A stretch of 64,000 bases of DNA from Prevotella sp. (GTDB taxonomy: Bacteria; Bacteroidota; Bacteroidia; Bacteroidales; Bacteroidaceae), in the NCBI GenBank assembly GCA_017458005.1, contig JAFTGH010000006.1:50490-114489 (forward strand). Reading direction: 5' to 3'. Position 1 is the stretch's first letter, and every line of letters begins with the position of its first letter. The notes beneath the pieces are model-generated. The model made no database searches. It was not told where the DNA came from and worked only from the letters and a program-made list of their open reading frames with translations. Below are positions 1-64,000 of the stretch, one piece after another. The position numbers and the translations under genes are program-made.

Positions 1-1039
1 TGTTGACAAACAAGTCGATAAGTTCATCGTGCGAGAGTCCCATCTCCCTGCAGTCGAGCCATACGAGGAAAGAGGCTTGCGGGCGCAAAGGCTTGATGTC
101 AGGAAGGTGTTGCTGGCAGAAGTCCTCCACAAAACGGATGTTCTCCTCGATATACGCCAGCATCTCCTTACGCCACTCCTCTCCATGCTGATAGGCGGCA
201 ATGGTGGCGATGGGTGAGAAGAGGGGAGGGTCGTTCAACTCATTAGCCTCTAGCCAGGTATAGAAACGGCGACGTAATGTCGGGTTAGGGACGATGGCAT
301 AACTGCTGACAATTCCTGCGATATTGAAGGTCTTTGAGGGAGCCCCAAAGGTGATGCTGCACTGCGCCGCCTCCTCGCTCACTGTCGCAAAAGGCACATG
401 GTGGTTGCCAAAGAGTGCCATGTCACAGTGTATCTCGTCCGACAAGACGAGGATATGGTGCTGATAGCAGAAATGTGCCAACTGCCGAAGAGTCTCCTCT
501 CTCCAGCAGATGCCTGCAGGATTGTGGGGATTACTGAGTATCAATATCTTGCAATGTTCATCCGTCACCTGCTCCAACTGCTCAAAATCCATGTCGTAAC
601 CACCATCAGGCAACCGCTTCAGTGGGTTATACACCACCTTACGCCCATTGCCCTGTGGGGTGAGCCGGAAGGGGTGATAGACAGGAGGCTGGATAATGAC
701 TTTGTCACCTTCTTCAGAGAAGACGTTGACTGCCATGCCGATTCCTTTTACGATACCAGGGATATAGGTCAGCCACTCCCGCCGTACCTCCCATTCGTGG
801 TGGTCGTGTATCCATTGGATAATGGTAGTCCATAACTCGTCAGGGGTCACCGTATAACCAAACAGTGAGTGGTTAAGGCGTTCTCGAAGCGCCTCCGTGA
901 TAAACGGGGGAGTCTCAAAGTCCATGTCCGCAACCCATAGCGGTAGCAGATCACTGCGACCGTAACGCTCTAGCAGTACCCCATGTTTCAGGTCGCCACT
1001 GCCTCGGCGGTCTATGATTTTGTCGAAACTATAAGTCAT
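1..1039 (-). CDS. PatB/MalY-type PLP-dependent C-S lyase (partial)
   Basis: Reading the minus strand from the ATG at 1039 gives about 346 residues with no stop before the window edge, so the 3' end is missing. It begins MTYSFDKIIDRRGSGDLKHG and carries the fold-type I aminotransferase landmarks LSNPHNPAG (about 168-176), SDEIH (Asp201) and GAPSKTFN with the PLP lysine at about 236. WVADMDF near residue 36 is typical of the MalY/PatB branch, which cleaves cystathionine or cysteine C-S bonds. The start overlaps the last 11 bp of the upstream MetY-like gene, so the two are translationally coupled in one sulfur amino-acid operon. Exact substrate is not readable from sequence. Confidence 0.9.
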   Translation of the reverse strand, partial: MTYSFDKIIDRRGSGDLKHGVLLERYGRSDLLPLWVADMDFETPPFITEALRERLNHSLFGYTVTPDELWTTIIQWIHDHHEWEVRREWLTYIPGIVKGIGMAVNVFSEEGDKVIIQPPVYHPFRLTPQGNGRKVVYNPLKRLPDGGYDMDFEQLEQVTDEHCKILILSNPHNPAGICWREETLRQLAHFCYQHHILVLSDEIHCDMALFGNHHVPFATVSEEAAQCSITFGAPSKTFNIAGIVSSYAIVPNPTLRRRFYTWLEANELNDPPLFSPIATIAAYQHGEEWRKEMLAYIEENIRFVEDFCQQHLPDIKPLRPQASFLVWLDCREMGLSHDELIDLFVN

Positions 1040-2213
1040 CTCCTAATGCTTGACAGATATCCTCATAGAGGTCATGAACATCTTCTAGTCCCACAGACAG
1101 ACGAATGGTGGTCTGTCGCACATCCATCTGCTCTAACTGCTTTTCCGGGAAGAGTCCGAAGATGGTGGAGGCAGGATGGATGGCAAGGGTGCGGTTGTCG
1201 AAGAGGTTGGTGGCACGATGGATGAGTCTCAACCTATTGAGGAAACGGAAGCAGTGGTCTTTGCTTCTCAGATCGATTGTCAGCATCGCTCCAGCAGTCT
1301 TGCCAAACTGCCGTTGGGCTAACTCATAATAGGGATTGTCCTCCAGACCGATGTAGTTGACTGCCTTCACGAGTCCAGACTCCTTTAGTGTCTTTGACAA
1401 TTCGAGCGCATTGGATGCCTGACGTTGGTAACGCACGTCGAGCGTCTCTAGTCCCAGCGTTTGCAGGTAGGCGGTCTGCGGTGTCATATAGGCTCCCAGG
1501 TTAAACAGCAACTCATATTTGATACGCTGGTTGATCTGGGGGAAAGTGCCATAGTCGATGACCAGTCCTCCTAAGGATGTTCCACCTCCAGAGAGATATT
1601 TAGTACTCGATACCACTTCCACGTCGACACCAAGTTCTTTCAGTTGTGTCTCTGTGAAAGGGATTACCGTGGAGTCGGCAATCAGTGGTACTCCCTTGCG
1701 ATGGGCTATCTCCGCGATGGCATGAAGATCGGCAACCTCCAACTGCGGATTCGTCACCGTCTCCAGAAACACACAGCAGGTCTGCTCGTCAATGGCATCC
1801 TCTATCGCTTGCAGGTTGGTAAGGTCACGAAGACGGGGCTTTACACCGAAGCGTAGTAAGGTGTTGGTGACGAGGGCAAGGGTGTTGCCAAAGAGATGGC
1901 GAGAGGTCACGATGTTCTTACCATGGGAGGATGCGGCAAGGAGCGCATTGCTGATAGCCGCCATGCCAGAGGTGAAGGCTGTCACATGGGCTGCACCTGT
2001 CAACTGGCGTACTCGCTGTTCCAGATTGGTCACGGTGGGGTTTTCCACACGGGCATAGTCGGGAGCCTTGATGCGGTTGCAGAAGGCATCTGCCATCTGC
2101 TGGGCATCCCCAAACTCGAATGCCACATTATGATAGATGGGTACGGAGAGGGAGCCATAGGCATCCTCACGTACATAAGGGGTATTGATGGCTATTGTCT
2201 GTTTCTTCATCAC
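1029..2213 (-). CDS. Cys/Met metabolism PLP enzyme (O-acetylhomoserine sulfhydrylase / cystathionine gamma-synthase type)
   Basis: 394 aa, full length for the trans-sulfuration family. Visible family marks are YAR at 53-55 (cofactor phosphate contact from the neighbouring subunit), TSGMAAI at 81-87, ETVTNPQ at 151-157 and VSSTKYLSGGG with the PLP lysine at 205. These enzymes make homocysteine or cystathionine from an activated homoserine. Sequence alone does not separate MetY from MetB or a methionine gamma-lyase; the MetY-like assignment is an inference. It lies 12 bp after a LuxR-type regulator and overlaps patB, so regulator, sulfhydrylase and lyase form a three-gene operon. ATG at 2210 is an equally possible start. 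Confidence 0.87.
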   Translation of the reverse strand: MMKKQTIAINTPYVREDAYGSLSVPIYHNVAFEFGDAQQMADAFCNRIKAPDYARVENPTVTNLEQRVRQLTGAAHVTAFTSGMAAISNALLAASSHGKNIVTSRHLFGNTLALVTNTLLRFGVKPRLRDLTNLQAIEDAIDEQTCCVFLETVTNPQLEVADLHAIAEIAHRKGVPLIADSTVIPFTETQLKELGVDVEVVSSTKYLSGGGTSLGGLVIDYGTFPQINQRIKYELLFNLGAYMTPQTAYLQTLGLETLDVRYQRQASNALELSKTLKESGLVKAVNYIGLEDNPYYELAQRQFGKTAGAMLTIDLRSKDHCFRFLNRLRLIHRATNLFDNRTLAIHPASTIFGLFPEKQLEQMDVRQTTIRLSVGLEDVHDLYEDICQALGDDL

Positions 2214-2225
2214 TTAACTATTGAA

Positions 2226-2870
2226 CTAAATATAGAACTCCGAGGGGTCTACCAGTCCTGCCCGGAAAGCGAATTTCACAGCCTCGTGGGCGGTATTCAC
2301 CTGTAGTTTTCGGAAGATGTTCTTTTTATGGGTATTCACGGTATGGATGCTGGAGAAACGCTCGTAGGCAATCTCCTTGGTCGTCTTACCTTGTGCTACC
2401 CCACGTAGTATCTCTATCTCTGTTTGTGTCAGCACCTTAGGATGCTGCTCCTCGTCAGCCTGTTGGCAGATCAGTACCTCTGCGGCACGTTGGCAGAGAT
2501 AACGCTCTCCACGGATGGCATAGTCGATGGCATGGCGAAACAGTTTAAAGGGGGAGTCCTTGAACACGATACTTACATTACGTGCCGTATAGACCAGTTT
2601 ACGCATGACCTGAATAGTGAGGTCGTCGCTTACCATGATCCATTGGGCTTTAGGGAAACGCTCAACGATGATCAGCAACTGGTCCTCATCCTGTATATTA
2701 AATAAGGTGTAGTCGAGGATAACGATACTCCTCGTCTCTACCTGTAACTGGGCGATCAGTTCTTCTTTGTCACTGGCATAATGCAGTGAGGCACTCTCAT
2801 GCTCACGGATGAGGGTCTTCAAGGCGAAAGCCGTCAACTCCTGATTGTCTGCCAAGATAAAATTCACCAT
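2226..2870 (-). CDS. NarL/LuxR-family response regulator
   Basis: 214 aa. The N-terminal half is a receiver-like domain with the putative phospho-acceptor Asp53 in IVILDYTLFN and an acidic residue at 8. The C-terminal half (about 145-208) is a LuxR-type helix-turn-helix with LTQTEIEILRGVAQGKTTKE and SSIHTVNTHKKNIFRKL. No histidine kinase is adjacent, so it is an orphan regulator here. It is the first gene of an operon with the two sulfur amino-acid enzymes, which suggests it may sense or control that pathway; this is inferred from position only. A TACCTTTG -7 box lies just upstream. Confidence 0.88.
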   Translation of the reverse strand: MVNFILADNQELTAFALKTLIREHESASLHYASDKEELIAQLQVETRSIVILDYTLFNIQDEDQLLIIVERFPKAQWIMVSDDLTIQVMRKLVYTARNVSIVFKDSPFKLFRHAIDYAIRGERYLCQRAAEVLICQQADEEQHPKVLTQTEIEILRGVAQGKTTKEIAYERFSSIHTVNTHKKNIFRKLQVNTAHEAVKFAFRAGLVDPSEFYI

Positions 2871-2896
2871 TTCTTGTCTCTTTTAGTTCGTCGGTG

Positions 2897-2904
2897 CAAA
2901 GGTA
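2897..2904 (-). promoter_or_regulatory. Promoter -7 box for the regulator-metY-patB operon
   Basis: TACCTTTG on the minus strand, 27 bp upstream of the regulator start, matches the Bacteroidota -7 consensus TAnnTTTG. It is divergent from the DUF4294 promoter. Confidence 0.6.
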
Positions 2905-2990
2905 GGCGGATTTGGGGAGGCTCACAATACCGCATTTCGGTTATTCCGACTACCATACGTTTGGTATATCCATTAAAAAAACTAAATTTC

Positions 2991-3021
2991 TTTGCAGTTC
3001 TCCCGAATTGCACTACCTTTG
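2991..3021 (+). promoter_or_regulatory. Bacteroidota-type promoter of the DUF4294 gene
   Basis: -33 TTTG at 2991-2994 and -7 TACCTTTG at 3014-3021 with a 19-bp spacer. The -7 box is 8 bp before the ATG at 3030, so longer in-frame starts upstream are rejected and the leader is very short. Confidence 0.7.
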
Positions 3022-3029
3022 CCTACGCT

Positions 3030-3647
3030 ATGCGAATATGGATGCTGACAGGTATCATGCTGATGGCTCTGGAGACATGTGCCCAGAACCCGAAGCGGCA
3101 AGAGGTGGACATGGATAGTCCCACCTTTGTGCCGATGGTGAAGGTAGGCAAGGTGCTGGAGAATGGCGACAGCATCCAGTATATGGAGATGAATAATGTC
3201 TACGTATACCCTCCCATCACTTTCAGCAGTAAGAAGCAGCAACAGGCATACACCCGTTTGGTGAAGAATGTCAAGACGGTATTGCCGATAGCCAAAGAGG
3301 CGCGTAAGATCATGATGGAGACGGCAGAGTATCTGGAGACGCTGCCAGACAAAAAGGCGAGGGATGCTCACATGAAACTGGTGGAGAAGAGTGTCATGAA
3401 GGAGTATAAGCCGCGCATGAAAAAACTTACCTATTCGCAAGGTAAGTTGCTGATCAAACTCATCTATCGTGAGAGTAATTCTTCTGGATACGAACTGATA
3501 CAGGCATTCCTGGGACCTGTGCGTGCTGGTTTCTACCAGGCTTTTGCATGGGCTTTTGGAGCCAGTCTGAAGAAGGAGTACGACCCAGAAGGTATTGACC
3601 GCCTCACAGAACGTGTTGTCCTGATGGTTGAGGCAGGTCAGTTATAG
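3030..3647 (+). CDS. DUF4294 domain-containing exported protein
   Basis: 205 aa from the ATG at 3030; the frame is open further upstream but that part lies inside the promoter. An N-terminal hydrophobic segment ending in ETCAQ looks like a signal peptide. The remainder is a helical, charged domain containing [22 protein letters not shown] and [20 protein letters not shown], which I recognise as the conserved Bacteroidota DUF4294 family. Function is unknown; the family is widespread in Bacteroidales cores. The 3' end overlaps the convergent lgt gene by 6 bp, leaving no room for a separate terminator. Confidence 0.8.
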
Positions 3648-4478
3648 CACTTCTCTTTTCTTCCGGAACATACAGACAAGTCCGAGGATAATAAACGGAA
3701 TAGACAGGATCTGTCCCATGTCCAGAGGCAGTGAGGCTTCAAAGGCTTCCTGTACCTCTTTTGTGTATTCGATGAAGAAACGGAAAGTGAAGATATAGGT
3801 CAGGCAGAAACCGAAATACCAGCCAGTGCCGATCTTCTGGGGCATCCGTTTATGGAGATACCACATCAGGACGAATAGAATGGCATAGGCTATCGCCTCG
3901 TAGAGTTGTCCGGGATGGCGTGGGAAGGTGTCAACCCGTTCGAAGATAAATGCCCAGGGCACGTCGGTCACTTTTCCGATAATCTCTGAGTTCATGAGGT
4001 TGCCCAGTCGGATGAGACATGCCATAGACCCCGTGGCGATAGCGATATTGTCGAGAACCGTCCAGAGACTGAGTTTCGTTTTTCTCACGTAGAGCCATAG
4101 GGCTATCATCAGTCCCAAGGTTCCTCCATGACTAGCAAGTCCCTCATAGCCAATGAATTTCCAACTGCCCTCTGCCAAGAAACGGATGGGCAGGAACATC
4201 TCTATGACACCTTTTCCAGAGGTGAGGAAGTAGTCTGGCTCATAGAAGATACAATGTCCCAGACGGGCTCCTATCAGAATACCCAAGAAGCAATAGAGGA
4301 ACAAAGGGTCAAAGAGTTCCTCCTTGATTTTCTGCTCTTGATAGAGACGGCGTACTAACAGGTAGGCAGCCGCAAACCCTAATAGCCAGCAGAGTCCGTA
4401 CCAGCGTATAGAGAATGGTCCGAGGTGGAAGAACTCCAAGTTCGGATTCCAAAGAATGTATAATAATTCACTATTCAT
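3642..4478 (-). CDS. lgt: Prolipoprotein diacylglyceryl transferase Lgt
   Basis: 278 aa integral membrane protein with about seven hydrophobic segments. It transfers diacylglycerol from phosphatidylglycerol to the lipobox cysteine of prolipoproteins, the first step of lipoprotein maturation. Diagnostic elements are [12 protein letters not shown] near the N-terminus, [15 protein letters not shown] (about 71-85), LASHGGTLG (about 113-121) and the family signature [12 protein letters not shown] (about 157-168). The gene starts 2 bp after the ychF stop and is almost certainly cotranscribed with it. Many lipoproteins in this window (SusD, GH10, PD40 protein) would be its clients. Confidence 0.96.
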
Positions 4479-4480
4479 CT

Positions 4481-5581
4481 TTAAACATTAAAGCGGAAAT
4501 GCATGATGTCGCCATCCTGTACGACATATTCCTTACCCTCAATACCCATCTTTCCTGCCTCACGGACTGCTGCCTCTGAGCCATATTGGATATAGTCATC
4601 ATACTTGATGACCTCGGCACGGATGAATCCCTTCTCAAAGTCGGTATGGATAACACCTGCGCACTGCGGCGCCTTCCATCCCTTGTGGTAGGTCCATGCT
4701 TTCACCTCCATCTCACCAGCAGTGATGAAGGTCTCCAGGTTGAGCAACGAGTATGCTTTCTTGATGAGGCGGTTGACACCGCTCTCCTCCAAGCCCAGTT
4801 CCTCCAGGAACATCTGCTTGTCCTCATAACTCTCCAGTTCAGCAATGTCTTCTTCCGTCTTCGCCGCAATGATCATCGCCTCGGCACCTTCCTCCTTGGC
4901 GAGAGCCTCTACACGCTTGGTGAAGTCGTTACCCTCCTTGGCGTCCGCCTCACTGACGTTGCAGACATAGAGCACAGGCTTTGCGGTCAGCAGGAAGAGG
5001 TTGCGGGCACAGTCTTGCTCATCCTTGCTCTCGAACTCCACGATACGGGCATTCTTGCCTTGGTCGAGCACTTCCTTATAGGCTCTCAACACCGTCACCT
5101 CCAACTTGGCCTCTTTATTGCCTGCTGCGGCGGCTTTCTCCGTCTTCGCAAGACGGCTCTCGATGGTCTCCAAGTCTTTTAGTTGCAGTTCTGTGTCAAT
5201 GATCTCCTTATCACGGATAGGGTCGATGGTGCCGTCCACATGGGTGATATTATCATCCTCGAAACAGCGCAGCACATGGATGATCGCATCTGTCTCACGG
5301 ATATTTCCTAAGAACTTGTTACCCAGTCCCTCACCCTTCGAGGCACCTTTCACGAGTCCTGCGATATCCACAATCTCACAAGTGGCAGGAACGATACGTC
5401 CTGGATGTACTATCTCGGCGAGTTTGGTGAGACGCTCGTCAGGAACGGTAATCACACCCACATTCGGTTCTATTGTACAGAAAGGGAAGTTGGCTGCCTG
5501 TGCCTTTGCACTCGACAAGCAATTAAACAAAGTAGACTTACCCACATTAGGCAGTCCCACAATACCACATTTTAATGACAT
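4481..5581 (-). CDS. ychF: Ribosome-associated ATPase/GTPase YchF (OLA1 family)
   Basis: 366 aa, the usual size of YchF. The P-loop GLPNVGKST is at 8-16, the switch II motif [16 protein letters not shown] follows near 70, and the C-terminal TGS domain (about 280-366) includes [20 protein letters not shown] and the terminal [11 protein letters not shown]. YchF binds ribosomes and prefers ATP over GTP. It heads an operon with lgt and has its own promoter at 5610-5641. Confidence 0.96.
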
Positions 5582-5609
5582 CTTCTATATAAACGTTTAT
5601 ATTTGGCTG

Positions 5610-5641
5610 CAAAATTATTAATAATTCATCGAATAGCCAAA
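5610..5641 (-). promoter_or_regulatory. Promoter of ychF-lgt
   Basis: On the minus strand, -33 TTTG (5638-5641) and -7 TAATTTTG (5610-5617) are separated by 20 bp, the canonical Bacteroidota arrangement, 28 bp upstream of the ychF ATG. Confidence 0.7.
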
Positions 5642-5666
5642 TTTATTTCGTCTTAAAAAAGAAAAA

Positions 5667-5692
5667 CCCTTGCAAGAGTGCTCTTACAAGGG
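5667..5692 (-). terminator. Hairpin terminator, probably the original tRNA-Leu terminator
   Basis: CCCTTG (5667-5672) pairs with CAAGGG (5687-5692), with further pairing of AAGAG/CTCTT inside, and the minus strand continues into a T-rich run. It lies directly downstream, in minus orientation, of the displaced 3' fragment of tRNA-Leu at 5708-5733. It therefore looks like the terminator the tRNA used before the element inserted. Confidence 0.65.
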
Positions 5693-5707
5693 ATTGCTTT
5701 TTGAACC

Positions 5708-5733
5708 TTGTACCCAGACCCGGGGTCGAACCG
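5708..5733 (+). repeat. Left core attachment repeat (displaced tRNA-Leu 3' end)
   Basis: 26 bp that recur at 23248-23273 with one mismatch (position 5725 versus 23265). The segment corresponds to the 3' acceptor strand and T-arm of tRNA-Leu(CAA) on the minus strand. Only this fragment of the tRNA is present here, so it is the duplicated core left by site-specific integration rather than a gene. Confidence 0.85.
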
Positions 5734-5860
5734 CTTAAACCGAAAGAAATTCCATATCCTTTAATAATCTTCCAAATCATTCTAAATTAGTTGATAATCA
5801 GGTTGTTATACATAAGTGAGTAAGGAGGCTCGATTTTATATCATTTCAACCATTTTTGTA

Positions 5861-5905
5861 TTCGGTGGGGAAAATGTGGGGAAAATATTTGGTGGTGTGG
5901 GGAAA
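5861..5905 (+). repeat. Left-end arm-type repeats (GTGGGGAAA x3)
   Basis: GTGGGGAAA occurs at 5865-5873, 5876-5884 and 5897-5905. The first two, 11 bp apart, sit in a 25-bp block (5861-5885) repeated exactly at 23132-23156 near the other end, in the same orientation. Position between core site and integrase gene suggests integrase arm-binding sites; this is inference. Confidence 0.65.
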
Positions 5906-5919
5906 GTGTTGTACCTTTG
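5888..5919 (+). promoter_or_regulatory. Integrase promoter
   Basis: -33 TTTG at 5888-5891 and -7 TACCTTTG at 5912-5919, 20-bp spacer. The third GTGGGGAAA repeat (5897-5905) lies between the two boxes, so integrase binding there would be expected to repress its own gene. Confidence 0.7.
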
Positions 5920-5947
5920 CACCCAGAAATCTTAAAAGCAAATAGGA

Positions 5948-7285
5948 ATGAAAGTAACACTGATTATCAAAAAGGCTGCGAAGCGCAACGATACAGAGTC
6001 GTTGGCAACAGTATATGCTCGGGTTAGAGATGGCAGAAGACTTGATTGTACTGTTTCTACAAAATTGGAAGTGAGCCCCAATCAATGGGATAATACGAAG
6101 GGGCACCTGAAAGACCGTATCGTCATAGATAAAGACGAGAAGGCTAAGGTAGATGGTGCCGCCAACGACATCATAACCTTCATTAACAAGGAATATGCTC
6201 AGGCGATAGAGCCGATTGATAAGGATTGGGTGGAGAAGACTTTGGATAAGTACTACAACCCTGATAAGTACGTTACTCCAGAGGAGAACAAGAACATGGA
6301 GGTTGTCCCAATGTATGAGTACTATTTAGAGATGCACCCCCTATCTGAGGTACGTCAACGGAATAATCGGGTTATCATCCGGGCACTAAGGAGATACGAA
6401 ATGTATATCCGTAAGACCAAGAGAGGCAAAAAGGAGTTTACGCTACTATTGGATGATGTGACTCCAGATATACTTCATAGTATCTGGAATTACTTTAAGG
6501 AAGAACATACGTTGACAGAGAAATATCCAGAGATTTTTGAAGAGGTGCCAGAGGCAAGGAAGCCGAAGCCTCGTGGTGAGAATACGCTGATAGACTACTT
6601 TTGTAAAATCCGCACCTTCTTTATATGGTGCTATGACAACGAGTTTACTAGGATTAAGCCATTTGATAAATTCCATATCGATGAGCCTGTATATGGCACC
6701 CCTGTGTATATAACTCTTGAAGAACGTGACCAGATTATGAAGTGTGATTTTTCTGATGACCCAAGATTGGAACTTCATAGGGATATGTTTGTGTTCCAGT
6801 CCTGTATTGGATGCCGAGTCAGTGATTTGTGGGCTATGACAAAACAGAGTGTAGTGAAGAACTGTGTAGAGTATATTGCAGGAAAGAAAATTAATGGAGA
6901 CCCTCAGACCCTTCGCGTCCCGTTAAACTCTATTGCCAAATCCATCCTCGAAAAGTACAAGGACTATAAAGGCTCGGCACTTTTCCCCTTCGGTTTCCAG
7001 CAAGACTATAATGAGGACTTGAAGGTCATATTCAAGAGAGCTGGTGTTGACAGGATGGTTACCATATTGAATCCCACCACCCGTAAACAAGAGCATTTGC
7101 CAATATATGAGGTGGCAGCAAGCCACATGGCCAGACGTACTTTTATCGGTAATATGTATAAGAAGGTGAAGGATAAGAGTATGGTGGGCATGCTTTCAGG
7201 CCACAAATCGGATAGCAAGGCGTTTGACCGATATTGGACTCCTGACGATGAACTGAAGCAGAGTTTGGTTGATTTGCTTGACTGA
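5948..7285 (+). CDS. Tyrosine recombinase (integrase) of the element
   Basis: 445 aa. Residues 1-100 look like the N-terminal arm-binding domain common in Bacteroidota integrases, about 115-240 the SAM-like core-binding domain, and about 255-445 the catalytic domain. Catalytic residues visible are Arg290 (CIGCRVSDL), His393 and Arg396 (SHMARRTF), His419 (LSGHKS) and the nucleophile Tyr429 (FDRYW). It would integrate and excise the element at tRNA-Leu. The gene is adjacent to the left core repeat and driven by its own promoter. It appears intact. Confidence 0.95.
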   Translation: MKVTLIIKKAAKRNDTESLATVYARVRDGRRLDCTVSTKLEVSPNQWDNTKGHLKDRIVIDKDEKAKVDGAANDIITFINKEYAQAIEPIDKDWVEKTLDKYYNPDKYVTPEENKNMEVVPMYEYYLEMHPLSEVRQRNNRVIIRALRRYEMYIRKTKRGKKEFTLLLDDVTPDILHSIWNYFKEEHTLTEKYPEIFEEVPEARKPKPRGENTLIDYFCKIRTFFIWCYDNEFTRIKPFDKFHIDEPVYGTPVYITLEERDQIMKCDFSDDPRLELHRDMFVFQSCIGCRVSDLWAMTKQSVVKNCVEYIAGKKINGDPQTLRVPLNSIAKSILEKYKDYKGSALFPFGFQQDYNEDLKVIFKRAGVDRMVTILNPTTRKQEHLPIYEVAASHMARRTFIGNMYKKVKDKSMVGMLSGHKSDSKAFDRYWTPDDELKQSLVDLLD

Positions 7286-7347
7286 TACGTTAATATATAT
7301 AATAAGGTGTAGTTCTTTTGAGATATTTTTGTAATTTTGCACCCAAG

Positions 7348-8916
7348 ATGATGAAAACAGAAGAAATAAGAGCATTGCTCAATGATTTGGAGAGCGACAG
7401 AGTTGAAAGAACAGTTTCAACTACGAACACGGATAAGTTCGGACAGGCTATTTGTGCGTTTGCCAATGATCTGCCCGACCATCGGGAGCCTGGCTACTTG
7501 TTCTTAGGCGTAGCAGACGATGGCGAGGTGAAGGGTCTGAACGTGACTGATGAGTTGCTGAAGAATGTGGCGGCAATCAGAACCGACGGCAATATCCAGC
7601 CCCAACCATCGATGACCGTAGAAAAGGTGCCGATGGAGGAAGGAGATATCGTGATGGTAAGGGTAGAGCCTTCCGTCTTTCCTCCAGTCAGATATAAAGG
7701 GCGCATCTGGATTCGGATTGGACCTCGTAAAGGTGTGGCCAATGAGAACGATGAACATATCCTGATGGAGAAACGTCGGGCTAATGTGACTTCGTTTGAC
7801 TCGTCACCATGCCTGAATGCAACGATAGATGACTTGGATTTACAGAAGTTCAACCATTACTATCTGCCCAAGGCAATGACGGATGACGAGATAGAGGAAG
7901 ACCGCAAGGAGGGACGGGGCATAAAGGTGCAACTGGCATCGTTTGGTTTCTTCGATACCCGTTACGATAGCCCTACGAATGCTGGTATGCTGTTCTTTGC
8001 CAAGAATCTGCGAAGGTTTATCCCTGGGGCATACGTTCAGTATGTGCGTTTCGATGGGAAAGATCGTGCAGGTGATATATTGACAGAGCACGAGTTCAAG
8101 GCCAATCTGTGTACGACATTGGAAGAACTGGATACGTTTGTGAATACGACTATCGCCAATCGTCGTCCAATACCTGTTAGTTCGACCCGCGAAGATCCTT
8201 TTGTTGACTATCCCTATTGGGCAACTCGTGAGTTGCTGATGAATGCCATCTGCCACCGTGACTATACAAGCAATGGTCCGATTCAATTCTATCAATATGA
8301 CGACCGTATTGAAATTATGAATCATGGTGGATTGTATGGCAGGGCTAACGAGCAGAATTTCCCCACGGTGAACGATTATCGGAATATCGTGGTAGCAGAG
8401 GCCATGAAAGTTCTTGGCTTTGTGAATCGCCATAGTCGTGGCGTCCTAAGAGTGCAGAAGGACTTAAAGGCTAATGAGAATGGCGAGGCTGTCTATGATT
8501 TCAGCTACCAGACAGCAGTGATGGTTATGGAGAATAAATCACCTCGTGGAGAAAGGGCGATGGCCGAAGCGATAGCCAATGGATTCGTGATTGAAGGAGA
8601 AAAAGGGTCAGAAAAAAGGTCAGATTTGACCATTTCTGATGGAAAACAGTCACAAAAACCGTCAAATTTGACGGAAAATGAAGTTCAGGAGCAGCAAAAA
8701 CCGTCAAATTTGACGGAAAATATATTTCCTTCAATGATTGTTAAGAATGTGTATGAGGCTATCAGAATGAATCGAAAGGCCAAATATTCATGGCTTCAGG
8801 ACAACTTGGGGGTAAGTGAAAGTACAATTCTGCGTGCAATAAATGATCTGAAAGAACTTGGTTACATAAATCCTGAGCATTCAAAGATTAAAGGTGAATG
8901 GCAGCTGTTGAAATGA
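7348..8916 (+). CDS. AlbA_2/ATP-binding (RecG-like C-terminal) protein
   Basis: About 522 aa from the ATG at 7348 (7351 equally likely); the open frame upstream covers the promoter TAATTTTG at 7332-7339. Residues about 5-125 match the AlbA_2 (Schlafen-related) putative nucleic-acid binding domain, with GYLFLGVADDGEVKGL. A GHKL/HATPase_c_4-like ATP-binding region follows around 280-380 (ELLMNAICHRDYTSNG, EIMNHGGLYG). The extreme C-terminus (about 455-520) is a winged helix (WLQDNLGVSESTILRAINDL). Such proteins are often annotated RecG-like and are common on Bacteroidota mobile elements as predicted transcriptional regulators. The linker between ATPase and winged helix contains repeated palindromic DNA (8618-8716). 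Confidence 0.8.
   Translation: MMKTEEIRALLNDLESDRVERTVSTTNTDKFGQAICAFANDLPDHREPGYLFLGVADDGEVKGLNVTDELLKNVAAIRTDGNIQPQPSMTVEKVPMEEGDIVMVRVEPSVFPPVRYKGRIWIRIGPRKGVANENDEHILMEKRRANVTSFDSSPCLNATIDDLDLQKFNHYYLPKAMTDDEIEEDRKEGRGIKVQLASFGFFDTRYDSPTNAGMLFFAKNLRRFIPGAYVQYVRFDGKDRAGDILTEHEFKANLCTTLEELDTFVNTTIANRRPIPVSSTREDPFVDYPYWATRELLMNAICHRDYTSNGPIQFYQYDDRIEIMNHGGLYGRANEQNFPTVNDYRNIVVAEAMKVLGFVNRHSRGVLRVQKDLKANENGEAVYDFSYQTAVMVMENKSPRGERAMAEAIANGFVIEGEKGSEKRSDLTISDGKQSQKPSNLTENEVQEQQKPSNLTENIFPSMIVKNVYEAIRMNRKAKYSWLQDNLGVSESTILRAINDLKELGYINPEHSKIKGEWQLLK
8618..8716. repeat. Intragenic palindrome repeats encoding PSNLTEN
   Basis: The perfect 16-bp palindrome CCGTCAAATTTGACGG occurs at 8659-8674 and again at 8701-8716, 42 bp apart. 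A related, one-mismatch palindrome GGTCAGATTTGACC lies at 8618-8631, 41 bp before the first. They encode RSDLT and two PSNLTEN copies in the linker of the AlbA_2 protein. The spacing is a multiple of 3 or nearly so, as expected for a coding tandem duplication. Confidence 0.85.
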
Positions 8917-8931
8917 AATAGTAGAAGAGTA

Positions 8932-9933
8932 ATGGCATTTTATAACGAAGGTTATTCAAAAGCCTGTAGGTCGTGGATTGAAAACAACAAGGAATTCTAC
9001 AGGCATTTTAGTGATGCGGTAAAGCAACTGAGATTAAGTGGAATGCTGCATGTTTATGATTTCGCTTTGACCAATCTGCCAAATAGACCACAATCAGTAA
9101 AAGTTGGTGATTATGGAGAAGTGGTTTGGGTGAAGTATGAAAAGATACATTCAGATTTTGGGGTGAGAAGCCTCATTTCATGGCCGACATCTCTTTCTTC
9201 ATGGGCGAAAAGCAAGGAGGATTATGTTTATGCAGCGACAGCATGGTTGATTCATGGAGACTTTTATGAGACAATGGTACACCAGATAATAGGATGCTAT
9301 AAGCAAGAAGAGTACATTAATAAAGATGCCTCCTTGTACAAATTGATGCAGCGCCTTGTTAATGACAGTATTGTTCAGGGGATAAAGACAAGAAAGGACT
9401 GGGAAACATACGAGTCCATACTTCAAAATATAGAAAGGGGTATAATAGTCCCTCCAAAGATAACTACTCAGAAGGGAACTGATAATCCAAATAGTGATGC
9501 TTCATCTACGGATGATCAAAAAGGCCTGCCTGTGGAAGATAAGTATCGGCCCATTTTCAATCTTTTAAAGTGCAATGAGGAGATAAGGACTTCTGTCGCA
9601 GATGCCATAGCTAAGGAGATTGAAAAGAATAATAGCGGCACTATCATAGCATTTATCAAATTCGCATTGGAAAAGAAAAATTGGATAGGGACGCTTGGAG
9701 TATCCTTTTCTTCATATTATAGTGCGCTGAAAGTGCTTGTTGAAGGTCGACAAATGGTTTCGAGACAAAGGAGCAGCAGTTTCTACTCCAAATATCAATA
9801 TCTCCAGAATAAGACTTTGGATGACTTCAAAAATGCAGATGATCGTCATTTACTTATGGAGATTAACCGCATTTGGAAGGTCTTAGACAACATCGAGCAA
9901 GATGCTTTAAAGAAGAAACATAACCCTAATTGA
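8932..9933 (+). CDS. Uncharacterized element protein, 333 aa
   Basis: I do not recognise a family. It is soluble, without signal peptide or membrane segment. The N-terminal 140 residues contain aromatic-rich stretches (CRSWIENNKEFYRHF, FGVRSLISWPTSLSSW, TAWLIHGDFYETM), then a polar linker (about 175-200, TTQKGTDNPNSDASSTDDQKG) and a helical C-terminal domain (about 205-330). It begins 15 bp after the AlbA_2 gene stop and is probably cotranscribed. The two-domain layout with a low-complexity hinge fits a regulatory or scaffolding protein, but no function can be assigned. Confidence 0.7.
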   Translation: MAFYNEGYSKACRSWIENNKEFYRHFSDAVKQLRLSGMLHVYDFALTNLPNRPQSVKVGDYGEVVWVKYEKIHSDFGVRSLISWPTSLSSWAKSKEDYVYAATAWLIHGDFYETMVHQIIGCYKQEEYINKDASLYKLMQRLVNDSIVQGIKTRKDWETYESILQNIERGIIVPPKITTQKGTDNPNSDASSTDDQKGLPVEDKYRPIFNLLKCNEEIRTSVADAIAKEIEKNNSGTIIAFIKFALEKKNWIGTLGVSFSSYYSALKVLVEGRQMVSRQRSSSFYSKYQYLQNKTLDDFKNADDRHLLMEINRIWKVLDNIEQDALKKKHNPN

Positions 9934-9943
9934 CTTTCCACGA

Positions 9944-9970
9944 CTTGCAGAAGCTTGCAGGAACTTGCAA
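9944..9970. repeat. Three CTTGCA repeats in 10-bp phase
   Basis: CTTGCAG at 9944-9950 and 9954-9960 and CTTGCAA at 9964-9970, exactly 10 bp apart, i.e. on one face of the helix. They lie 13 bp after the preceding gene and 60 bp before the promoter of the HTH gene. They could be operator half-sites or replication-initiator iterons. Confidence 0.6.
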
Positions 9971-10029
9971 ACCTCATAACCAATTGGATTCAAGAGGATT
10001 AAACTCTTGACGATTTCATTTCAAACGCT

Positions 10030-10067
10030 TAATTTTGCACTCGCAATCAGACGAACTGGTTGCGAGT
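10030..10067 (+). promoter_or_regulatory. Promoter with overlapping hairpin upstream of the HTH/replication operon
   Basis: A -7 box TAATTTTG (10030-10037) is followed at once by an inverted repeat ACTCGCAA (10039-10046) / TTGCGAGT (10060-10067) and a T run. Because the start site would fall in the first arm, the hairpin is at the very 5' end of the transcript. It may be an operator, a leader structure, or a terminator for incoming transcription. Confidence 0.5.
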
Positions 10068-10120
10068 TTTTGTGTCTGGCCAGGCCTTAACTCGAAGTGT
10101 AAAATTAGAAAAAGAGAAAT

Positions 10121-10510
10121 ATGTTAGAAAGAAAAGAAAGTTTTCAGAATGTTGCCAACACCATCCAGGGATGGGATGCAACGCAGGAAGAGATGCTGCT
10201 GACACGTCAGTTGCTCTCAAACATCGAGAAGTGTGGAGATCACATCTCTATTACATTGACAGGTAAGGGTGTGAGTGCTATTGCCAGAGTGATTCAATCT
10301 CGTCTTGATGCAGAGGATAATATGCCGCTTGAGGAAGAGAGGAAAGACGATGACACGCTAATCTCTAAGCAGGACGTAAAAGACAGATTCAATGTCAGCG
10401 ACACGACTCTTTGGTTATGGGGTAAGAAGAATTATCTTGTTCCTGTAAAGATTGGACGTAAAGTGATGTATCGCTTGTCCGATATCAAACGACTGGTAAA
10501 TGGGAAATAG
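10121..10510 (+). CDS. Helix-turn-helix (excisionase/MerR-like) DNA-binding protein
   Basis: 129 aa. The C-terminal part (about 80-129) is a winged helix-turn-helix of the excisionase/HTH_17 type: ISKQDVKDRFNVSDTTLWLW followed by PVKIGRKVMYRLSDIKRLVN. The N-terminal 70 residues are helical. This type of small protein is found on most Bacteroidota mobile elements and can act in excision or as regulator of the following replication genes. It is 3 bp upstream of the DUF6291-like gene, so they are coupled. Whether it is a true excisionase is not decided by sequence. Confidence 0.82.
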   Translation: MLERKESFQNVANTIQGWDATQEEMLLTRQLLSNIEKCGDHISITLTGKGVSAIARVIQSRLDAEDNMPLEEERKDDDTLISKQDVKDRFNVSDTTLWLWGKKNYLVPVKIGRKVMYRLSDIKRLVNGK

Positions 10511-10513
10511 GCT

Positions 10514-11266
10514 ATGAAAGAAATCAAGAGTATAATCCTTTACCTTGACAGCCTCGTAGCCATTGAACATCTGACAGACGAGCAGGCTGGTATCCTGATC
10601 AAAGCGGTACTCCGCTATGCGAAGGATGGCCAGCAGCTCGAAACCTCAGATACGGCTTTAATCGCACTGTTCTCCATCTTGTGTGCACAGGTAGACCGTG
10701 ACCACAAGAAATATGAAGAGCGTTGTGAGCGAAATAGTGCCAATGCACGCAAACGTCGTGCGAGCCAAGGCCAAATCGAACAATCGCATCCAATCGCAAG
10801 CGATGGCAAGCCACCGCAAGCGGCTGGATGCCTAAATAATAATGATAATAATAGTGATATTGATAATGAAAATAGTGATGATACCGCTAACGCAATAATC
10901 ATCAGGAGTCAGCCCGGTGTCTCTTTCGATACTGTCAGGGAGATGTATGGGAAAGTCGCTGGGGATATAAATAAGGCAAAAGCATTATGGGGCGGACTGT
11001 CTGATCAAGATCATGCTGCCATCCTCGCATACATACCAGGATATGTCGCTAGTACGCCAGAGATTAGATATCGCAAGAACTTGAATAATTTCCTCTCGGA
11101 ACGATACTGGGAGAATCATCCAATAAATAATAGACAAGATGGAATTGAGTATAACCCAAGAATTGGTGAACAGGAAAAGAGAAAACGGGACGTTTATAGT
11201 ACCGCAGTCAAGGCTATCAACAACCTCACTAATGCCGCAGAAGTGCCAGGAATGGAGCCAAAGTGA
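10514..11266 (+). CDS. DUF6291-like, replication-initiation type protein
   Basis: 250 aa. Residues 1-80 resemble the DUF6291 domain of Bacteroidota phages and elements (YLDSLVAIEHLTDEQAGILIKAVLRYAKDGQ ... ALFSILCAQVDRDHKKYEE, quoted in two parts). A low-complexity Asn/Asp-rich linker follows (about 107-128), then a C-terminal helical domain with KAKALWGGLSDQDHAAILAY and KNLNNFLSERYW, reminiscent of phage replication organizer proteins. It probably takes part in element replication, as inferred from family and position between an HTH gene and the mobilization region. It overlaps the next gene. Confidence 0.65.
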   Translation: MKEIKSIILYLDSLVAIEHLTDEQAGILIKAVLRYAKDGQQLETSDTALIALFSILCAQVDRDHKKYEERCERNSANARKRRASQGQIEQSHPIASDGKPPQAAGCLNNNDNNSDIDNENSDDTANAIIIRSQPGVSFDTVREMYGKVAGDINKAKALWGGLSDQDHAAILAYIPGYVASTPEIRYRKNLNNFLSERYWENHPINNRQDGIEYNPRIGEQEKRKRDVYSTAVKAINNLTNAAEVPGMEPK

Positions 11267-11753
11267 TGCGCTGATGTTGCAGAAGTACCCCACTTTTACA
11301 GCGTTTTTTCAGGTGTTCAATGTGAGCCGCCAATTGGTTATCTGCCAATATCCTACATACTGCATTCTAGGCCCTTCACCAACGCTTATTCAGATAGATA
11401 AGATGTATGGCGTGTTTACTTCTGCTAAGTGGCTGGTCACCCTGGTTGCTGATGCCAGTTTGAGTTGCGGATTGAAAGATGATGCGTCAGAAGACCAGTT
11501 GCAACTTACGGCTATGGCCATTTCTACAAGATACAAATGGCTGAAAGCAGGAGAACTTATGTTGTTCTTCTTCAATTTCAAGGCGGGTTTCTATGAACAG
11601 TTTTACAGTCGCTTCGATCCTCAGGCTATCATCAGAAGTATGAACACCTTTCTTGAAGAACGTGCATCTGTTATAGACAAACAAGTTCAGGCAAGAAACA
11701 TGACTCAATATGAAAGAAAGACGATAACAAAAGGGAAAGGAGATGATCCGTGA
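11232..11753 (+). CDS. DUF6633-like element protein
   Basis: 173 aa from the ATG at 11232 (start uncertain; ATG at 11274 is also plausible and lies just past the upstream stop). The pattern PSPTLIQIDKMYG, then ELMLFFFNFKAGFYEQFYSRFDPQAI, resembles a family found after DUF6291-like genes in Bacteroidales elements that I believe is DUF6633; I cannot verify the accession. No membrane segments or enzyme motifs are visible. It is part of the HTH-replication operon upstream of the mobilization region. Confidence 0.6.
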   Translation: MPQKCQEWSQSDALMLQKYPTFTAFFQVFNVSRQLVICQYPTYCILGPSPTLIQIDKMYGVFTSAKWLVTLVADASLSCGLKDDASEDQLQLTAMAISTRYKWLKAGELMLFFFNFKAGFYEQFYSRFDPQAIIRSMNTFLEERASVIDKQVQARNMTQYERKTITKGKGDDP

Positions 11754-11781
11754 CAAGAGCCAATGCGTGCAGAGTAATGAA

Positions 11782-11929
11782 GGGCTTGCCCCTTGATATA
11801 GCCCACTATAACTACGAGCTTCGCTTTCGTAGTTGTGGGCTCTTCCGAGGGACTCAGGGCTTTGCCCTAAGAACCCACCAAGGGCTGCTTGCCCTATGGA
11901 ACCTCGCAAGGGGGGGACCCTCCCCCTTG
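11782..11929. other. Putative origin of transfer (oriT): structured GC-rich region before the relaxase
   Basis: The 370-bp gap before the relaxase holds no gene. It contains one large hairpin, GCCCAC (11801-11806) and AACTACGA (11810-11817) pairing with TCGTAGTT (11827-11834) and GTGGGC (11835-11840). It also has mini-hairpins of the form GGGC-loop-GCCC at 11782-11791, 11856-11868 and 11881-11895, and CAAGGGGG/CCCCCTTG at 11907-11929. Location directly 5' of a MOBV relaxase and the hairpin are the reasons for calling oriT; the nick site is not identified. Confidence 0.6.
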
Positions 11930-12122
11930 ACCGCCCCGCTCAGTGGCATCTGCCCCTAAGAACCCTGAGCAGGAAGTGACTCTCTCCCTGCACCCACCAA
12001 TCAGGGTTCACACCCCGATACCCCTTTTGGGAGAAATACAGAAACTACAAATTTCTGAATTACAGTAAAACAGTAATTACATAAATTCATATTTTCATAA
12101 AATCATAAAAACGTAAATAGCT

Positions 12123-13445
12123 ATGAGCACAACAGCAAAAGCATCCGACCACGTAAAGCCCTGCAACATCGAGCAGAGCGAACGTCACAACAGACGAGAC
12201 GCAGAATATATTACCTCACTTAATCCGCGTACCCTTTATGTGCGCCCCGAACTGAGTCACAACAACGAGTCGTATGTGGTACCCGACTTAAAGGGTATCA
12301 CCCTCCAGCAGCACTATGATGCTATCAAGGCGATGGTAAAGCAGAAGACTGGCCGAGCCATGCAGGAGAAGAAGGTGACTGTCATTGGTAAGAATGGCAA
12401 ACCGAAGGAGCGCAACGGCAGCAGTCCCATCCGCGAGAGTGTCGTGAACATCAAGTCTGACACCACAATGGCCGACCTCCAGAAGTACACTCAGAAAGTG
12501 CAAGAGCGATGGGGAGTCAGAGCCATCCAGATACACATCCACAAAGATGAAGGCCATTACACCAATCCTGATGACCCGTCAACCTGGCAACCCAATCTTC
12601 ATGCTCATATCATCTGGGACTGGATGAACCATGATACCGGCAAGTCCTTCAAACTCGGCAAGAAGGACATGGAGGAGCTACAGGATCTGGCAGCAGAGAC
12701 GTTGGAGATGGAACGAGGCAAGCGTAAGTCCGAAACAGGCCATGAGCATTTGGAGCGTAACGACTTCATCCTATCCGAGCAGAGGAAGCAGAGTGCAGAA
12801 CTCGACAATGAGATTGCTGTGAAGCGAGATAGACTCAATGCTGAGAATGGCAATGCCATCAAATCTGGTGTGGCCAACCTCTTCGGAAAGGGAAAGTATG
12901 CCGATATGGAGAAGGAGAACAAACGACTGAAAGAAGAACTGCCAAAGCAAAAAGCAGCCTTGCAGCAAAAACATCAGCAAGTTCTTGATGCGGAACGGGA
13001 CAGGCTGGGCCAACAACTTGCTGAGAAGGACAAGATAATTGAAGGGCTTCAGACTAAATACAAGAATGAAGTGCAACACCATCAACAAGACAATCAAGAG
13101 AAAGACAGAATCATCGACCAAAAAGATAGAATCATCAATGATTATCGCGAACGGCTTGGTCATTATCTGTCAACTCTCTCCGAACTGTTACGAGGTGCAG
13201 TTAAGGCCGTCATCGATTATGTTCAGTCTGGCTATCGCAGTTTCAGTGCTCGCCAGGATGGCGATGTTAGACGATATTTGAATGGCCAACTTGATAAAGA
13301 AGAGGCTGCTACCAATGTGTATAATGCCTCATTGCCCTATCTGAAAACGGATGAGTGTGAGCGTGTGAAGGGGCAACTCTCCTATATCGTTCAGGATATG
13401 AAGGAAGAACAGTATCTAAGCCGAAGTCATGGATTCCACAGGTAA
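12123..13445 (+). CDS. MOBV-family relaxase (Mob/Pre plasmid recombination enzyme)
   Basis: 440 aa. The N-terminal 200 residues form the Mob/Pre relaxase domain: ERHNRRDAEYITSLNP (about 20-35), then the HUH-type metal-binding and catalytic region QIHIHKDEGH (about 139-148) and NLHAHIIWDW (about 159-168). From about 215 to 350 it is a long charged coiled coil (KQKAALQQKHQQVLDAE, KDRIIDQKDRIINDYRERL), with a helical tail. It would nick oriT and pilot the element through a helper conjugation machine. Length and motifs look complete. Confidence 0.92.
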   Translation: MSTTAKASDHVKPCNIEQSERHNRRDAEYITSLNPRTLYVRPELSHNNESYVVPDLKGITLQQHYDAIKAMVKQKTGRAMQEKKVTVIGKNGKPKERNGSSPIRESVVNIKSDTTMADLQKYTQKVQERWGVRAIQIHIHKDEGHYTNPDDPSTWQPNLHAHIIWDWMNHDTGKSFKLGKKDMEELQDLAAETLEMERGKRKSETGHEHLERNDFILSEQRKQSAELDNEIAVKRDRLNAENGNAIKSGVANLFGKGKYADMEKENKRLKEELPKQKAALQQKHQQVLDAERDRLGQQLAEKDKIIEGLQTKYKNEVQHHQQDNQEKDRIIDQKDRIINDYRERLGHYLSTLSELLRGAVKAVIDYVQSGYRSFSARQDGDVRRYLNGQLDKEEAATNVYNASLPYLKTDECERVKGQLSYIVQDMKEEQYLSRSHGFHR

Positions 13446-13654
13446 TGCTGCAAACAAACGAGCCAGCTAATAACAGGCTTTCGGCTGGTTTATTCTACTT
13501 GTTTAAGAGGGCCTATTTGTAACGTAACCCAGCCAAAAGTTGAATACTGCTGGCGTGTTGACACCCTAAGAGCACTCAAAGAGCTAAAGAAAAATATATA
13601 GTCGAAGCTATAGCCATAGACACAGCCTATAAAAGGTTATTTTTATTTTTCTGC
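13446..13654. other. Intergenic region after relaxase
   Basis: 209 bp without a gene. A weak hairpin, CCAGC (13463-13467) with GCTGG (13484-13488) followed by TTTATT, may terminate the relaxase transcript. The end of the region runs into the operator of the WYL gene. Confidence 0.4.
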
Positions 13655-13693
13655 ACCTGTGCCTTGTTTTTGCACAGGTTTTTAGTATCTTTG
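13655..13693 (+). promoter_or_regulatory. Cargo regulon operator 1 and promoter (WYL gene)
   Basis: Inverted repeat ACCTGTGCC (13655-13663) / TGCACAGGT (13671-13679), 7-bp spacer, then 6 bp to the -7 box TATCTTTG (13686-13693). Geometry is identical to the four other cargo promoters, but the arms differ by two bases from the common AGGTGTGCC. Sitting before the WYL regulator itself, it implies autoregulation. Confidence 0.8.
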
Positions 13694-13714
13694 CACCATC
13701 AAAAGATATTAGTT

Positions 13715-14626
13715 ATGGCAAAGAATCTGTTGAATAAGTATGTCTGGCTGGTAGAAACTATCTACAAGGCTAAAAAGATTTCTTATGAGGAAATTAATCG
13801 CCGTTGGTTAGACAATGACATGAGTGAGGGGAAGCCTTTACCTCTCAGGACATTCCATAAATGGCGTATTGCGATTGAAGAAATGTTTGGCCTGATCATT
13901 GAGAATGAGCAAGGAGGCCAGTATCGTTACTATATCGAGAACGCTGACGAACTGAAGAACGGCTCTATGCGTAGTTGGCTTTTCAATACGCTTACAGTAA
14001 GCAATCTGATGTTAGACAGCGTTAGCATCAAGGATAAGATATTGTTTGAAGAGATTCCTGATGGCGAACAATATCTACCAGTCATCATCGAGGCATTGAA
14101 GAAAAATACCGTTCTTGAAATAACCTATCAGAGTTTTTGGCGCGAGGAATCCAATACGTTCCCAGTTGAGCCTTATTGCTTGAAGGCATTCAAGCAGCGT
14201 TGGTATCTTGTGGCTCGCAGCCCATATTACGACAGAATTATGATTTATGCCTTGGATCGTACCCAAGCGATAGAACCAACAGACGAGACGTTTGATTATC
14301 CTGAGGATTTCGTGGCAGGCGAGTATTTCGATGACTGTTTCGGTATTATAGCAGATGAAGAATATGATGTGGAGACGGTTAAATTCAAAGTAGCTGCAGG
14401 GCAGGCCAACTACATCCGTTCGTTGATGCTTCATCAGTCACAAAAGGAGATAGAGCGTACGGATGAATACAGCATATTCACAGTAAGATTACGTCCTACA
14501 TTTGATTTCCGGCAAGAAATCCTTACTATGGGTAGCGACGTAGAGATTCTTTCGCCCAAATGGTTCCGTGATGAACTTGCAGAGATTTCAAAACACATGT
14601 GGAACAAATACCAGAACGACAAATGA
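13715..14626 (+). CDS. WYL-domain transcriptional regulator
   Basis: 303 aa from the ATG at 13715; the longer open frame covers the promoter. Residues 1-75 form a helical DNA-binding region (KNLLNKYVWLVETIYKAK, RTFHKWRIAIEEMFG). Residues about 125-215 are the WYL domain (VLEITYQSFWREE, EPYCLKAFKQRWYLVARSP, IMIYALDRTQ), and 220-303 the C-terminal extension. WYL regulators bind nucleic acid or nucleotide ligands and control DNA damage or phage defence genes (PafBC, DriD, BrxR/CapW are known examples). Five matching inverted-repeat operators in the next 6 kb, including its own, make it the likely master regulator of the cargo. The exonuclease gene overlaps its stop. Confidence 0.9.
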   Translation: MAKNLLNKYVWLVETIYKAKKISYEEINRRWLDNDMSEGKPLPLRTFHKWRIAIEEMFGLIIENEQGGQYRYYIENADELKNGSMRSWLFNTLTVSNLMLDSVSIKDKILFEEIPDGEQYLPVIIEALKKNTVLEITYQSFWREESNTFPVEPYCLKAFKQRWYLVARSPYYDRIMIYALDRTQAIEPTDETFDYPEDFVAGEYFDDCFGIIADEEYDVETVKFKVAAGQANYIRSLMLHQSQKEIERTDEYSIFTVRLRPTFDFRQEILTMGSDVEILSPKWFRDELAEISKHMWNKYQNDK

Positions 14627-15115
14627 GAGACTTTGCAGCAATAGACTTCGAGACAGCCAACAATGAGCGGACAAGTGTCTGCTCCGTTGGTGTGGTAATC
14701 GTCAGGAATGGTGAGATTGTGGATACTTTCTACTCTCTGATTCAGCCTGAGCCAAACTATTATAATTATTGGTGTACACAAGTCCATGGCCTAACGCGTC
14801 AAGATACCGAGGATGCCCCTGTATTCCCGGAAGTCTGGAAGCAAATAGAACCGCTTATCGAAGGTCTGCCATTGGTGGCCCATAACAAGGCTTTCGACGA
14901 GTCTTGCCTTAAAGCAGTTTTCCATTGCTATCAGATGGACTATCCTAACTATACTTTCTTTTTGTACATGTGTGGCTTCTCGCCGAGCTTTTCCACAAGC
15001 AGAGAACCATCAGCTTCACACCATTTCAAAACTCTGCGGTTATCAACTCGAAAACCACCATCATGCACTCTCCGATGCTGAGGCATGTGCATGGATAGCA
15101 AGGGAAATCCTGTGA
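14623..15115 (+). pseudogene. DnaQ-like 3'-5' exonuclease, frameshifted
   Basis: The ATG at 14623 overlaps the WYL stop (ATGA). Frame 1 gives MRDFAAIDFETANNERTS (DEDDh motif ExoI DFE), then AHNKAFDESCL (ExoII) up to PNYTFF. At the T5 run 14959-14963 the frame is lost. The rest of the family sequence continues in the +1 frame as CTCVASRRAFP, LHTISKLCGY and HHALSDAEACAWIA (ExoIII HxxxxDA), ending at 15115. One T fewer would restore a protein of about 163 aa, the normal size for this DnaQ-type family. Either a real inactivating insertion or a homopolymer sequencing error. Confidence 0.85.
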
Positions 15116-15204
15116 TTATCCACATATCCACACGATATCATTATCATCTTCATAAAAAGAGAGAAAAGAAAGAAAAAATAAAAGAAAATAATGAGATTCT
15201 TATA

Positions 15205-15243
15205 AGGTGTGCCCTCCAATGGCACACCTCTGTTGTATCTTTA
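15205..15243 (+). promoter_or_regulatory. Cargo regulon operator 2 and promoter
   Basis: Perfect inverted repeat AGGTGTGCC (15205-15213) / GGCACACCT (15221-15229), 7-bp spacer, 6 bp to -7 box TATCTTTA (15236-15243). Drives the 151-aa unknown gene. Confidence 0.85.
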
Positions 15244-15264
15244 CACCATAAACCAGAGAGAAAT

Positions 15265-15720
15265 ATGGAATTAAGTATAAAACAAGATAGCGAATCCTTC
15301 ACATTCTCTGAGGTGGCAGTCTTAAACAAAGTCCAATTCAGGGCCAAAGTGGATGAGGTGATCTGGCTTGTGTCGCGTGAGTCGCACATTGTGCCATTAA
15401 AGCAAGAGCGATTAGAGTATCTTTATGGAGAGGAAACCATGATAAAGAGATCGCTCTACTCTATTCATAAAGATGGGATTGACAGAATGGAGTCTGTTAT
15501 TGAACAAATAAAGATGTACGAGTCTGCTGGCTTGAAAACTTTCGAGCACGTTGTTTTCTTTATCCAGACTTCAAAAGAATATCCTTTAGTGATGAGTGAA
15601 TTAAGTCAATTGCAAGAACTGACGGTCATGTTTTCCTCTACGGCCGATATTCTGTGGGGCCTCGGAGTCGACGACATGCTTGACGACAGAATTTTCTTCA
15701 CGCTTGTATGCAGCAAATAA
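15265..15720 (+). CDS. Uncharacterized cargo protein, 151 aa
   Basis: Start set at the ATG at 15265 because the operator and promoter at 15205-15243 lie upstream within the same open frame. No family recognised. The protein is soluble, acidic and mixed alpha/beta, with MELSIKQDSESFTFSEVAVL at the N-terminus and FEHVVFFIQTSKEYPLVMSE in the centre. It is a single-gene unit between two regulon promoters. Nothing in the sequence suggests an enzyme motif. Confidence 0.7.
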   Translation: MELSIKQDSESFTFSEVAVLNKVQFRAKVDEVIWLVSRESHIVPLKQERLEYLYGEETMIKRSLYSIHKDGIDRMESVIEQIKMYESAGLKTFEHVVFFIQTSKEYPLVMSELSQLQELTVMFSSTADILWGLGVDDMLDDRIFFTLVCSK

Positions 15721-16073
15721 GGAAGCTCAAACATCTAACATGCAAATTGTTAATACTCTAAAATAGAGTAGGATAGGAGATACTGAATTATCCAAGAGTA
15801 CCAGTAAAGTATATCTTGAAAAGATGGTAGAAAGTAAAAAGTACTATACCGGGTGGATAGAAGGTAAAACATATAGCGGATGAAGACTCCATCATCTGTT
15901 TAAAAGGTATTGTAATTTCTAAGGTTTCACCAGAAGGTCAGGTGTTAGGAAGCCGAGAACTGACAGCTGAAGAACAAACACAATGGTTAAAACAATAGTA
16001 TATAGAGCATGGGAAAAAGATTCTAACGAAAGGTTGTTAGATATCTGACCCAGTATTTTGGCAGATTATTCAT
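15721..16073. other. Intergenic stretch with a decayed small ORF
   Basis: Apart from the broken reading frame at 15824-15998 the 350 bp are AT-rich and hold no gene. CTCTA/TAGAG (15757-15769) forms a small hairpin that could terminate the 151-aa gene. Confidence 0.4.
15824..15998 (+). pseudogene. Remnant of a small gene, frameshifted in an A4 run
   Basis: From ATG 15824 the frame reads MVESKKYYTGWIEGK and stops soon after. Removing one A from the AAAA at about 15866 joins it to HIADEDSIICLKGIVISKVS and then LGSRELTAEEQTQWLKQ, ending at the TAG 15996-15998. The join gives a coherent 57-aa protein, which is why I read it as a broken gene. No promoter is evident and no family is recognised. Confidence 0.45.
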
Positions 16074-16112
16074 AGGTATGCTTCAATACGGCATACCTTC
16101 CTTTTATATTTG
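16074..16112 (+). promoter_or_regulatory. Cargo regulon operator 3 and promoter
   Basis: AGGTATGCT (16074-16082) / GGCATACCT (16090-16098), one mismatch in the arms, 7-bp spacer, 6 bp to -7 TATATTTG (16105-16112). Same layout as the other sites with an A/T swap at one symmetric position. Confidence 0.8.
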
Positions 16113-16138
16113 CAGAATCATTCAAAACCAAAAGGATT

Positions 16139-17203
16139 ATGAGAACAAAAGTATTATTCTTGGCGCTGGTTGTCCTTGGCGCATTGCAAATAAGGGCACA
16201 GGTTAGTAACGTTGCTTCATTCGGACTGAAATTTCAGGAAAGGGAGCAAAAGAAGAAAGAAGAGGTGAAGATCCTGGAGGATTTGCTCGTTCAGTACAAG
16301 GCAATGATTCCAGGATTGGTAAAGTTCAAGCTAACTGTTCAGGAGCCCATAGAGATCACTAAAGGTCAGTTTGTCTCTATGATCAAGAGCAATGAACCAA
16401 GGGGAGGACGAGATGTAACCTTCGGAGGATGCGATAGCTCTATTGATCATCTGGCCTATGAGTTTTCACATTATACTCAGCATACAGGAACCATTGTAAA
16501 GCATCCATACGTCAAGAACGGAGAAGTTATCGAGAAAGGTATCAAGAATTGGCTGAGAAATGCTGATGAATGCGTTCTGATGACCTTGAACATTGATATA
16601 GAGTTGGATCACGATAAAAAGGAGGCTATCCTGAAACTCTTCAAAGAGACTGTTGATAAAATAACACTGTCAGATGCAGAGATACGCGAGTTCAAACAGA
16701 AGAATGTAAACTATACCACGAGTTTCATTCTGTTTGAGCCTTGTATCGGAAATTTTTGGCATGAGTTAGCATTGAGAAACAGCCCAGAGGTACTTACAGA
16801 TATTTCTAATCGATTCCTGCAAGTAGGTTATGAGGCCATTTCTGATTTCGTCGTTAAGGATAACGTAGGTGGAGTTTCTGCATTTCCTGGGTATCAGATT
16901 ATGAAGAACTTGATAGAATCTAATACGGATTCTGATATAAGCAAGGCAGAGAAAAAAGATCCTAATGGCAAACAGATCGTAATCAACACTAATAGCACAG
17001 GCTTGTTGGCAAATGGCGAAGGATTGTTTTCGCCAGCCATTTATATAGAGAAATACCCATTTCTCAGTTTTAGCAACAAATCCTATAAGAAGCGTGGATA
17101 TTTGGAATACAAGAACTTTGGCAATGGGTGGGTTATACACTTCCTGATACCCAAATCAGAAATCTCTAAATACAGCAGTTTTGTTGTTGAACAGAAGAAA
17201 TAG
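16139..17203 (+). CDS. Exported uncharacterized cargo protein, 354 aa
   Basis: A clear signal peptide, MRTKVLFLALVVLGALQIRAQ, precedes a charged mature protein, so it is exported to periplasm or surface. No lipobox cysteine at the cleavage point. Recognisable segments are GGRDVTFGGCDSSIDHLAYEF and KNWLRNADECVLMTLNIDIE, but no family is known to me. It is the only clearly exported product of the cargo and is controlled by operator 3. Notable for a set otherwise consisting of cytoplasmic nucleic-acid-type proteins. Confidence 0.75.
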   Translation: MRTKVLFLALVVLGALQIRAQVSNVASFGLKFQEREQKKKEEVKILEDLLVQYKAMIPGLVKFKLTVQEPIEITKGQFVSMIKSNEPRGGRDVTFGGCDSSIDHLAYEFSHYTQHTGTIVKHPYVKNGEVIEKGIKNWLRNADECVLMTLNIDIELDHDKKEAILKLFKETVDKITLSDAEIREFKQKNVNYTTSFILFEPCIGNFWHELALRNSPEVLTDISNRFLQVGYEAISDFVVKDNVGGVSAFPGYQIMKNLIESNTDSDISKAEKKDPNGKQIVINTNSTGLLANGEGLFSPAIYIEKYPFLSFSNKSYKKRGYLEYKNFGNGWVIHFLIPKSEISKYSSFVVEQKK

Positions 17204-17226
17204 TCAAAGAAAACAAGAATTCTTGG

Positions 17227-17265
17227 AGGTGTGCCCCTATACGGCACACCTTTTCCGTATCTTTG
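17227..17265 (+). promoter_or_regulatory. Cargo regulon operator 4 and promoter
   Basis: Perfect inverted repeat AGGTGTGCC (17227-17235) / GGCACACCT (17243-17251), 7-bp spacer, 6 bp to -7 TATCTTTG (17258-17265). Confidence 0.87.
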
Positions 17266-17299
17266 CACCATCAAGTATTACTGAAAATAAATAATCGAT

Positions 17300-17737
17300 A
17301 TGAAGTACAGGCACAAAGTGAAGATGGAACAAAAGAGCAACAAGGTGAAAGGTCAGAAACGCCGTGTAGCAGAACATGGTCCTTGGGAAGGGAAGTATAC
17401 TGATGAAGAGATTGCTTCTATGGTAGACTACGACTATGATTATTTGCTCGATACGATGTACTATAAGATGGAGCGGATGGTGGCCTTCTTCAATAGCAAG
17501 TATGTACATATAGCAGACGCAAAGAAGGTCGCAAAGCAGATAGAGGTGGCTATGCGCTTACTTAATATTATCAGGGGCAAATCTGTGACGTACGATGAGA
17601 AAGAACTAGAGAAGATTGTTAACACTCGGAATTGGAGACGCTATCATACATCAGGTCTTTATGGACTTAGGAAAGAAAAGGCATGGCATGTTTTCTTCCT
17701 TTACTTAGAGCATCGAATGAGGAATTGGTGGGATTAA
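17300..17737 (+). CDS. Uncharacterized cargo protein, 145 aa
   Basis: Basic N-terminus (MKYRHKVKMEQKSNKVKGQK) followed by a helical domain with DYDYDYLLDTMYYKMERMVAFF and AKQIEVAMRLLNIIRG, and a Trp/Arg-rich end. Similar helical proteins occur in Bacteroidota phages and elements, but no function is established that I can name. Driven by operator 4 and followed 47 bp later by a 78-aa gene. Confidence 0.7.
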   Translation: MKYRHKVKMEQKSNKVKGQKRRVAEHGPWEGKYTDEEIASMVDYDYDYLLDTMYYKMERMVAFFNSKYVHIADAKKVAKQIEVAMRLLNIIRGKSVTYDEKELEKIVNTRNWRRYHTSGLYGLRKEKAWHVFFLYLEHRMRNWWD

Positions 17738-17784
17738 CAACGGATTCAAAAATGAACGAATCCAATTAATAGAAAAGAAACGTT

Positions 17785-18021
17785 ATGGTAGATGGTAATA
17801 AACTTGGCATTCTTAAATCCATCTTGGATTGGTCGCAAGCAATAAAGCAAAAGTCAGTAGAGCTGCAAACTCAGTTCATTTTTGAATATTCAGAAGAGAT
17901 ACGGAAGGGAAGCATTTCAGAATGTGATAATGTTGCATATCACTTGTTTAATGTATGGAGAATTCTAAGTGATATGACAGAAGAATGCAAGACAGTTGAG
18001 TACTATCAAAAAAAAAGATAA
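17785..18021 (+). CDS. Small uncharacterized protein, 78 aa
   Basis: MVDGNKLGILKSILDWSQAI start; all-helical prediction, acidic, no signal or motif recognised. It has no promoter of its own that I can see and probably shares the operator-4 transcript. The stop lies 30 bp before the promoter of the next gene. Confidence 0.6.
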   Translation: MVDGNKLGILKSILDWSQAIKQKSVELQTQFIFEYSEEIRKGSISECDNVAYHLFNVWRILSDMTEECKTVEYYQKKR

Positions 18022-18051
18022 CAAAGAAGCAGCATATTCAGGAAAAAGTTA

Positions 18052-18059
18052 TATATTTG
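18052..18059 (+). promoter_or_regulatory. Promoter -7 box without cargo operator
   Basis: TATATTTG 27 bp before the ATG of the UDG-like gene. Unlike the neighbouring cargo promoters there is no inverted repeat 6 bp upstream, so this unit is probably outside the regulon. Confidence 0.6.
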
Positions 18060-18085
18060 CACACACAAATCAAAGGAGTAACAGT

Positions 18086-18778
18086 ATGACAGCAGAAGAA
18101 TTAATTAAGGCACAAGTGAAGATTCAAGATGAAATAGAACAATGTGCAATAGCGAACAACCTCAATGATGGAGAAATAGAACCCATCTACGATGGAGTCT
18201 ATAATGCAGATAGTTACTTATCTGCATCGCGTCAAATAATGTGGGTCTTAAAAGAACCCTATGACGATTTTACACAGGAGGGAAGGCCATATGGTGGAGG
18301 ATGGAAGATTTATGATGCTTTTGACAAAGATAATGCATGGAAGAATCCGACATGGCAACCTGTTATTTATACTACTTATGGCATCCTTAACAGATGCAGA
18401 TATGAAGATATGGATTGGATAAGAGATGATAAAAGTATGGCAGATGTTTTAAAACAGATTGCGTATGTTAATATTAGTAAGATGCCGGCATATAGCACAT
18501 CGAACGATAATGACATGATGAGAAAGTACAATTTGTGGAAGCCTATCCTCCTAAAACAATTATCAGTATATTGCCCTCAAATAATTGTTTTTGGTAATAC
18601 TTTCAAGTATTTTAAGCATGATTTGGTAGGCGAGAATACTGAACCAAGCAAAAGATTTGATGGTGTGTTACATGTTTATGAAAAAGATGGAGTTAAAATG
18701 CTCGATGCATATCACCCAAATCAAAAAAATATAGATCGTGATACTTATGTAAATTCGATTGTTGAATCATGCATGTAG
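18086..18778 (+). CDS. Uracil-DNA glycosylase-like superfamily protein
   Basis: 230 aa from the ATG at 18086, downstream of its promoter. IMWVLKEPYDDF (about 50-61) resembles the first conserved motif of the UDG fold, QIIVFGNTFKYFKHDL (about 171-186) the central strand, and LDAYHPNQ (about 211-218) the HP motif of the DNA-binding loop. These place it tentatively in the uracil-DNA glycosylase-like superfamily, members of which excise bases or act in defence. The catalytic water-activating residue cannot be confirmed. Next gene begins 4 bp after the stop. Confidence 0.6.
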   Translation: MTAEELIKAQVKIQDEIEQCAIANNLNDGEIEPIYDGVYNADSYLSASRQIMWVLKEPYDDFTQEGRPYGGGWKIYDAFDKDNAWKNPTWQPVIYTTYGILNRCRYEDMDWIRDDKSMADVLKQIAYVNISKMPAYSTSNDNDMMRKYNLWKPILLKQLSVYCPQIIVFGNTFKYFKHDLVGENTEPSKRFDGVLHVYEKDGVKMLDAYHPNQKNIDRDTYVNSIVESCM

Positions 18779-18782
18779 TAAA

Positions 18783-19556
18783 ATGAAGGAAACAAATATT
18801 TGTAATATTCATCCGCTAACCATTATTACTGACAGGTATAGTGGTTGTTATTCTGGAGGCAAATACCTTGCTTTCAACCTCGAGCCTTGGCAGGTTCCCA
18901 AAGGAGTTGATGGCAATGATACTGAATGTATGGACTTCTGGGATGACGAATGTAAAGAGTATGTTATTGGAAAAGGTGTTACCATACAGGAGGCTGTTGA
19001 TGATCTGAAAAGAAAAATGGATGCATCTGTCTTTGCATTTAATATAGATAGGTATCTATTCTTGGATTTCGATGGCGTGCTTAATACAGGCAGATATGCA
19101 AAGCAAATGAAACTGGATGGTATTGATCCCTTTGATGAATTCGGAGCCCTTTTTGATCCTGAGACCATAGCAAATCTGAAACATATCGTAGAGCTGACTG
19201 ATTGCAAGATAATTCTTTCTACGACTTGGCGCAACGAGGGAATCATGCGAATGAGAGAACTTTGGGAGCATCGTAATCTACCTGGTGAAATATATTCCAT
19301 GACTCCGATTTTGCTTAGTACTTCTTATCAGGATGCTGTAACTGGTGAAATGATGGGATTGCCACAATGTGAAGCAAAAGCACTCGAAATCAATGCATGG
19401 TTGTATAAGAATGTTGGCAAAGAATACCGTTATGCCATTCTGGATGACGAAGATCTATTCTTCCCCAAGCAGCAAGAACATCTGGTGTTGACAGAAGAAT
19501 ACGATGGGCTGACAGAAAGGAAAGCCCAAAGAGCCATTTGGATTCTCAACAATTAG
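18783..19556 (+). CDS. Two-domain protein with C-terminal HAD-type phosphatase domain
   Basis: 257 aa from ATG 18783 (an earlier start at 18759 would overlap the upstream gene). Residues 12-82 form a small domain, ITDRYSGCYSGGKYLAFN to ECMDFWDDECKEY, of a type also seen as stand-alone proteins in Bacteroidota elements. Residues 90-257 are a HAD domain: motif I FLDFDGVLNT (Asp95, Asp97), motif II LSTTWR (about 145-150) and motif IV-like AILDDEDLFF. This resembles the HAD domain found in RNA-repair polyproteins, but RNA repair here is inference. Forms a two-gene unit with the UDG-like gene. Confidence 0.72.
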   Translation: MKETNICNIHPLTIITDRYSGCYSGGKYLAFNLEPWQVPKGVDGNDTECMDFWDDECKEYVIGKGVTIQEAVDDLKRKMDASVFAFNIDRYLFLDFDGVLNTGRYAKQMKLDGIDPFDEFGALFDPETIANLKHIVELTDCKIILSTTWRNEGIMRMRELWEHRNLPGEIYSMTPILLSTSYQDAVTGEMMGLPQCEAKALEINAWLYKNVGKEYRYAILDDEDLFFPKQQEHLVLTEEYDGLTERKAQRAIWILNN

Positions 19557-19587
19557 AGATTTTTCACCCAATATCACTTTTAATGTA

Positions 19588-19626
19588 AGGTGTGCCCCAG
19601 TACGGCACACCTTTCTTGTATCTTTG
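19588..19626 (+). promoter_or_regulatory. Cargo regulon operator 5 and promoter
   Basis: Perfect inverted repeat AGGTGTGCC (19588-19596) / GGCACACCT (19604-19612), 7-bp spacer, 6 bp to -7 TATCTTTG (19619-19626). Drives the four-gene unit beginning with the DnaA-like ATPase. Confidence 0.87.
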
Positions 19627-19645
19627 TGCCACGAATTAGAAATAG

Positions 19646-20401
19646 ATGCTTTATAAAATGAAGATGAAAATCAAACATCCCCAGCTCAATCCGAAGAAGA
19701 CCTTCAAGAACTTCATTGAGAGCGATTGTAATAGAATGGTGCGCACAGTAGGCCTTTCTATCGCAGAGCAAATTAGCGAGTCCACTTATAACCCGTTCTT
19801 CATCTATGGCTCTACAGGTGGAGGTAAAACACATTTGATAAATGCTATTGGTATGCGCTGTATGGAATTATACCCTAAGAAGCGTGTGCTCTATGTGAGC
19901 GCCCGTCAGTTCCAGATGGAGTTTACTGATTCTGTCCGTAAGAATACCACCAAGAAATTTATCAGCTTCTACCAATCGTTAGATTTGCTGATTGTGGATG
20001 ATATTCAAGAGTGGATGAATTCTCCGAAGACTCTTGACTCTTTCTTTCATATTTTCAATTACTTAATTCGTAATGAAAGGCAAATCATTCTGGCAAGCGA
20101 TCGTCCTCCAGTTGACCTTCAGGGGATAAAGAAGCGTTTGATAACACACTTTGCTAGTGGACTGATTGCAAAGTTGGAAAAGCCCAATGAGAAGCTATGT
20201 ATTGATATACTGAATGCAAAGTTTCAACGTGGTGGTTTACAGATTCCTGCTGATGTTGCTGAGTTTATTGCAAAGAATGCTAACGGTAATGTATGTATTC
20301 TGGAAAGTGTGATAAATTCACTGATAGCCTATTACTCCATCAATAAGACCAATATCGATATGAATCTTGTTGAGCATGTAATCAAATTATTTACAAAATA
20401 G
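19646..20401 (+). CDS. DnaA-type AAA+ ATPase lacking the DNA-binding domain
   Basis: 251 aa. LNPKKTFKNFIESDCNRMV (14-32) matches the start of DnaA domain III. Walker A is GSTGGGKTH (Lys61) and Walker B LLIVDDIQ (Asp118-Asp119), followed by sensor region ASDRPP and the box around GIKKRLITHFASGL. The protein ends after the AAA+ lid. Domain I and the domain IV helix-turn-helix that reads DnaA boxes are absent. It could partner host DnaA (as Hda does), or load a helicase like DnaC. ATGs at 19658 and 19664 are alternative starts. Confidence 0.85.
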   Translation: MLYKMKMKIKHPQLNPKKTFKNFIESDCNRMVRTVGLSIAEQISESTYNPFFIYGSTGGGKTHLINAIGMRCMELYPKKRVLYVSARQFQMEFTDSVRKNTTKKFISFYQSLDLLIVDDIQEWMNSPKTLDSFFHIFNYLIRNERQIILASDRPPVDLQGIKKRLITHFASGLIAKLEKPNEKLCIDILNAKFQRGGLQIPADVAEFIAKNANGNVCILESVINSLIAYYSINKTNIDMNLVEHVIKLFTK

Positions 20402-20407
20402 AAATGT

Positions 20408-21388
20408 ATGAAACTAAAAGAACTATTTGCCAAGTACACGTTCGATGAGATACTGCCATATCTCAAAGCAATTGATCCAGAGAAGGGAGATTCGATGTAC
20501 CAATTCCGTGAGGCTTATGATTTACTTCGTCACATGGAGCCATCAATGAATGATTGTGGTGAGGTACGTTTAGAATGGTCCAGTGATAAATGTATAGGAA
20601 CCAGATATGTCATGGTGCATTATCTTGCTGGTGACTATTGGGAGGACAACTTAGCAAAGGAGGTTGTTTTATCAGAAGATTTGCAAATCAGCGAGATGAA
20701 GGCTGCCGCTAATTGCCTATGGGAGATTACCTTCTATGGCTTTGGGCAAGAGGAGGATGAAGATGACAGAAACATATTCTCTTATCCCATAGAAGAAAAG
20801 AACAAATATGATACGGCCCTTTATAAACTCCAGCTCAGTAACTGGAAGCATACTACACCTCGCAGATATAGGAGTAAAGAACATCCGCTTTGTATAGATG
20901 CAGAATATGGCATGAAACGACGGAATAAACATAGGAATCGCAGCAAACGCAAGCGTGATTATCGAGTGGAATGCAGGGAAGAGTTTCTGAAAATGCATAG
21001 TCAACGGGAGGATTTGATTCAAAAAATCGTTCATAGTGGAGCCTTTAGACGTGATGAAGTGGAGTCTTTACATCAAATGAAGGAAGGACAATATTATCCA
21101 TACAGATCGCGTACCTGGGACATAACCAAGCGCATTGATTATATTTTGGATTCCATCAACAAATATCAGGTTGTGGATTTCTCGCGATATGATGATGCTT
21201 TTATCTGTATTTGTTCTTCGTCTGAGCATTCTGTAACGGAAGCTGAGAAGGAGAGACTGCTTGAAGGATTACCAAAATCATTAAGGACTCTCCCCATAAA
21301 GATTGGCTTGGGCACCAAGGAGGTGATGAATCAGGAAGTGGAAATGATGTTGTTTTTAAATATAATAAGGAAGGATTATAATGATTGA
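20408..21388 (+). CDS. Uncharacterized DUF6557-like protein, 326 aa
   Basis: MKLKELFAKYTFDEILPYL followed by DPEKGDSMYQFREAYDLLRHMEPS is a start seen in Bacteroidota element proteins, possibly DUF6557; the accession is from memory. Residues about 150-200 are strongly basic (RRYRSKEHPL, MKRRNKHRNRSKRKRDYRVE), suggesting nucleic-acid contact. It lies 6 bp after the DnaA-like gene and overlaps the phosphoesterase gene by 8 bp, so the three are translationally linked. Confidence 0.6.
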   Translation: MKLKELFAKYTFDEILPYLKAIDPEKGDSMYQFREAYDLLRHMEPSMNDCGEVRLEWSSDKCIGTRYVMVHYLAGDYWEDNLAKEVVLSEDLQISEMKAAANCLWEITFYGFGQEEDEDDRNIFSYPIEEKNKYDTALYKLQLSNWKHTTPRRYRSKEHPLCIDAEYGMKRRNKHRNRSKRKRDYRVECREEFLKMHSQREDLIQKIVHSGAFRRDEVESLHQMKEGQYYPYRSRTWDITKRIDYILDSINKYQVVDFSRYDDAFICICSSSEHSVTEAEKERLLEGLPKSLRTLPIKIGLGTKEVMNQEVEMMLFLNIIRKDYND

Positions 21389-22610
21389 ATACAAAAACCA
21401 CAAGATCTTTGCGTTCTCAGATACACATGGTCTCAATTATCGGCTCAATATTCCAAAGGATGCTGACATCCTAATTTGTGCTGGTGACTGTGCGAATGAA
21501 ATAAACCGTTATGATTGCGTTGATGAAATCATGTATCGTTTTTTTGACTGGTTTTCTCGACAACCAGCCAAACTGAAGATATTTGTACCAGGAAACCATG
21601 ACGTGCTCTTTGACTTGAATCCAGAAGCAGCTGTTGGGCTGGTTCCGTCCTCCATCGTGTTATTGGAAGACTGTGGCATTGAATTCGATGGCATCAGTTT
21701 CTATGGAGTTGCTTGTCGTCCTTGGATGTTCACAAAAACAGAGAACAAAGTACCTGAAGGGGTTGATTTTTTGATAACTCATGGCCCAGCCAAAGACCAT
21801 CTTGACAATAACAAGGGTTGTAAAAGACTAAAAGAAATCATAGCTGAGTCGAAGCCAAAACATCACATATTCGGCCACATCCATGAACATGGCGGACAGT
21901 CGGAAGCAACTGAAACAACCACCTATTATAACGTGTCTATATACAATCAAATAATATATCATTATCCAAATATGAAAGAGAATAACGGCTTGGCCCATTG
22001 GGTCGTCAAGGGTATAGAGGAAGACATTATCAACTCCTTCTTGCTTAATCCTGTCGATTACGATAAAGACAAGTGTTTGTTGAGCTTACGAAGGAATATC
22101 ATCAATGAAATGGTACTTTCTCATCAGGAAGATATCATAGATGCCATATGGGAGTTCAACGAGAGCTTGAAAGAGGCCCTTAAAGAGATGTTTGACAGGG
22201 CACATCGTATATATGATGATGTCAGTAAACATAAAGAATATGGCGACAAGATAGAAGTAACTGCCAACCTCTATTTGGGCAACCAGTATCCGAAATTACA
22301 TCCCATTCAAGGAGATGATCGCCAGGATTTGTGGGATGCGCTTTGCGATGGTGGTTGGAATGTACTATACGATGATGGTATTTGTCAACTGAGTTTACCC
22401 TCAGGATCATATAATGAATCGTTCGACGCATTCATAGGCATGGATTGCCCGCCTCCCAATTGGAATGAAGGACTTAATCCAGAACTAACAAAGAACATGA
22501 ACCTGCTGATGCAGTTTCATCACCTCTTCGATCATATGGAATTCGCTATCACGGATTTTATCTATGTTCGAGACTTCTATTCAGAGATAAAAGTAAACAT
22601 AACTAAATGA
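21381..22610 (+). CDS. Calcineurin-like metallophosphoesterase with C-terminal extension
   Basis: 409 aa. Residues 1-190 carry all metallophosphoesterase motifs: FSDTH (Asp14, His16), AGDCANE (Asp36), GNHD (71-74), THGP (about 134-137) and GHIHEHG (about 164-170). These bind two metals and hydrolyse phosphodiesters or monoesters. Residues about 280-409 are a second domain (TANLYLGNQYPKLHPIQGDD, NWNEGLNPELTKN, FAITDFIYVRDF) that resembles small stand-alone proteins of Bacteroidota phages. Substrate unknown. Its start overlaps the preceding gene by 8 bp. Confidence 0.8.
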   Translation: MIEYKNHKIFAFSDTHGLNYRLNIPKDADILICAGDCANEINRYDCVDEIMYRFFDWFSRQPAKLKIFVPGNHDVLFDLNPEAAVGLVPSSIVLLEDCGIEFDGISFYGVACRPWMFTKTENKVPEGVDFLITHGPAKDHLDNNKGCKRLKEIIAESKPKHHIFGHIHEHGGQSEATETTTYYNVSIYNQIIYHYPNMKENNGLAHWVVKGIEEDIINSFLLNPVDYDKDKCLLSLRRNIINEMVLSHQEDIIDAIWEFNESLKEALKEMFDRAHRIYDDVSKHKEYGDKIEVTANLYLGNQYPKLHPIQGDDRQDLWDALCDGGWNVLYDDGICQLSLPSGSYNESFDAFIGMDCPPPNWNEGLNPELTKNMNLLMQFHHLFDHMEFAITDFIYVRDFYSEIKVNITK

Positions 22611-22620
22611 TTACAAGGCT

Positions 22621-23060
22621 ATGACGAATAACCAGCTGACGGCTCCCAAGGTTCACCTGAGAGAAATACTTGGGGAAACCGAAAGGAGAGGGTTCTCCAT
22701 TGTAGATATAATAAATTGTTTAATAGTATCTATAAAAGTATTGCTGAAACTATGCGCAAAACTGTTTATAAGAATCACTTCTGCTTCAGGCCTTATTCAG
22801 AAAAGTTCTTAACGGAAGCTGTATTGAAATATCAGCTATATCTTTTGAGGAAAAAACAATTGGTAAAGAGAATCAATCATGTATCAGTATTGCTTACTAT
22901 CCCAAAGTATGACTACACAAACTTAGAAGCAGATGAAAGGAATCAGCGTGGAGTGTATATAAGAGAATGGTTCAAGAATCAACTTAGCGTTTCATGTAGG
23001 GTTATAACAAGGATCGGAGAATGTGAATACTATCGTCTCGATTTCAGATATGCGACATAA
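22621..23060 (+). pseudogene. Uncharacterized cargo gene, frameshifted in an AT repeat
   Basis: ATG 22621 opens MTNNQLTAPKVHLREILGE, which loses its frame near 22714. A second frame continues without a start codon of its own as YNKLFNSIYKSIAETM, ending at 23060 with CRVITRIGECEYYRLDF. Restoring two bases (AT) in the short AT repeat at about 22709-22714 joins the halves into a 147-aa protein. It is the last gene before the right end of the element, 10 bp after the phosphoesterase. The family is unknown. Confidence 0.65.
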
Positions 23061-23131
23061 TTATTCAAATCATGTGGTTCATATTTCTCAAAAACTTCTT
23101 TTATGATTCCATTTCCTTCACTCAGATTTGC

Positions 23132-23156
23132 TTCGGTGGGGAAAATGTGGGGAAAA
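23132..23156 (+). repeat. Right-end arm-type repeats (GTGGGGAAA x2)
   Basis: GTGGGGAAA at 23136-23144 and 23147-23155, within a 25-bp block identical to 5861-5885. Direct orientation relative to the left copy. Presumed integrase arm sites. Confidence 0.65.
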
Positions 23157-23180
23157 ATTAAAGGGGTGACTAAAAAGGAA

Positions 23181-23211
23181 AAGTGCTGCAATCTATTGAT
23201 TTGCAGCACTT
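23181..23211 (-). terminator. Terminator supplied by the element to tRNA-Leu
   Basis: Perfect 11-bp stem AAGTGCTGCAA (23181-23191) / TTGCAGCACTT (23201-23211), 9-nt loop, followed on the minus strand by TTTTCCTTTTT. It lies 40 bp downstream of the tRNA-Leu 3' end and inside the element, so it replaces the displaced host terminator at 5667-5692. Confidence 0.75.
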
Positions 23212-23247
23212 TGCTTTCGTTTTGAGACCAGCACGTTGTGGTACTTA

Positions 23248-23273
23248 TTGTACCCAGACCCGGGCTCGAACCG
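23248..23273 (+). repeat. Right core attachment repeat (3' end of tRNA-Leu)
   Basis: 26 bp matching 5708-5733 with one mismatch. Here it is part of the intact tRNA-Leu gene (T-arm, acceptor 3' strand and three flanking bases). Confidence 0.85.
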
Positions 23274-23332
23274 GGATGGGTTGCCCCACTGGTGTTTGAG
23301 ACCAGCGCGTCTACCGATTCCGCCATCTGGGC
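23251..23332 (-). tRNA. tRNA-Leu (anticodon CAA)
   Basis: On the minus strand the acceptor GCCCAGA (5' end 23332) pairs with TCTGGGT near 23252. The anticodon stem CTGGT/ACCAG encloses loop CTCAAAC, giving anticodon CAA for leucine UUG. There is a class II variable arm, and T-arm CCCGG-TTCGAGC-CCGGG. The 3' CCA is not encoded. It is the integration target of the 17.5-kb element, which preserved its sequence. Confidence 0.93.
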
Positions 23333-23494
23333 TTTCAAATTTTCAAATCCGGGTGCAAAGATACGAAGAAAAATTGAAAAAGGAGAAATGAATAATGAAA
23401 AATTTATAAAAGTTGTGTTTTTTCTTCATATTTCTTGGAAGATATGGGCTTTTTTCGTATCTTCGTAGCACAATTCTATGCTTTGTCTAATCTT

Positions 23495-24601
23495 ATGGAA
23501 ATAAACGAGAACAACTATTGCGTGATTCTGGCTGGCGGAAAAGGGAAACGCCTATGGCCCTGCAGCCGGGATGAGAAACCTAAACAATTCATAGATTTCT
23601 TTGGTGTTGGTCGCACTCAGTTGCAACAGACCTTCGACCGTCTGACGAAGATGCTGCCCAAGAGAAATGTGTTTATCTGTACTAATAGGGAATATGCGCC
23701 GATGGTCAGGGAGCAATTACCCGATGTGCATGAGGAGAACCTCATGATAGAGCCCGTGAATCGTGGTACTGCTCCTAGTGTCGCTTGGGCAAACATGCGA
23801 ATCTGCCGTCGTAATCCCCAGGCGAATGTCATTATCACGCCTAGCGACCAGTTGGTGTTAAATGAGGAGGCGTTCTACCAGAACATTGACGAGGCGTTCT
23901 ATTTTGTGTCGCATCGCGATAACATACTGACACTGGGTGTACAGCCCTCACGTCCAGAGCCAGGTTATGGCTACATCCAAAAGGGCGATTATATCATGCC
24001 CGAACGGGCTCCAGTGGCAAAAATCTGTACCGTGAAGTCGTTTGTTGAGAAACCCGAGCGCGACTTCGCACAGATGTTTATGGATAGTGGTGAATTCCTT
24101 TGGAACACAGGTATCATCCTGTCTAATGCCCATTTCCTAAACCAATGTTTCCGACAGTTATTCCCGGAGGTGCTTACACGCTTTGACAACACGCACAGTG
24201 ATATCACCATCGAGGAGGAGATGGCATTTGTCAACGAGAACTATCCCGCCTATCCCAATTTATCAATTGACCAGGGCGTATTGGAGCATGGGGAACATGT
24301 ATGTGTCATGAACTGTGACTTCGGATGGGCTGACCTTGGTACGTGGCATGCCCTCTATGAGTATTTGAGCAGGGGCGAGGGTGATAATGTAGTGGTCGAC
24401 TCGGAAGTGATGCTGGAGGACTCGCACAATAATGTCATCAAACTACCGAAGGGCAGGTTGGGTGTCATTAACGGGCTTGACGGCTATATCGTGGCAGAGA
24501 GTGATAACGTGCTTCTGATCTGTAAGAAAGGTGACTCCTCAGCACTCGTACGGAAATATGTGAACGAGGTACGGATGAAATATGGAGATGAATATGTATA
24601 A
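23495..24601 (+). CDS. manC: Mannose-1-phosphate guanylyltransferase
   Basis: 368 aa from the ATG at 23495; the longer open frame contains the probable promoter (TATCTTCG at about 23457). The nucleotidyltransferase signature is VILAGGKGKRLWPCSRDEKPKQF split around residues 9-31, with FVEKPERD near 185 and FGWADLGTWHALYEYL near 275. It makes GDP-mannose from mannose-1-phosphate and GTP for surface polysaccharide and glycoprotein synthesis. It lacks the C-terminal isomerase domain of bifunctional enzymes, so it is the monofunctional type. Confidence 0.92.
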   Translation: MEINENNYCVILAGGKGKRLWPCSRDEKPKQFIDFFGVGRTQLQQTFDRLTKMLPKRNVFICTNREYAPMVREQLPDVHEENLMIEPVNRGTAPSVAWANMRICRRNPQANVIITPSDQLVLNEEAFYQNIDEAFYFVSHRDNILTLGVQPSRPEPGYGYIQKGDYIMPERAPVAKICTVKSFVEKPERDFAQMFMDSGEFLWNTGIILSNAHFLNQCFRQLFPEVLTRFDNTHSDITIEEEMAFVNENYPAYPNLSIDQGVLEHGEHVCVMNCDFGWADLGTWHALYEYLSRGEGDNVVVDSEVMLEDSHNNVIKLPKGRLGVINGLDGYIVAESDNVLLICKKGDSSALVRKYVNEVRMKYGDEYV

Positions 24602-24608
24602 AAAGAAA

Positions 24609-24633
24609 AGCGTTTGAGGGTTACTCAAACGCT
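24609..24633. terminator. Bidirectional terminator between manC and the HIT gene
   Basis: AGCGTTTGAG (24609-24618) / CTCAAACGCT (24624-24633), 5-nt loop, flanked by A-run and T-run so it works both ways. Its right arm is inside the last codons of the HIT gene. Confidence 0.85.
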
Positions 24634-25013
24634 TTTTGTATCTTCTCGGCAATCTCCTTAAACTCTTCTTCTGTGAGTTTCAGTTTCTCTTTGCGGAAAT
24701 CGGCGTCCGCCTCACTCTGCATGGGGATGAGGTGGATATGGGCATGAGCCACTTCCAGTCCTAACACTACTTGGGCTACCTTCCGACAAGGGAATGCCTT
24801 CTTAATGGCGATAGCGACACGCTTGGCAAACTGTTGGTAGCGAGCCAACTCGTCATCGTCCATATCGAAGAAATAGTCAACCTCCCGACGAGGAATCACC
24901 AAGGTGTGCCCCTTTACTAACGGGTTGATATCCAGAAACGCATAGAATTCTGGTGTTTCTGCACATTTGTAACTGGGAATCTCACCCGCTGCGATTTTAC
25001 TGAAAATATCCAT
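24621..25013 (-). CDS. HIT family nucleotide-binding hydrolase
   Basis: 130 aa from the ATG at 25013, the conserved MDIFSKIAAGEIPSYK start; longer frames run into greA. The histidine triad HAHIHL is at about 91-96. LDINPLVKGHTLVIPRREV (about 27-45) is typical of the HINT/AMP-hydrolase branch. Acts on nucleotide phosphoramidates or dinucleoside polyphosphates. It follows greA by 52 bp in the same direction and is probably cotranscribed. Confidence 0.92.
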   Translation of the reverse strand: MDIFSKIAAGEIPSYKCAETPEFYAFLDINPLVKGHTLVIPRREVDYFFDMDDDELARYQQFAKRVAIAIKKAFPCRKVAQVVLGLEVAHAHIHLIPMQSEADADFRKEKLKLTEEEFKEIAEKIQKAFE

Positions 25014-25065
25014 AATTTGTTTTTTTTGAGATTTCGAGATACCGATATATCGATATATCGAGAAG

Positions 25066-25533
25066 TTAAGCGATGCTGATATTCTCGATGCGGAGTTTGA
25101 TAGTGCCACGAGGAATTTGAATCTCCACCTCGTCACCAACCTTCTTGCCCAGCAGTCCTTGAGCAATAGGGGTCTTGATGGAGATCTTGCCAGCACGAAG
25201 GTCTGCCTCGTTCTCACTGACGATGGTATATGACATCTTTGTCTTCGTGGTGAGATTGGTCATCTCCACCTTTGTCAGAATCTGAACAGAGTCTGTGCTC
25301 AGGCGTGAGGTGTCCACAATCTTTGCCTCCGAGATCGTCATTTTCAACTGGTTGATCTTGTCCTCCAGATGAGCCTGTGCCTCTTTAGCAGCATCATATT
25401 CACTATTCTCACTTAGGTCGCCTTTATCGCGAGCCTCGGCAATGGCAGCGGATGCCTTAGGGCGCTCCACACTTTCCAATCGCTGTAGTTCGGCTACTAA
25501 CTTGTCGTAGCCTTCTTGTGACATGTAAGCCAT
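25066..25533 (-). CDS. greA: Transcription elongation factor GreA
   Basis: 155 aa. The N-terminal coiled coil carries the tip acidic motif (KGDLSENSEYDAAKEAQAHLE, about 32-52) and the C-terminal FKBP-like domain ends with IPRGTIKLRIENISI. GreA stimulates transcript cleavage by backtracked RNA polymerase. It has a canonical promoter at 25627-25658 and a 93-nt leader. Confidence 0.96.
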   Translation of the reverse strand: MAYMSQEGYDKLVAELQRLESVERPKASAAIAEARDKGDLSENSEYDAAKEAQAHLEDKINQLKMTISEAKIVDTSRLSTDSVQILTKVEMTNLTTKTKMSYTIVSENEADLRAGKISIKTPIAQGLLGKKVGDEVEIQIPRGTIKLRIENISIA

Positions 25534-25819
25534 ACTTATTTAATTTTTAAATGTTCAAAAAAATAAAGAATTCCGACGCAGATCTGTCGAAATCCCTACT
25601 TGCTATCATATTTTAGTTATCGATTGCAAAGGTAGGCATTAATTTGCAACTAACCAAATTTTTTCGTTGAAAATCATCGCCACACCTTGATTTATGTCAA
25701 GAAAGTGTGCGAACACAAAAAATTTAGGGTGTCAGAACTTGCAGATTCTCAGAAAGTTCATATCTTTGCATCGTGTTTTTCATAGTATTAGATTTAAGGT
25801 TAACAAAGATTTTAGGAAC
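25534..25819. other. Intergenic region between greA and the PAP2 gene
   Basis: Contains the greA promoter on the minus strand: -33 TTTG 25655-25658, -7 TACCTTTG 25627-25634, 20-bp spacer. The rest is AT-rich without a gene. Confidence 0.6.
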
Positions 25820-26773
25820 TCAGCGGAGTTCCATTTTTTTTGCCCTATAGCGAAGTACCGCATATATCAAGATGCCAGTCAGGAGTCCTGCTATTGCATC
25901 GATGGCATAGTGAGCATAGATATAAACGGTGGAAAGACACATCAGAATAAAGAAAGGAAGCATGGTGAAGATGAGCGTCTTGCTGCGTGTATGGCAGGCA
26001 AGGAGCATGATGACGGTAGTCACTCCCACATGACTACTGGGGAATGCTGCCGTGGGACGCTCTCCTGCGTCATGGGTGATATCCAGCATATGATACCAGA
26101 AACCATCACTCCATCCTGGTGCCGCCATGCGCTCACTATGTGTCAGGAAATAGTCGGTCAGGTTCGGGAAGACCCCAGCCGCGATCTTGTCCATACCTAC
26201 GGCAAGGTAATAGAATTGTGGTCCTGTGACGGGGAGGATGACGAAGATGGTGTAGTAGATGAAGAAGGAGGTGATCAGCACGAAGGATGCCATGTCAAAC
26301 TCCTCATAACGCTTGAAGAAATAATAGAGGAGGATGGTAACCATCAAGGGGAAATAACTGACATAGCCCAGACACATCAGTTCTGAGAACCAGCCCCAGG
26401 GACATACTTGTGAGAAGAGCAGGGAGGGCTGGCATCCGAAAAGTTGTTGCTCCCATCCTGCAAAGAGATGGTCTAAGTTTGGCAGGACCCGATTGACCTC
26501 GTAAGTGTCAGGATAGAACCACGACAAGGTCATCATCAGTCCAGTGACCCTCATCAGACGGGTCAGTTTACAGGGACGCCATTGATACAAAAGCCAGAAG
26601 GCACTCATCCACAGGAGAATTCTTGCCCGCATCCATAACATCTCGACAGGGTTCACCTGTTTGTCCCACCAACATGCCATTAATAATAAGGTGAAGGCGA
26701 TGTAGGCGATGATGACCCATTCGACAGCCCAGATTTTGCTTTTTTGCTTTTGCCTATTCGCAGTCATAGCCAT
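25820..26773 (-). CDS. PAP2-superfamily membrane phosphatase/phosphotransferase
   Basis: About 317 aa; possible starts are 26791, 26773 and 26767, the last overlapping the epimerase stop as ATGA. Six or so membrane helices. The phosphatidic-acid-phosphatase motifs are in the C-terminal half: ERPTAAFPSSHVG (C2 region with catalytic His) and YAHYAIDAIAG (C3 region). Such proteins dephosphorylate or transfer lipid-linked phosphate groups, e.g. in sphingolipid or undecaprenyl metabolism. The large N-terminal membrane part resembles inositol-phosphoceramide-synthase-like PAP2 proteins; substrate is not determined. Cotranscribed with the upstream epimerase. Confidence 0.85.
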   Translation of the reverse strand: MAMTANRQKQKSKIWAVEWVIIAYIAFTLLLMACWWDKQVNPVEMLWMRARILLWMSAFWLLYQWRPCKLTRLMRVTGLMMTLSWFYPDTYEVNRVLPNLDHLFAGWEQQLFGCQPSLLFSQVCPWGWFSELMCLGYVSYFPLMVTILLYYFFKRYEEFDMASFVLITSFFIYYTIFVILPVTGPQFYYLAVGMDKIAAGVFPNLTDYFLTHSERMAAPGWSDGFWYHMLDITHDAGERPTAAFPSSHVGVTTVIMLLACHTRSKTLIFTMLPFFILMCLSTVYIYAHYAIDAIAGLLTGILIYAVLRYRAKKMELR

Positions 26774-27771
26774 TTGTTTTCTTGATACCATTGGATGCTG
26801 CGACGCACTCCCTCTTCGAGTCTCACCTGTGGCTCATAGCCCAGTTCCTCACGTGCCGGGGTGATGTCACAACGCCAGTTGCGCTGGCGGAGGATGTTAA
26901 ACTTATCGTTGTTCAGTGCCGACATCTTTCCAGTCTTCTTGCCCCACCAATCGCCAACCATCGTGACAATGCGTAACAGCCAGATAGGGGCTGTGATACG
27001 GATCCACCATGGTCGCCCTAATGCCTCGTGTACCAGATTACTGAATGTTGCCGACTGGTAGACCTCTCCGTCTGAGAGGAAATATTTCCGTCCGTTCTTT
27101 CCTTTCTCCAAAGCGAGGAAGACCGCCTGTACGACATCGGTGACATAGACAAAGGTAATATCTTGCTGTTGATAGCCAACGGCAAAGTCGACATGGCGTT
27201 TGATGCTCTGTATCTGTAGGAAATAGTCACGCTCACGGGGACCATAGACACCAGTAGGGCGAAGGATGATGTAGGGGAAAGGGTGGGAGTGCGAGGGGGC
27301 GAGGCTCTGTAGCCATTCCTCTGCTTTCAACTTACTCTCTCCGTAGGCGGTGTTGGGTTTTGCCTCATCGCTCTCACGTATCTCCTCATAAGGCTGTTGC
27401 TCACGGATGGCACCCATGATACTCAGACTGCTGATATAGACGAAACGCTTGAGTGGCATCTGAAGCGTCAGCAAGGCATTGACCAGATGCTGGGTACCTT
27501 CTGTGTTGATACGGAAGAAGTCCTCCTTATGCAGACATTTGGTGGCTCCTGCGGCATGCACCACATAGTCGAACTGGTGTCCTTTCAGTTGTGACTCCAA
27601 CTGTGTCTGTGACGAGAAGTCGAGTTCAATAAGGTGGATACGCTCATCCTGTAAGTAAGCCTTGGAACTTGACTTGCGGATTGCCGCCCATGTCTCAAAG
27701 CCCCTTTTAAGGGCTTCCTCCACCAAAAAAGAGCCTATGAAACCGCTGGCACCTGTGATGAGTATTCTCAT
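26764..27771 (-). CDS. NAD-dependent epimerase/dehydratase (SDR family)
   Basis: 335 aa from the ATG at 27771, giving MRILITGASGFIGSFLVEEA with the GxxGxxG cofactor motif at the very N-terminus. The catalytic YGESKLKAE (YxxxK) is near 142-150 and a Ser in ISSLSIMG precedes it. Extended SDRs act on nucleotide sugars, isoprenoid or steroid-like substrates; the C-terminal half does not tell me which. Directly upstream of the PAP2 gene, which suggests lipid or glycolipid metabolism. The promoter is divergent from rnr. Confidence 0.88.
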   Translation of the reverse strand: MRILITGASGFIGSFLVEEALKRGFETWAAIRKSSSKAYLQDERIHLIELDFSSQTQLESQLKGHQFDYVVHAAGATKCLHKEDFFRINTEGTQHLVNALLTLQMPLKRFVYISSLSIMGAIREQQPYEEIRESDEAKPNTAYGESKLKAEEWLQSLAPSHSHPFPYIILRPTGVYGPRERDYFLQIQSIKRHVDFAVGYQQQDITFVYVTDVVQAVFLALEKGKNGRKYFLSDGEVYQSATFSNLVHEALGRPWWIRITAPIWLLRIVTMVGDWWGKKTGKMSALNNDKFNILRQRNWRCDITPAREELGYEPQVRLEEGVRRSIQWYQENKWL

Positions 27772-27791
27772 AATTATTGTAAATTTGGGCA

Positions 27792-27829
27792 CAAAGGTAC
27801 AAAATATTCTCAATAATTTTGTATCTTTG
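27792..27829. promoter_or_regulatory. Divergent promoters of the epimerase and rnr
   Basis: Minus-strand -7 TACCTTTG at 27792-27799 for the epimerase-PAP2 pair, and plus-strand -7 TATCTTTG at 27822-27829 for rnr, 22 bp apart. Confidence 0.65.
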
Positions 27830-27857
27830 CATCAAAGAAACTAAAAACTACGAAACA

Positions 27858-29996
27858 ATGAGTAAAAAGAAAGGTGGAAAAAGACTGACGAAAAAGCAAC
27901 TCGTAGAGATGCTGCAAACCTTCTTCCAAGAGAATCCCAATGAGATATTCTCATTCAAGCAGATATTCCGTGCCCTGAAACTTGACACCCATCCTGCCAA
28001 AATGCTCGCTATCGACATCATGGACGAAATGGCATGGGACGACTATCTTACCAAGGCATCCGATAACTCCTACCGTCTGAACCTGAAGACACAGGTGCAG
28101 GAGGGTACGTTTATCCGTAAGGCGAATGGCAAGAACTCCTTCCAGCCCGATGATGGTGGTAAGCCCATCTTTGTCTCAGAGCGTAACTCTATGTTTGCCC
28201 TTAATGGCGACCGTGTGAGAGTAGCGATGATGGCTCGTCGTGAGAAACATATCAAGGAGGCAATGGTGGTCGAGATCCTGTCGCATAAGATGGATCAGGC
28301 TGTGGGTAAGTTGAAAGTGGAGAAAGACTTTGCCTTCCTCGTTACCGAGGGAAACATCTTCGTGCATGATATTCTGATTCCTAAGAAGAAACTAAAGGGC
28401 GGAAAGACAGGTGACAAGGCTGTCGTCAAGATCACGCAGTGGCCCTCGAAGGAGTCGAAGAACATCGTGGGTGAGGTGATTGACGTTCTCGGTAAGGAAG
28501 GTGACAACAATGTGGAGATGCATGCTATTCTTGCCCAGTATGGACTACCTTATAAGTATCCGAAGGCAGTAGAGGATGCCGCGGAGAAAATTGAGCCAGG
28601 CATCACAGAGCAGGAGATCAAGCGCAGGGAGGACTTCCGTGACGTGTTCACCTGTACTATCGACCCGAAGGACGCCAAAGACTTTGATGACGCGCTATCG
28701 ATAAGACCTGCGGGCAAGGGACTCTGGGAGGTCGGTGTGCATATCGCCGATGTGTCGCATTATGTGAAAGAAGGCAGCATCATCGACAAGGAGGCGGTGA
28801 AGCGTGCCACGAGTATCTACCTCGTCGACCGTACGATTCCGATGCTGCCCGAGCGACTTTGTAACTTCATCTGCTCCCTGCGTCCTGACGAGGAGAAACT
28901 GACCTATTCCGTCATCGTCACCCTTGACGAGGAGGCAAATATCAAGAAAGGACATATTGCCCATACCGTCATTAAGAGTAACCGCCGTTATGCCTACGAG
29001 GAGGTGCAGGAAATCCTTCAAGGTAAGGATGGTGACTACCAGAATGAACTGCATACCCTTGACCGACTTGCCAAGAAACTGCGTGAGCGTCGCTTCAAAG
29101 GGGGCGCTGTGAAGTTCGATCGGGAGGAGTTGCATTTTGATATCGACAAGGACGGAAAGCCCATCCGTGCTTATTTCAAGAAGTCGACGGACGCCACCCA
29201 ACTCATCGAGGAGTTTATGCTCCTTGCCAATAAGTTCGTCGCAGAGAGCGTGGGCAAGGTGAAGAAGGGCACCAAGGCAAAGACGCTGCCCTACCGTATC
29301 CACGACCAACCCGATCCCACGAAACTGGAGACGTTGCGGGAGTTCGTGGTGAAGTTTGGCTATAAGATGAAGACATCTGGAACAAAAGGTGCCATCTCGA
29401 AGAGTCTCAATGCCTTGATGGATGGTTGTCAGGGCAAGAAAGAGCAGAAACTCATCGAGACAGTGGCGCTGCGTGCCATGATGAAGGCGAAATACTCCAC
29501 GCATAATATCGGACACTATGGACTTGCCTTCGACTACTATACCCATTTCACCTCTCCTATCCGTCGCTATCCCGATACGATGGTACACCGTCTGCTGACG
29601 AAGTACCAAGATGGTGCCAGGAGTGCTAACCAACAGAAATACGAGGAACTCTGTGAGCACTGTTCCGATATGGAACTGGTGGCACAGCAGGCAGAGCGTG
29701 ACTCTATCAAATACAAGATGGTGGAGTTCATGGCTGATAAGTTAGGGGAGACTTATGATGCCCATATCAGTGGCATCCAGTCGTATGGTATCTATTGTGA
29801 GATTGACGAGAACCATTGTGAGGGTATGGTGCCTATGCGTGACCTTGACGATGACTACTACGACTTCGACGAGAGGAACTACTGTCTCGTGGGGCGTCGC
29901 CGTCACCATAAGTATCAGTTGGGTGACCCCATCCGCATCAAGGTGGCTCGCGCGAATATCGAGAAGCGCCAACTCGACTTCGCTTTGGCGGAATAA
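27858..29996 (+). CDS. rnr: Ribonuclease R (RNB family exoribonuclease)
   Basis: 712 aa from ATG 27858, behind its promoter. Order: winged-helix N-terminus (to about 75), cold-shock domains (about 85-235), RNB catalytic domain (about 255-585) with the acidic cluster TIDPKDAKDFDDALS, then a C-terminal S1 domain (about 635-712). HFTSPIRRYPDTMVHRLL is the conserved RNB end motif. Degrades structured RNA 3' to 5'. A long open frame on the opposite strand within it is a codon-bias shadow. Confidence 0.96.
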   Translation: MSKKKGGKRLTKKQLVEMLQTFFQENPNEIFSFKQIFRALKLDTHPAKMLAIDIMDEMAWDDYLTKASDNSYRLNLKTQVQEGTFIRKANGKNSFQPDDGGKPIFVSERNSMFALNGDRVRVAMMARREKHIKEAMVVEILSHKMDQAVGKLKVEKDFAFLVTEGNIFVHDILIPKKKLKGGKTGDKAVVKITQWPSKESKNIVGEVIDVLGKEGDNNVEMHAILAQYGLPYKYPKAVEDAAEKIEPGITEQEIKRREDFRDVFTCTIDPKDAKDFDDALSIRPAGKGLWEVGVHIADVSHYVKEGSIIDKEAVKRATSIYLVDRTIPMLPERLCNFICSLRPDEEKLTYSVIVTLDEEANIKKGHIAHTVIKSNRRYAYEEVQEILQGKDGDYQNELHTLDRLAKKLRERRFKGGAVKFDREELHFDIDKDGKPIRAYFKKSTDATQLIEEFMLLANKFVAESVGKVKKGTKAKTLPYRIHDQPDPTKLETLREFVVKFGYKMKTSGTKGAISKSLNALMDGCQGKKEQKLIETVALRAMMKAKYSTHNIGHYGLAFDYYTHFTSPIRRYPDTMVHRLLTKYQDGARSANQQKYEELCEHCSDMELVAQQAERDSIKYKMVEFMADKLGETYDAHISGIQSYGIYCEIDENHCEGMVPMRDLDDDYYDFDERNYCLVGRRRHHKYQLGDPIRIKVARANIEKRQLDFALAE

Positions 29997-30018
29997 CGTA
30001 GCATAAGGAGTAGAGGAG

Positions 30019-30813
30019 ATGAACGAGACCGTCATACTCACCGATCTGACGATCGGGTATCAAGCGAAGAATAATAATAAGGTGGTGGCTTCATGCCTGA
30101 ATGCCGCTATCCATAGGGGCGAGTTGACTTGTCTGCTGGGGCGCAACGGTATCGGCAAGTCGACCCTGTTGCGTACCCTTTCCGCCTTCCAGCCACCTCT
30201 GGGTGGTGATATCCTGCTGGCATCCGACACCGAACACTCGACACCCATCACTCAATATACTGATAAACAACTCTCCCGTCTCATCGGTGTGGTACTGACA
30301 GAGAAGCCAGAGGTCCGTAACATGACCATCGAGGAACTGGTGGGTATGGGGCGTTCTCCATACACGGGTTTCTGGGGAACCTTGTCGAAAGACGACCATC
30401 AGGTTGTTGATGAGGCTATCTCGCTGGTGGGTATTGAGTCGCTGCGTGGCCGTTATGTGCATACTTTGAGTGATGGAGAGCGCCAGAAGGTGATGATAGC
30501 CAAGGCTTTGGCACAGCAGACGCCCATCATCTATCTCGACGAGCCTACTGCTTTCCTTGACTTCCCCAGCAAGGTGGAGGTTATGCAACTGTTACACCGC
30601 CTGGCTCGTGAGCAGCAGAAGACCATCTTCCTCTCGACGCATGACGTGGAACTGTCGCTGCAGGTTGCCGACTGTATCTGGCTGATGGAGCCAGACCAGT
30701 TGAGCGTGGGTACTCCCCGACAACTTGCCGACGAGGGTTCTTTAAGTCGTTTTATAGAACATAAGGGCATCGTGTTCAATGCCCAGACACTAACCATACG
30801 AGTAACAGAATGA
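30019..30813 (+). CDS. ABC transporter ATP-binding protein (FecE/BtuD type)
   Basis: 264 aa. Walker A GRNGIGKST (about 41-49), Q-loop region, signature LSDGERQK (about 150-157) and Walker B IIYLDEPTAF (about 170-179). Closest in style to iron-siderophore/cobalamin importers. The permease and binding protein are not in this window. A 4-bp overlap with a CobD-like aminotransferase gene argues for cobalamin or cobinamide import. GGAG sits 7 bp before the start. Confidence 0.88.
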   Translation: MNETVILTDLTIGYQAKNNNKVVASCLNAAIHRGELTCLLGRNGIGKSTLLRTLSAFQPPLGGDILLASDTEHSTPITQYTDKQLSRLIGVVLTEKPEVRNMTIEELVGMGRSPYTGFWGTLSKDDHQVVDEAISLVGIESLRGRYVHTLSDGERQKVMIAKALAQQTPIIYLDEPTAFLDFPSKVEVMQLLHRLAREQQKTIFLSTHDVELSLQVADCIWLMEPDQLSVGTPRQLADEGSLSRFIEHKGIVFNAQTLTIRVTE

Positions 30814-31835
30814 TAGAAGGACACGGAGACGATCTACATCGCTATGACCCAGGTATGGTGCGAATTAACTTCAGTTCCAATATCTACCAGCAGGCAGACC
30901 ATTCGGCGCTGAAGGCTCATCTTGCCGATAGTCTTGACCTCATCAACAACTACCCTGAGCCGCGCCCTCGTTCTCTTGAGAAGATGATAGCCCAGCAGTT
31001 GGAGATATCCCCAGAGTCGGTGATGGTGACCAACGGCGCTACGGAGGCTATATACCTGATAGCCCAGATGCTGCACCATAGTGTGTCTATCATTCCCCAG
31101 CCTACCTTCAACGAGTATGCGGACGCTTGTCGCATCAACCACCATATCATCACCTACGAGAATGATGACGATATCAAGGAATTGCCCAACGACCGTGTCT
31201 ACTGGCTCTGTAATCCCAATAATCCGACGGGTAATGTGATGACGAAGGGTATTATAGAGTATATGGTACGACGCTCCCCCCGCTACACCTTCGTGGTCGA
31301 CCAGTCGTATGAGGACTATACGAGAGAGCATCTAATTCGCCCCAAGGAGATGCAGGACTGCCATAACCTGTTGGTGCTCCACTCGCTGAGTAAGTGCTAT
31401 GCAGTCCCTGGACTCCGTATCGGCTATGTCACAGGTCATCCGGAGGTCATCAACCTCTTGCGTGACAAGTATCACCCTTGGTCTGTGAGTGCCTTGGCGA
31501 TAGAGGCGGGGAAATTCCTCGTGAAGCGTCATGAGCCTGCTATTCCCGACTTAGACGAGTATCTGGCGGAGACAGAGCGGTTACGTGCCAACCTGCGTCA
31601 GATAGAGGGCATCCGTGTATTCGAGACCAAGACTAACTTTATGCTCTGTGAGATAGAGAATGCCACCAGCACCAAGTTGAAGTTCTATCTCGTCCATGAG
31701 CATGGCATCCTGATCCGTGACTGCTTTAACTTCACAGGTCTCTCCGATCATTTCTTCCGTGTTGCCGCACAACGTCCGGAAGAGAATGACCAACTGGTAG
31801 AGGCTATCCGACAGTTTGTCGAAGAGAAGATTTAG
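30810..31835 (+). CDS. CobD/HisC-type PLP aminotransferase (probable threonine-phosphate decarboxylase)
   Basis: 341 aa. The start MIEGHGDDLHRY corresponds to the HGGD-type N-terminus of CobD proteins; HisC lacks it. Fold-type I landmarks are LCNPNNPTGN (about 131-140), VVDQSYEDY and the PLP lysine in HSLSKCYAVPGLRIGY (about 190-205). CobD supplies aminopropanol phosphate for the cobalamin nucleotide loop. Coupling to a BtuD-like ATPase supports a corrinoid role, although histidinol-phosphate aminotransferase cannot be excluded. Confidence 0.78.
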   Translation: MIEGHGDDLHRYDPGMVRINFSSNIYQQADHSALKAHLADSLDLINNYPEPRPRSLEKMIAQQLEISPESVMVTNGATEAIYLIAQMLHHSVSIIPQPTFNEYADACRINHHIITYENDDDIKELPNDRVYWLCNPNNPTGNVMTKGIIEYMVRRSPRYTFVVDQSYEDYTREHLIRPKEMQDCHNLLVLHSLSKCYAVPGLRIGYVTGHPEVINLLRDKYHPWSVSALAIEAGKFLVKRHEPAIPDLDEYLAETERLRANLRQIEGIRVFETKTNFMLCEIENATSTKLKFYLVHEHGILIRDCFNFTGLSDHFFRVAAQRPEENDQLVEAIRQFVEEKI

Positions 31836-32932
31836 AACCAGCGCATCAAGGCGCGGAGGAAAGCGGTGAGTTCACCAGCCATTTTCTGGTGTTGCCAGAA
31901 AGAGGGATGCCAGTCGGCACCATAGTAGATGTCCCCAGTGTGTGGGGTGAAGTCGAAGCGGTACACTTCCTGGTCGCCGTCTTTCTTCGCCTCTTCCACC
32001 ACCTCATTCAGTGTTTTCTGGGCAATCTCCAGTTCCTTGCCATTCAGCATCGAGCCACAGAGGTAGACAATCTTCGCCTTGGGGTTGTGCTGGCGTACCT
32101 GTTTCAGGAATTTCTTATAGGCCTGCTTGAGCAGTTTCACATCATAGTTATTGGTCGACAGATCGTTAGTACCCAGGTTGATACATACCACCTGTGGCTG
32201 GTAGCGTGAGAAGTCCCAACGCTCAGAGCGGTCATAGAGGTTGGTGTACTCATATTCTGTCGTCATCACATTCTCTGGGGTACCCGCCTTCGGACCGCCA
32301 TAACTGCGATACACACCGATACCACTGCGTGCCACCACGTGGGCGATAGCATTCAGGTTACGGCAGGTCTGCTGGGCGTATGTCATATAATGGTTCTCTG
32401 TCTCGTATTCAAAATGGTCGTTGGCATCGTAACTCTCCACGCCATAGCCGCAGGTGATGGAGTTGCCGATGAACTCCACCTGTCGCTCTGGCAGGGCGGG
32501 AGCCTCCAGCAGCATGCCGTCACTGTCGAGGATGAAGCCACGGAAGTCTGGTTTCATGTCATAGCCCTCGATGACATACATCAGTCGGACGGTATGTACT
32601 CCCTTGGGCAATGCCGTAGCGAGGGTCGCCACAGAGTCACGCTCTCCCATGAAGGCAACCTTGAAAGGCTCTGCCTCGTCGATCTGCGCCATGAAATAGC
32701 CGCTCTTGGGTTTCGCCATCATCTTCAGACTCGTTCCCGTAAAGCGGGCGTTGATCTGGGTGCCGGGGAAGGTGAAGCGAGGACGCATGGGGTTATCGAA
32801 GCAGATACGTCCTATATATTGGATGTTCTTGTCTGTCGGGTTGATGACTTTCCCTTTGACGGGGAGGGTTGTCGATGCACTTGCCATCAGGGTCAGTGCC
32901 ATGAGGAGTGTTAGTAGTTTGATACGTTTCAT
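31832..32932 (-). CDS. CE2-like SGNH/GDSL esterase, secreted
   Basis: 366 aa. Signal peptide MKRIKLLTLLMALTLMASAS. Residues about 25-150 form a beta-rich jelly-roll domain (RICFDNPMRPRFTFPGTQIN). The SGNH domain follows, with catalytic serine in EFIGNSITCGYG (about 168-179), the GxND block NLGTNDLS (about 251-258) and the C-terminal DWHPS (Asp-x-x-His type) near 348. This two-domain order is that of carbohydrate esterase family 2, which deacetylates xylan and mannan. A role with the xylan locus 10-30 kb away is plausible but not shown. Ends overlap the cobD-like gene by 4 bp, tail to tail. Confidence 0.85.
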   Translation of the reverse strand: MKRIKLLTLLMALTLMASASTTLPVKGKVINPTDKNIQYIGRICFDNPMRPRFTFPGTQINARFTGTSLKMMAKPKSGYFMAQIDEAEPFKVAFMGERDSVATLATALPKGVHTVRLMYVIEGYDMKPDFRGFILDSDGMLLEAPALPERQVEFIGNSITCGYGVESYDANDHFEYETENHYMTYAQQTCRNLNAIAHVVARSGIGVYRSYGGPKAGTPENVMTTEYEYTNLYDRSERWDFSRYQPQVVCINLGTNDLSTNNYDVKLLKQAYKKFLKQVRQHNPKAKIVYLCGSMLNGKELEIAQKTLNEVVEEAKKDGDQEVYRFDFTPHTGDIYYGADWHPSFWQHQKMAGELTAFLRALMRWF

Positions 32933-32973
32933 AATAGGTTTGTTTTTACTTTACTCTGCAAAAATACTAAAAA

Positions 32974-33001
32974 AGTTCATAGTTCATAGTTCATAGTTCA
33001 T
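32974..33001. repeat. Four tandem 7-bp repeats (AGTTCAT)
   Basis: AGTTCAT is repeated exactly four times, immediately upstream of the ruvB -7 box TAATTTTG (33011-33018). It occupies the position where the -33 element and spacer would be. Confidence 0.85.
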
Positions 33002-33041
33002 AATTTTTCGTAATTTTGCAAAGAAAAGTACGAAAAAACAA

Positions 33042-34079
33042 ATGATGGACGAAGATTTTGACATCCGACAGGAGCAGTTCTCCTCTTCCGAGAAAGATTT
33101 TGAGAATGCCCTTCGCCCCCTCTCTTTCAGCGATTTCAGCGGACAGCAGCAGGTGGTGGAGAACCTGCAGGTTTTCGTGGAGGCAGCGAAATATCGTGGC
33201 GAGCCTCTTGACCATACCTTGCTGCATGGTCCTCCAGGCTTGGGTAAGACGACACTCTCGAATATCATCGCCAACGAACTGGGCGTAGGGTTTAAGATTA
33301 CCAGTGGTCCTGTGCTCGACAAGCCAGGCGACTTGGCGGGTATCCTGACCTCACTGGAGAAGAACGACGTGCTGTTTATCGACGAGATTCATCGCCTGTC
33401 GCCTGTCGTCGAGGAGTATCTCTATTCCGCGATGGAGGACTACCGCATCGACATTATGATTGACAAAGGTCCGTCGGCACGCTCGATACAGATTGACCTC
33501 AACCCGTTTACCTTGGTGGGAGCCACCACCCGTAGCGGACTGTTGACGGCACCCCTTCGTGCGCGTTTCGGCATCAACATGCACTTGCAGTATTACGAGC
33601 CAGAGACTTTGCAGAAGATTATCTCACGCTCTGCCTCTATCCTGAGGGTACCTATCACGACGGATGCCGCAGCGGAGATATCCCGCCGCTCACGTGGTAC
33701 GCCCCGTATCGCCAATGCCCTGTTGCGCCGTGTCCGTGACTTCGCCCAGGTGAAAGGCACAGGACGTATCGACACCGAGATCACGAAGATAGCCCTCACG
33801 GCACTGAATATCGACCAGTATGGACTGGACGAGATCGACAACCGCATCCTCCTGACCATCATCGACAAGTTTCGTGGCGGTCCTGTGGGCATTACCACTA
33901 TCGCCACTGCCATTGGCGAGGATGCAGGAACGGTGGAGGAGGTCTATGAGCCATTCCTGATCATGGAGGGCTTCATCAAGCGTACCCCTCGTGGTCGTAT
34001 GGTGACGGAACTTGCCTATCGCCATTTCGGGCGCAATCCCTATACGGGCAATATCATGGAACCAAACTTGTTTGAGTAA
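33042..34079 (+). CDS. ruvB: Holliday junction branch migration helicase RuvB
   Basis: 345 aa. Walker [11 protein letters not shown] (about 64-73), Walker [10 protein letters not shown] (about 111-119), sensor [19 protein letters not shown] and arginine finger region [20 protein letters not shown]. The C-terminal winged helix ends with [17 protein letters not shown]. Drives branch migration with RuvA. Intact and of standard length. Confidence 0.97.
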
Positions 34080-34112
34080 AGGTAAAAGGGTAAAAAAGTA
34101 AAAAGGTAAATC

Positions 34113-34577
34113 ATGAAGACTGGAGTATTCGTAGGAAGTTTCGACCCGTTTACAATAGGTCACGATTCCATCGTGACCAGAGCCTTAGGACTGTTCGACC
34201 GCCTCGTCATCGGGGTGGTGGGCGACCAAGTGCACAAACCCGATATGGCACCTGCCACAGAGCGGATGCGTGCCATCCAGGAACTCTATGCCGCCGAGCC
34301 TCGCATAGCGGTCAAACCCTATTACGGTCTTGCCGTCGATTTTGCGAAGGAGCAAGGTGCTTCTTATATTATAAAAGGTGTACGCTCTGTCAAGGACTTC
34401 GAGTATGAGCGGGAGCAGGCTGACATCAACCGCCAGATCAGTGGCGTCGAGACTATTCTGCTCTTTGCGGAGCCTCAGTATGCCAGTGTCAGCAGCAGTA
34501 TGGTTCGTGAGTTACAGCATTTTGGAAGGAACGTGGACGAGTTCCTGCCGAAGAGAACAAGCAACTCTGAACCCTAA
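34113..34577 (+). CDS. coaD: Phosphopantetheine adenylyltransferase
   Basis: 154 aa. GSFDPFTIGH (9-18) is the nucleotidyltransferase HxGH-type motif; IIKGVRSVKDFEYE (about 88-101) and SVSSSMVRELQHFGRNV complete the CoaD signature. Penultimate step of coenzyme A synthesis. Follows ruvB after 33 bp of A/G-rich repeats. Confidence 0.95.
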   Translation: MKTGVFVGSFDPFTIGHDSIVTRALGLFDRLVIGVVGDQVHKPDMAPATERMRAIQELYAAEPRIAVKPYYGLAVDFAKEQGASYIIKGVRSVKDFEYEREQADINRQISGVETILLFAEPQYASVSSSMVRELQHFGRNVDEFLPKRTSNSEP

Positions 34578-34590
34578 ACTATGAACTAAT

Positions 34591-35577
34591 ATGAAACATC
34601 TATTATATCTTCTTTGTATATTGACTCTGGTGGCTTGTGGCACCACCAAGAAACAGGTGGAGCAGCAACCTGTAGTCAGCATCCAGTTTAATGCGGACTC
34701 CGCCTACCAGTTCTGTGCTGCACAGTGTCAGTTTGGACCTCGCACGATGAACAGCGAGGCACATGAGCAGTGCGCCCAGTGGATCGCGCAGAAGTTCCAG
34801 CAGTATGGCTATCAGGTGGAACTCCAGAAAGCCGACCTCAAAGGCTATGACGGCACCCTCCTCAAAAGCACGAATATCATCGCTCATTCCTCGTCCCTCG
34901 CCTCTCGTCCCTCGCGAATCCTTATCTGCGCCCATTGGGATAGTCGCCCTTGGGCTGATAACGACCCTGACTCCGCCAACTGGCGCAAACCAGTGATGGC
35001 GGCTAACGACGGAGCGAGCGGTGTTGCCGTGATGCTGGAGTTGGCACGGCTCATCCAGCAGCACGACTCCCTGAATGTCGCAGTGGACTTTATCTGTTTC
35101 GATGCGGAAGACTGGGGCATCCCCCAGTGGGATGAGACAGGCGACGGTACCGACTCATGGGCTCTTGGCGCACAATACTGGGCAAAGAGTCAGCAGCAAA
35201 AAGGCAATAGCCAACCGTCTTATAACTACGCCATCCTCCTCGACATGGTAGGTGGACAGGGTGCGAAGTTTTACCAAGAGGGCTATTCCTTACAAAAGGC
35301 GGGACAGATCGTAGAGAAAGTATGGCGTGCCGCCAGTGCCGCAGGCTATGGCAGCACCTTCCCCATGAAGGAGGGGGGCGGTGTCACTGACGACCACGTG
35401 CCAGTGAATGATATCGCCAACATCCCTTGTATCGACATCATCAACTATTACCCTGATTGTCCTCAGAGTTCCTTCGGACCGACGTGGCATACCGTCAATG
35501 ACGATATGCAGCATATCGACAAGAACACCCTGCAGGCTGTCGGACAGACGCTCCTGCAAGTGATTTATAATGAGTAA
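34591..35577 (+). CDS. Glutaminyl-peptide cyclotransferase-like M28 lipoprotein
   Basis: 328 aa. Lipoprotein signal with LVACG (Cys16). M28-type zinc ligands: AHWDSRP..ADND (about 109-122), NDGASGVAVMLELAR (about 134-148), FDAEDWG (about 170-176) and DDHVPVND (about 267-274). The DAEDWG form and overall length fit bacterial glutaminyl cyclases, which make N-terminal pyroglutamate on exported proteins. That fits a Bacteroidota cell, where Gln commonly follows signal cleavage (many predicted mature proteins here start at Gln). Aminopeptidase activity is the alternative. Confidence 0.85.
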   Translation: MKHLLYLLCILTLVACGTTKKQVEQQPVVSIQFNADSAYQFCAAQCQFGPRTMNSEAHEQCAQWIAQKFQQYGYQVELQKADLKGYDGTLLKSTNIIAHSSSLASRPSRILICAHWDSRPWADNDPDSANWRKPVMAANDGASGVAVMLELARLIQQHDSLNVAVDFICFDAEDWGIPQWDETGDGTDSWALGAQYWAKSQQQKGNSQPSYNYAILLDMVGGQGAKFYQEGYSLQKAGQIVEKVWRAASAAGYGSTFPMKEGGGVTDDHVPVNDIANIPCIDIINYYPDCPQSSFGPTWHTVNDDMQHIDKNTLQAVGQTLLQVIYNE

Positions 35578-35580
35578 GCG

Positions 35581-35645
35581 CCGAATGAAGCGTTCAAACG
35601 GGTCGAATGTAAGTCACAAACGCCTCGTTTGAACGCTTCATTCGG
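35581..35645. terminator. Long palindromic terminator after the glutaminyl cyclase gene
   Basis: Perfect 20-bp inverted repeat, 35581-35600 with 35626-35645, 25-nt loop. The right arm's core, CCTCGTTTG and GCTTCATT, also occurs in the hairpins at 57118-57148. Confidence 0.8.
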
Positions 35646-35755
35646 TCTGAAAAATAATGAATTTCGAAAAACACAAAAGAAGTCTCAATGTTACTCAAAC
35701 AGAATGTTACCATAGTTCATCAATACATAATCCCAACCGTTTCTATGTTTACGAT
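35646..35755. other. Intergenic filler
   Basis: AT-rich DNA between two structured elements; I see no gene or promoter here. Confidence 0.5.
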
Positions 35756-35888
35756 GCCTTGCACAATTGCAATTTAACCTAGATTGCTCAGCAATTTAAC
35801 CTAGATTGCGATGTAATTTAACTTAGATTGCATTGCAATTTAAATTGAATTGCAAAGTAAATCAACTTGATTTACAATTATGCAAGGC
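35756..35888. repeat. Five 22-bp palindromic tandem repeats inside a hairpin loop
   Basis: Units of 22 bp start at 35769, 35791, 35813, 35835 and 35857. The first two share GCAATTTAACCTAGATTGC and the last three diverge progressively; each unit is itself a small hairpin (GCAAT/ATTGC type). The array is enclosed by GCCTTGCA (35756-35763) and TGCAAGGC (35881-35888). The outer stem plus the following CCTTCTCTTTG matches the simple terminator hairpin at 38814-38841, so the array looks like an expansion inside such a hairpin. Confidence 0.85.
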
Positions 35889-35959
35889 TTCCTTCTCTTT
35901 GTTTCTGCAAGTGATTTACAACGAATAAACCGTTAGTTTTCGAAATGTGGCAAGGAAAT

Positions 35960-36382
35960 CTATCTCTGATTATAAATCAAATCAAGACCTTGCTTCTTAT
36001 AAAAGGGGAAACGGGTGTCACTTGACACTAATGGTAATCTTTCTGTTATTGCATGGGAGATGATGACGTGGTCAGATGGGTCTTTATGTCCTTGGGCAGA
36101 GTTGATTCGTAAACGAGAATAGGTTTCCATATGCTCTTTCCTCAAAGGAAGAATTTCCACAAAGTAATCCTCAACAATAGACTTTACCATGTCTTCAGCA
36201 GTTTTCCATCGTTTATGTCCTAGCCCTTTGTTGTTATATGCAACTATGAGTTCCCTGACAGACTCTATACTCATACACCATATTGCATCAGGCTCGTTCA
36301 ATATGTCATAGACATCATCATCTAAGGAGTCATTATCTAAGACTAGATAGACAAAGATATTAGTATCTAAAAGATATCGCAT
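35960..36382 (-). CDS. VapC-type PIN-domain toxin
   Basis: 140 aa from ATG 36382 (MRYLLDTNIFVYL); an upstream TTG would add nine residues. The PIN acidic residues are visible: Asp6, Glu near 43 in SIESVREL, Asp near 103 in KDPSDHVI and Asp near 121 in SSDTRFPF. VapC toxins cleave tRNA or rRNA. A 50-aa partner gene ends 36 bp upstream, so this is a toxin-antitoxin pair transcribed leftwards. Confidence 0.88.
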   Translation of the reverse strand: MRYLLDTNIFVYLVLDNDSLDDDVYDILNEPDAIWCMSIESVRELIVAYNNKGLGHKRWKTAEDMVKSIVEDYFVEILPLRKEHMETYSRLRINSAQGHKDPSDHVIISHAITERLPLVSSDTRFPFYKKQGLDLIYNQR

Positions 36383-36418
36383 AGTTGAAAAATAAATTTT
36401 GTTAGACAACTATAGCCC

Positions 36419-36571
36419 TTACATTAATAATGCAGGGTCATAAACTTTCAGTTCTCCCTTGTGAGCCCTTGCTGCTTGCATACTCCTGTTCAATGCTGGC
36501 TTTGCGGCATTGATGGCTCTATTCTCTTCTGGAGTCAGTCTTCTTTTTCTTCTTAACAATTTTGTTGGCAT
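36419..36571 (-). CDS. Small antitoxin partner of VapC
   Basis: 50 aa, MPTKLLRRKRRLTPEENRAI to KGELKVYDPALLM. Very basic N-terminus suited to DNA binding and a helical C-terminus. Identified by its position immediately upstream of the PIN gene and by a TATCTTTG -7 box (minus strand, 36598-36605) 26 bp before its start. The sequence does not match a VapB class I can name. Confidence 0.75.
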   Translation of the reverse strand: MPTKLLRRKRRLTPEENRAINAAKPALNRSMQAARAHKGELKVYDPALLM

Positions 36572-36661
36572 TACGTCTTAATTATATATTTCATCTGCAA
36601 AGATAGGAAGATTAATTCAATCCTCCAAAAAATCTGAATAAAATCTTATTTAGCAGGTCAC

Positions 36662-36678
36662 TCATCCGCAAACGTTTT
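36662..36678 (-). repeat. 17-bp element, inverted copy of 41688-41704
   Basis: On the minus strand it reads AAAACGTTTGCGGATGA, identical to plus-strand 41688-41704; similarity continues to TGAC. The two copies bracket the duplicated surface-protein module in opposite orientation. Confidence 0.7.
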
Positions 36679-36693
36679 TGATGCGAGACCAAA

Positions 36694-36728
36694 AAGTGCC
36701 ACCGTTCTCTCACGAGGCAGTGGCACTT
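36694..36728 (-). terminator. Terminator of the surface-protein/peptide module
   Basis: AAGTGCCAC (36694-36702) / GTGGCACTT (36720-36728), followed on the minus strand by TTTTT. Confidence 0.8.
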
Positions 36729-36821
36729 GAAACTTATTTACTTAAATTTACTAATTAAAACATGTTGCACTTCTCACGAGGTGTTTGATCAACATGAACA
36801 ATATTTATTGTATTGCTATTA

Positions 36822-37007
36822 TTACATTCCCAACAGGGTGTTAAGGTCGCCATTCAAGAGGTTCTGGAAGTCCTCCAAATCCTCAAACTCACGACTCTCA
36901 GGAGTTCCACCACCAAACTCACCGCCAAAGCCTGGTGAGCCAGCCATAATCTGTGGAGCGTTAATCTTGATTACCTCCATCTCTGGATTAATATATGTCT
37001 TTTTCAT
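36822..37007 (-). CDS. Small MKKTYINPEMEVIKI peptide, copy 1 (61 aa)
   Basis: MKKTYINPEMEVIKI at the N-terminus is identical to the 44-aa peptide at 38854-38988, but the remainder differs: QIMAGSPGFGGEFGGG followed by an acidic tail EFEDLEDFQNLL. Short proteins starting MKKTY-x-P are frequent in Prevotella and have no known role that I can cite. A conserved leader with a variable tail is the pattern of modified peptide precursors, but no modification enzyme is adjacent. Located 18 bp after the 581-aa surface protein gene. Confidence 0.8.
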   Translation of the reverse strand: MKKTYINPEMEVIKINAPQIMAGSPGFGGEFGGGTPESREFEDLEDFQNLLNGDLNTLLGM

Positions 37008-37025
37008 ATTGCGTTCCTCCTTCGT

Positions 37026-38771
37026 TTATTTGATGATTACCTTTTTACCATTCACGATGTAGAGTCCCTTTGTAGGATAGAGCACACGACGACCCTGCAA
37101 GTCATAGTATACGTTGTCCTCGCTACCAACCTTGATATTCTTGATGCCAGTAGAGAGTCCATCAATCTCAATGCTGAGACCACGAGCGCCAGCAGCCTTA
37201 GGACCACCATCAATTGACAAATATGCTTTATTGGCAGCCAGTGTTGCAGCAGTAGAGCCAATCCACTGGAACTCAGCAACACCACCATTATTCATCAGCA
37301 CGTAGTTCACAGTCGTTCCTGTACCTGCTGCAACAGTACCACCAGCGACAGATGCTACCATCTTGGTAGTCACAGCGTCGCCACTAGCAACAAGGGGAAC
37401 GAGATAGGCGACATTCGCAGTACCCTTCACCAACAGACCAGTATTGGCGGCAACAGTTCCAGCAATCTTCGTTGTCGTCACAGCAGTCTCATTGTTGCCA
37501 GTCACAGCATAAGCCTCAATACCTTCCTGAGCGTTAGCGAAGTCAAGAGCATTGGCATTGCTATAGGTCGACCAACCAGTAGCACCAACAGTTACCTCAG
37601 CGGCAGGATTAACGATGAAATATGCAGGATAGAGAGTGCTTTCACCTCCCTCAATCTCAATGGTTACCTCTCCTGTTGTTCCTGTTGCAATCACACCAGA
37701 GGAAACAAAACCGCTACTACTGCTCTGTGTATAAGTTTCAGCATCACCATCACCAACCTTTATGGTGTAGTCTCTACCACTTGAGCCATTTAAATAGAGT
37801 TCAAAAGCGTAGGCATTCTTTACTTTCAGGGTAATCTTTCTACCTGTCTTCATATCCAAGAAGTTACCATTGTATGGTGCAGACCATCCCTTGTCCTGCC
37901 AAAATGAGGAATTGCAAGAAAGGTAGTCCTTATCCTCAATATTAGCCTGACTAAGGATAATCTCTTGGTTATACAGTCCATCAGCATCAAATACGGCGAT
38001 GGCTGGTGTGACAGTGATAGTAAGAGATTTGCCAGTACTTGCATTATACTTTCCTGCAACAGCACCAGAATTGAAATTAATGGTGGTGGTACCAGCAGCA
38101 ACAGGAGTAACAACACCTGTTTCAGCATCAACAGTTACAACACCTGCAGTGCCATAGGTAATGCCTGACAAAGTGATACCATCAAGATCAGTCTTTGTTC
38201 CGACTTTAATCTGTGCAGTTTGCAGTGTAGAAATAGAATTCCTTGACAACGAGAAAACAGGATCAACAGCCACAGACTCAGGATATGTCCCATTGGTAAG
38301 CGTAACTGATACTTCCGTAAACTTGAAATCACTTGTACTAGCCACCTTGATATAGTGTCCACCGTTCACGCTTTCCACATCGCTGGCTACAAAGTTGGCA
38401 TTGTCGCCATCCAGAAGCATTGCAATAGTCTCTCCTGAATTCAAAGAAACTGTGCGATCAGATTTGTCTTGCGATCCAATGATGCTGATTGAACCTGTTG
38501 AAGATGCACTCGGCACTTCAACATACATCGTACGACCGCTTTTAATGTTAACAGCGGTACCTGATGTTGAAATGGTACCACTACTACCTGCTACAAAATA
38601 CAGACCATCGCCACCTGCTTCGCTGTTTTTGGCAACCGTAACACTCATGTCAGTCCACGTACATGTCTTTCTGTCCGCTGAAAATGTCTGCGTTGCAGAT
38701 ACGGCATCATCTCCCCACGCTGACCCTATAGACATCAGCGCAAGCGTTAGTAATGTAAATAACTTTTTCAT
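37026..38771 (-). CDS. Secreted surface protein with short sorting-like tail, copy 1 (581 aa)
   Basis: Signal peptide MKKLFTLLTLALMSIGSAWG. The body is beta-rich and Ser/Thr/Gly-rich, with Ig-like segments (ISTLQTAQIKVGTKTDLDGI, TVDAETGVVTPVAAGTTTIN resembling Big_2-type bacterial Ig domains). The C-terminus, VYYDLQGRRVLYPTKGLYIV plus NGKKVIIK, matches the 768-aa neighbour almost exactly and resembles the Gly-Tyr-rich end of type IX secretion sorting domains in Bacteroidota. Probably a surface or secreted adhesin-like protein; function unknown. Confidence 0.75.
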   Translation of the reverse strand: MKKLFTLLTLALMSIGSAWGDDAVSATQTFSADRKTCTWTDMSVTVAKNSEAGGDGLYFVAGSSGTISTSGTAVNIKSGRTMYVEVPSASSTGSISIIGSQDKSDRTVSLNSGETIAMLLDGDNANFVASDVESVNGGHYIKVASTSDFKFTEVSVTLTNGTYPESVAVDPVFSLSRNSISTLQTAQIKVGTKTDLDGITLSGITYGTAGVVTVDAETGVVTPVAAGTTTINFNSGAVAGKYNASTGKSLTITVTPAIAVFDADGLYNQEIILSQANIEDKDYLSCNSSFWQDKGWSAPYNGNFLDMKTGRKITLKVKNAYAFELYLNGSSGRDYTIKVGDGDAETYTQSSSSGFVSSGVIATGTTGEVTIEIEGGESTLYPAYFIVNPAAEVTVGATGWSTYSNANALDFANAQEGIEAYAVTGNNETAVTTTKIAGTVAANTGLLVKGTANVAYLVPLVASGDAVTTKMVASVAGGTVAAGTGTTVNYVLMNNGGVAEFQWIGSTAATLAANKAYLSIDGGPKAAGARGLSIEIDGLSTGIKNIKVGSEDNVYYDLQGRRVLYPTKGLYIVNGKKVIIK

Positions 38772-38813
38772 TTGCTTTTAATATTTGTTTTTAATTAGTC
38801 TTTTTACTGTATA

Positions 38814-38841
38814 GGATGCCCTGCGCAATTGCAAGGCATCC
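38814..38841 (-). terminator. Hairpin terminator between the two modules
   Basis: GGATGCC (38814-38820) / GGCATCC (38835-38841), the stem extended by TGC/GCA, separating the 44-aa peptide gene from the next surface protein gene. Same family as the outer stem at 35756-35888. Confidence 0.75.
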
Positions 38842-38853
38842 TTCTCTTTGTTT

Positions 38854-38988
38854 TTAGAGTTCCCAGTCGTCATCAACACCACGTGACAATGGTTCTTCAA
38901 TAGGTGTATCAAATTTACTCATTGCCAACATTCCTTGTGTTTCAATCTTGATAACTTCCATCTCTGGATTGATATATGTCTTTTTCAT
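38854..38988 (-). CDS. Small MKKTYINPEMEVIKI peptide, copy 2 (44 aa)
   Basis: MKKTYINPEMEVIKIETQGM followed by LAMSKFDTPIEEPLSRGVDDDWEL. Identical to copy 1 in the first 15 residues and different afterwards; the DNA of the upstream 20 bp is also identical. It starts 18 bp after the 768-aa protein gene, exactly the spacing of copy 1. Expressed as the second gene of a two-gene unit ended by the hairpin at 38814-38841. Function unknown. Confidence 0.78.
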   Translation of the reverse strand: MKKTYINPEMEVIKIETQGMLAMSKFDTPIEEPLSRGVDDDWEL

Positions 38989-39006
38989 ATTGCGTTCCTC
39001 CTTCGT

Positions 39007-41307
39007 TTATTTAATGATTACCTTTTTACCATTTACGATATAGAGTCCCTTGATAGGATAGAGCACACGACGACCTTGCAGGTCATAGTACACATTATCG
39101 TCACTACCAACTTTGATATTCTGGATACCTGTTGAGAAACCATTGATATCAATCTCTATGAATTCACGAGATGCACTAAACTTGGAAGCAGGAATATATG
39201 CCTTAGTTGCGGGTAGTGTTTTACCACTTGCCAAAGGACCAAAGCCTACTTTATCCTCAACTTTGCCAAGCACATAGTAAGAAGTTCCATCACCTGTTAC
39301 AGGACCTGCGGTAAGGTCGTTATCTGTCACTGCGGCAGGAGTTACATCAGCCTTTTCCAAGGTGTACACATCCGTAGTTGCAGCAATTATTAATGGAGTT
39401 CCAGCAGGAGCCTGCTCAACTTCAGTTAATTCAATCACATCACCATTAACCTTAGCCTTATAGGCTGTAACCTCTGCTGTCTTAGTAAAGTCAATATCGT
39501 CTGCTAATACATGAGTGGCATACGCAGCAGTAGTTACCTGAACTACATCTCCTTCTGTAAGAGGTGTGAAGACAATCTTGCGAATGCGAAGCATTTTGTC
39601 GGCATTGTCAGAAACTTGAACACCTTTTATTGTTATAGTCCCGGCAGGAACATTAAAATCTTCTGATTGATAGTCTGCGTCTTTATTGTTAGAAGAACTT
39701 TTTGTTCCTTTACTAATATTATTAATAAGCACTGTTCGGGCAGCATTACCTCCAGTATTAGCATACTCTACAGTGACTGTACCAGGAACAGACGCATTAA
39801 ATGAAATTTTATTAACTTGTGTGAACTTGATACTTCCATCTTTACGATATGGATACTGGCAATTAATCACCAATGCCTGTGATTTGAAATCTCCATCGTT
39901 ATCTATCTCTGCAATATCCGACATTAGGAAATCTTTGCCGTTTTTAGGATCTGTCTCGCTAGAAAGTTCTATATTAGCATCTGTAGTTACTGCATTAGCC
40001 CAATCCCATGTAGTCTCACTTGTGACATCTGTCTGTGAAACACTACGCTTAGCAGTCTTTGAATAGGTCAAAGTATAAGTTGGTGCTGTAGTACCCATAC
40101 CAGATGTACCAAACGTGAATACTGTTGAAGCAGCAGAAGAGGCAGTAGAAGTTATTGTAAATTCTTGATTCACCTCCCCACTTGCAACTGTGAAGGATGT
40201 TGGAGAAATGGTAGTACCTGCTACATCTGCAGTTACTGTATATTCACCATTAGTCAAGTTTGAACCTGTAAGTGTTACAGTCTTACTGCCTGTAGGGGTA
40301 TAAGAGTTAAGCGAAATAGTTCCACTTGCCTCTGTGAGCGCTATAGTTGGAGTAACATCTTTCTTAACTCGAACAGTATAATCTGTTTCAGAACCAGACA
40401 AACCAATGGTTGCTGTTCCAATATAGTAGCCTGAAGTCACCGTGCCATCGAAAGTAACAGCAACGTCTTCATCTTTCGTAGATGAATCATCATAGGTGAT
40501 AGTCTTTACAAGTTCCACATTGGTTGGCGCAGAAAGTGAAGTGATGTCATCGCTAACTGTAATCGTTGTACCATCAATACTATAACCATTTGTTGCAGCA
40601 TCTTTTGTAAGGGCAGTGTCGTCAACCTTAACAGCAGCACTGGATTTCAAAACTTCAGATGTTGCAGTTCTTGTCGCCTCATAGGTAACAGTAATTTTGG
40701 CTATATTTACACTAGTAGGAGCAGTTGATGGATAATTGGAACCTGATGTTCCGTCAATCGTCTTTCCAGAAGAATCATATCTTACTTGTCTGTAAATTCT
40801 TATAGTTCTTGTTCCATTGACAATACCAGTCATTGATACATTTGCGTCATCTGATGTTCCTTCATAACCAGGGAAAGCAAGTTCTCCAACACCCGTTACA
40901 GCACCTATTGAAGTGCTAAAAGCGCCAGAAAAACAATATGCATAATATGTTGCTCCCGAAGCACCGTTAATAGCACCTCTCACCGTAAGACCCGTAATTT
41001 GATATCCATCAGCGATGGTTATTTCTACATATTTCGTTGTAGGGTCTGATTGAGCACTACTAGAAAGAGAGAATGCCATCTCATTCTTTGCAGTACTTCC
41101 ATCTTTCCAAATCTGGCGATTCTGTGTCTTTCCTCCAGGTGCAACAACATTTACTGTTACTGGAGTAAGTGTCAATGTACCCGTACTTGTTCCTCCACTA
41201 ACATTGAGTTGCCCATCTGATGTTCCACCAACGAACTCTTTTGAGTCTCCCCATGCCGACCCAATAGAAATCAGCGCAAGCGTCAATAAAGTAAATAATT
41301 TTTTCAT
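39007..41307 (-). CDS. Secreted surface protein with short sorting-like tail, copy 2 (766 aa)
   Basis: Signal peptide MKKLFTLLTLALISIGSAWG (start at 41307 by analogy with copy 1; 41313 adds two residues). Long Ser/Thr-rich beta region with repeated Ig-like strands (SYTPTGSKTVTLTGSNLTNG, SFTVASGEVNQEFTIT). The C-terminal 50 residues (STGIQNIKVGSDDNVYYDLQ onwards) are nearly identical to copy 1, while the central parts are unrelated in detail. So the ends were duplicated or are under gene conversion, with divergent cores. Surface location and adhesin-like role are inference. Confidence 0.75.
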   Translation of the reverse strand: MKKLFTLLTLALISIGSAWGDSKEFVGGTSDGQLNVSGGTSTGTLTLTPVTVNVVAPGGKTQNRQIWKDGSTAKNEMAFSLSSSAQSDPTTKYVEITIADGYQITGLTVRGAINGASGATYYAYCFSGAFSTSIGAVTGVGELAFPGYEGTSDDANVSMTGIVNGTRTIRIYRQVRYDSSGKTIDGTSGSNYPSTAPTSVNIAKITVTYEATRTATSEVLKSSAAVKVDDTALTKDAATNGYSIDGTTITVSDDITSLSAPTNVELVKTITYDDSSTKDEDVAVTFDGTVTSGYYIGTATIGLSGSETDYTVRVKKDVTPTIALTEASGTISLNSYTPTGSKTVTLTGSNLTNGEYTVTADVAGTTISPTSFTVASGEVNQEFTITSTASSAASTVFTFGTSGMGTTAPTYTLTYSKTAKRSVSQTDVTSETTWDWANAVTTDANIELSSETDPKNGKDFLMSDIAEIDNDGDFKSQALVINCQYPYRKDGSIKFTQVNKISFNASVPGTVTVEYANTGGNAARTVLINNISKGTKSSSNNKDADYQSEDFNVPAGTITIKGVQVSDNADKMLRIRKIVFTPLTEGDVVQVTTAAYATHVLADDIDFTKTAEVTAYKAKVNGDVIELTEVEQAPAGTPLIIAATTDVYTLEKADVTPAAVTDNDLTAGPVTGDGTSYYVLGKVEDKVGFGPLASGKTLPATKAYIPASKFSASREFIEIDINGFSTGIQNIKVGSDDNVYYDLQGRRVLYPIKGLYIVNGKKVIIK

Positions 41308-41855
41308 TGTCATTTGTTTTAGTTATTAATTTTATTGCATTGTAAGTTTTCTACTAATTTGGGGAATGCTCTCTCGCGTACATTATATTATATATACAAA
41401 AAGAGCGTAGAATTAATCGCAACTCTACATCTCTAGTGTGAGGTTCTGGAATACCTATAGCAAAAGATATAGTGATACTATAATCCCACGCTATCGCGTG
41501 AGAGTAGTCACCATGTCATCTTGTTGCTATTTGAAATTTTCCAGATTTCACACTACAAGACGAAGCATGCGCTTCTCTTCTAATTACCCGCCATGTCAAC
41601 TCCCCCATATAGGGAAGTTGATGGCAAAAGTACGAAGAAAAGATGAGAATACAAAATAATCGCCTCACTTTCTTGAAATTACATCCGAAAACGTTTGCGG
41701 ATGAATGACTCATAAACCTAACGCTCAACAGAGTCTTTACAAAGAAACAGCACAAAGTGCAAACGGTTGCACTGGGGTGTTGTTTTTATTTATGCGCTGA
41801 AAGATAGAACGTTAGCGGAAAAGTCTTAACTTTGCAAGCAGAAACTAAAAACTTA
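41308..41855. other. Divergent intergenic region with a long minus-strand leader
   Basis: 548 bp without a clear gene. On the minus strand, -33 TTTG (41652-41655) and -7 TACTTTTG (41625-41632), 19-bp spacer, would start a transcript with a roughly 310-nt leader to the 766-aa protein. The leader holds several hairpins (CACGC/GCGTG at about 41493-41506, GAAGC/GCTTC near 41566-41579) and a possible 30-aa ORF beginning MGELTWRVIRREAHA. On the plus strand, TAACTTTG (41827-41834) is the -7 box of the amylase gene. The 17-bp element AAAACGTTTGCGGATGA is at 41688-41704. Confidence 0.55.
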
Positions 41856-43889
41856 ATGGACATGATGAAGAAAATCTACACGACATTATTCGTACTGATT
41901 GCCTCTCTTACCGCATCGGCACAGGGATGGCCCGCAAACTATGGCGGCGTGATGCTGCAAGGATTCTACTGGGATGGTTTTGACGACTCGCAATGGACGG
42001 TCTTAGAGGCACAGGCTGATGAGTTGTCACAATACTTTAAGTTGGTATGGATACCACAGAGTGCTAACTGTGGAGGGAAGTCGATGGGTTATGATGACCT
42101 CTATTGGTTCCCAGGTGGCACTAACTATACTAGTTCTTTTGGAACAGAGGCGGAATTGCGCTCGATGATTCAGACTTTCAAGTCGAAGGGTATTGGTACG
42201 ATTGCCGATGTGGTGATTAATCATCGTAAGACGCTCAACCAGACGTTTGAATTTCCAGGAGAGTCATATAATGGCGTCACCTATAAATTGCTTTCGACAG
42301 ATATCTGTGCCAATGACCAAAGTAACTGGACGGGCTCTGATGGACAAAGCAGTAAGACCTATGCCCAGCAAAAAGGCTACGATGTAAGTAGTAATAATGA
42401 TACGGGCGAGGGATGGTCTGGTATGCCAGACCTTGACCATAAGAGTACAAATGTGCAGGCGAATGTGAAGGCTTATCTGAAAATGCTCATTGAGGATTTA
42501 GGCTATGTGGGCTTCCGCTATGACATGGTGAAAGGCTATGGTGGTGAGTATACCAAGATATATAATAATGACGCAAAGCCCCAATTCTCTGTAGGAGAGT
42601 GTTGGGATGGTACGGCAACGATCAAGAATTGGATTGACAAGACAGACAAGACCAGTGCCGCCTTCGATTTCCAGTTCCGCTATACTGTTCGCAATGCGGC
42701 AAATAATGGGGCTTGGAACAGATTGTCACAGGCAAATGAGGGCAACTATCCCTTGATCAGCAACACTTTCAATAGTGGCAGTTATAAGCAGTATGCCGTG
42801 ACCTTCGTGGAAAACCATGATACAGAGAAACGTCCAAATGCGGCTCAGGATCCTCTGAATAAGGACACGCTTGCCGCTAATGCCTATCTGCTTGCCATGC
42901 CTGGTACTCCTTGTGTGTTCATGACGCACTGGCAGGACTGCAAGCAGGATATCAAGTCGATGATTGATGTACGCTATCTGACAGGTATTCAGAATACTAG
43001 CAGTTATACACAGTTGGCAAGTAATACGAACTATTATGCAGTCAGCATCGAGGGCTCGAAAGCAAAACTGTTGTGTGTGGTAGGCAAGACTGCCAGTAGT
43101 TATTCTCCATCTGAGTCATCATGGGTAAAGGTGCTCTCTGGCTATCATTATGCCTATTATGTTGACAAGACCGCTAATACGGCATGGATCAGTCATGCGT
43201 CTGGCAGTTACGAGGGGACTTTGAAGGTGTTGTTGTCTGCTGTGACAAACAGTAATGCAAAACTGGTCTATACCACTAACGGCTCTGATCCTACAGCAAG
43301 CAGTACACAGGTGACAAGTGGTACGGAGATTAGTATTCCTAAAGGAACTACAACCTTAAAGGTTGGACTCTTGGTAGGTAGCACGGTCAGCGGTATTCAG
43401 ACACGTACCTATACCGTGACAGACCCAGAGGAGTTTACCATCCCTTCATTCTGCACAGTGAACGCAGGCGAGACATGTGCATTCTACGAGTCGCCAGCCA
43501 CATGGAGCCAAACTACTTGCTGGGCATGGGACAGCAATAATAACTATACGGGTGGCTCATGGCCAGGCGTTGCCTGCACACAAGTAGGCACCTTGGATAA
43601 TGGTAATAAGGTGTGGAAGTGGACGTATACAGGTACTTTGACAACAAAGCCTACGGGTATCATCTTCAGTAATAACGGAAGTAGCCAGACGGCAGACCTT
43701 GTCTTTGAGAACGCAGCCTATTATAATAGGAATGGCCAGAAGATGGGTATTGTCACTGGTATCAACCTCATTCGTGCAGATGTCAAGTCGCTTGACTCCT
43801 ATTGGTACGACCTTCGTGGTCGCCGACTCGAGGGGGAGCCGACAGCCAAGGGCGTGTATATCCACCAAGGCAGAAAGATACTGAAGTAA
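41856..43889 (+). CDS. Secreted GH13 alpha-amylase with starch-binding module
   Basis: 677 aa from ATG 41856 (41862 and 41865 are alternatives). Signal peptide ends ASLTASAQ. The GH13 barrel has ADVVINH (region I), GFRYDMVKG with the nucleophile Asp (region II), SVGECWDG with the acid/base Glu (region III) and FVENHDTEKR (region IV). A chitobiase-type beta segment (LVYTTNGSDPTASST) and a CBM26-like starch-binding module follow (FYESPATWSQTTCWAW, GGSWPGV). The tail WYDLRGRRLEGEPTAKGVYI and HQGRKILK resembles the sorting-like tails of the two surface proteins. Breaks down starch outside the cell. Confidence 0.92.
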   Translation: MDMMKKIYTTLFVLIASLTASAQGWPANYGGVMLQGFYWDGFDDSQWTVLEAQADELSQYFKLVWIPQSANCGGKSMGYDDLYWFPGGTNYTSSFGTEAELRSMIQTFKSKGIGTIADVVINHRKTLNQTFEFPGESYNGVTYKLLSTDICANDQSNWTGSDGQSSKTYAQQKGYDVSSNNDTGEGWSGMPDLDHKSTNVQANVKAYLKMLIEDLGYVGFRYDMVKGYGGEYTKIYNNDAKPQFSVGECWDGTATIKNWIDKTDKTSAAFDFQFRYTVRNAANNGAWNRLSQANEGNYPLISNTFNSGSYKQYAVTFVENHDTEKRPNAAQDPLNKDTLAANAYLLAMPGTPCVFMTHWQDCKQDIKSMIDVRYLTGIQNTSSYTQLASNTNYYAVSIEGSKAKLLCVVGKTASSYSPSESSWVKVLSGYHYAYYVDKTANTAWISHASGSYEGTLKVLLSAVTNSNAKLVYTTNGSDPTASSTQVTSGTEISIPKGTTTLKVGLLVGSTVSGIQTRTYTVTDPEEFTIPSFCTVNAGETCAFYESPATWSQTTCWAWDSNNNYTGGSWPGVACTQVGTLDNGNKVWKWTYTGTLTTKPTGIIFSNNGSSQTADLVFENAAYYNRNGQKMGIVTGINLIRADVKSLDSYWYDLRGRRLEGEPTAKGVYIHQGRKILK

Positions 43890-43912
43890 TAAGATTGATT
43901 GGTTAAATGATA

Positions 43913-43945
43913 GAAGGGAAGGGGAGTGGTTACTCTCCTTCCTTT
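43913..43945. terminator. Convergent terminator between amylase and HTCS genes
   Basis: GAAGGGGAGT-type arm (43916-43927) pairs with ACTCTCCTTC (43932-43941), short GGTT loop. It overlaps the HTCS stop. Confidence 0.6.
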
Positions 43946-46900
43946 CTTTCACTCATATACTCTCGCGGCGACATGCCATAGAACTTCTTGAAGATGGTCG
44001 AGAAGGAGGCGGCATTGTTGAAGCCGCAGGCATACATCACCTCCGTGATATTCATGTTCTGGTTGGCAAGTAGGTTAGCAGCCTGTTTCAGTCGGATGTT
44101 GCGGATGAAGTCATGAGGGGTCTGACCTGTCAGTTCCTTCATCTTACGATGTAAGTGGACACGGCTGATGCCCACCTCTTCGGCGACGGCGTCCACACTC
44201 AGTTCAGAGTTGCTGATATTCCTGTTGATGACAGCCATGACACGCTCAAGGAGTTTATCGTCAGGCGACAGCATCTGTACCTCTTCCACCTGCTGCTCCA
44301 GTTGGTCGTTGCGTCCGAACTTCAGGCGTAGCATATGGTGGGTATGGATAAGGTTGATGATGGTGCGTCGCAGGATGTCCATGTTGAAAGGCTTGACGAT
44401 ATAGGCGTCTGCTCCCGTCTCCAGTCCCTCGAGTTGGTCCTCATCACGGTTCTTCGCAGTGAGCAGGATGACGGGTATATGGCTGGTAATAGGATTTGCC
44501 TTGACTTTCGAGCATAGCGTGTTGCCGTCCATCTCTGGCATCATGATATCGGAGATCAGGAGGTCTGGCACGTTCTTCAGAATCTCTGTGAGAGCCTCCT
44601 TGCCATTCTCGCAGGCAATCACCTTATAGTCGGCAGAGAGTTCCTGGACGAGGTAGTCGCGTATCTCCTGGTCGTCCTCGGCGATGACAATCTGCTGCTG
44701 TTTGTTGAGTCTCGACAAATCTACCCCCCCCCAGGTCCTTCGGACTCTCCACGGTGACGACATCGTCGAAGAGGCTGGTGGTTGTCTGACCGATATCCTC
44801 TTTCTCCACGATCATCTCCTCTGGCTTCAGGTGCTCGTTGCCCATCGGGATGGTGACAATGAACTCACAGCCCTCTCCATCCTCGCTATTGCGGGCAGCG
44901 ATGGTACCATGGTGCAACTCCACGAGAGAGCGGGTCAGGTCGAGACCGATACCTGTTCCTATCTTACGGTCGTTGACACTGGTAGGCGACTGGTAGAAGC
45001 GTTCGAAAATACGCTCCAGTTTGTCCTCAGGAATCTTCTCCCCGTTATCGTAGATGCGGATAGTCGCATTCTTGTCGTCGTGGGTGATCTGGATGCGGAT
45101 GATGCCACCTGTGGGGGTGAACTTAAAGGCGTTGGAGAGGAGGTTGACAATGACCTTGTCGAAATTGCCACGGTCAATCCACAAAGGCAGCATCTGGGCA
45201 TCGTGCTCATAACTGAAACGGATGTTCTTCGCCTTTGCCTGTTGGGTGAAGAGGGTGTGGATATCCTCCACGAAACTGATCAGGTCGGTCTCACACATGT
45301 GCATCTGCATCTGTCCCTTGTCAATCTTACGAAGGTCCATCATCTGGTTGATGAGTCCCAGGATACGTTCCGCATTACGGCGTATAGTCTCGTAGATGCT
45401 GCGACGGTGTGGGTCGTCGTCTTGTTTGATGAGGGAGAGCAGTGGAGACACGATGAGCGTCATAGGCGTTCGTATCTCATGACTGATATTCATGAAGAAG
45501 CGCAGTTTCGCCTCACCCATCTCCTCCGCATGGATATGCTCTTGCAGTCGCAGGCGGTCCTGCTCCTTGCGCTTACGGTATTTGAGATACTGCCAGATAG
45601 CGAGGCAGATGGCGAGGAGGTAGACGAGATAGGCAATATAACTACGGTACCACGGGGCATGGATATACACCGTGAAGCAACGCTCTTCCGTCACTTGGTT
45701 GTTACGCTGTGCCACCACGCAGAAGTCGTAGTTGCCTGGTGCCATGTGGCTGAAGGTGATCTCGTTGGTTCCTGGTTGCAGGCGCACCCAGTCCTCTTTG
45801 TTGACACGGTAACTATAGGTGATATGCTCGGGATTGTCGTAAGTGAGGGTCGACAACTGGATCGCGAAAGAGTTATCACTGGCGCTTAGGACGAAACGCT
45901 TGGAGGCGATGACGGTAGTGTCTGTGACCTGATACCAGCCCGACTTCGTCTCTGGGGTAACCAGTTCGCCATTGATGGAGAATGCCGTCAGTTTCACATC
46001 GGCATTCCAGTCGCTCTGTCGGATTTCAGAAGGGTCGAACCATGTCACGCCGCCTACACCTCCTAGCAGGAGGGTGCCCTTGGCGGAGATGCTGACGGCA
46101 CCATCGCTGAACTCGTTGCTCTGCAAGCCATTGTCCACGAAGAAACTATAGGTGAGTTGTTTCTTTGGGTCGTAGCGGCAGAGTCCATGGTCTGTACCCA
46201 CCCAGATCATTCCCTGCTGGTCCTGTTGGATGGAGGCGATGCCATTGTCGGCAAGACCTTCCTCCTTCGTCAGGTGCTCTAGTTTGCGGGCAGAGAGGTC
46301 ATAACTATACAGTCCGTTATTGGTTCCTATCCATAACTTATTGTCATACTCTCTGGCAATACGGGTAGGAGTGCCGTAGTTCAGGGTGTTGCCACCCAAG
46401 ACCTTCGTCCAGTTCTCGGTGGCTATCTCCATACAGCAGACACCCATCGTCGTGGCAAGGTAGACGCGCTTCCCGTCAGGTGAGAGCGACAGTTGGGAGA
46501 TATAGTTGTTGACAAGGCTGTTTACCTTCCTGTCGATGACGGCGTTCTCCGCAGTCACGTATGCCTTGACGGCTCCCGTACTGAGTGTCAGTCGTAGCAA
46601 TCCCTCTCCCATGGTGGCAAGCCAGAGTTGTCCTTGCTGGTCACATTCCAGGTCGAAGACACTCACCGCGTATCCCTGCGGCAAGGACTGGCGGTGGAAG
46701 GTATGGCTCTTGGCGTCGACCCAACCGCATCCCTCACGGAATGTTCCTACCCAGACACGCCCTTGGTTGTCTTCCGTGATGCCAAGGATCGTACCAGGGA
46801 AATGCTCTTTGAAATGATATACGGGCTGGTCGTGCTCGTCGAAACTGTAGAGTCCGTCCTTGTCAGTTCCTATCCATGTCCATCCGTGGCTGTCGATGAG

Positions 46901-47938
46901 AACACTGGTGACACAAGCCTGTCCTATCTGGTTATGGGCTCCCAGTTTGAATCCCATATACTTGAAGGGAGTCTCTGTGCGGGGCTGCATATAGATGCCT
47001 TTCTGTAGCAAGCCCAGCCACACGTTACCTGTCTCGTCCTCGATGATAGAGTAACACTTACTGAGCGAGAGGTCTACATCACGGCTGTAGTAGGGGTTGT
47101 TCCTCAGAACACCTGTCTGCGGATTGAAGATACCAATGCCACGACCGTCATAGCCCAGCATCATTTCTCCTTTCTTATTATTATAGATCTCTACGATGGG
47201 GAGGTCGCCTGTGGCGGCGACATGCTCGAAGACGCCAGTCTCCTTGAGGACAAAGAGACCGCTCTTTGCCGTACCAACGTAGATCTTTCCGTCCCTTCCC
47301 TCGCAGACAGCACGGAGTTGGGTGCGGAACGTCTCATCCTCGAAAAAGCGGACAGTCTTGTTGCCATCATAGCATACCAATCCCTGCTCCTCAGTGACAA
47401 GCCACAGTCGCTGGTGTTGGTCTTCTGTCATCTGATGGACGCTGATGATATCCTCCAAGGCGCCTCCCACCTGATGGGCATTCTCCGGGTCGGTCAGACG
47501 AAGCAGACCATGTCCTGAGGTGCCTATCATGATGTCGCCATTAAGGCGTTCCACAAAACAAGTCACATATGCGGGCATGACATGGTCGATCAGGTCATGT
47601 ACCTTGATGTCCCTGAAGCGATAACCGTTAAACGACTGCAAGGCTCCGTACATTCCCACATAGAAAAGTCCCTGGCGGTCTTGTATGATGCGATTCACAT
47701 AGTTGCTCGCCATCCCCATATCGGTGGCAAGTTCCTTTTTCAGTACCCGGAACTGGTAACCGTCATATTTGTTGAGTCCGTTGCGTGTAGCCACCCAGAT
47801 AAACCCGTCGGCATCCAGATAGACTTGGTTGGTAAAACTACTTGACAACTGCTTGTCGGCATCGAATAGTTTTCCCATCTGGGCATGAATACTCAGTGGC
47901 GCTAAAAGCAACAAAAGAAAAAGAACTTTACTTCTCAT
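43930..47938 (-). pseudogene. Hybrid two-component system regulator (HTCS) of the xylan locus, frameshifted in a G9 tract
   Basis: Segment A (47938 to about 44733): signal peptide, some 12-14 Reg_prop beta-propeller repeats (WIGTDKDGLYSF, WVGTDHGLCRYDP), Y_Y_Y domain, membrane segment near 790-810, HisKA with ISHEIRTPMTLI and HATPase (NLLSNAFKFTPTGG, GTGIGLDLTRSL). Segment B (to 43930): receiver with phospho-Asp in DLLISDIMMPEMDGN and AraC-type HTH (GISRVHLHRKMKELTGQTPH). The two are in different frames. A run of nine G (coding strand; C at 44724-44732) separates them, and eight G would give one protein of about 1335 aa. As written, frame A ends at 44624 without receiver or HTH, and frame B runs 44763-43930. 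HTCS proteins sense periplasmic oligosaccharides and activate the adjacent locus. Confidence 0.9.
44724..44732 (-). repeat. Poly-G tract (G9) at the HTCS frameshift
   Basis: Nine consecutive C on the plus strand. It falls in the linker between the kinase and receiver domains, where the length can vary by one base with large effect on the protein. Confidence 0.9.
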
Positions 47939-47978
47939 TTTGACTAAAATAGGTTAGCGTGTTACACTAGAACAAGTG

Positions 47979-48010
47979 CAAAGATAGGGTATTTTGCGAT
48001 ATGTACCAAA
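47979..48010 (-). promoter_or_regulatory. Promoter of the HTCS gene
   Basis: -33 TTTG (48007-48010) and -7 TATCTTTG (47979-47986) on the minus strand with a 20-bp spacer. Confidence 0.7.
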
Positions 48011-48014
48011 ACAT

Positions 48015-48066
48015 TTTGTGAAATGTATCCCCAAATGTTACATTTCGCAAAGTATGTGTTACATTT
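48015..48066 (+). promoter_or_regulatory. Candidate HTCS binding site upstream of susC
   Basis: GTTACATTT at 48037-48045 and again at 48058-48066, exactly 21 bp apart in direct orientation, ending 75 bp before the susC -7 box. The first overlaps an inverted repeat TTTGTGAAATGTA (48015-48027) / TACATTTCGCAAA (48039-48051). Two half-sites two helical turns apart fit an AraC-type dimer. A related pair lies before the opposing xylan operon (63304-63333). Confidence 0.65.
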
Positions 48067-48140
48067 GCCTTGAAAGCGTGAATGAAGGGGTGCAATGGCG
48101 AAAAATGTTACAAAAGCGATGTTTTTTTAAAAATTATGAT

Positions 48141-48148
48141 TATCTTTG
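48141..48148 (+). promoter_or_regulatory. susC -7 box
   Basis: TATCTTTG, 58 bp before the susC ATG, with no recognisable -33 TTTG at the right distance. A weak promoter of this kind is expected where an activator is required. Confidence 0.6.
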
Positions 48149-48206
48149 CCACGTAAAGTTCAAAAACTCGAGACTAAAAACATCATAACTAACAAAAAAC
48201 AAAAGT

Positions 48207-51200
48207 ATGAATCGCACAAGTAAAGTTCTAAGAAGGACCCTTGGGTTGGTGGTTCTGTGGTGTATGCTGCCCTTAGGTTTGCATGCCCAGAACATCACAG
48301 TAAAGGGTACGGTAAGTGCTGCTGACGGACCGATTATCGGTGCTACCGTCAGAGTGAAAGGTGCACAGGGTGGTGTGGTTACTGACTATGACGGTAACTA
48401 TACCATCTCCGCACAGTCTAATGCTACGCTCGTCTTCAGTTATGTGGGCTATGTGTCCAAAGAAGTGAAGGTGGGCGGTAAAGGTCAGATTGACGTTACC
48501 CTCTCCGAGGACGAGACACTGTTGAATGAGGTGGTCGTTGTCGGTTATGGTACGATGAAACGTAGTGATGTCACAGGCTCTATGGTCTCTGTCAATTCCA
48601 AAGCCATTGAGCGCTCTGTTCCTACCAGTATCGACCAGGTTCTGCAAGGTCGTGCTGCTGGTGTACAGATTCAGGCAAACTCTGGTCAGCCAGGTGCATC
48701 CACAAGTATCAGTATTCGTGGTATTAACTCTCTGAATGCCTCCAACCAACCTATCTTTGTCATTGACGGTGTTGTGATTGACGCAGATGGAGGCAACAGT
48801 GGTGATATGTTGTCTTCTAATAACCCACTGGCTTCTATTAGTCCAAGTGATATCGTCTCTATGGACGTATTGAAAGATGCCTCTGCTACTGCTATTTATG
48901 GTTCGCGCGCAAGTAATGGTGTCATCATGATTACCACCAAGCGTGGACAGGCAGGTGAGGCAACGATTACTTACGATGGCTATGTAGGATGGCAGGAGAT
49001 GGCAAAGAAACTCGACATGATGAATTTGCCGCAATATGCTCTCCATCACAATGCTCGTGCAGACGAGGGAGTAGTTGCATATAGCGACGCCTTCGTACGT
49101 CCAGACTTGTTGGGACCAGGTACAGACTGGCAAGAGGCTTTATTCCGTCGAGCCCTGATGACCTCTCATAGTTTGTCTATTACAGGTGGAAGTGACAAGA
49201 TCACATATGCAATTAGTGGTGGTTATCTAAACCAAAAAGGTATTGCTGTTGGTTCTGGCTTTAAACGTCTAACTCTTCGTGGTAACACAGATGCCCAAGT
49301 CAAGAAATGGCTGAAAGCATCTCTGAGTTTCTCATTAACTGACTCGAAGCAGGAGGTGGGTGCAGATAATGGTGTCATCATGAACGCATTGCAGAGTCAG
49401 CCATCAGTAGCCGTAAAGAGTGCTGACGGCAGTTATGACGGACCAGACGATGTCTATATGCCTATCAATGCTATTGCACTTGCCAATATGCGTGAGAATT
49501 ACAATAAAAAGATGAATTTCCGTGTTAATGGATCTTTGGAGGCAACACTATATAAAGGTTTGACTTTCAAAACAGAACTCTCAGTAGACTATAATCTGAA
49601 TAAGTTCTACTACTACGAACCAGATTACAAGTTTGGTGTATTGGAAAATAAGACCCGTACAGGCAAATGGACCAAAACCGATACCAAATATTGGTCGTGG
49701 CGCAATATCTTAACTTATAATAACACATTTGCAGAAAAGCATAATGTAAATATCATGTTAGGTCAGGAAATGAGTGAGAGCCATTGGGAGAATCAGGTTT
49801 CTAACGCCTCAGGGTTCCTTTCCAACTCTGTGCACGATCCCTCTGCTGGTGATGTGACGGCATCAACAGGTTTGGGAACACAGAACAACAATTCGCTGTT
49901 CTCATATTTCGGACGTGCGTTCTATAGTTTTGATGATCGCTATCTTGCTACCTTCACCTTGCGTCGTGATGGTTCCTCTAAGTTTGCCGATGGCAACCGT
50001 TGGGGCTGGTTCCCCTCTGCAGCCCTTGCATGGAAAATCAGCAATGAGCCGTTCTTCAAACCACTTTCCTCTGTAGTCAATACGTTGAAAGTACGTTTAG
50101 GATGGGGTTCAACGGGTAACCAGAATGTTCCTGACTGGGCATGGATGGCTTTACTTTCTACAAAGACGACTCCATGGGGATCTGGTGTGTTGACAGGAAA
50201 CAACGCCAATCCAGATTTGAAATGGGAGACCACTAATTCCTACAATATTGGACTTGACCTCAATCTGTTCCACAATCGTATTGAGTTCATCTTTGACTGG
50301 TACTACAAGAAGACCAAAGACCTGTTGCTCCAGATTCCTTTGCCAGCATACCTTGGCTCTTCTGGTAATGGTGCAGCCTCTAACCCTTGGGCAAATGTAG
50401 GTTCTCTGCGCAATACAGGTATTGAGATGACGCTGAATACAGTCAATATTGATACCAAGAGTTTCCAATGGCGTTCTAATTTTGTATTCTCTCTGAACCG
50501 TAACAAAGTCATGTCTCTCGATACAGAGAGTGCTACACTTGATAAGACATTCCAAGTAGGTTCTGATGTGACCACTGTAACCCGTACTGTTGTAGGTCGT
50601 CCCATCGGACAGTTCTATGGTTATAAGGTCATCGGTCGTTTTGAGAAACCAGAGGACTTCTACTATAAGGATGCCAGTGGTAACGTACAGCCTGTTGCCT
50701 TACCAGAGGGCAGTAGTATCGCAAAGGACAAGACTTTCATTGGTGACTATATCTTTGAGGATATCAACGGTGATGGTGTTATCAATAATGAGGACGAGAC
50801 CTTTATCGGCAACCCATTGCCTAAGTTTACTTACGGTATCGGTAATACTTTCTCTTGGAATGGCTTTGACCTTACCATTTTCCTTAGTGGTAGTTATGGT
50901 AATGATGTCATCAATTACAACCGTCGTTTCTTGGAGAATGTACGTGCAAACAACAACTTGCTGACAACGGCAACCAATTACGCAAAACTGGGATATATTG
51001 ATGAAAATCAGTTTAAGATTAACAGTGACGGAACAACCAGTATTAGTGATGATTACCGTAACATGTACGTCATTAATACAGATAGCCGTCTGCCACGTGT
51101 CAGCGCATCGTCTACCAATGTGAATAACCGTATGAGTGACCTCTATGTAGAGGATGGAAGTTATATTCGCTTACAGAACATCTCATTAAGTTATACCCTT

Positions 51201-51401
51201 CCCAAGAAATGGATTCAGAAGTTCTATCTGACTAATGCAAAGGTATACATCAACTTGCAGAATGTATACACATGGACCAAGTATGACGGCTATGATCCTG
51301 AGGTCGGTGCTATGTATGGAGATGCTTTGATGACAGGTCTCGACTATGGTCGTTATCCCTCACCACGTATCTATACTTTTGGTGTTAACGTATCATTCTA
51401 A
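48207..51401 (+). CDS. SusC/RagA-type TonB-dependent outer-membrane transporter (XusC-like)
   Basis: 1064 aa. Signal peptide to LGLHAQ, then a carboxypeptidase-regulatory-like domain (about 30-110, ITVKGTVSAADGPIIGATVR). The TonB-box and plug region follow (NEVVVVGYGTMKRSDVTGSM, ASTSISIRGINSLNASNQPI), then the barrel ending GRYPSPRIYTFGVNVSF. It imports oligosaccharides with TonB energy. Within 13 bp of susD and followed by xylan genes, so xylo-oligosaccharide transport is inferred. In Prevotella xylan loci the equivalent is XusC. Confidence 0.93.
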   Translation: MNRTSKVLRRTLGLVVLWCMLPLGLHAQNITVKGTVSAADGPIIGATVRVKGAQGGVVTDYDGNYTISAQSNATLVFSYVGYVSKEVKVGGKGQIDVTLSEDETLLNEVVVVGYGTMKRSDVTGSMVSVNSKAIERSVPTSIDQVLQGRAAGVQIQANSGQPGASTSISIRGINSLNASNQPIFVIDGVVIDADGGNSGDMLSSNNPLASISPSDIVSMDVLKDASATAIYGSRASNGVIMITTKRGQAGEATITYDGYVGWQEMAKKLDMMNLPQYALHHNARADEGVVAYSDAFVRPDLLGPGTDWQEALFRRALMTSHSLSITGGSDKITYAISGGYLNQKGIAVGSGFKRLTLRGNTDAQVKKWLKASLSFSLTDSKQEVGADNGVIMNALQSQPSVAVKSADGSYDGPDDVYMPINAIALANMRENYNKKMNFRVNGSLEATLYKGLTFKTELSVDYNLNKFYYYEPDYKFGVLENKTRTGKWTKTDTKYWSWRNILTYNNTFAEKHNVNIMLGQEMSESHWENQVSNASGFLSNSVHDPSAGDVTASTGLGTQNNNSLFSYFGRAFYSFDDRYLATFTLRRDGSSKFADGNRWGWFPSAALAWKISNEPFFKPLSSVVNTLKVRLGWGSTGNQNVPDWAWMALLSTKTTPWGSGVLTGNNANPDLKWETTNSYNIGLDLNLFHNRIEFIFDWYYKKTKDLLLQIPLPAYLGSSGNGAASNPWANVGSLRNTGIEMTLNTVNIDTKSFQWRSNFVFSLNRNKVMSLDTESATLDKTFQVGSDVTTVTRTVVGRPIGQFYGYKVIGRFEKPEDFYYKDASGNVQPVALPEGSSIAKDKTFIGDYIFEDINGDGVINNEDETFIGNPLPKFTYGIGNTFSWNGFDLTIFLSGSYGNDVINYNRRFLENVRANNNLLTTATNYAKLGYIDENQFKINSDGTTSISDDYRNMYVINTDSRLPRVSASSTNVNNRMSDLYVEDGSYIRLQNISLSYTLPKKWIQKFYLTNAKVYINLQNVYTWTKYDGYDPEVGAMYGDALMTGLDYGRYPSPRIYTFGVNVSF

Positions 51402-51413
51402 AAGATTATAAGT

Positions 51414-53129
51414 ATGAAAACGAAAATATATTTATTAGCGGCAATGGTTGGAGCGGGCACACTCTTTACATCGTGTGCCAATGACTTTCTGGAGCAAGAA
51501 AATACTTCCAGTCTGAGCAAGGAAACGTTCTATGCCAGTGATGATGCTATCAGTCAGGCAACCTCCACCTTATATAATTATGTGTGGAACAGTTTTAATG
51601 GCAAATTATACTATTCAATGGGCGATGGTCGCTCCAACAACATCACCGCCCAGTGGTCAGACTATATCAAGGTCTACACCAACTTCAATGAGACATCGCT
51701 TTCCGAGGGGCTTCAAGAAGGATGGGCTTCTCTTTATTCTGTGATTGCACAGAGCAATAATGTCATTAACGACATCAAGGACAAGGCTACATCTGCTGTC
51801 AGTGAGAGTGCAAAGGCAGCAGGTATTGGAGAAGCGCGCTTTATGCGCGGAGTCGCCTATTGGTATCTTGCCTCTTTGTGGGGTAATGTCATTATTTATG
51901 AGAACACGACAGATATGGTCAACAACTATGTAGTACCCACAAGTCCACGTGCCGATGTCATGGAGTTTGCTATTCGTGACTTGGAGTATGCTGCTGCCAA
52001 TCTGCCAGAGACATCCTCTGCCGCAGGTCGTGTTAATAAATATACGGCTTGTGGTATGCTGAGTCGCCTCTATCTCTCGATGGCTGGTCTGACAACAACA
52101 GGACAATACAATGGTACTAATGTGAAGACCGATTTTAACGATGGAAAGACGAATCCTTATTATCTCGACCTTGCTAAGAAAGCCGCCAAGAAAGTCATCA
52201 CCAGCGGTCCTTATGAGTTGATGGAAGACTATGCCGACCTGTTCATGATAGAGAACAACAACTGCAAGGAAGACATGTTCCAGTTACAGTGGTTGAAAGG
52301 CTCTACCGATGCTATTGGCTGGGGATGTAACCAAGATATTTCCGCATTCTTCAGTTGGTCTACCATGGTGGGAGAGACCAACTGGGGTGGTGCTACTTGT
52401 ACCTCATGGGATCTCTATCAAGAGTTCTTGGCGGATGGTCCAGAGCGTCGTGAGGCATGTGTGGCTGCTTATGGCTATACTTGGGACTATATCAACGTCA
52501 AGGGTGGCGGATATACTTACGGAAAGACTGAGAATGCCTCTACCAATGGTGCTAATATCAAGAAGTATGTAGTAGGTATCTATGCAGACAATGGTGTGAG
52601 TTACAAGCAAAGTTCTGGTATCAATACTCACATGATGCGTTATGCGGAAGTACTCCTCAACTATGCTGAGGCAGTTCTTGATGAGACAGAAAACAATAAT
52701 GGGGTAGGTGCAACTGTTACAGATGCAGAGGCATTGGGTTACCTCAATCAAGTCCGTACACGTGCTGGACTGCAAGGTTTGCCCAATTATTCCTATAATG
52801 ACTTACGCCATGAGCGCCGTCTGGAATTTGCTTTCGAAGGTCTTTACTGGTATGATCTCGTTCGGCGTGCCTATTCTCAGCAGCAATGGGTTATTAACTA
52901 TTTGAATAATCAAGACCGTAACCGCACCTATAAGTACAACACCGATACAGGAGTATATGAGCCAAGTGCAAATCCTGGACAGGGTGTAGCAGAGGCTACG
53001 GCTTCAAGTATGTTGCTGCCCTACTCAGACGCAGACCAGAACAAGAACCCCAATTTGAAAAACAATTCTACTCCTGTTGCTTGGGAGTTTGGAGAGAGAG
53101 AAGTTGATGAGGCTACTTTGTTCGATTAA
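51414..53129 (+). CDS. SusD/RagB-type surface glycan-binding lipoprotein (XusD-like)
   Basis: 571 aa. Lipoprotein signal GTLFTSCANDFL (Cys21). N-terminal SusD-like TPR region (ARFMRGVAYWYLASLWGNVI, YTACGMLSRLYLSMAGLT) and C-terminal RagB/SusD domain (MRYAEVLLNYAEAVLDET, YNDLRHERRLEFAFEGLYWY). Forms the lid of the SusC transporter and captures the oligosaccharide. Directly downstream of susC. Confidence 0.93.
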   Translation: MKTKIYLLAAMVGAGTLFTSCANDFLEQENTSSLSKETFYASDDAISQATSTLYNYVWNSFNGKLYYSMGDGRSNNITAQWSDYIKVYTNFNETSLSEGLQEGWASLYSVIAQSNNVINDIKDKATSAVSESAKAAGIGEARFMRGVAYWYLASLWGNVIIYENTTDMVNNYVVPTSPRADVMEFAIRDLEYAAANLPETSSAAGRVNKYTACGMLSRLYLSMAGLTTTGQYNGTNVKTDFNDGKTNPYYLDLAKKAAKKVITSGPYELMEDYADLFMIENNNCKEDMFQLQWLKGSTDAIGWGCNQDISAFFSWSTMVGETNWGGATCTSWDLYQEFLADGPERREACVAAYGYTWDYINVKGGGYTYGKTENASTNGANIKKYVVGIYADNGVSYKQSSGINTHMMRYAEVLLNYAEAVLDETENNNGVGATVTDAEALGYLNQVRTRAGLQGLPNYSYNDLRHERRLEFAFEGLYWYDLVRRAYSQQQWVINYLNNQDRNRTYKYNTDTGVYEPSANPGQGVAEATASSMLLPYSDADQNKNPNLKNNSTPVAWEFGEREVDEATLFD

Positions 53130-53158
53130 AGATAATAAAAACATTAAGAATTAAGATT

Positions 53159-54607
53159 ATGAAGACATTAAAATATATAGGACTCATCTTGGGTGTCTCC
53201 TTGGCGATAGGAGTTACCTCCTGTAAAGAGGATGACGGTGATGCTTATCCTGGCGGCGACGGTCCCGTTGTCGTAAATAAAATATATTTGGAAGATGCCG
53301 ATGCCAACGTAAAGGATCGTGATGTCACGGAGGTGTGGGGACGCTTAGGACAAACCCTCCGCTTAGAGGGTTCTGGCTTTGGCGGAACACAGAAGATCTT
53401 GGTCAATGGCTACGACACCTACTTCAATACTTCTTTGGTTACTGACAACTCGATGATTCTGCAGTTGCAGTCGAAGACTCCAATTTCCACTGCAGATCCA
53501 GAATTACGTGATAAGATTATCTTTATCAAGGGTGATAAGCAGTATGTGAAGGAGTTTGTCATTCGTGCTGCATCTCCACGAATTAACAGTTTCAGTAATA
53601 CTTTGCCGCAAGCAGGTGAGACCGTTTATGCCTATGGCTCCAATTTGCAGGAGACAAGTATCATCACGTTACCTGGTGGTATTGAGGTAACAGAAATCAT
53701 CAATGCACCAGAGAAAGAGAGTGGTGAATGGTTCTCCTTCGTGATGCCAGAGGGTGTGACAGAAGGTGGTGCTATACATTCTGTAGGTGCCAATGGTGAG
53801 GCAAACAGCGCCGCTTATTTCAATCTGAAAGCGGGTATGCTACTCGATTTTGACGGTACTGGAAGTCAGGGTTATTGGAGTTGGTCAGAGACAGGGTCTA
53901 TGATTAATGCTGATGATCTCGTTGATGATCCTTTGAATAGCGGACATGGTAAGGTGTGTCAATTGATTCCTGAGCGTCTGTTGACAAATGGTGTTGCTGC
54001 TAACAAATCTCGTGCTACAGAGGCATGGACGGCTGGCGCAGGTGGTCCTACTGATGACTGGTCACAATTATATGAAATAATCCCAGAAGGAACGCCCGTT
54101 ACCGATGTTGCATTTCAGTTTGATATTTATGTTCCAGACCCATGGAACCTTACAGGCAATATCCAGATTGCCCTCATTAATAACTATAATTTCCAAGGAA
54201 TTTATAGTGATGAGTACAAGAGCACAGGTGCAAGTGTGGCTTTCTTCTGTCCATGGCTGACAATGGATGAGAACGGTAAGTTTGTCACTACTCCATGGAG
54301 TACTACAGGATGGAAGACTATAACTATCCCGTTCAGCGAGTTCCGTAAGTATTATTACTTAATGAATGACGAAGATGCTCCACGCACTCCTACATTTGCA
54401 GAAGTGGTGGCTGACCGTGAGGCTGCTACCTATCAGAATTTTGGTATGAGTTTTGTTAACAACGACATCAAGACGGGTATCAAGGATGACAATGACGAGG
54501 AAATCGTGTTCGAGTCATTTGCCACACGCCAGAAGATTTATGTTGACAACTGGCGTATTGTGCCTTGCAAGATCACGTTGGTTTCTGACTTCCCCGATGA
54601 AGAGTAA
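53159..54607 (+). CDS. IPT/TIG-type surface glycan-binding lipoprotein (XusE-like)
   Basis: 482 aa. Lipobox GVTSCKEDD (Cys22). Two IPT/TIG-like beta domains in the first 210 residues (GQTLRLEGSGFGGTQKILVN, AGETVYAYGSNLQETSIITL), then a jelly-roll-like C-terminal domain (VAFQFDIYVPDPWNLTGNIQ, DNWRIVPCK). Family and position between SusD and the GH10 xylanase match the surface glycan-binding protein of Prevotella/Bacteroides xylan loci called XusE. It would hold xylan near the transporter. Confidence 0.85.
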   Translation: MKTLKYIGLILGVSLAIGVTSCKEDDGDAYPGGDGPVVVNKIYLEDADANVKDRDVTEVWGRLGQTLRLEGSGFGGTQKILVNGYDTYFNTSLVTDNSMILQLQSKTPISTADPELRDKIIFIKGDKQYVKEFVIRAASPRINSFSNTLPQAGETVYAYGSNLQETSIITLPGGIEVTEIINAPEKESGEWFSFVMPEGVTEGGAIHSVGANGEANSAAYFNLKAGMLLDFDGTGSQGYWSWSETGSMINADDLVDDPLNSGHGKVCQLIPERLLTNGVAANKSRATEAWTAGAGGPTDDWSQLYEIIPEGTPVTDVAFQFDIYVPDPWNLTGNIQIALINNYNFQGIYSDEYKSTGASVAFFCPWLTMDENGKFVTTPWSTTGWKTITIPFSEFRKYYYLMNDEDAPRTPTFAEVVADREAATYQNFGMSFVNNDIKTGIKDDNDEEIVFESFATRQKIYVDNWRIVPCKITLVSDFPDEE

Positions 54608-54622
54608 TAACCCATTAAATAC

Positions 54623-57049
54623 ATGAATATTATGAAACTATATCATATCATTTTACCGTTGGCTGTCACGTCATTACTCATGACAAGTTGTTATGACGAG
54701 AAGATGGACTGGCATACTCCAGAAGGTCATGGTGCTGTTGTGTCCAGCGACATACCGTTGGAGTTGGCAGAGAAAATAGCCAATTACGACTTTATCAAGA
54801 ACTATGCGGCACAGTACATGCCAGAGACAAAGATAGGTTTGGGTATCAGTGCAGACATCTATACTGATATTGCAGGTAGCAAGAACTATAATGAGGCATA
54901 TGCTGAAGTAGCCAATGCCAATTTCCAGATGTTTACCCCAGGCAACGCCATGAAGCATCAGTCAGTGGTAAAGAGTAATGGGGTCTTAGATTTTAGTACA
55001 GTCACTCCTTTTATCCTGCAAGCAAACGCTGCAGGAATAGAGGTGTTTGGTCATAACTTCATCTGGCATACCCAGCAGCAGCAGACCTACATGAAATCAA
55101 TGATTATGCCAACGTTAGTAGTTGAGACTGACAGCGACATTAAGAATATGATAACAGGTGACAGTTTTAACTTCGAGGGCGGTACCACAGGAAAATGGGG
55201 CTGCTGGGGCGGCAACAATCCGACGATGTCCGTCTCCGACGAGGGTGATGGTTATGAGAGCAGTTATAGTCTGAAACTCTCCAACCCTGAAGATGCTGGT
55301 AGCGGCAATGCATGGAAAGCCCAGTGTGCCTATACCTTCGATTTGCCTTTGGAGCAGGGCGTTGAATACACTATCCGTTTCAAGGCTAAGTCTAGTTCGG
55401 CTGCTGGCGTGGTACAGTTCCAGTACCAGAATAGTCAGACCTATGGCTCCCAAGGCGGTTATCATTCTTTCAATGTAGGTACTGACTGGACTACCTGCGA
55501 GTTTACTTTTACGATGCCGAATGCCGATGATGATCGTATCATTCTCAACTTCGGTGAGGTGGCAGCCGACTATTATATCGACGAGATTGAGTTTGGTGTT
55601 AAGGAGGAAGACCCAATGGAGAATGTAATGACAGGTGATGCTAGCGACTTCGAGGGCGGTACCACAGGAAAATGGGGCTGCTGGGGCGGCAACAATCCGA
55701 CGATGTCCGTCTCCGACGAGGGTGATGGTTATGAGAGCAGTTACAGTCTGAAACTCTCCAACCCTGAAGATGCTGGTAGCGGCAATGCATGGAAAGCCCA
55801 GTGTGCCTATACTTTTGATGTGCCTCTAGAGCAGAACAAGAAATACATCATTCAATTCTATGCTAAGAGTACATCATCCGCAGGCACCATACAGTTCCAA
55901 TTCCAGAACAGCAGCACCTATGGTTCACAGGGTGGCTATAATAGTTTCAATATTGGCACAGAGTGGGTATTGTGCGAGCATGAGTTTACGATGCCGAATG
56001 CCGATGATGACCGTATCATTCTCAACTTCGGTGAGGTAGCAGCAGATTACTACATTGACAATATAAAATTCGGTCTGGCTAAAGATCAAGGGGATGCTGC
56101 TGCGCGTCAGCGTGCTTTACACCGTGCTGCCAAGAGTTACTATGTACTGAAGACAGCCGAGGAGAAGCGTGAAGCCCTACTTGGTGCTATGAAGGAATGG
56201 ATTGAAGGTATGGCAGCCGCATGTCCGACCGTTAAAGGGTGGGATGTTATCAATGAGCCTATCTCCGATAGCAACCATAAATGGCGTGGTGTTAAGGATG
56301 ACGACGGCAGCGTGACCTTCGGAATGGATGGTGATAGCGAGCCTACGGAGACAACCGAGGAGGGACTGAACCTCAATTGGGTGAACGATGCAGGTAATGC
56401 TCACTTCTATTGGGGTTACTATATTGGTAAGGACTATGCGGTCAAGGCATTTGAGTATGCTCGTGCTGCCATTGGAAGTGACGCAAAACTCTATGTCAAT
56501 GAATATGGATTGGAAACCTCTCCTGGCAAGACCGCTGCTTTGATAGACTTCGTCAACTACATCGACCAGAATGGCGGTCAAGTGGATGGTATTGGTACCC
56601 AGATGCACATCACGCTCTCTGGTACCAGCAACGACGCAGACAACAATGCAGAGAAAGTGGCTGAATTGAGGGAAAAGGTGGACGCAATGTTCAAGACACT
56701 TGCTGCAACAGGAAAACTGGTACGCGTAAGTGAATTGGACATCGCCTTTGGTACTAGCAATGGTCAGGAGGTATCACCTTCTGCTGCACAATATGCAGCC
56801 CAGAGCGATGCTTATCAAGCAGTGATGGAATCATACAAGGAGAATGTGCCTGCCTCACAGCGTGGAGGCTTCGTCATTTGGACGCTCTCTGATAACAAGA
56901 ACGAGCATGAGTACTGGCTGAAGGGCGATAAGCCCAATCTGTTCGATAAGAACTATGCTCGTAAGCATGCCTATAAGGGACTCTGTGATGGTATTGCTGG
57001 ATTTGATATCAGTACAGACTTCTCTGGTAATCAGTGGAATGTGAAATAA
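54623..57049 (+). CDS. GH10 endo-1,4-beta-xylanase with two inserted CBMs (Xyn10C-like), lipoprotein
   Basis: 808 aa. Lipobox LLMTSCYDE (Cys23); ATG at 54632 is an alternative start. The GH10 barrel begins about 55 (IGLGISADIYTDI, ANFQMFTPGNAMKHQSV, FGHNFIWHTQQQQTYM). It is interrupted by two tandem carbohydrate-binding modules of CBM4/CBM22 type (about 175-330 and 335-490), then resumes. The acid/base Glu is in WDVINEPISD and the nucleophile Glu in RVSELDIAF. This split architecture is known for surface GH10 enzymes of Bacteroidota xylan loci such as Xyn10C. Last gene of the susC operon. Confidence 0.93.
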   Translation: MNIMKLYHIILPLAVTSLLMTSCYDEKMDWHTPEGHGAVVSSDIPLELAEKIANYDFIKNYAAQYMPETKIGLGISADIYTDIAGSKNYNEAYAEVANANFQMFTPGNAMKHQSVVKSNGVLDFSTVTPFILQANAAGIEVFGHNFIWHTQQQQTYMKSMIMPTLVVETDSDIKNMITGDSFNFEGGTTGKWGCWGGNNPTMSVSDEGDGYESSYSLKLSNPEDAGSGNAWKAQCAYTFDLPLEQGVEYTIRFKAKSSSAAGVVQFQYQNSQTYGSQGGYHSFNVGTDWTTCEFTFTMPNADDDRIILNFGEVAADYYIDEIEFGVKEEDPMENVMTGDASDFEGGTTGKWGCWGGNNPTMSVSDEGDGYESSYSLKLSNPEDAGSGNAWKAQCAYTFDVPLEQNKKYIIQFYAKSTSSAGTIQFQFQNSSTYGSQGGYNSFNIGTEWVLCEHEFTMPNADDDRIILNFGEVAADYYIDNIKFGLAKDQGDAAARQRALHRAAKSYYVLKTAEEKREALLGAMKEWIEGMAAACPTVKGWDVINEPISDSNHKWRGVKDDDGSVTFGMDGDSEPTETTEEGLNLNWVNDAGNAHFYWGYYIGKDYAVKAFEYARAAIGSDAKLYVNEYGLETSPGKTAALIDFVNYIDQNGGQVDGIGTQMHITLSGTSNDADNNAEKVAELREKVDAMFKTLAATGKLVRVSELDIAFGTSNGQEVSPSAAQYAAQSDAYQAVMESYKENVPASQRGGFVIWTLSDNKNEHEYWLKGDKPNLFDKNYARKHAYKGLCDGIAGFDISTDFSGNQWNVK
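55171..55811 (+). repeat. Recent duplication of CBM-coding DNA within the GH10 gene
   Basis: 55171-55334 and 55648-55811 (164 bp each, offset 477 bp) are identical except for one silent T/C change. The following part of each module is much more diverged, so the identity is local. Confidence 0.85.
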
Positions 57050-57070
57050 GAGTCATTGACCACGCAAATA

Positions 57071-57148
57071 AATGGAGGCTTCAAACACATCGTTTGGAGC
57101 CTCCATTCGTATCGTTTGAAGCCTTCAAACACCTCGTTTGGAGGCTTC
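57071..57148. terminator. Two tandem hairpins between convergent xylan operons
   Basis: Hairpin 1: AATGGAGGCT (57071-57080) / AGCCTCCATT (57098-57107) with inner CAAAC/GTTTG. Hairpin 2: GAAGCCTTCAAAC (57118-57130) / GTTTGGAGGCTTC (57136-57148). They separate the GH10 gene from the PD40 gene. Both share the CAAAC-x-CTCGTTTG core with the palindrome at 35581-35645. Confidence 0.8.
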
Positions 57149-57150
57149 AT

Positions 57151-58629
57151 TTACATGGGTTTGACGGTAGTAGCGACACGTTGGTCGCTCTCAATGGTAT
57201 TTCCTCGTTCCCGGGCATGTGGTTTGATGGGACCATCCGAGAAGTCAGGGGTGTTGTAAGAATAGAGTAATCGCTGGTAATATGCTTTGGGATTCCGTTG
57301 AGGAAGCATGAAGGGCTTGGTTGCCTTCCCATCCTCTATCGACGACAGGTAGATACGGGTGTAGAGTCCGTCATCCCGTCGACTCGTAAACAGGAACCAG
57401 TGACTATTTGTGTTCCAGTTGTGGAAACTCTCGGCACAGGGACTATTGACCTCCGTCATCGGGCGGGATGCTCCTGTCTGCAGGTCGAGCAACCAGAGGT
57501 CTGCCTCTGGATGCCAGATGGAGAAATAGCCATAGTCGGCAACGGTATACATCAGATATCTCCCGTCATACGAGGGACGGGGCCATGTCATACTCTTACC
57601 AGTCTGGTCGGCAGAGAGGAGTGTGTCAACCTGTTGTCCCAGTTTTCCTGTCTTCGCATCGAAGGCAACACGGCAGAGGCTATAGCGTTCTTTGTTATAG
57701 TCCGTCGGGTATACCTGTCGTCTTGCCGTCGTGAAATAGAGCCATTTCCCATCAGGCGAGAAGGCTGGAGTGCACTCTGCCCAGAGGTATCTCATGGTCA
57801 GGGTGTCTTTGAGGATGGTATGTGTCTTGGTGTCGTAGACAAACACGTCCGACTTGGTGTCGTACACCTCGATGCGCTTGTTACCGTTGAAATGGAACAT
57901 CTGGGTGGTCGCATTCGTAGAGAAAGCGCAGTAGCGTCCGTCAGGATGCCAGTAGGGATAGACCATAGAGCCTCCTAACTCCGCATTCTTCGCCTGAAGG
58001 AACTCTTCTTTCCCCTGTTGATGGACGACCGTGGCTCCATGCTTTCCACGAACATGGAACACATACTGGTCGGAACGGGTGCGGTTGGCGGTATGGCAGT
58101 TGAGGCACATTCCTGGTGACTGTGTGTTCTCCAACAGTGCCGTCTCCTTGAAATTAGAGAGGTCGCGCTGGTAGAGTCCCATGCCGCTATAGAGTTCGTA
58201 ACTGGGTGGGATACGGCGATAGGTGATGCCCCATTCGTCAAGGGCATGGTTGCTGACATGTATCGTGAAGTCACGATACTGGGTCCATCTCCCTTCCCTC
58301 TCCGCGCATACAGTCACCAGAAGTTGACCGCCTTTGTTGTCTTCCAGCAACTGGTGCCACTCGTCAATGTCGAAATCGGCATACTCGCCATTGGCATGGA
58401 GTGTCCCCGTCTTGGAGCCTTTCACGACGACATCCACCGTAGTGACCTTGTCGTCTGCCATGGAGAAGTTCAAGGGAGCGATGCCTATGGGTATCGTCAC
58501 GTCAGTATAATCGGGGTAGATGATAGGTTGCTGGTTGACTTTCGTCACGTTTTGAGGGCGTGATGTACATCCGACAAGCAAACATGCCATCATCAGTATA
58601 AGACAGGTCTTTGGTAATCTCTTTCTCAT
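57151..58629 (-). CDS. PD40/TolB-like lipoprotein with a heme-binding CxxCH motif
   Basis: 492 aa. Lipobox LLVGCTSRP (Cys21). A beta-sandwich N-terminal part precedes CLNCHTANRT (about 171-180), a c-type heme motif. After it come WD40-like PD40 repeats (YPYWHPDGRYCAFSTNA, TPAFSPDGKWLYFTTAR, RPSYDGRYLMYTV). Such proteins pair with DUF6057-type membrane proteins in Bacteroidales, as here (12-bp gap). A redox or sensing role is suggested by the motif but not known. The fourth and last gene of the leftward xylan operon. Confidence 0.75.
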   Translation of the reverse strand: MRKRLPKTCLILMMACLLVGCTSRPQNVTKVNQQPIIYPDYTDVTIPIGIAPLNFSMADDKVTTVDVVVKGSKTGTLHANGEYADFDIDEWHQLLEDNKGGQLLVTVCAEREGRWTQYRDFTIHVSNHALDEWGITYRRIPPSYELYSGMGLYQRDLSNFKETALLENTQSPGMCLNCHTANRTRSDQYVFHVRGKHGATVVHQQGKEEFLQAKNAELGGSMVYPYWHPDGRYCAFSTNATTQMFHFNGNKRIEVYDTKSDVFVYDTKTHTILKDTLTMRYLWAECTPAFSPDGKWLYFTTARRQVYPTDYNKERYSLCRVAFDAKTGKLGQQVDTLLSADQTGKSMTWPRPSYDGRYLMYTVADYGYFSIWHPEADLWLLDLQTGASRPMTEVNSPCAESFHNWNTNSHWFLFTSRRDDGLYTRIYLSSIEDGKATKPFMLPQRNPKAYYQRLLYSYNTPDFSDGPIKPHARERGNTIESDQRVATTVKPM

Positions 58630-58640
58630 GATAGTAGTTG

Positions 58641-59837
58641 TTAATAGAAAAACATCTCATCCGTGGTGGCAAATACCTCTTGCAGTCTTCCGTAGAACGG
58701 ATGTTTGGCAATGCGCTCGGGCTGTTCTGCGAGTGCTCTCTTCTCTTCTGCCCATTCCCGATAGAGTAGGGTCTGCTCTAACAGGGAGATATATTTCAAG
58801 GCTAGCGAGTATTGCTTCGTGATCAGACTGGTCTCAACGAGTCGTTTCAGTGCCCTGCCGCTTTTGTTATGATTGGGAATAGCCTCCATCGCCTCAAAAG
58901 CGGATCGTTGTGACATGTTGACCATTCCTGCTTGCAGATAGACATCACTCATCATAAAGGCGGTGATCTCGTCCTTCAACACCCCATGCGCTTGTGCCAG
59001 GTTCCAGAACAGTTCTTGTTGGGAAAGACGTTGCTGATAGAACTGTGCCAGTGACACCAGTTGCTGGATGGCAACCAACTGTCTGGGGTGGCGAAGACTC
59101 TCCCGTTCTATCTCATCCCATTTCCCTTGTCTCAGCAGGTAGTCATAGACCAGCAAGCCATTGTCGCCGATGTTCTTCTCCTCCCAGTAGTAGTCTACGC
59201 CTCTGGCAAGTTGGCGCAGCGGGTAGGGGGCTATCCATGAACTCCCCAGTATGCATGCTCCTAAGAGAAGCGCGATGAGCCATGACCAACGGAGACTGCA
59301 GAGTGCCAACAGGATAGCGGCGGGTCCGACAAGCCAGTAGAGGACAGGAGTTAGTATGATCAGGCAGACAAGGCGTGGCTTCTGACGGGTAGGCAACACC
59401 GCCATGACCGTCAAGACCAACAGGACGGCGACCGTTGATGTCATAGGAACATACAGGTCGCAGGCAAGATACCATAGTATGATGACTGGAACGAGGGAGA
59501 GTATCAGAAGGTATATTTTCCTGATGCGTGGAAATGCCTGTTGCCATAGACGATAGGCAAGCAACAGGATAGCGACATACAGCAGGGTATAGATGCAGGC
59601 GCCAACAATCGGGTTCAGGAAAAACTGTACGAGAAACTCTCCGAGATATTGAGCCACTCCCCCAGGGATGATCACCCGTTCCATGAAATAGTCGCTATTC
59701 CAAAGAAACATCTGCGACATCTCCCTTCCTACTACCACATGCGGATAGAAGAGATACCAGAAGCAGAACACTGCTATGGCAAATAGGGCGATCAGCAAAT
59801 GCTGCCAGTAGTTATTAAGGATGGTTCTCGTCTTCAT
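58641..59837 (-). CDS. DUF6057-like membrane protein
   Basis: 398 aa from ATG 59837 (MKTRTILNNYWQ), 10 bp after the upstream esterase gene. The first about 220 residues hold several membrane helices, including HVVVGREMSQMFLWNSDYFM, which I associate with DUF6057. The rest is a soluble helical, TPR-like region (AQAHGVLKDEITAFMMSDVY, LVETSLITKQYSLALKYISL). Function unknown; conserved pairing with the PD40 lipoprotein suggests a joint envelope role. Confidence 0.72.
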   Translation of the reverse strand: MKTRTILNNYWQHLLIALFAIAVFCFWYLFYPHVVVGREMSQMFLWNSDYFMERVIIPGGVAQYLGEFLVQFFLNPIVGACIYTLLYVAILLLAYRLWQQAFPRIRKIYLLILSLVPVIILWYLACDLYVPMTSTVAVLLVLTVMAVLPTRQKPRLVCLIILTPVLYWLVGPAAILLALCSLRWSWLIALLLGACILGSSWIAPYPLRQLARGVDYYWEEKNIGDNGLLVYDYLLRQGKWDEIERESLRHPRQLVAIQQLVSLAQFYQQRLSQQELFWNLAQAHGVLKDEITAFMMSDVYLQAGMVNMSQRSAFEAMEAIPNHNKSGRALKRLVETSLITKQYSLALKYISLLEQTLLYREWAEEKRALAEQPERIAKHPFYGRLQEVFATTDEMFFY

Positions 59838-59847
59838 ATAAAAATAA

Positions 59848-61047
59848 TTATGGTATTTCTGCTCGTTGAATAGCATCCGTCGGAACATCTTTTCCTAACA
59901 GAAACTTGTCGATGAATGCCTCCACCTCTGGATATTGGTTTTCTGGAAGCATGCAATGGGGATGCCCTCCTACGATGGAGTAGCCCATACGATCCTCGAT
60001 GCCAAAATACTGCCAGACCTTGCGGGCTGCCCTGACAGAGACGAGTGCCGATTTGTCGGCAAGCCATTTATAGTCAGGATTGCCAAGGACGAGTAAGGCA
60101 CGAGGACATACCATCGCACAGAGTTCATGATGGTCATAAGGCATGCGGTAGACACTGTCTCCAGAGAAAGTGGTGCGCATGCTCTCCAAGAACCAATGGT
60201 AGTCGGTCTTCTCCAAGCATTCCACGCTATCCATCTGGTGGGAGATACGCCATGCGGCAGCGCCACCGCCTCCAGGCTCTTGCGCAATCGTCAGGGCGAT
60301 ACGCTCGTCGAAGGCACCACAGAAGAGCGCCATCTTACCGGCATACGAGCAACCCGTCACTCCGATATGTCTCATGTCAATCTTGGTGACCTCTTCCCCT
60401 AAGTGTTGCAGTCCGTCGAGGAGGCGACTCAAGCCCCAAGCCCATTCGCTATAGGCGCCATTGTCCCTCAATTCAGGATAGAGACGGTCGAAGGCATGCT
60501 CGCCACGCTCTTTATGGGGGCGCCATTGAGAATAGTCGTTGACCTGACTCTCATGGAAAGTCATGGTGGCGATAGGACGGTTCTCGAATATCGGCTTGGG
60601 CAGACTGAGCATACTCGTCCCTATCATCAGGGCATAGGGTGCCTTGCCCGTCTTAGGATAGTGGATGGTAGAGCGTAGCGTGAGTGTCTCACCATGGACA
60701 GTGACATCGACGATGAGGGTGTCACCGTCCATCCGTGCCTTGATATCCTTCTTGTCGACAGCAGGTTTCTTGCCGATTCCATAGTGTTGGATCTCGGCGG
60801 CTATCTCGCTGCGTCGCTGTGCCCATTCACTGAAGGTGTTGACTTTCCCTTTCCCGTTGCTCCAAGCAAGAGGGTCGGGCAACTCCCGCTGCTCAGGCAG
60901 TTGGTCGTAACTAGGCATCGCAGGAGCAGCGAAATGACTGCCCGTATGCTCTTGGTCGTAGACAAACGGAGGCTGTTGGCTATAAGCGCAAAGCCCATAG
61001 CCAACAGCCAGAAGTATGATGATAGTTTCTTTAAAGTCTTTCAGCAT
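59848..61047 (-). CDS. CE15-like glucuronoyl esterase, secreted
   Basis: 399 aa, hydrophobic signal to GLCAYSQ. Alpha/beta hydrolase with the CE15-type nucleophile motif GVTGCSYAGKMALFCGAF (Ser near 242), AQEPGGGGAAAWRISHQ after it, and a C-terminal GGHPHC with the catalytic His. CE15 enzymes cut the ester between 4-O-methylglucuronic acid on xylan and lignin alcohols. The canonical GCSRxGK is GCSYAGK here, so activity could differ. Between a xylanase-esterase gene and the DUF6057 gene. Confidence 0.82.
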   Translation of the reverse strand: MLKDFKETIIILLAVGYGLCAYSQQPPFVYDQEHTGSHFAAPAMPSYDQLPEQRELPDPLAWSNGKGKVNTFSEWAQRRSEIAAEIQHYGIGKKPAVDKKDIKARMDGDTLIVDVTVHGETLTLRSTIHYPKTGKAPYALMIGTSMLSLPKPIFENRPIATMTFHESQVNDYSQWRPHKERGEHAFDRLYPELRDNGAYSEWAWGLSRLLDGLQHLGEEVTKIDMRHIGVTGCSYAGKMALFCGAFDERIALTIAQEPGGGGAAAWRISHQMDSVECLEKTDYHWFLESMRTTFSGDSVYRMPYDHHELCAMVCPRALLVLGNPDYKWLADKSALVSVRAARKVWQYFGIEDRMGYSIVGGHPHCMLPENQYPEVEAFIDKFLLGKDVPTDAIQRAEIP

Positions 61048-61056
61048 GTAATGCGT

Positions 61057-63219
<2,163 letters not shown>

Positions 63220-63268
63220 TTATACGTTTTATAAGTTCACTTTTTACTCACAAGTCTTTGTGTCGCTG

Positions 63269-63276
63269 CAAAGGTA
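63269..63276 (-). promoter_or_regulatory. -7 box of the xyn10D-fae1A operon
   Basis: TACCTTTG on the minus strand, 56 bp upstream of the ATG, without a recognisable -33 TTTG, as for susC. Confidence 0.6.
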
Positions 63277-63303
63277 GGTAAAAAACCTGAGAATCATCAT
63301 GTC

Positions 63304-63333
63304 TATTGTATCATAAACTTTCGCAAATGTAAC
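63304..63333 (-). promoter_or_regulatory. Candidate HTCS binding site upstream of xyn10D-fae1A
   Basis: Minus-strand GTTACATTT (63325-63333) and GATACAATA (63304-63312) are 21 bp apart, the same spacing and order as the pair before susC. The bases between also agree in part (AAAGT). It lies about 28 bp upstream of the -7 box. Confidence 0.6.
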
Positions 63334-63336
63334 GTA

Positions 63337-63801
63337 TCACTCAAAGTAATAGAGGAAAGCGGCAATACCTTCGAGGGCGGGCTTGCGCTGTCCCTCAATC
63401 TCTATCTTGAACTTGATCTCCGCCTTACAGATGCCTCGCAGGTTCTGGATGGCGTGTAGCGTGGTGACCAGGCGGACACGGCTACCCGTGATGACGGGCT
63501 GTCCGAAACGCATGTCGTTCATGCCGTAGTTCACCAGCATCTTGATATTGTTGACCTCAATGATCTGGTCCCACATATAAGGTAGCAGGCTCAAGGTCAG
63601 ATAGCCGTGAGCGATGGTGCTCTTGTAAGGACTCTCCTCCTTGGCACGAGCCACATCCACATGAATCCACTGGTGGTCAAGCGTGGCATCAGCAAAGAGG
63701 TTGATACGATCCTGGTCGACTTCCAGCCACTCAGAGGCTCCCAGTTCCTCGCCCAGGTGGGCTGCAAACTCGTCGTACGAGTTGATGACTAATTTTCCCA
63801 T
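63337..63801 (-). CDS. MaoC-like (R)-specific enoyl-CoA hydratase
   Basis: 154 aa single hotdog domain. DRINLFADATLDHQWIHVD (about 29-47) contains the hydratase Asp-x-x-x-x-His motif, and IAHGYLTLSLL follows. MaoC-type enzymes hydrate trans-2-enoyl-CoA. It has its own -7 box TATCTTTG (minus, 63829-63836). No link with the xylan genes is evident. Confidence 0.9.
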   Translation of the reverse strand: MGKLVINSYDEFAAHLGEELGASEWLEVDQDRINLFADATLDHQWIHVDVARAKEESPYKSTIAHGYLTLSLLPYMWDQIIEVNNIKMLVNYGMNDMRFGQPVITGSRVRLVTTLHAIQNLRGICKAEIKFKIEIEGQRKPALEGIAAFLYYFE

Positions 63802-63879
63802 AATTTAAAATAATTCTAAAATCTCATGCAAAGATAGTAAAAAGTTTAGAGTTTAGCGTTTAAAGTTTAAAGTTTTTGC

Positions 63880-63887
63880 TATCTTTG
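63880..63887 (+). promoter_or_regulatory. tRNA-Arg promoter -7 box
   Basis: TATCTTTG 17 bp before the tRNA, preceded by imperfect 7-bp repeats of AGTTTAA/AGTTTAG type (63842-63875). Confidence 0.6.
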
Positions 63888-63904
63888 CAGTCATAAAAAT
63901 CGAA

Positions 63905-63979
63905 GCCCTGATAGTTAAATGGATATAACAAGGCTCTCCTAAAGCTTAGTTCCGAGTTCGATTCTCGGTCGGGGTACCA
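63905..63979 (+). tRNA. tRNA-Arg (anticodon CCT)
   Basis: Acceptor GCCCTGA pairs with TCGGGGT (63969-63975). The anticodon stem encloses loop CTCCTAA, giving CCT for arginine AGG. T-arm CCGAG-TTCGATT-CTCGG; discriminator A followed by an encoded CCA. Confidence 0.92.
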
Positions 63980-64000
63980 AACGGCGGAAAACAAAAGAAA

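Follow-up and report, generated by a model that had tools for sequence, protein, structure and literature searches.

A WYL-domain protein encoded on a 17.5-kb tRNA-Leu integrative element in Prevotella sp. is probably an activator of the DriD kind, serving a mix-and-match set of cargo genes. The element lies within the 64,000-nucleotide stretch of DNA analysed here, referred to as the window. The element carries a regulator gene together with five promoters that follow one base-exact plan, so that a whole group of cargo genes resembling repair and defence genes is probably switched on by a single protein. The sites, their geometry, their conservation and their co-occurrence with WYL genes can be read directly from the sequence. 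No description of this regulon was found in the literature searched, in agreement with an earlier, sequence-only reading of the window that had called it undescribed.

Five inverted repeats with 9-bp arms and a 7-bp spacer are present in the window, each ending exactly 6 bp upstream of a −7 box of the form TAnnTTT(G/A) (Table 1). The positions and the constant gap are those proposed in the sequence-only reading, as is the division into three perfect sites (15205, 17227 and 19588, with 9/9 arm pairs) and two variants, which have 8/9 pairs each: 13655 (ACCTGTGCC...TGCACAGGT) and 16074 (AGGTATGCT...GGCATACCT). The −7 box had been given as TAnnTTTG; this holds at four sites, the box at 15205 being TATCTTTA. 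The variant at 13655 does precede the WYL gene, as had been claimed, and the gene starts 29 bp after the beginning of the −7 box. With up to three mismatches allowed, the perfect operator pattern matches the window four times against 0.02 expected from shuffles, site 13655 being too divergent to be among the four. The three exact copies in the 3.05-Mb genome are all inside this locus; at up to three mismatches there is one further match, on contig C48, and a reversed-pattern control also yields one (at two to three mismatches). A divergent promoter at G000:C48:41799 has a −7 box at 6 bp on both sides, but its + side lacks a close ORF of at least 80 aa, and we do not claim it.

Table 1. Operators, genes and boundaries of the integrative element, in window coordinates
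Feature	Position	Strand	Remarks
Integrative element, 17.5 kb	5708..23264	.	17-bp direct repeat at 5708 and 23248
Tyrosine recombinase (integrase)	5948..7285	+	PF00589, E=3.4e-7
MobA/VirD2-like relaxase, weak match	12123..13445	+	PF03432, E=0.0016; 19.1 bits against a curated cut-off of 24.6
Operator 1, auto-operator ACCTGTGCC-N7-TGCACAGGT	13655..13679	+	TTG at the usual −33 position; −7 box 13686-13693
WYL-WCX regulator, 303 aa	13715..14626	+	PF13280, E=1.9e-14; PF25583 (WCX), E=5e-12
DnaQ/RNase T-like exonuclease, apparently frameshifted	14623..15081	+	PF00929, E=1.1e-13
Operator 2, perfect	15205..15229	+	−7 box TATCTTTA at 15236-15243
Protein of unknown function, 151 aa	15265..15720	+	cluster in 10/52 distinct loci
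Operator 3, 8/9 pairs	16074..16098	+	−7 box 16105-16112
354-aa protein, signal-like N terminus (by eye)	16139..17203	+	no Pfam match
Operator 4, perfect	17227..17251	+	−7 box 17258-17265
Gene run, in order: unknowns of 145, 78 and 230 aa, then HAD_SAK_2 protein	17300..19556	+	
HAD_SAK_2 protein	18783-19556	+	PF18143, E=4.2e-25
Operator 5, perfect	19588..19612	+	−7 box 19619-19626
DnaA-like AAA+ protein without C-terminal DNA-binding domain	19646..20401	+	PF00308, E=1.1e-49
DUF6557 protein	20408..21388	+	PF20194, E=2.4e-8
Calcineurin-like phosphoesterase	21381..22610	+	PF00149, E=5.8e-8; resembles candidate defence family PDC-S10, E=1.3e-49
tRNA-Leu (caa)	23250-23332	-	3' end overlapped by the right copy of the element's direct repeat

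Both an integrase and attachment repeats at the tRNA are present, as in an integrative element. The DnaQ-like gene looks frameshifted, because its Pfam match ends at residue 112 of 152 and the median length of its cluster, found in 31 of the 52 distinct loci compared, is 163 aa. A relative of the 354-aa protein at locus L027 is likewise preceded by an operator. The match of the DnaA-like protein to TIGR00362 spans profile positions 100–337 of 437 and is under the TIGR00362 cut-off. Candidate defence families PDC-S10 and PDC-S48 are matched in the window, and representatives of GmrSD, MoxR and PD-(D/E)XK are found in relatives. The earlier suggestion of a defence or SOS-like module fits this wider cargo pool, the fit being one of association. 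Weak HTH matches were noted in two other element proteins (10121-10510 and 7318-8916). A bacteriophage origin was rejected: IMG/VR gave no exact operator-promoter match, and none of eight peptide-pattern stretches was confirmed as a WYL relative.

The regulator has a WYL domain followed by a WCX domain (PF13280 and PF25583), and its nearest solved relatives are DriD and PafBC. Profile matches to solved proteins have values of 4e-17 for PafBC (6sj9) and 1e-14 for the C. crescentus structure 8tp8, with CapW and BrxR at 0.003–0.06. For the putative N-terminal winged HTH there is no Pfam HTH match; a conserved RTFHKWR segment differs between operator classes. From a list of 74 WYL proteins, 71 were retained (L031 was too long and the others ran off the locus end), and 69 of these were aligned, leaving out L049 and L044:16500. 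When residues are assigned by RxxR spacing in the alignment with PafB, the counterpart of PafB R211, one of two key WYL arginines, is never Arg across the 69 relatives but always Ala, Ser, Cys or Gly, and that of R214 (R182 here) is invariant. Because one of the two ssDNA-binding arginines of PafB is thus absent, ssDNA may not be the ligand of the WYL protein.

Relatives whose cargo differs show the same promoter plan. In 53 loci with WYL relatives, 52 palindromes of the 9-7-9 form occur at an offset of 6 bp from the −7 box, compared with one to six at every other offset. Across spacers of 3–15 bp and offsets of 0–25 bp, 145 counts fall in the cells centred at −19, where a single palindrome may be counted in several concentric cells; other cells average 0.5, with a maximum of 6. 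More than 20 protein clusters, unrelated to each other, lie downstream of the operators (the raw count of 31 takes in the WYL cluster and several sites that are probably due to chance). Relatives at 52–68% identity have only three palindromes at offset 6 in 26 loci (a tier that excludes L117 at 37%, L118 without a WYL hit and L119 at 81%), the 47–43% tier has five sites in 11 loci, and relatives at about 40% show no peak at 25 bp and offset 6. The Bacteroides orthologues L040–L042 (52%) have no site within the flanks examined.

Upstream of the WYL genes themselves, at least five of seven diagnostic bases are in register at 54 of the 71, on a score that was defined after seeing the family and takes the best box within 75 bp. 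Many of these auto-operators are imperfect, and strict palindromy was rejected for them. The rule that every auto-promoter keeps its −33 TTG was likewise rejected: it is kept in 12 of 29 close auto-operators (at least 70% identity), a count that sets aside L119 (a second copy of L019), L025 (no site) and L013 (offset 7); L029 has the TTG yet stands outside it. Distance between operators correlates better with distance between the wHTH regions (rho 0.61) than between the WYL-WCX regions (rho 0.46). As a strict predictor of the operator the recognition helix was not upheld, the HKWR group having mixed arms, for example in L120 and L122.

In a scan of 398 genomes, the operator was found in 12 of the 14 that encode a WYL relative with an identity of 75% or more, a line drawn after seeing the data, and in three of the 384 others; the reversed-pattern control gave none. 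The genomes were tallied by hand and compared by Fisher test, the p-values of which overstate independence because the genomes and loci share ancestry and some of them are the same contigs. The three exceptions are G051, with an operator of a different class, and G067 and G083, with class-1 operators and a sole WYL gene that is divergent in sequence and located on a different contig. The latter two count against WYL linkage unless the WYL gene of the island is missing from these incomplete assemblies. Among five single-WYL genomes examined because they bear operators, G470, G490 and G119 have one at the WYL gene or no more than about 1.5 kb from it, and in the other two, G067 and G083 again, the operators lie away from it. 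The WYL-linked regulon of the sequence-only reading is well supported; that reading would have counted genome-wide occurrence of the motif without WYL linkage against it, and on this point the co-occurrence speaks mostly in its favour.

The operators cover the −33 position. TTG at −22/−23 (the −33 TTG) is present at none of 33 cargo operators, auto-operator L146 left out, and at none of 17 class-2 sites, compared with 176 of 786 promoter-like boxes. In the sections of the preprint PMC12340889 cited here, DriD of Caulobacter crescentus is an ssDNA-triggered WYL activator whose targets include repair genes, and its site, ATACGAC-N7-GTCGTAT, overlaps the −35 of weak promoters at a constant distance from the −10. 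The window system shares the WYL-WCX core by profile, an inverted repeat with a 7-bp spacer over the −35/−33 box at constant distance from the −10/−7, and a poor −35/−33 in target promoters. It differs in its arm sequence and 9-bp arms, in its Bacteroidota −33/−7 promoters, in the location of the WYL gene on a mobile element with clustered cargo, in lacking one of the two PafB-type arginines and in having an auto-operator in register, whereas DriD was found, in the same account, not to regulate its own gene. PafBC, which adapts sigma in mycobacteria, likewise has WYL-WCX architecture and, in the parts of PMC11804915 and PMC12340889 used here, activates promoters recognised via a special motif replacing the usual −35; unlike the protein proposed here, it is described there as a heterodimer in which only PafB contacts DNA, at a −26 motif. 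The sequence-only reading had called the cargo coordinately derepressed, which would make the WYL protein a repressor like CapW or BrxR that covers the −33 region and keeps RNA polymerase out until infection or damage releases it. To go by the relevant portions of PMC9122588 and PMC9122601, CapW (CBASS) and BrxR (BREX) are indeed WYL repressors of defence loci with palindromic sites; a 25-bp site over −33 would suit a repressor too, and the −7 boxes are strong. However, those accounts place the CapW sites over the −10 and the BrxR site, with its 5-bp spacer, between promoter and gene, whereas the window operators end upstream of the −7 box at an offset constant to the base; the cargo promoters lack a −33 TTG that a repressor could mask, and the profile matches to CapW and BrxR are much poorer. 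In view of the site over the −33 box, the missing cargo TTG, a spacer of 7 bp and the identity of the nearest solved relatives, derepression is probably wrong; we favour activation as by DriD and consider repression unlikely.

It is improbable that another regulator, of host or element, binds the operators and that the WYL gene is merely one target. Binding by the WYL protein is a prediction, the element encodes the two weak HTH matches noted above, and the operators of G067 and G083 lie away from their only WYL gene; against this, operators co-occur with close WYL relatives, lie next to the sole WYL gene of G470, G490 and G119, and in sequence follow the wHTH a little more closely than they follow the remainder of the protein. 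Least probable of all is a duplicated promoter cassette copied along with cargo and having no common regulator. The mosaic of cargo across relatives would fit such copying, but arms and offset are kept while spacers and flanks differ, and in other operator classes both arms change together with palindromy retained.

For activation by the WYL protein, we infer binding, the signal and a role in defence or repair as follows. A WYL dimer would bind the 9-7-9 inverted repeat, which is 25 bp long and has its midpoint 19 bp before the −7 box, in place of a −33 box, and would recruit RNA polymerase to promoters whose −7 box is good but which lack a −33 box. The WYL-WCX core would bind a signal, probably nucleic acid set free by DNA damage, phage attack or DNA transfer, that switches the protein on, whereupon all five transcription units of the element would rise together. 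The WYL promoter has an operator, yet in the window, as in some relatives, it retains its −33 TTG, and so it may run at a basal level tuned by the WYL protein.

As a promoter code that can be read from sequence, an inverted repeat with its centre 19 bp before the −7 box may allow WYL regulons, and hence candidate defence and repair genes, to be assigned in Prevotella-like bacteria. It suggests that the geometry of activation worked out for DriD also operates in a second phylum, on promoters of another type, and that mobile elements group their cargo units under a common regulator that they themselves encode. More tentatively, we can envisage a family of Bacteroidales WYL activators in which every member has a separate inverted-repeat operator that stands in for the −33 box. 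A chromosomal member would govern an SOS-like regulon with a radical-SAM/UDG-linked DNA-repair operon among its targets. Members on mobile elements would respond to ssDNA or a comparable signal by turning on mix-and-match cargo; this cargo includes truncated proteins resembling DnaA and FtsZ, which could arrest replication and division. Should the chromosomal sister class respond to DNA damage, this would be a damage response undescribed for these bacteria in the literature searched. The sister operator class is found upstream of a putative DNA-repair operon in four genomes.

The five inverted repeats claimed in the sequence-only reading are all present at the positions assigned to them (see the table). 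Each operator spans 25 bp, with 9-bp arms about a 7-bp spacer, and is followed after 6 bp by a −7 box of the form TAnnTTT(G/A); pairing of the arms is perfect in three of the five and extends to 8/9 pairs in the remaining two. The earlier description was accurate as to positions and geometry, its single error being the −7 box after 15205, which ends in A. The perfect pattern, with up to three mismatches allowed, matches four of the window operators against 0.02 expected, and the three exact copies in the 3.05-Mb genome are the three in the window. A reversed-pattern control gave one match in this genome, at 2 to 3 mismatches.

Mobile element of the window and its five operators
Feature	Position	Description
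Mobile element, 17.5 kb	5708–23264	Flanked by 17-bp direct repeat; right copy overlaps 3′ end of tRNA-Leu
Operator 1	13655	Precedes WYL-WCX gene (303 aa), then DnaQ-like gene
Operator 2	15205	Precedes protein without assigned family
Operator 3	16074	Precedes protein with signal-like N terminus
Operator 4	17227	Precedes gene run whose last member is a HAD_SAK_2 protein
Operator 5	19588	Precedes run of DnaA-like ATPase without C-terminal domain, DUF6557 protein and PDC-S10-like phosphoesterase

The element encodes a tyrosine recombinase and, by a weak match, a relaxase. A 25-bp direct repeat at 5861 and 23132, just inside both element ends, possibly represents integrase arm sites. The DnaQ-like gene (14623–15081) appears to be frameshifted, and longer copies are found at other loci.

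At the level of sequence, the operator sites, their geometry, their conservation and their linkage to close relatives of the WYL protein are established. Analysis of 53 loci encoding relatives of that protein, most of them more than 70% identical, revealed 52 palindromes of 25 bp (at least 8/9 pairs) at offset 6 from the −7 box, whereas every other offset between 0 and 15 had 1 to 6; a stricter −7 pattern gave 51 at offset 6. When spacers of 3–15 and offsets of 0–25 were scanned together, the cells centred on −19 held 145 counts, a single palindrome being liable to counting in several concentric cells, while other cells had a mean of 0.5 and a maximum of 6. The signal thins with distance from the WYL protein: relatives of 52–68% identity gave three offset-6 sites in 26 loci, and those of 43–50% five in 11 loci, with 0–2 at any other offset in both tiers, and the arms in these 43–68% tiers are unlike those of the window. 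One locus (L020), on a Saccharibacteria-labelled contig that is probably misbinned, carries a Prevotella-type WYL gene of 79% identity.

The expectation that the operator accompanies a WYL homologue was largely borne out in a survey of 398 genomes of the genus, in which operator plus −7 box, with one mismatch allowed, was present in 15. Genomes encoding a WYL relative 75% or more identical have it in 12/14 cases, against 3/384 for the rest (Fisher p about 1e-18, in a test that ignores the relatedness of genomes). The three exceptions are G051, which has a class-2 site (see below), and G067 and G083, where the expectation failed: each has class-1 (window-type) sites and one Pfam-detected WYL gene, which is remote in sequence and located on a different contig. 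Because the cargo genes of the G067 island continue to the contig end and the G083 operator lies on a 7-kb contig, the WYL genes of these islands are possibly missing from the assemblies. Among five single-WYL genomes with operators, the operator is near the WYL gene in three and not in two. In a genome of another genus, G490, the sole WYL gene stands directly behind AGGTGTGCC-N7-GGCACACCA; at this locus (L233, on contig C16) the WYL gene, a DnaQ-like gene and a third gene, presumably RmuC-like by its N terminus, form one run behind the operator. Reversed-pattern controls gave no matches in the 398-genome scan or in the 200- and 121-genome scans described below.

The window's own genome, G000, has five WYL genes and three operator types. 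That of the window element is AGGTGTGCC; the AGCTATGCC type occurs once, on contig C52, and the AGGTGTCCC type once, on contig C48, their distances to a WYL gene being 2.4 kb and 12 kb respectively. With only two bases between them, AGGTGTGCC and AGGTGTCCC are putatively separate types. Downstream of the AGGTGTCCC-type operator (41799, L184) come a small gene and a protein whose match to MzaE/AIPR falls short of the cut-off. A sister class of the same geometry, class 2, reads GGTGTaCC-GACTTAT-GGtACACC. Either class is held by 19/200 genomes scanned, and a family scan found 3/121, two besides G000. In G051 and G055 a class-2 site immediately follows a WYL gene of 36–38% identity; in G119 the distance downstream is about 1.5 kb. 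G470 and G119 each have one WYL gene with a class-2 operator nearby and further operators far off. In four genomes (at G051:C74, G067:C2, G119:C3 and G470:C1; L199, L200, L214, L230) a class-2 site is also found in front of a putative DNA-repair operon of radical-SAM/UDG-linked type; the family assignment comes from NCBIfam for the G051 copy and from matching N termini for the others. Operator type fits the putative recognition helix loosely, the DNWR/K and NRHR groups having arms of their own and the HKWR group being mixed. A class-2-like operator at L198 and L222 (G143:C23) stands before an ORF whose start may resemble Cas12a, the reading frame open there being just a short one.

Among 786 promoter-like boxes of these genomes, a −33 TTG starts most commonly 22–23 bp before the −7 box (176 cases), a position that falls within the operator. 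This TTG is found in 0/33 distinct cargo operators and 0/17 class-2 sites, two palindromes among the latter being counted in both directions; it is present in 8/10 well-paired auto-operators, those preceding the WYL gene itself, and in 12/29 with weakly paired ones included. The constant offset, the lack of a −33 box and the good −7 box together fit the needs of an activator replacing −33 contacts. We infer that the WYL protein binds the operators and activates transcription; its signal would be ssDNA or another nucleic acid.

The arrangement resembles that of the Caulobacter activator DriD, whose site likewise has a 7-bp spacer, overlaps a poor −35 box and keeps the same distance from the −10 across targets (PMC12340889, a preprint); here the elements concerned are −33 and −7. 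CapW is reported to bind over the −10 and repress (PMC9122588), and the BrxR site is given as 11-5-11 (PMC9122601). By sequence, the nearest solved relatives are PafBC and a group of WYL chains including 8tp8, with CapW and BrxR much weaker; 8tp8 is a C. crescentus protein (PMC11804915), and 7u02, 7tzv and 9pfq appear to be the same protein. Binding of ssDNA by PafB is reported to need two WYL arginines (PMC11804915). The counterpart of one is invariant among the relatives and that of the other is Arg in 0/69, an absence that counts against a simple copy of DriD. WYL-WCX proteins are described as common in Bacteroidetes (PMC6789036), and WYL activator regulons are already known; we found no multi-operon cargo system of mobile elements described in Bacteroidales. 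Titles and abstracts searched in the openly archived literature gave no description of this regulon.

More than 20 unrelated protein clusters stand behind the operators, and the islands are differing combinations of units from a shared pool. Single representatives matched models for DnaB, FtsZ, ZapA, AAA, MoxR, GmrSD, PD-(D/E)XK, Fic/RhuM and DUF6557, and one matched VWA below cut-off. The DnaQ-like cluster is present in 31/52 distinct loci, in many behind the WYL gene. Such cargo would serve repair or defence; truncated DnaA- and FtsZ-like proteins might, at a guess from their missing parts, inhibit replication and division. An asymmetric operator variant, ACCTCTGCC-N7-GGCAGGGGT, is found before DUF6557 proteins and units next to them within these islands (L006, L007, L008, L010, L018, L021 and L025).
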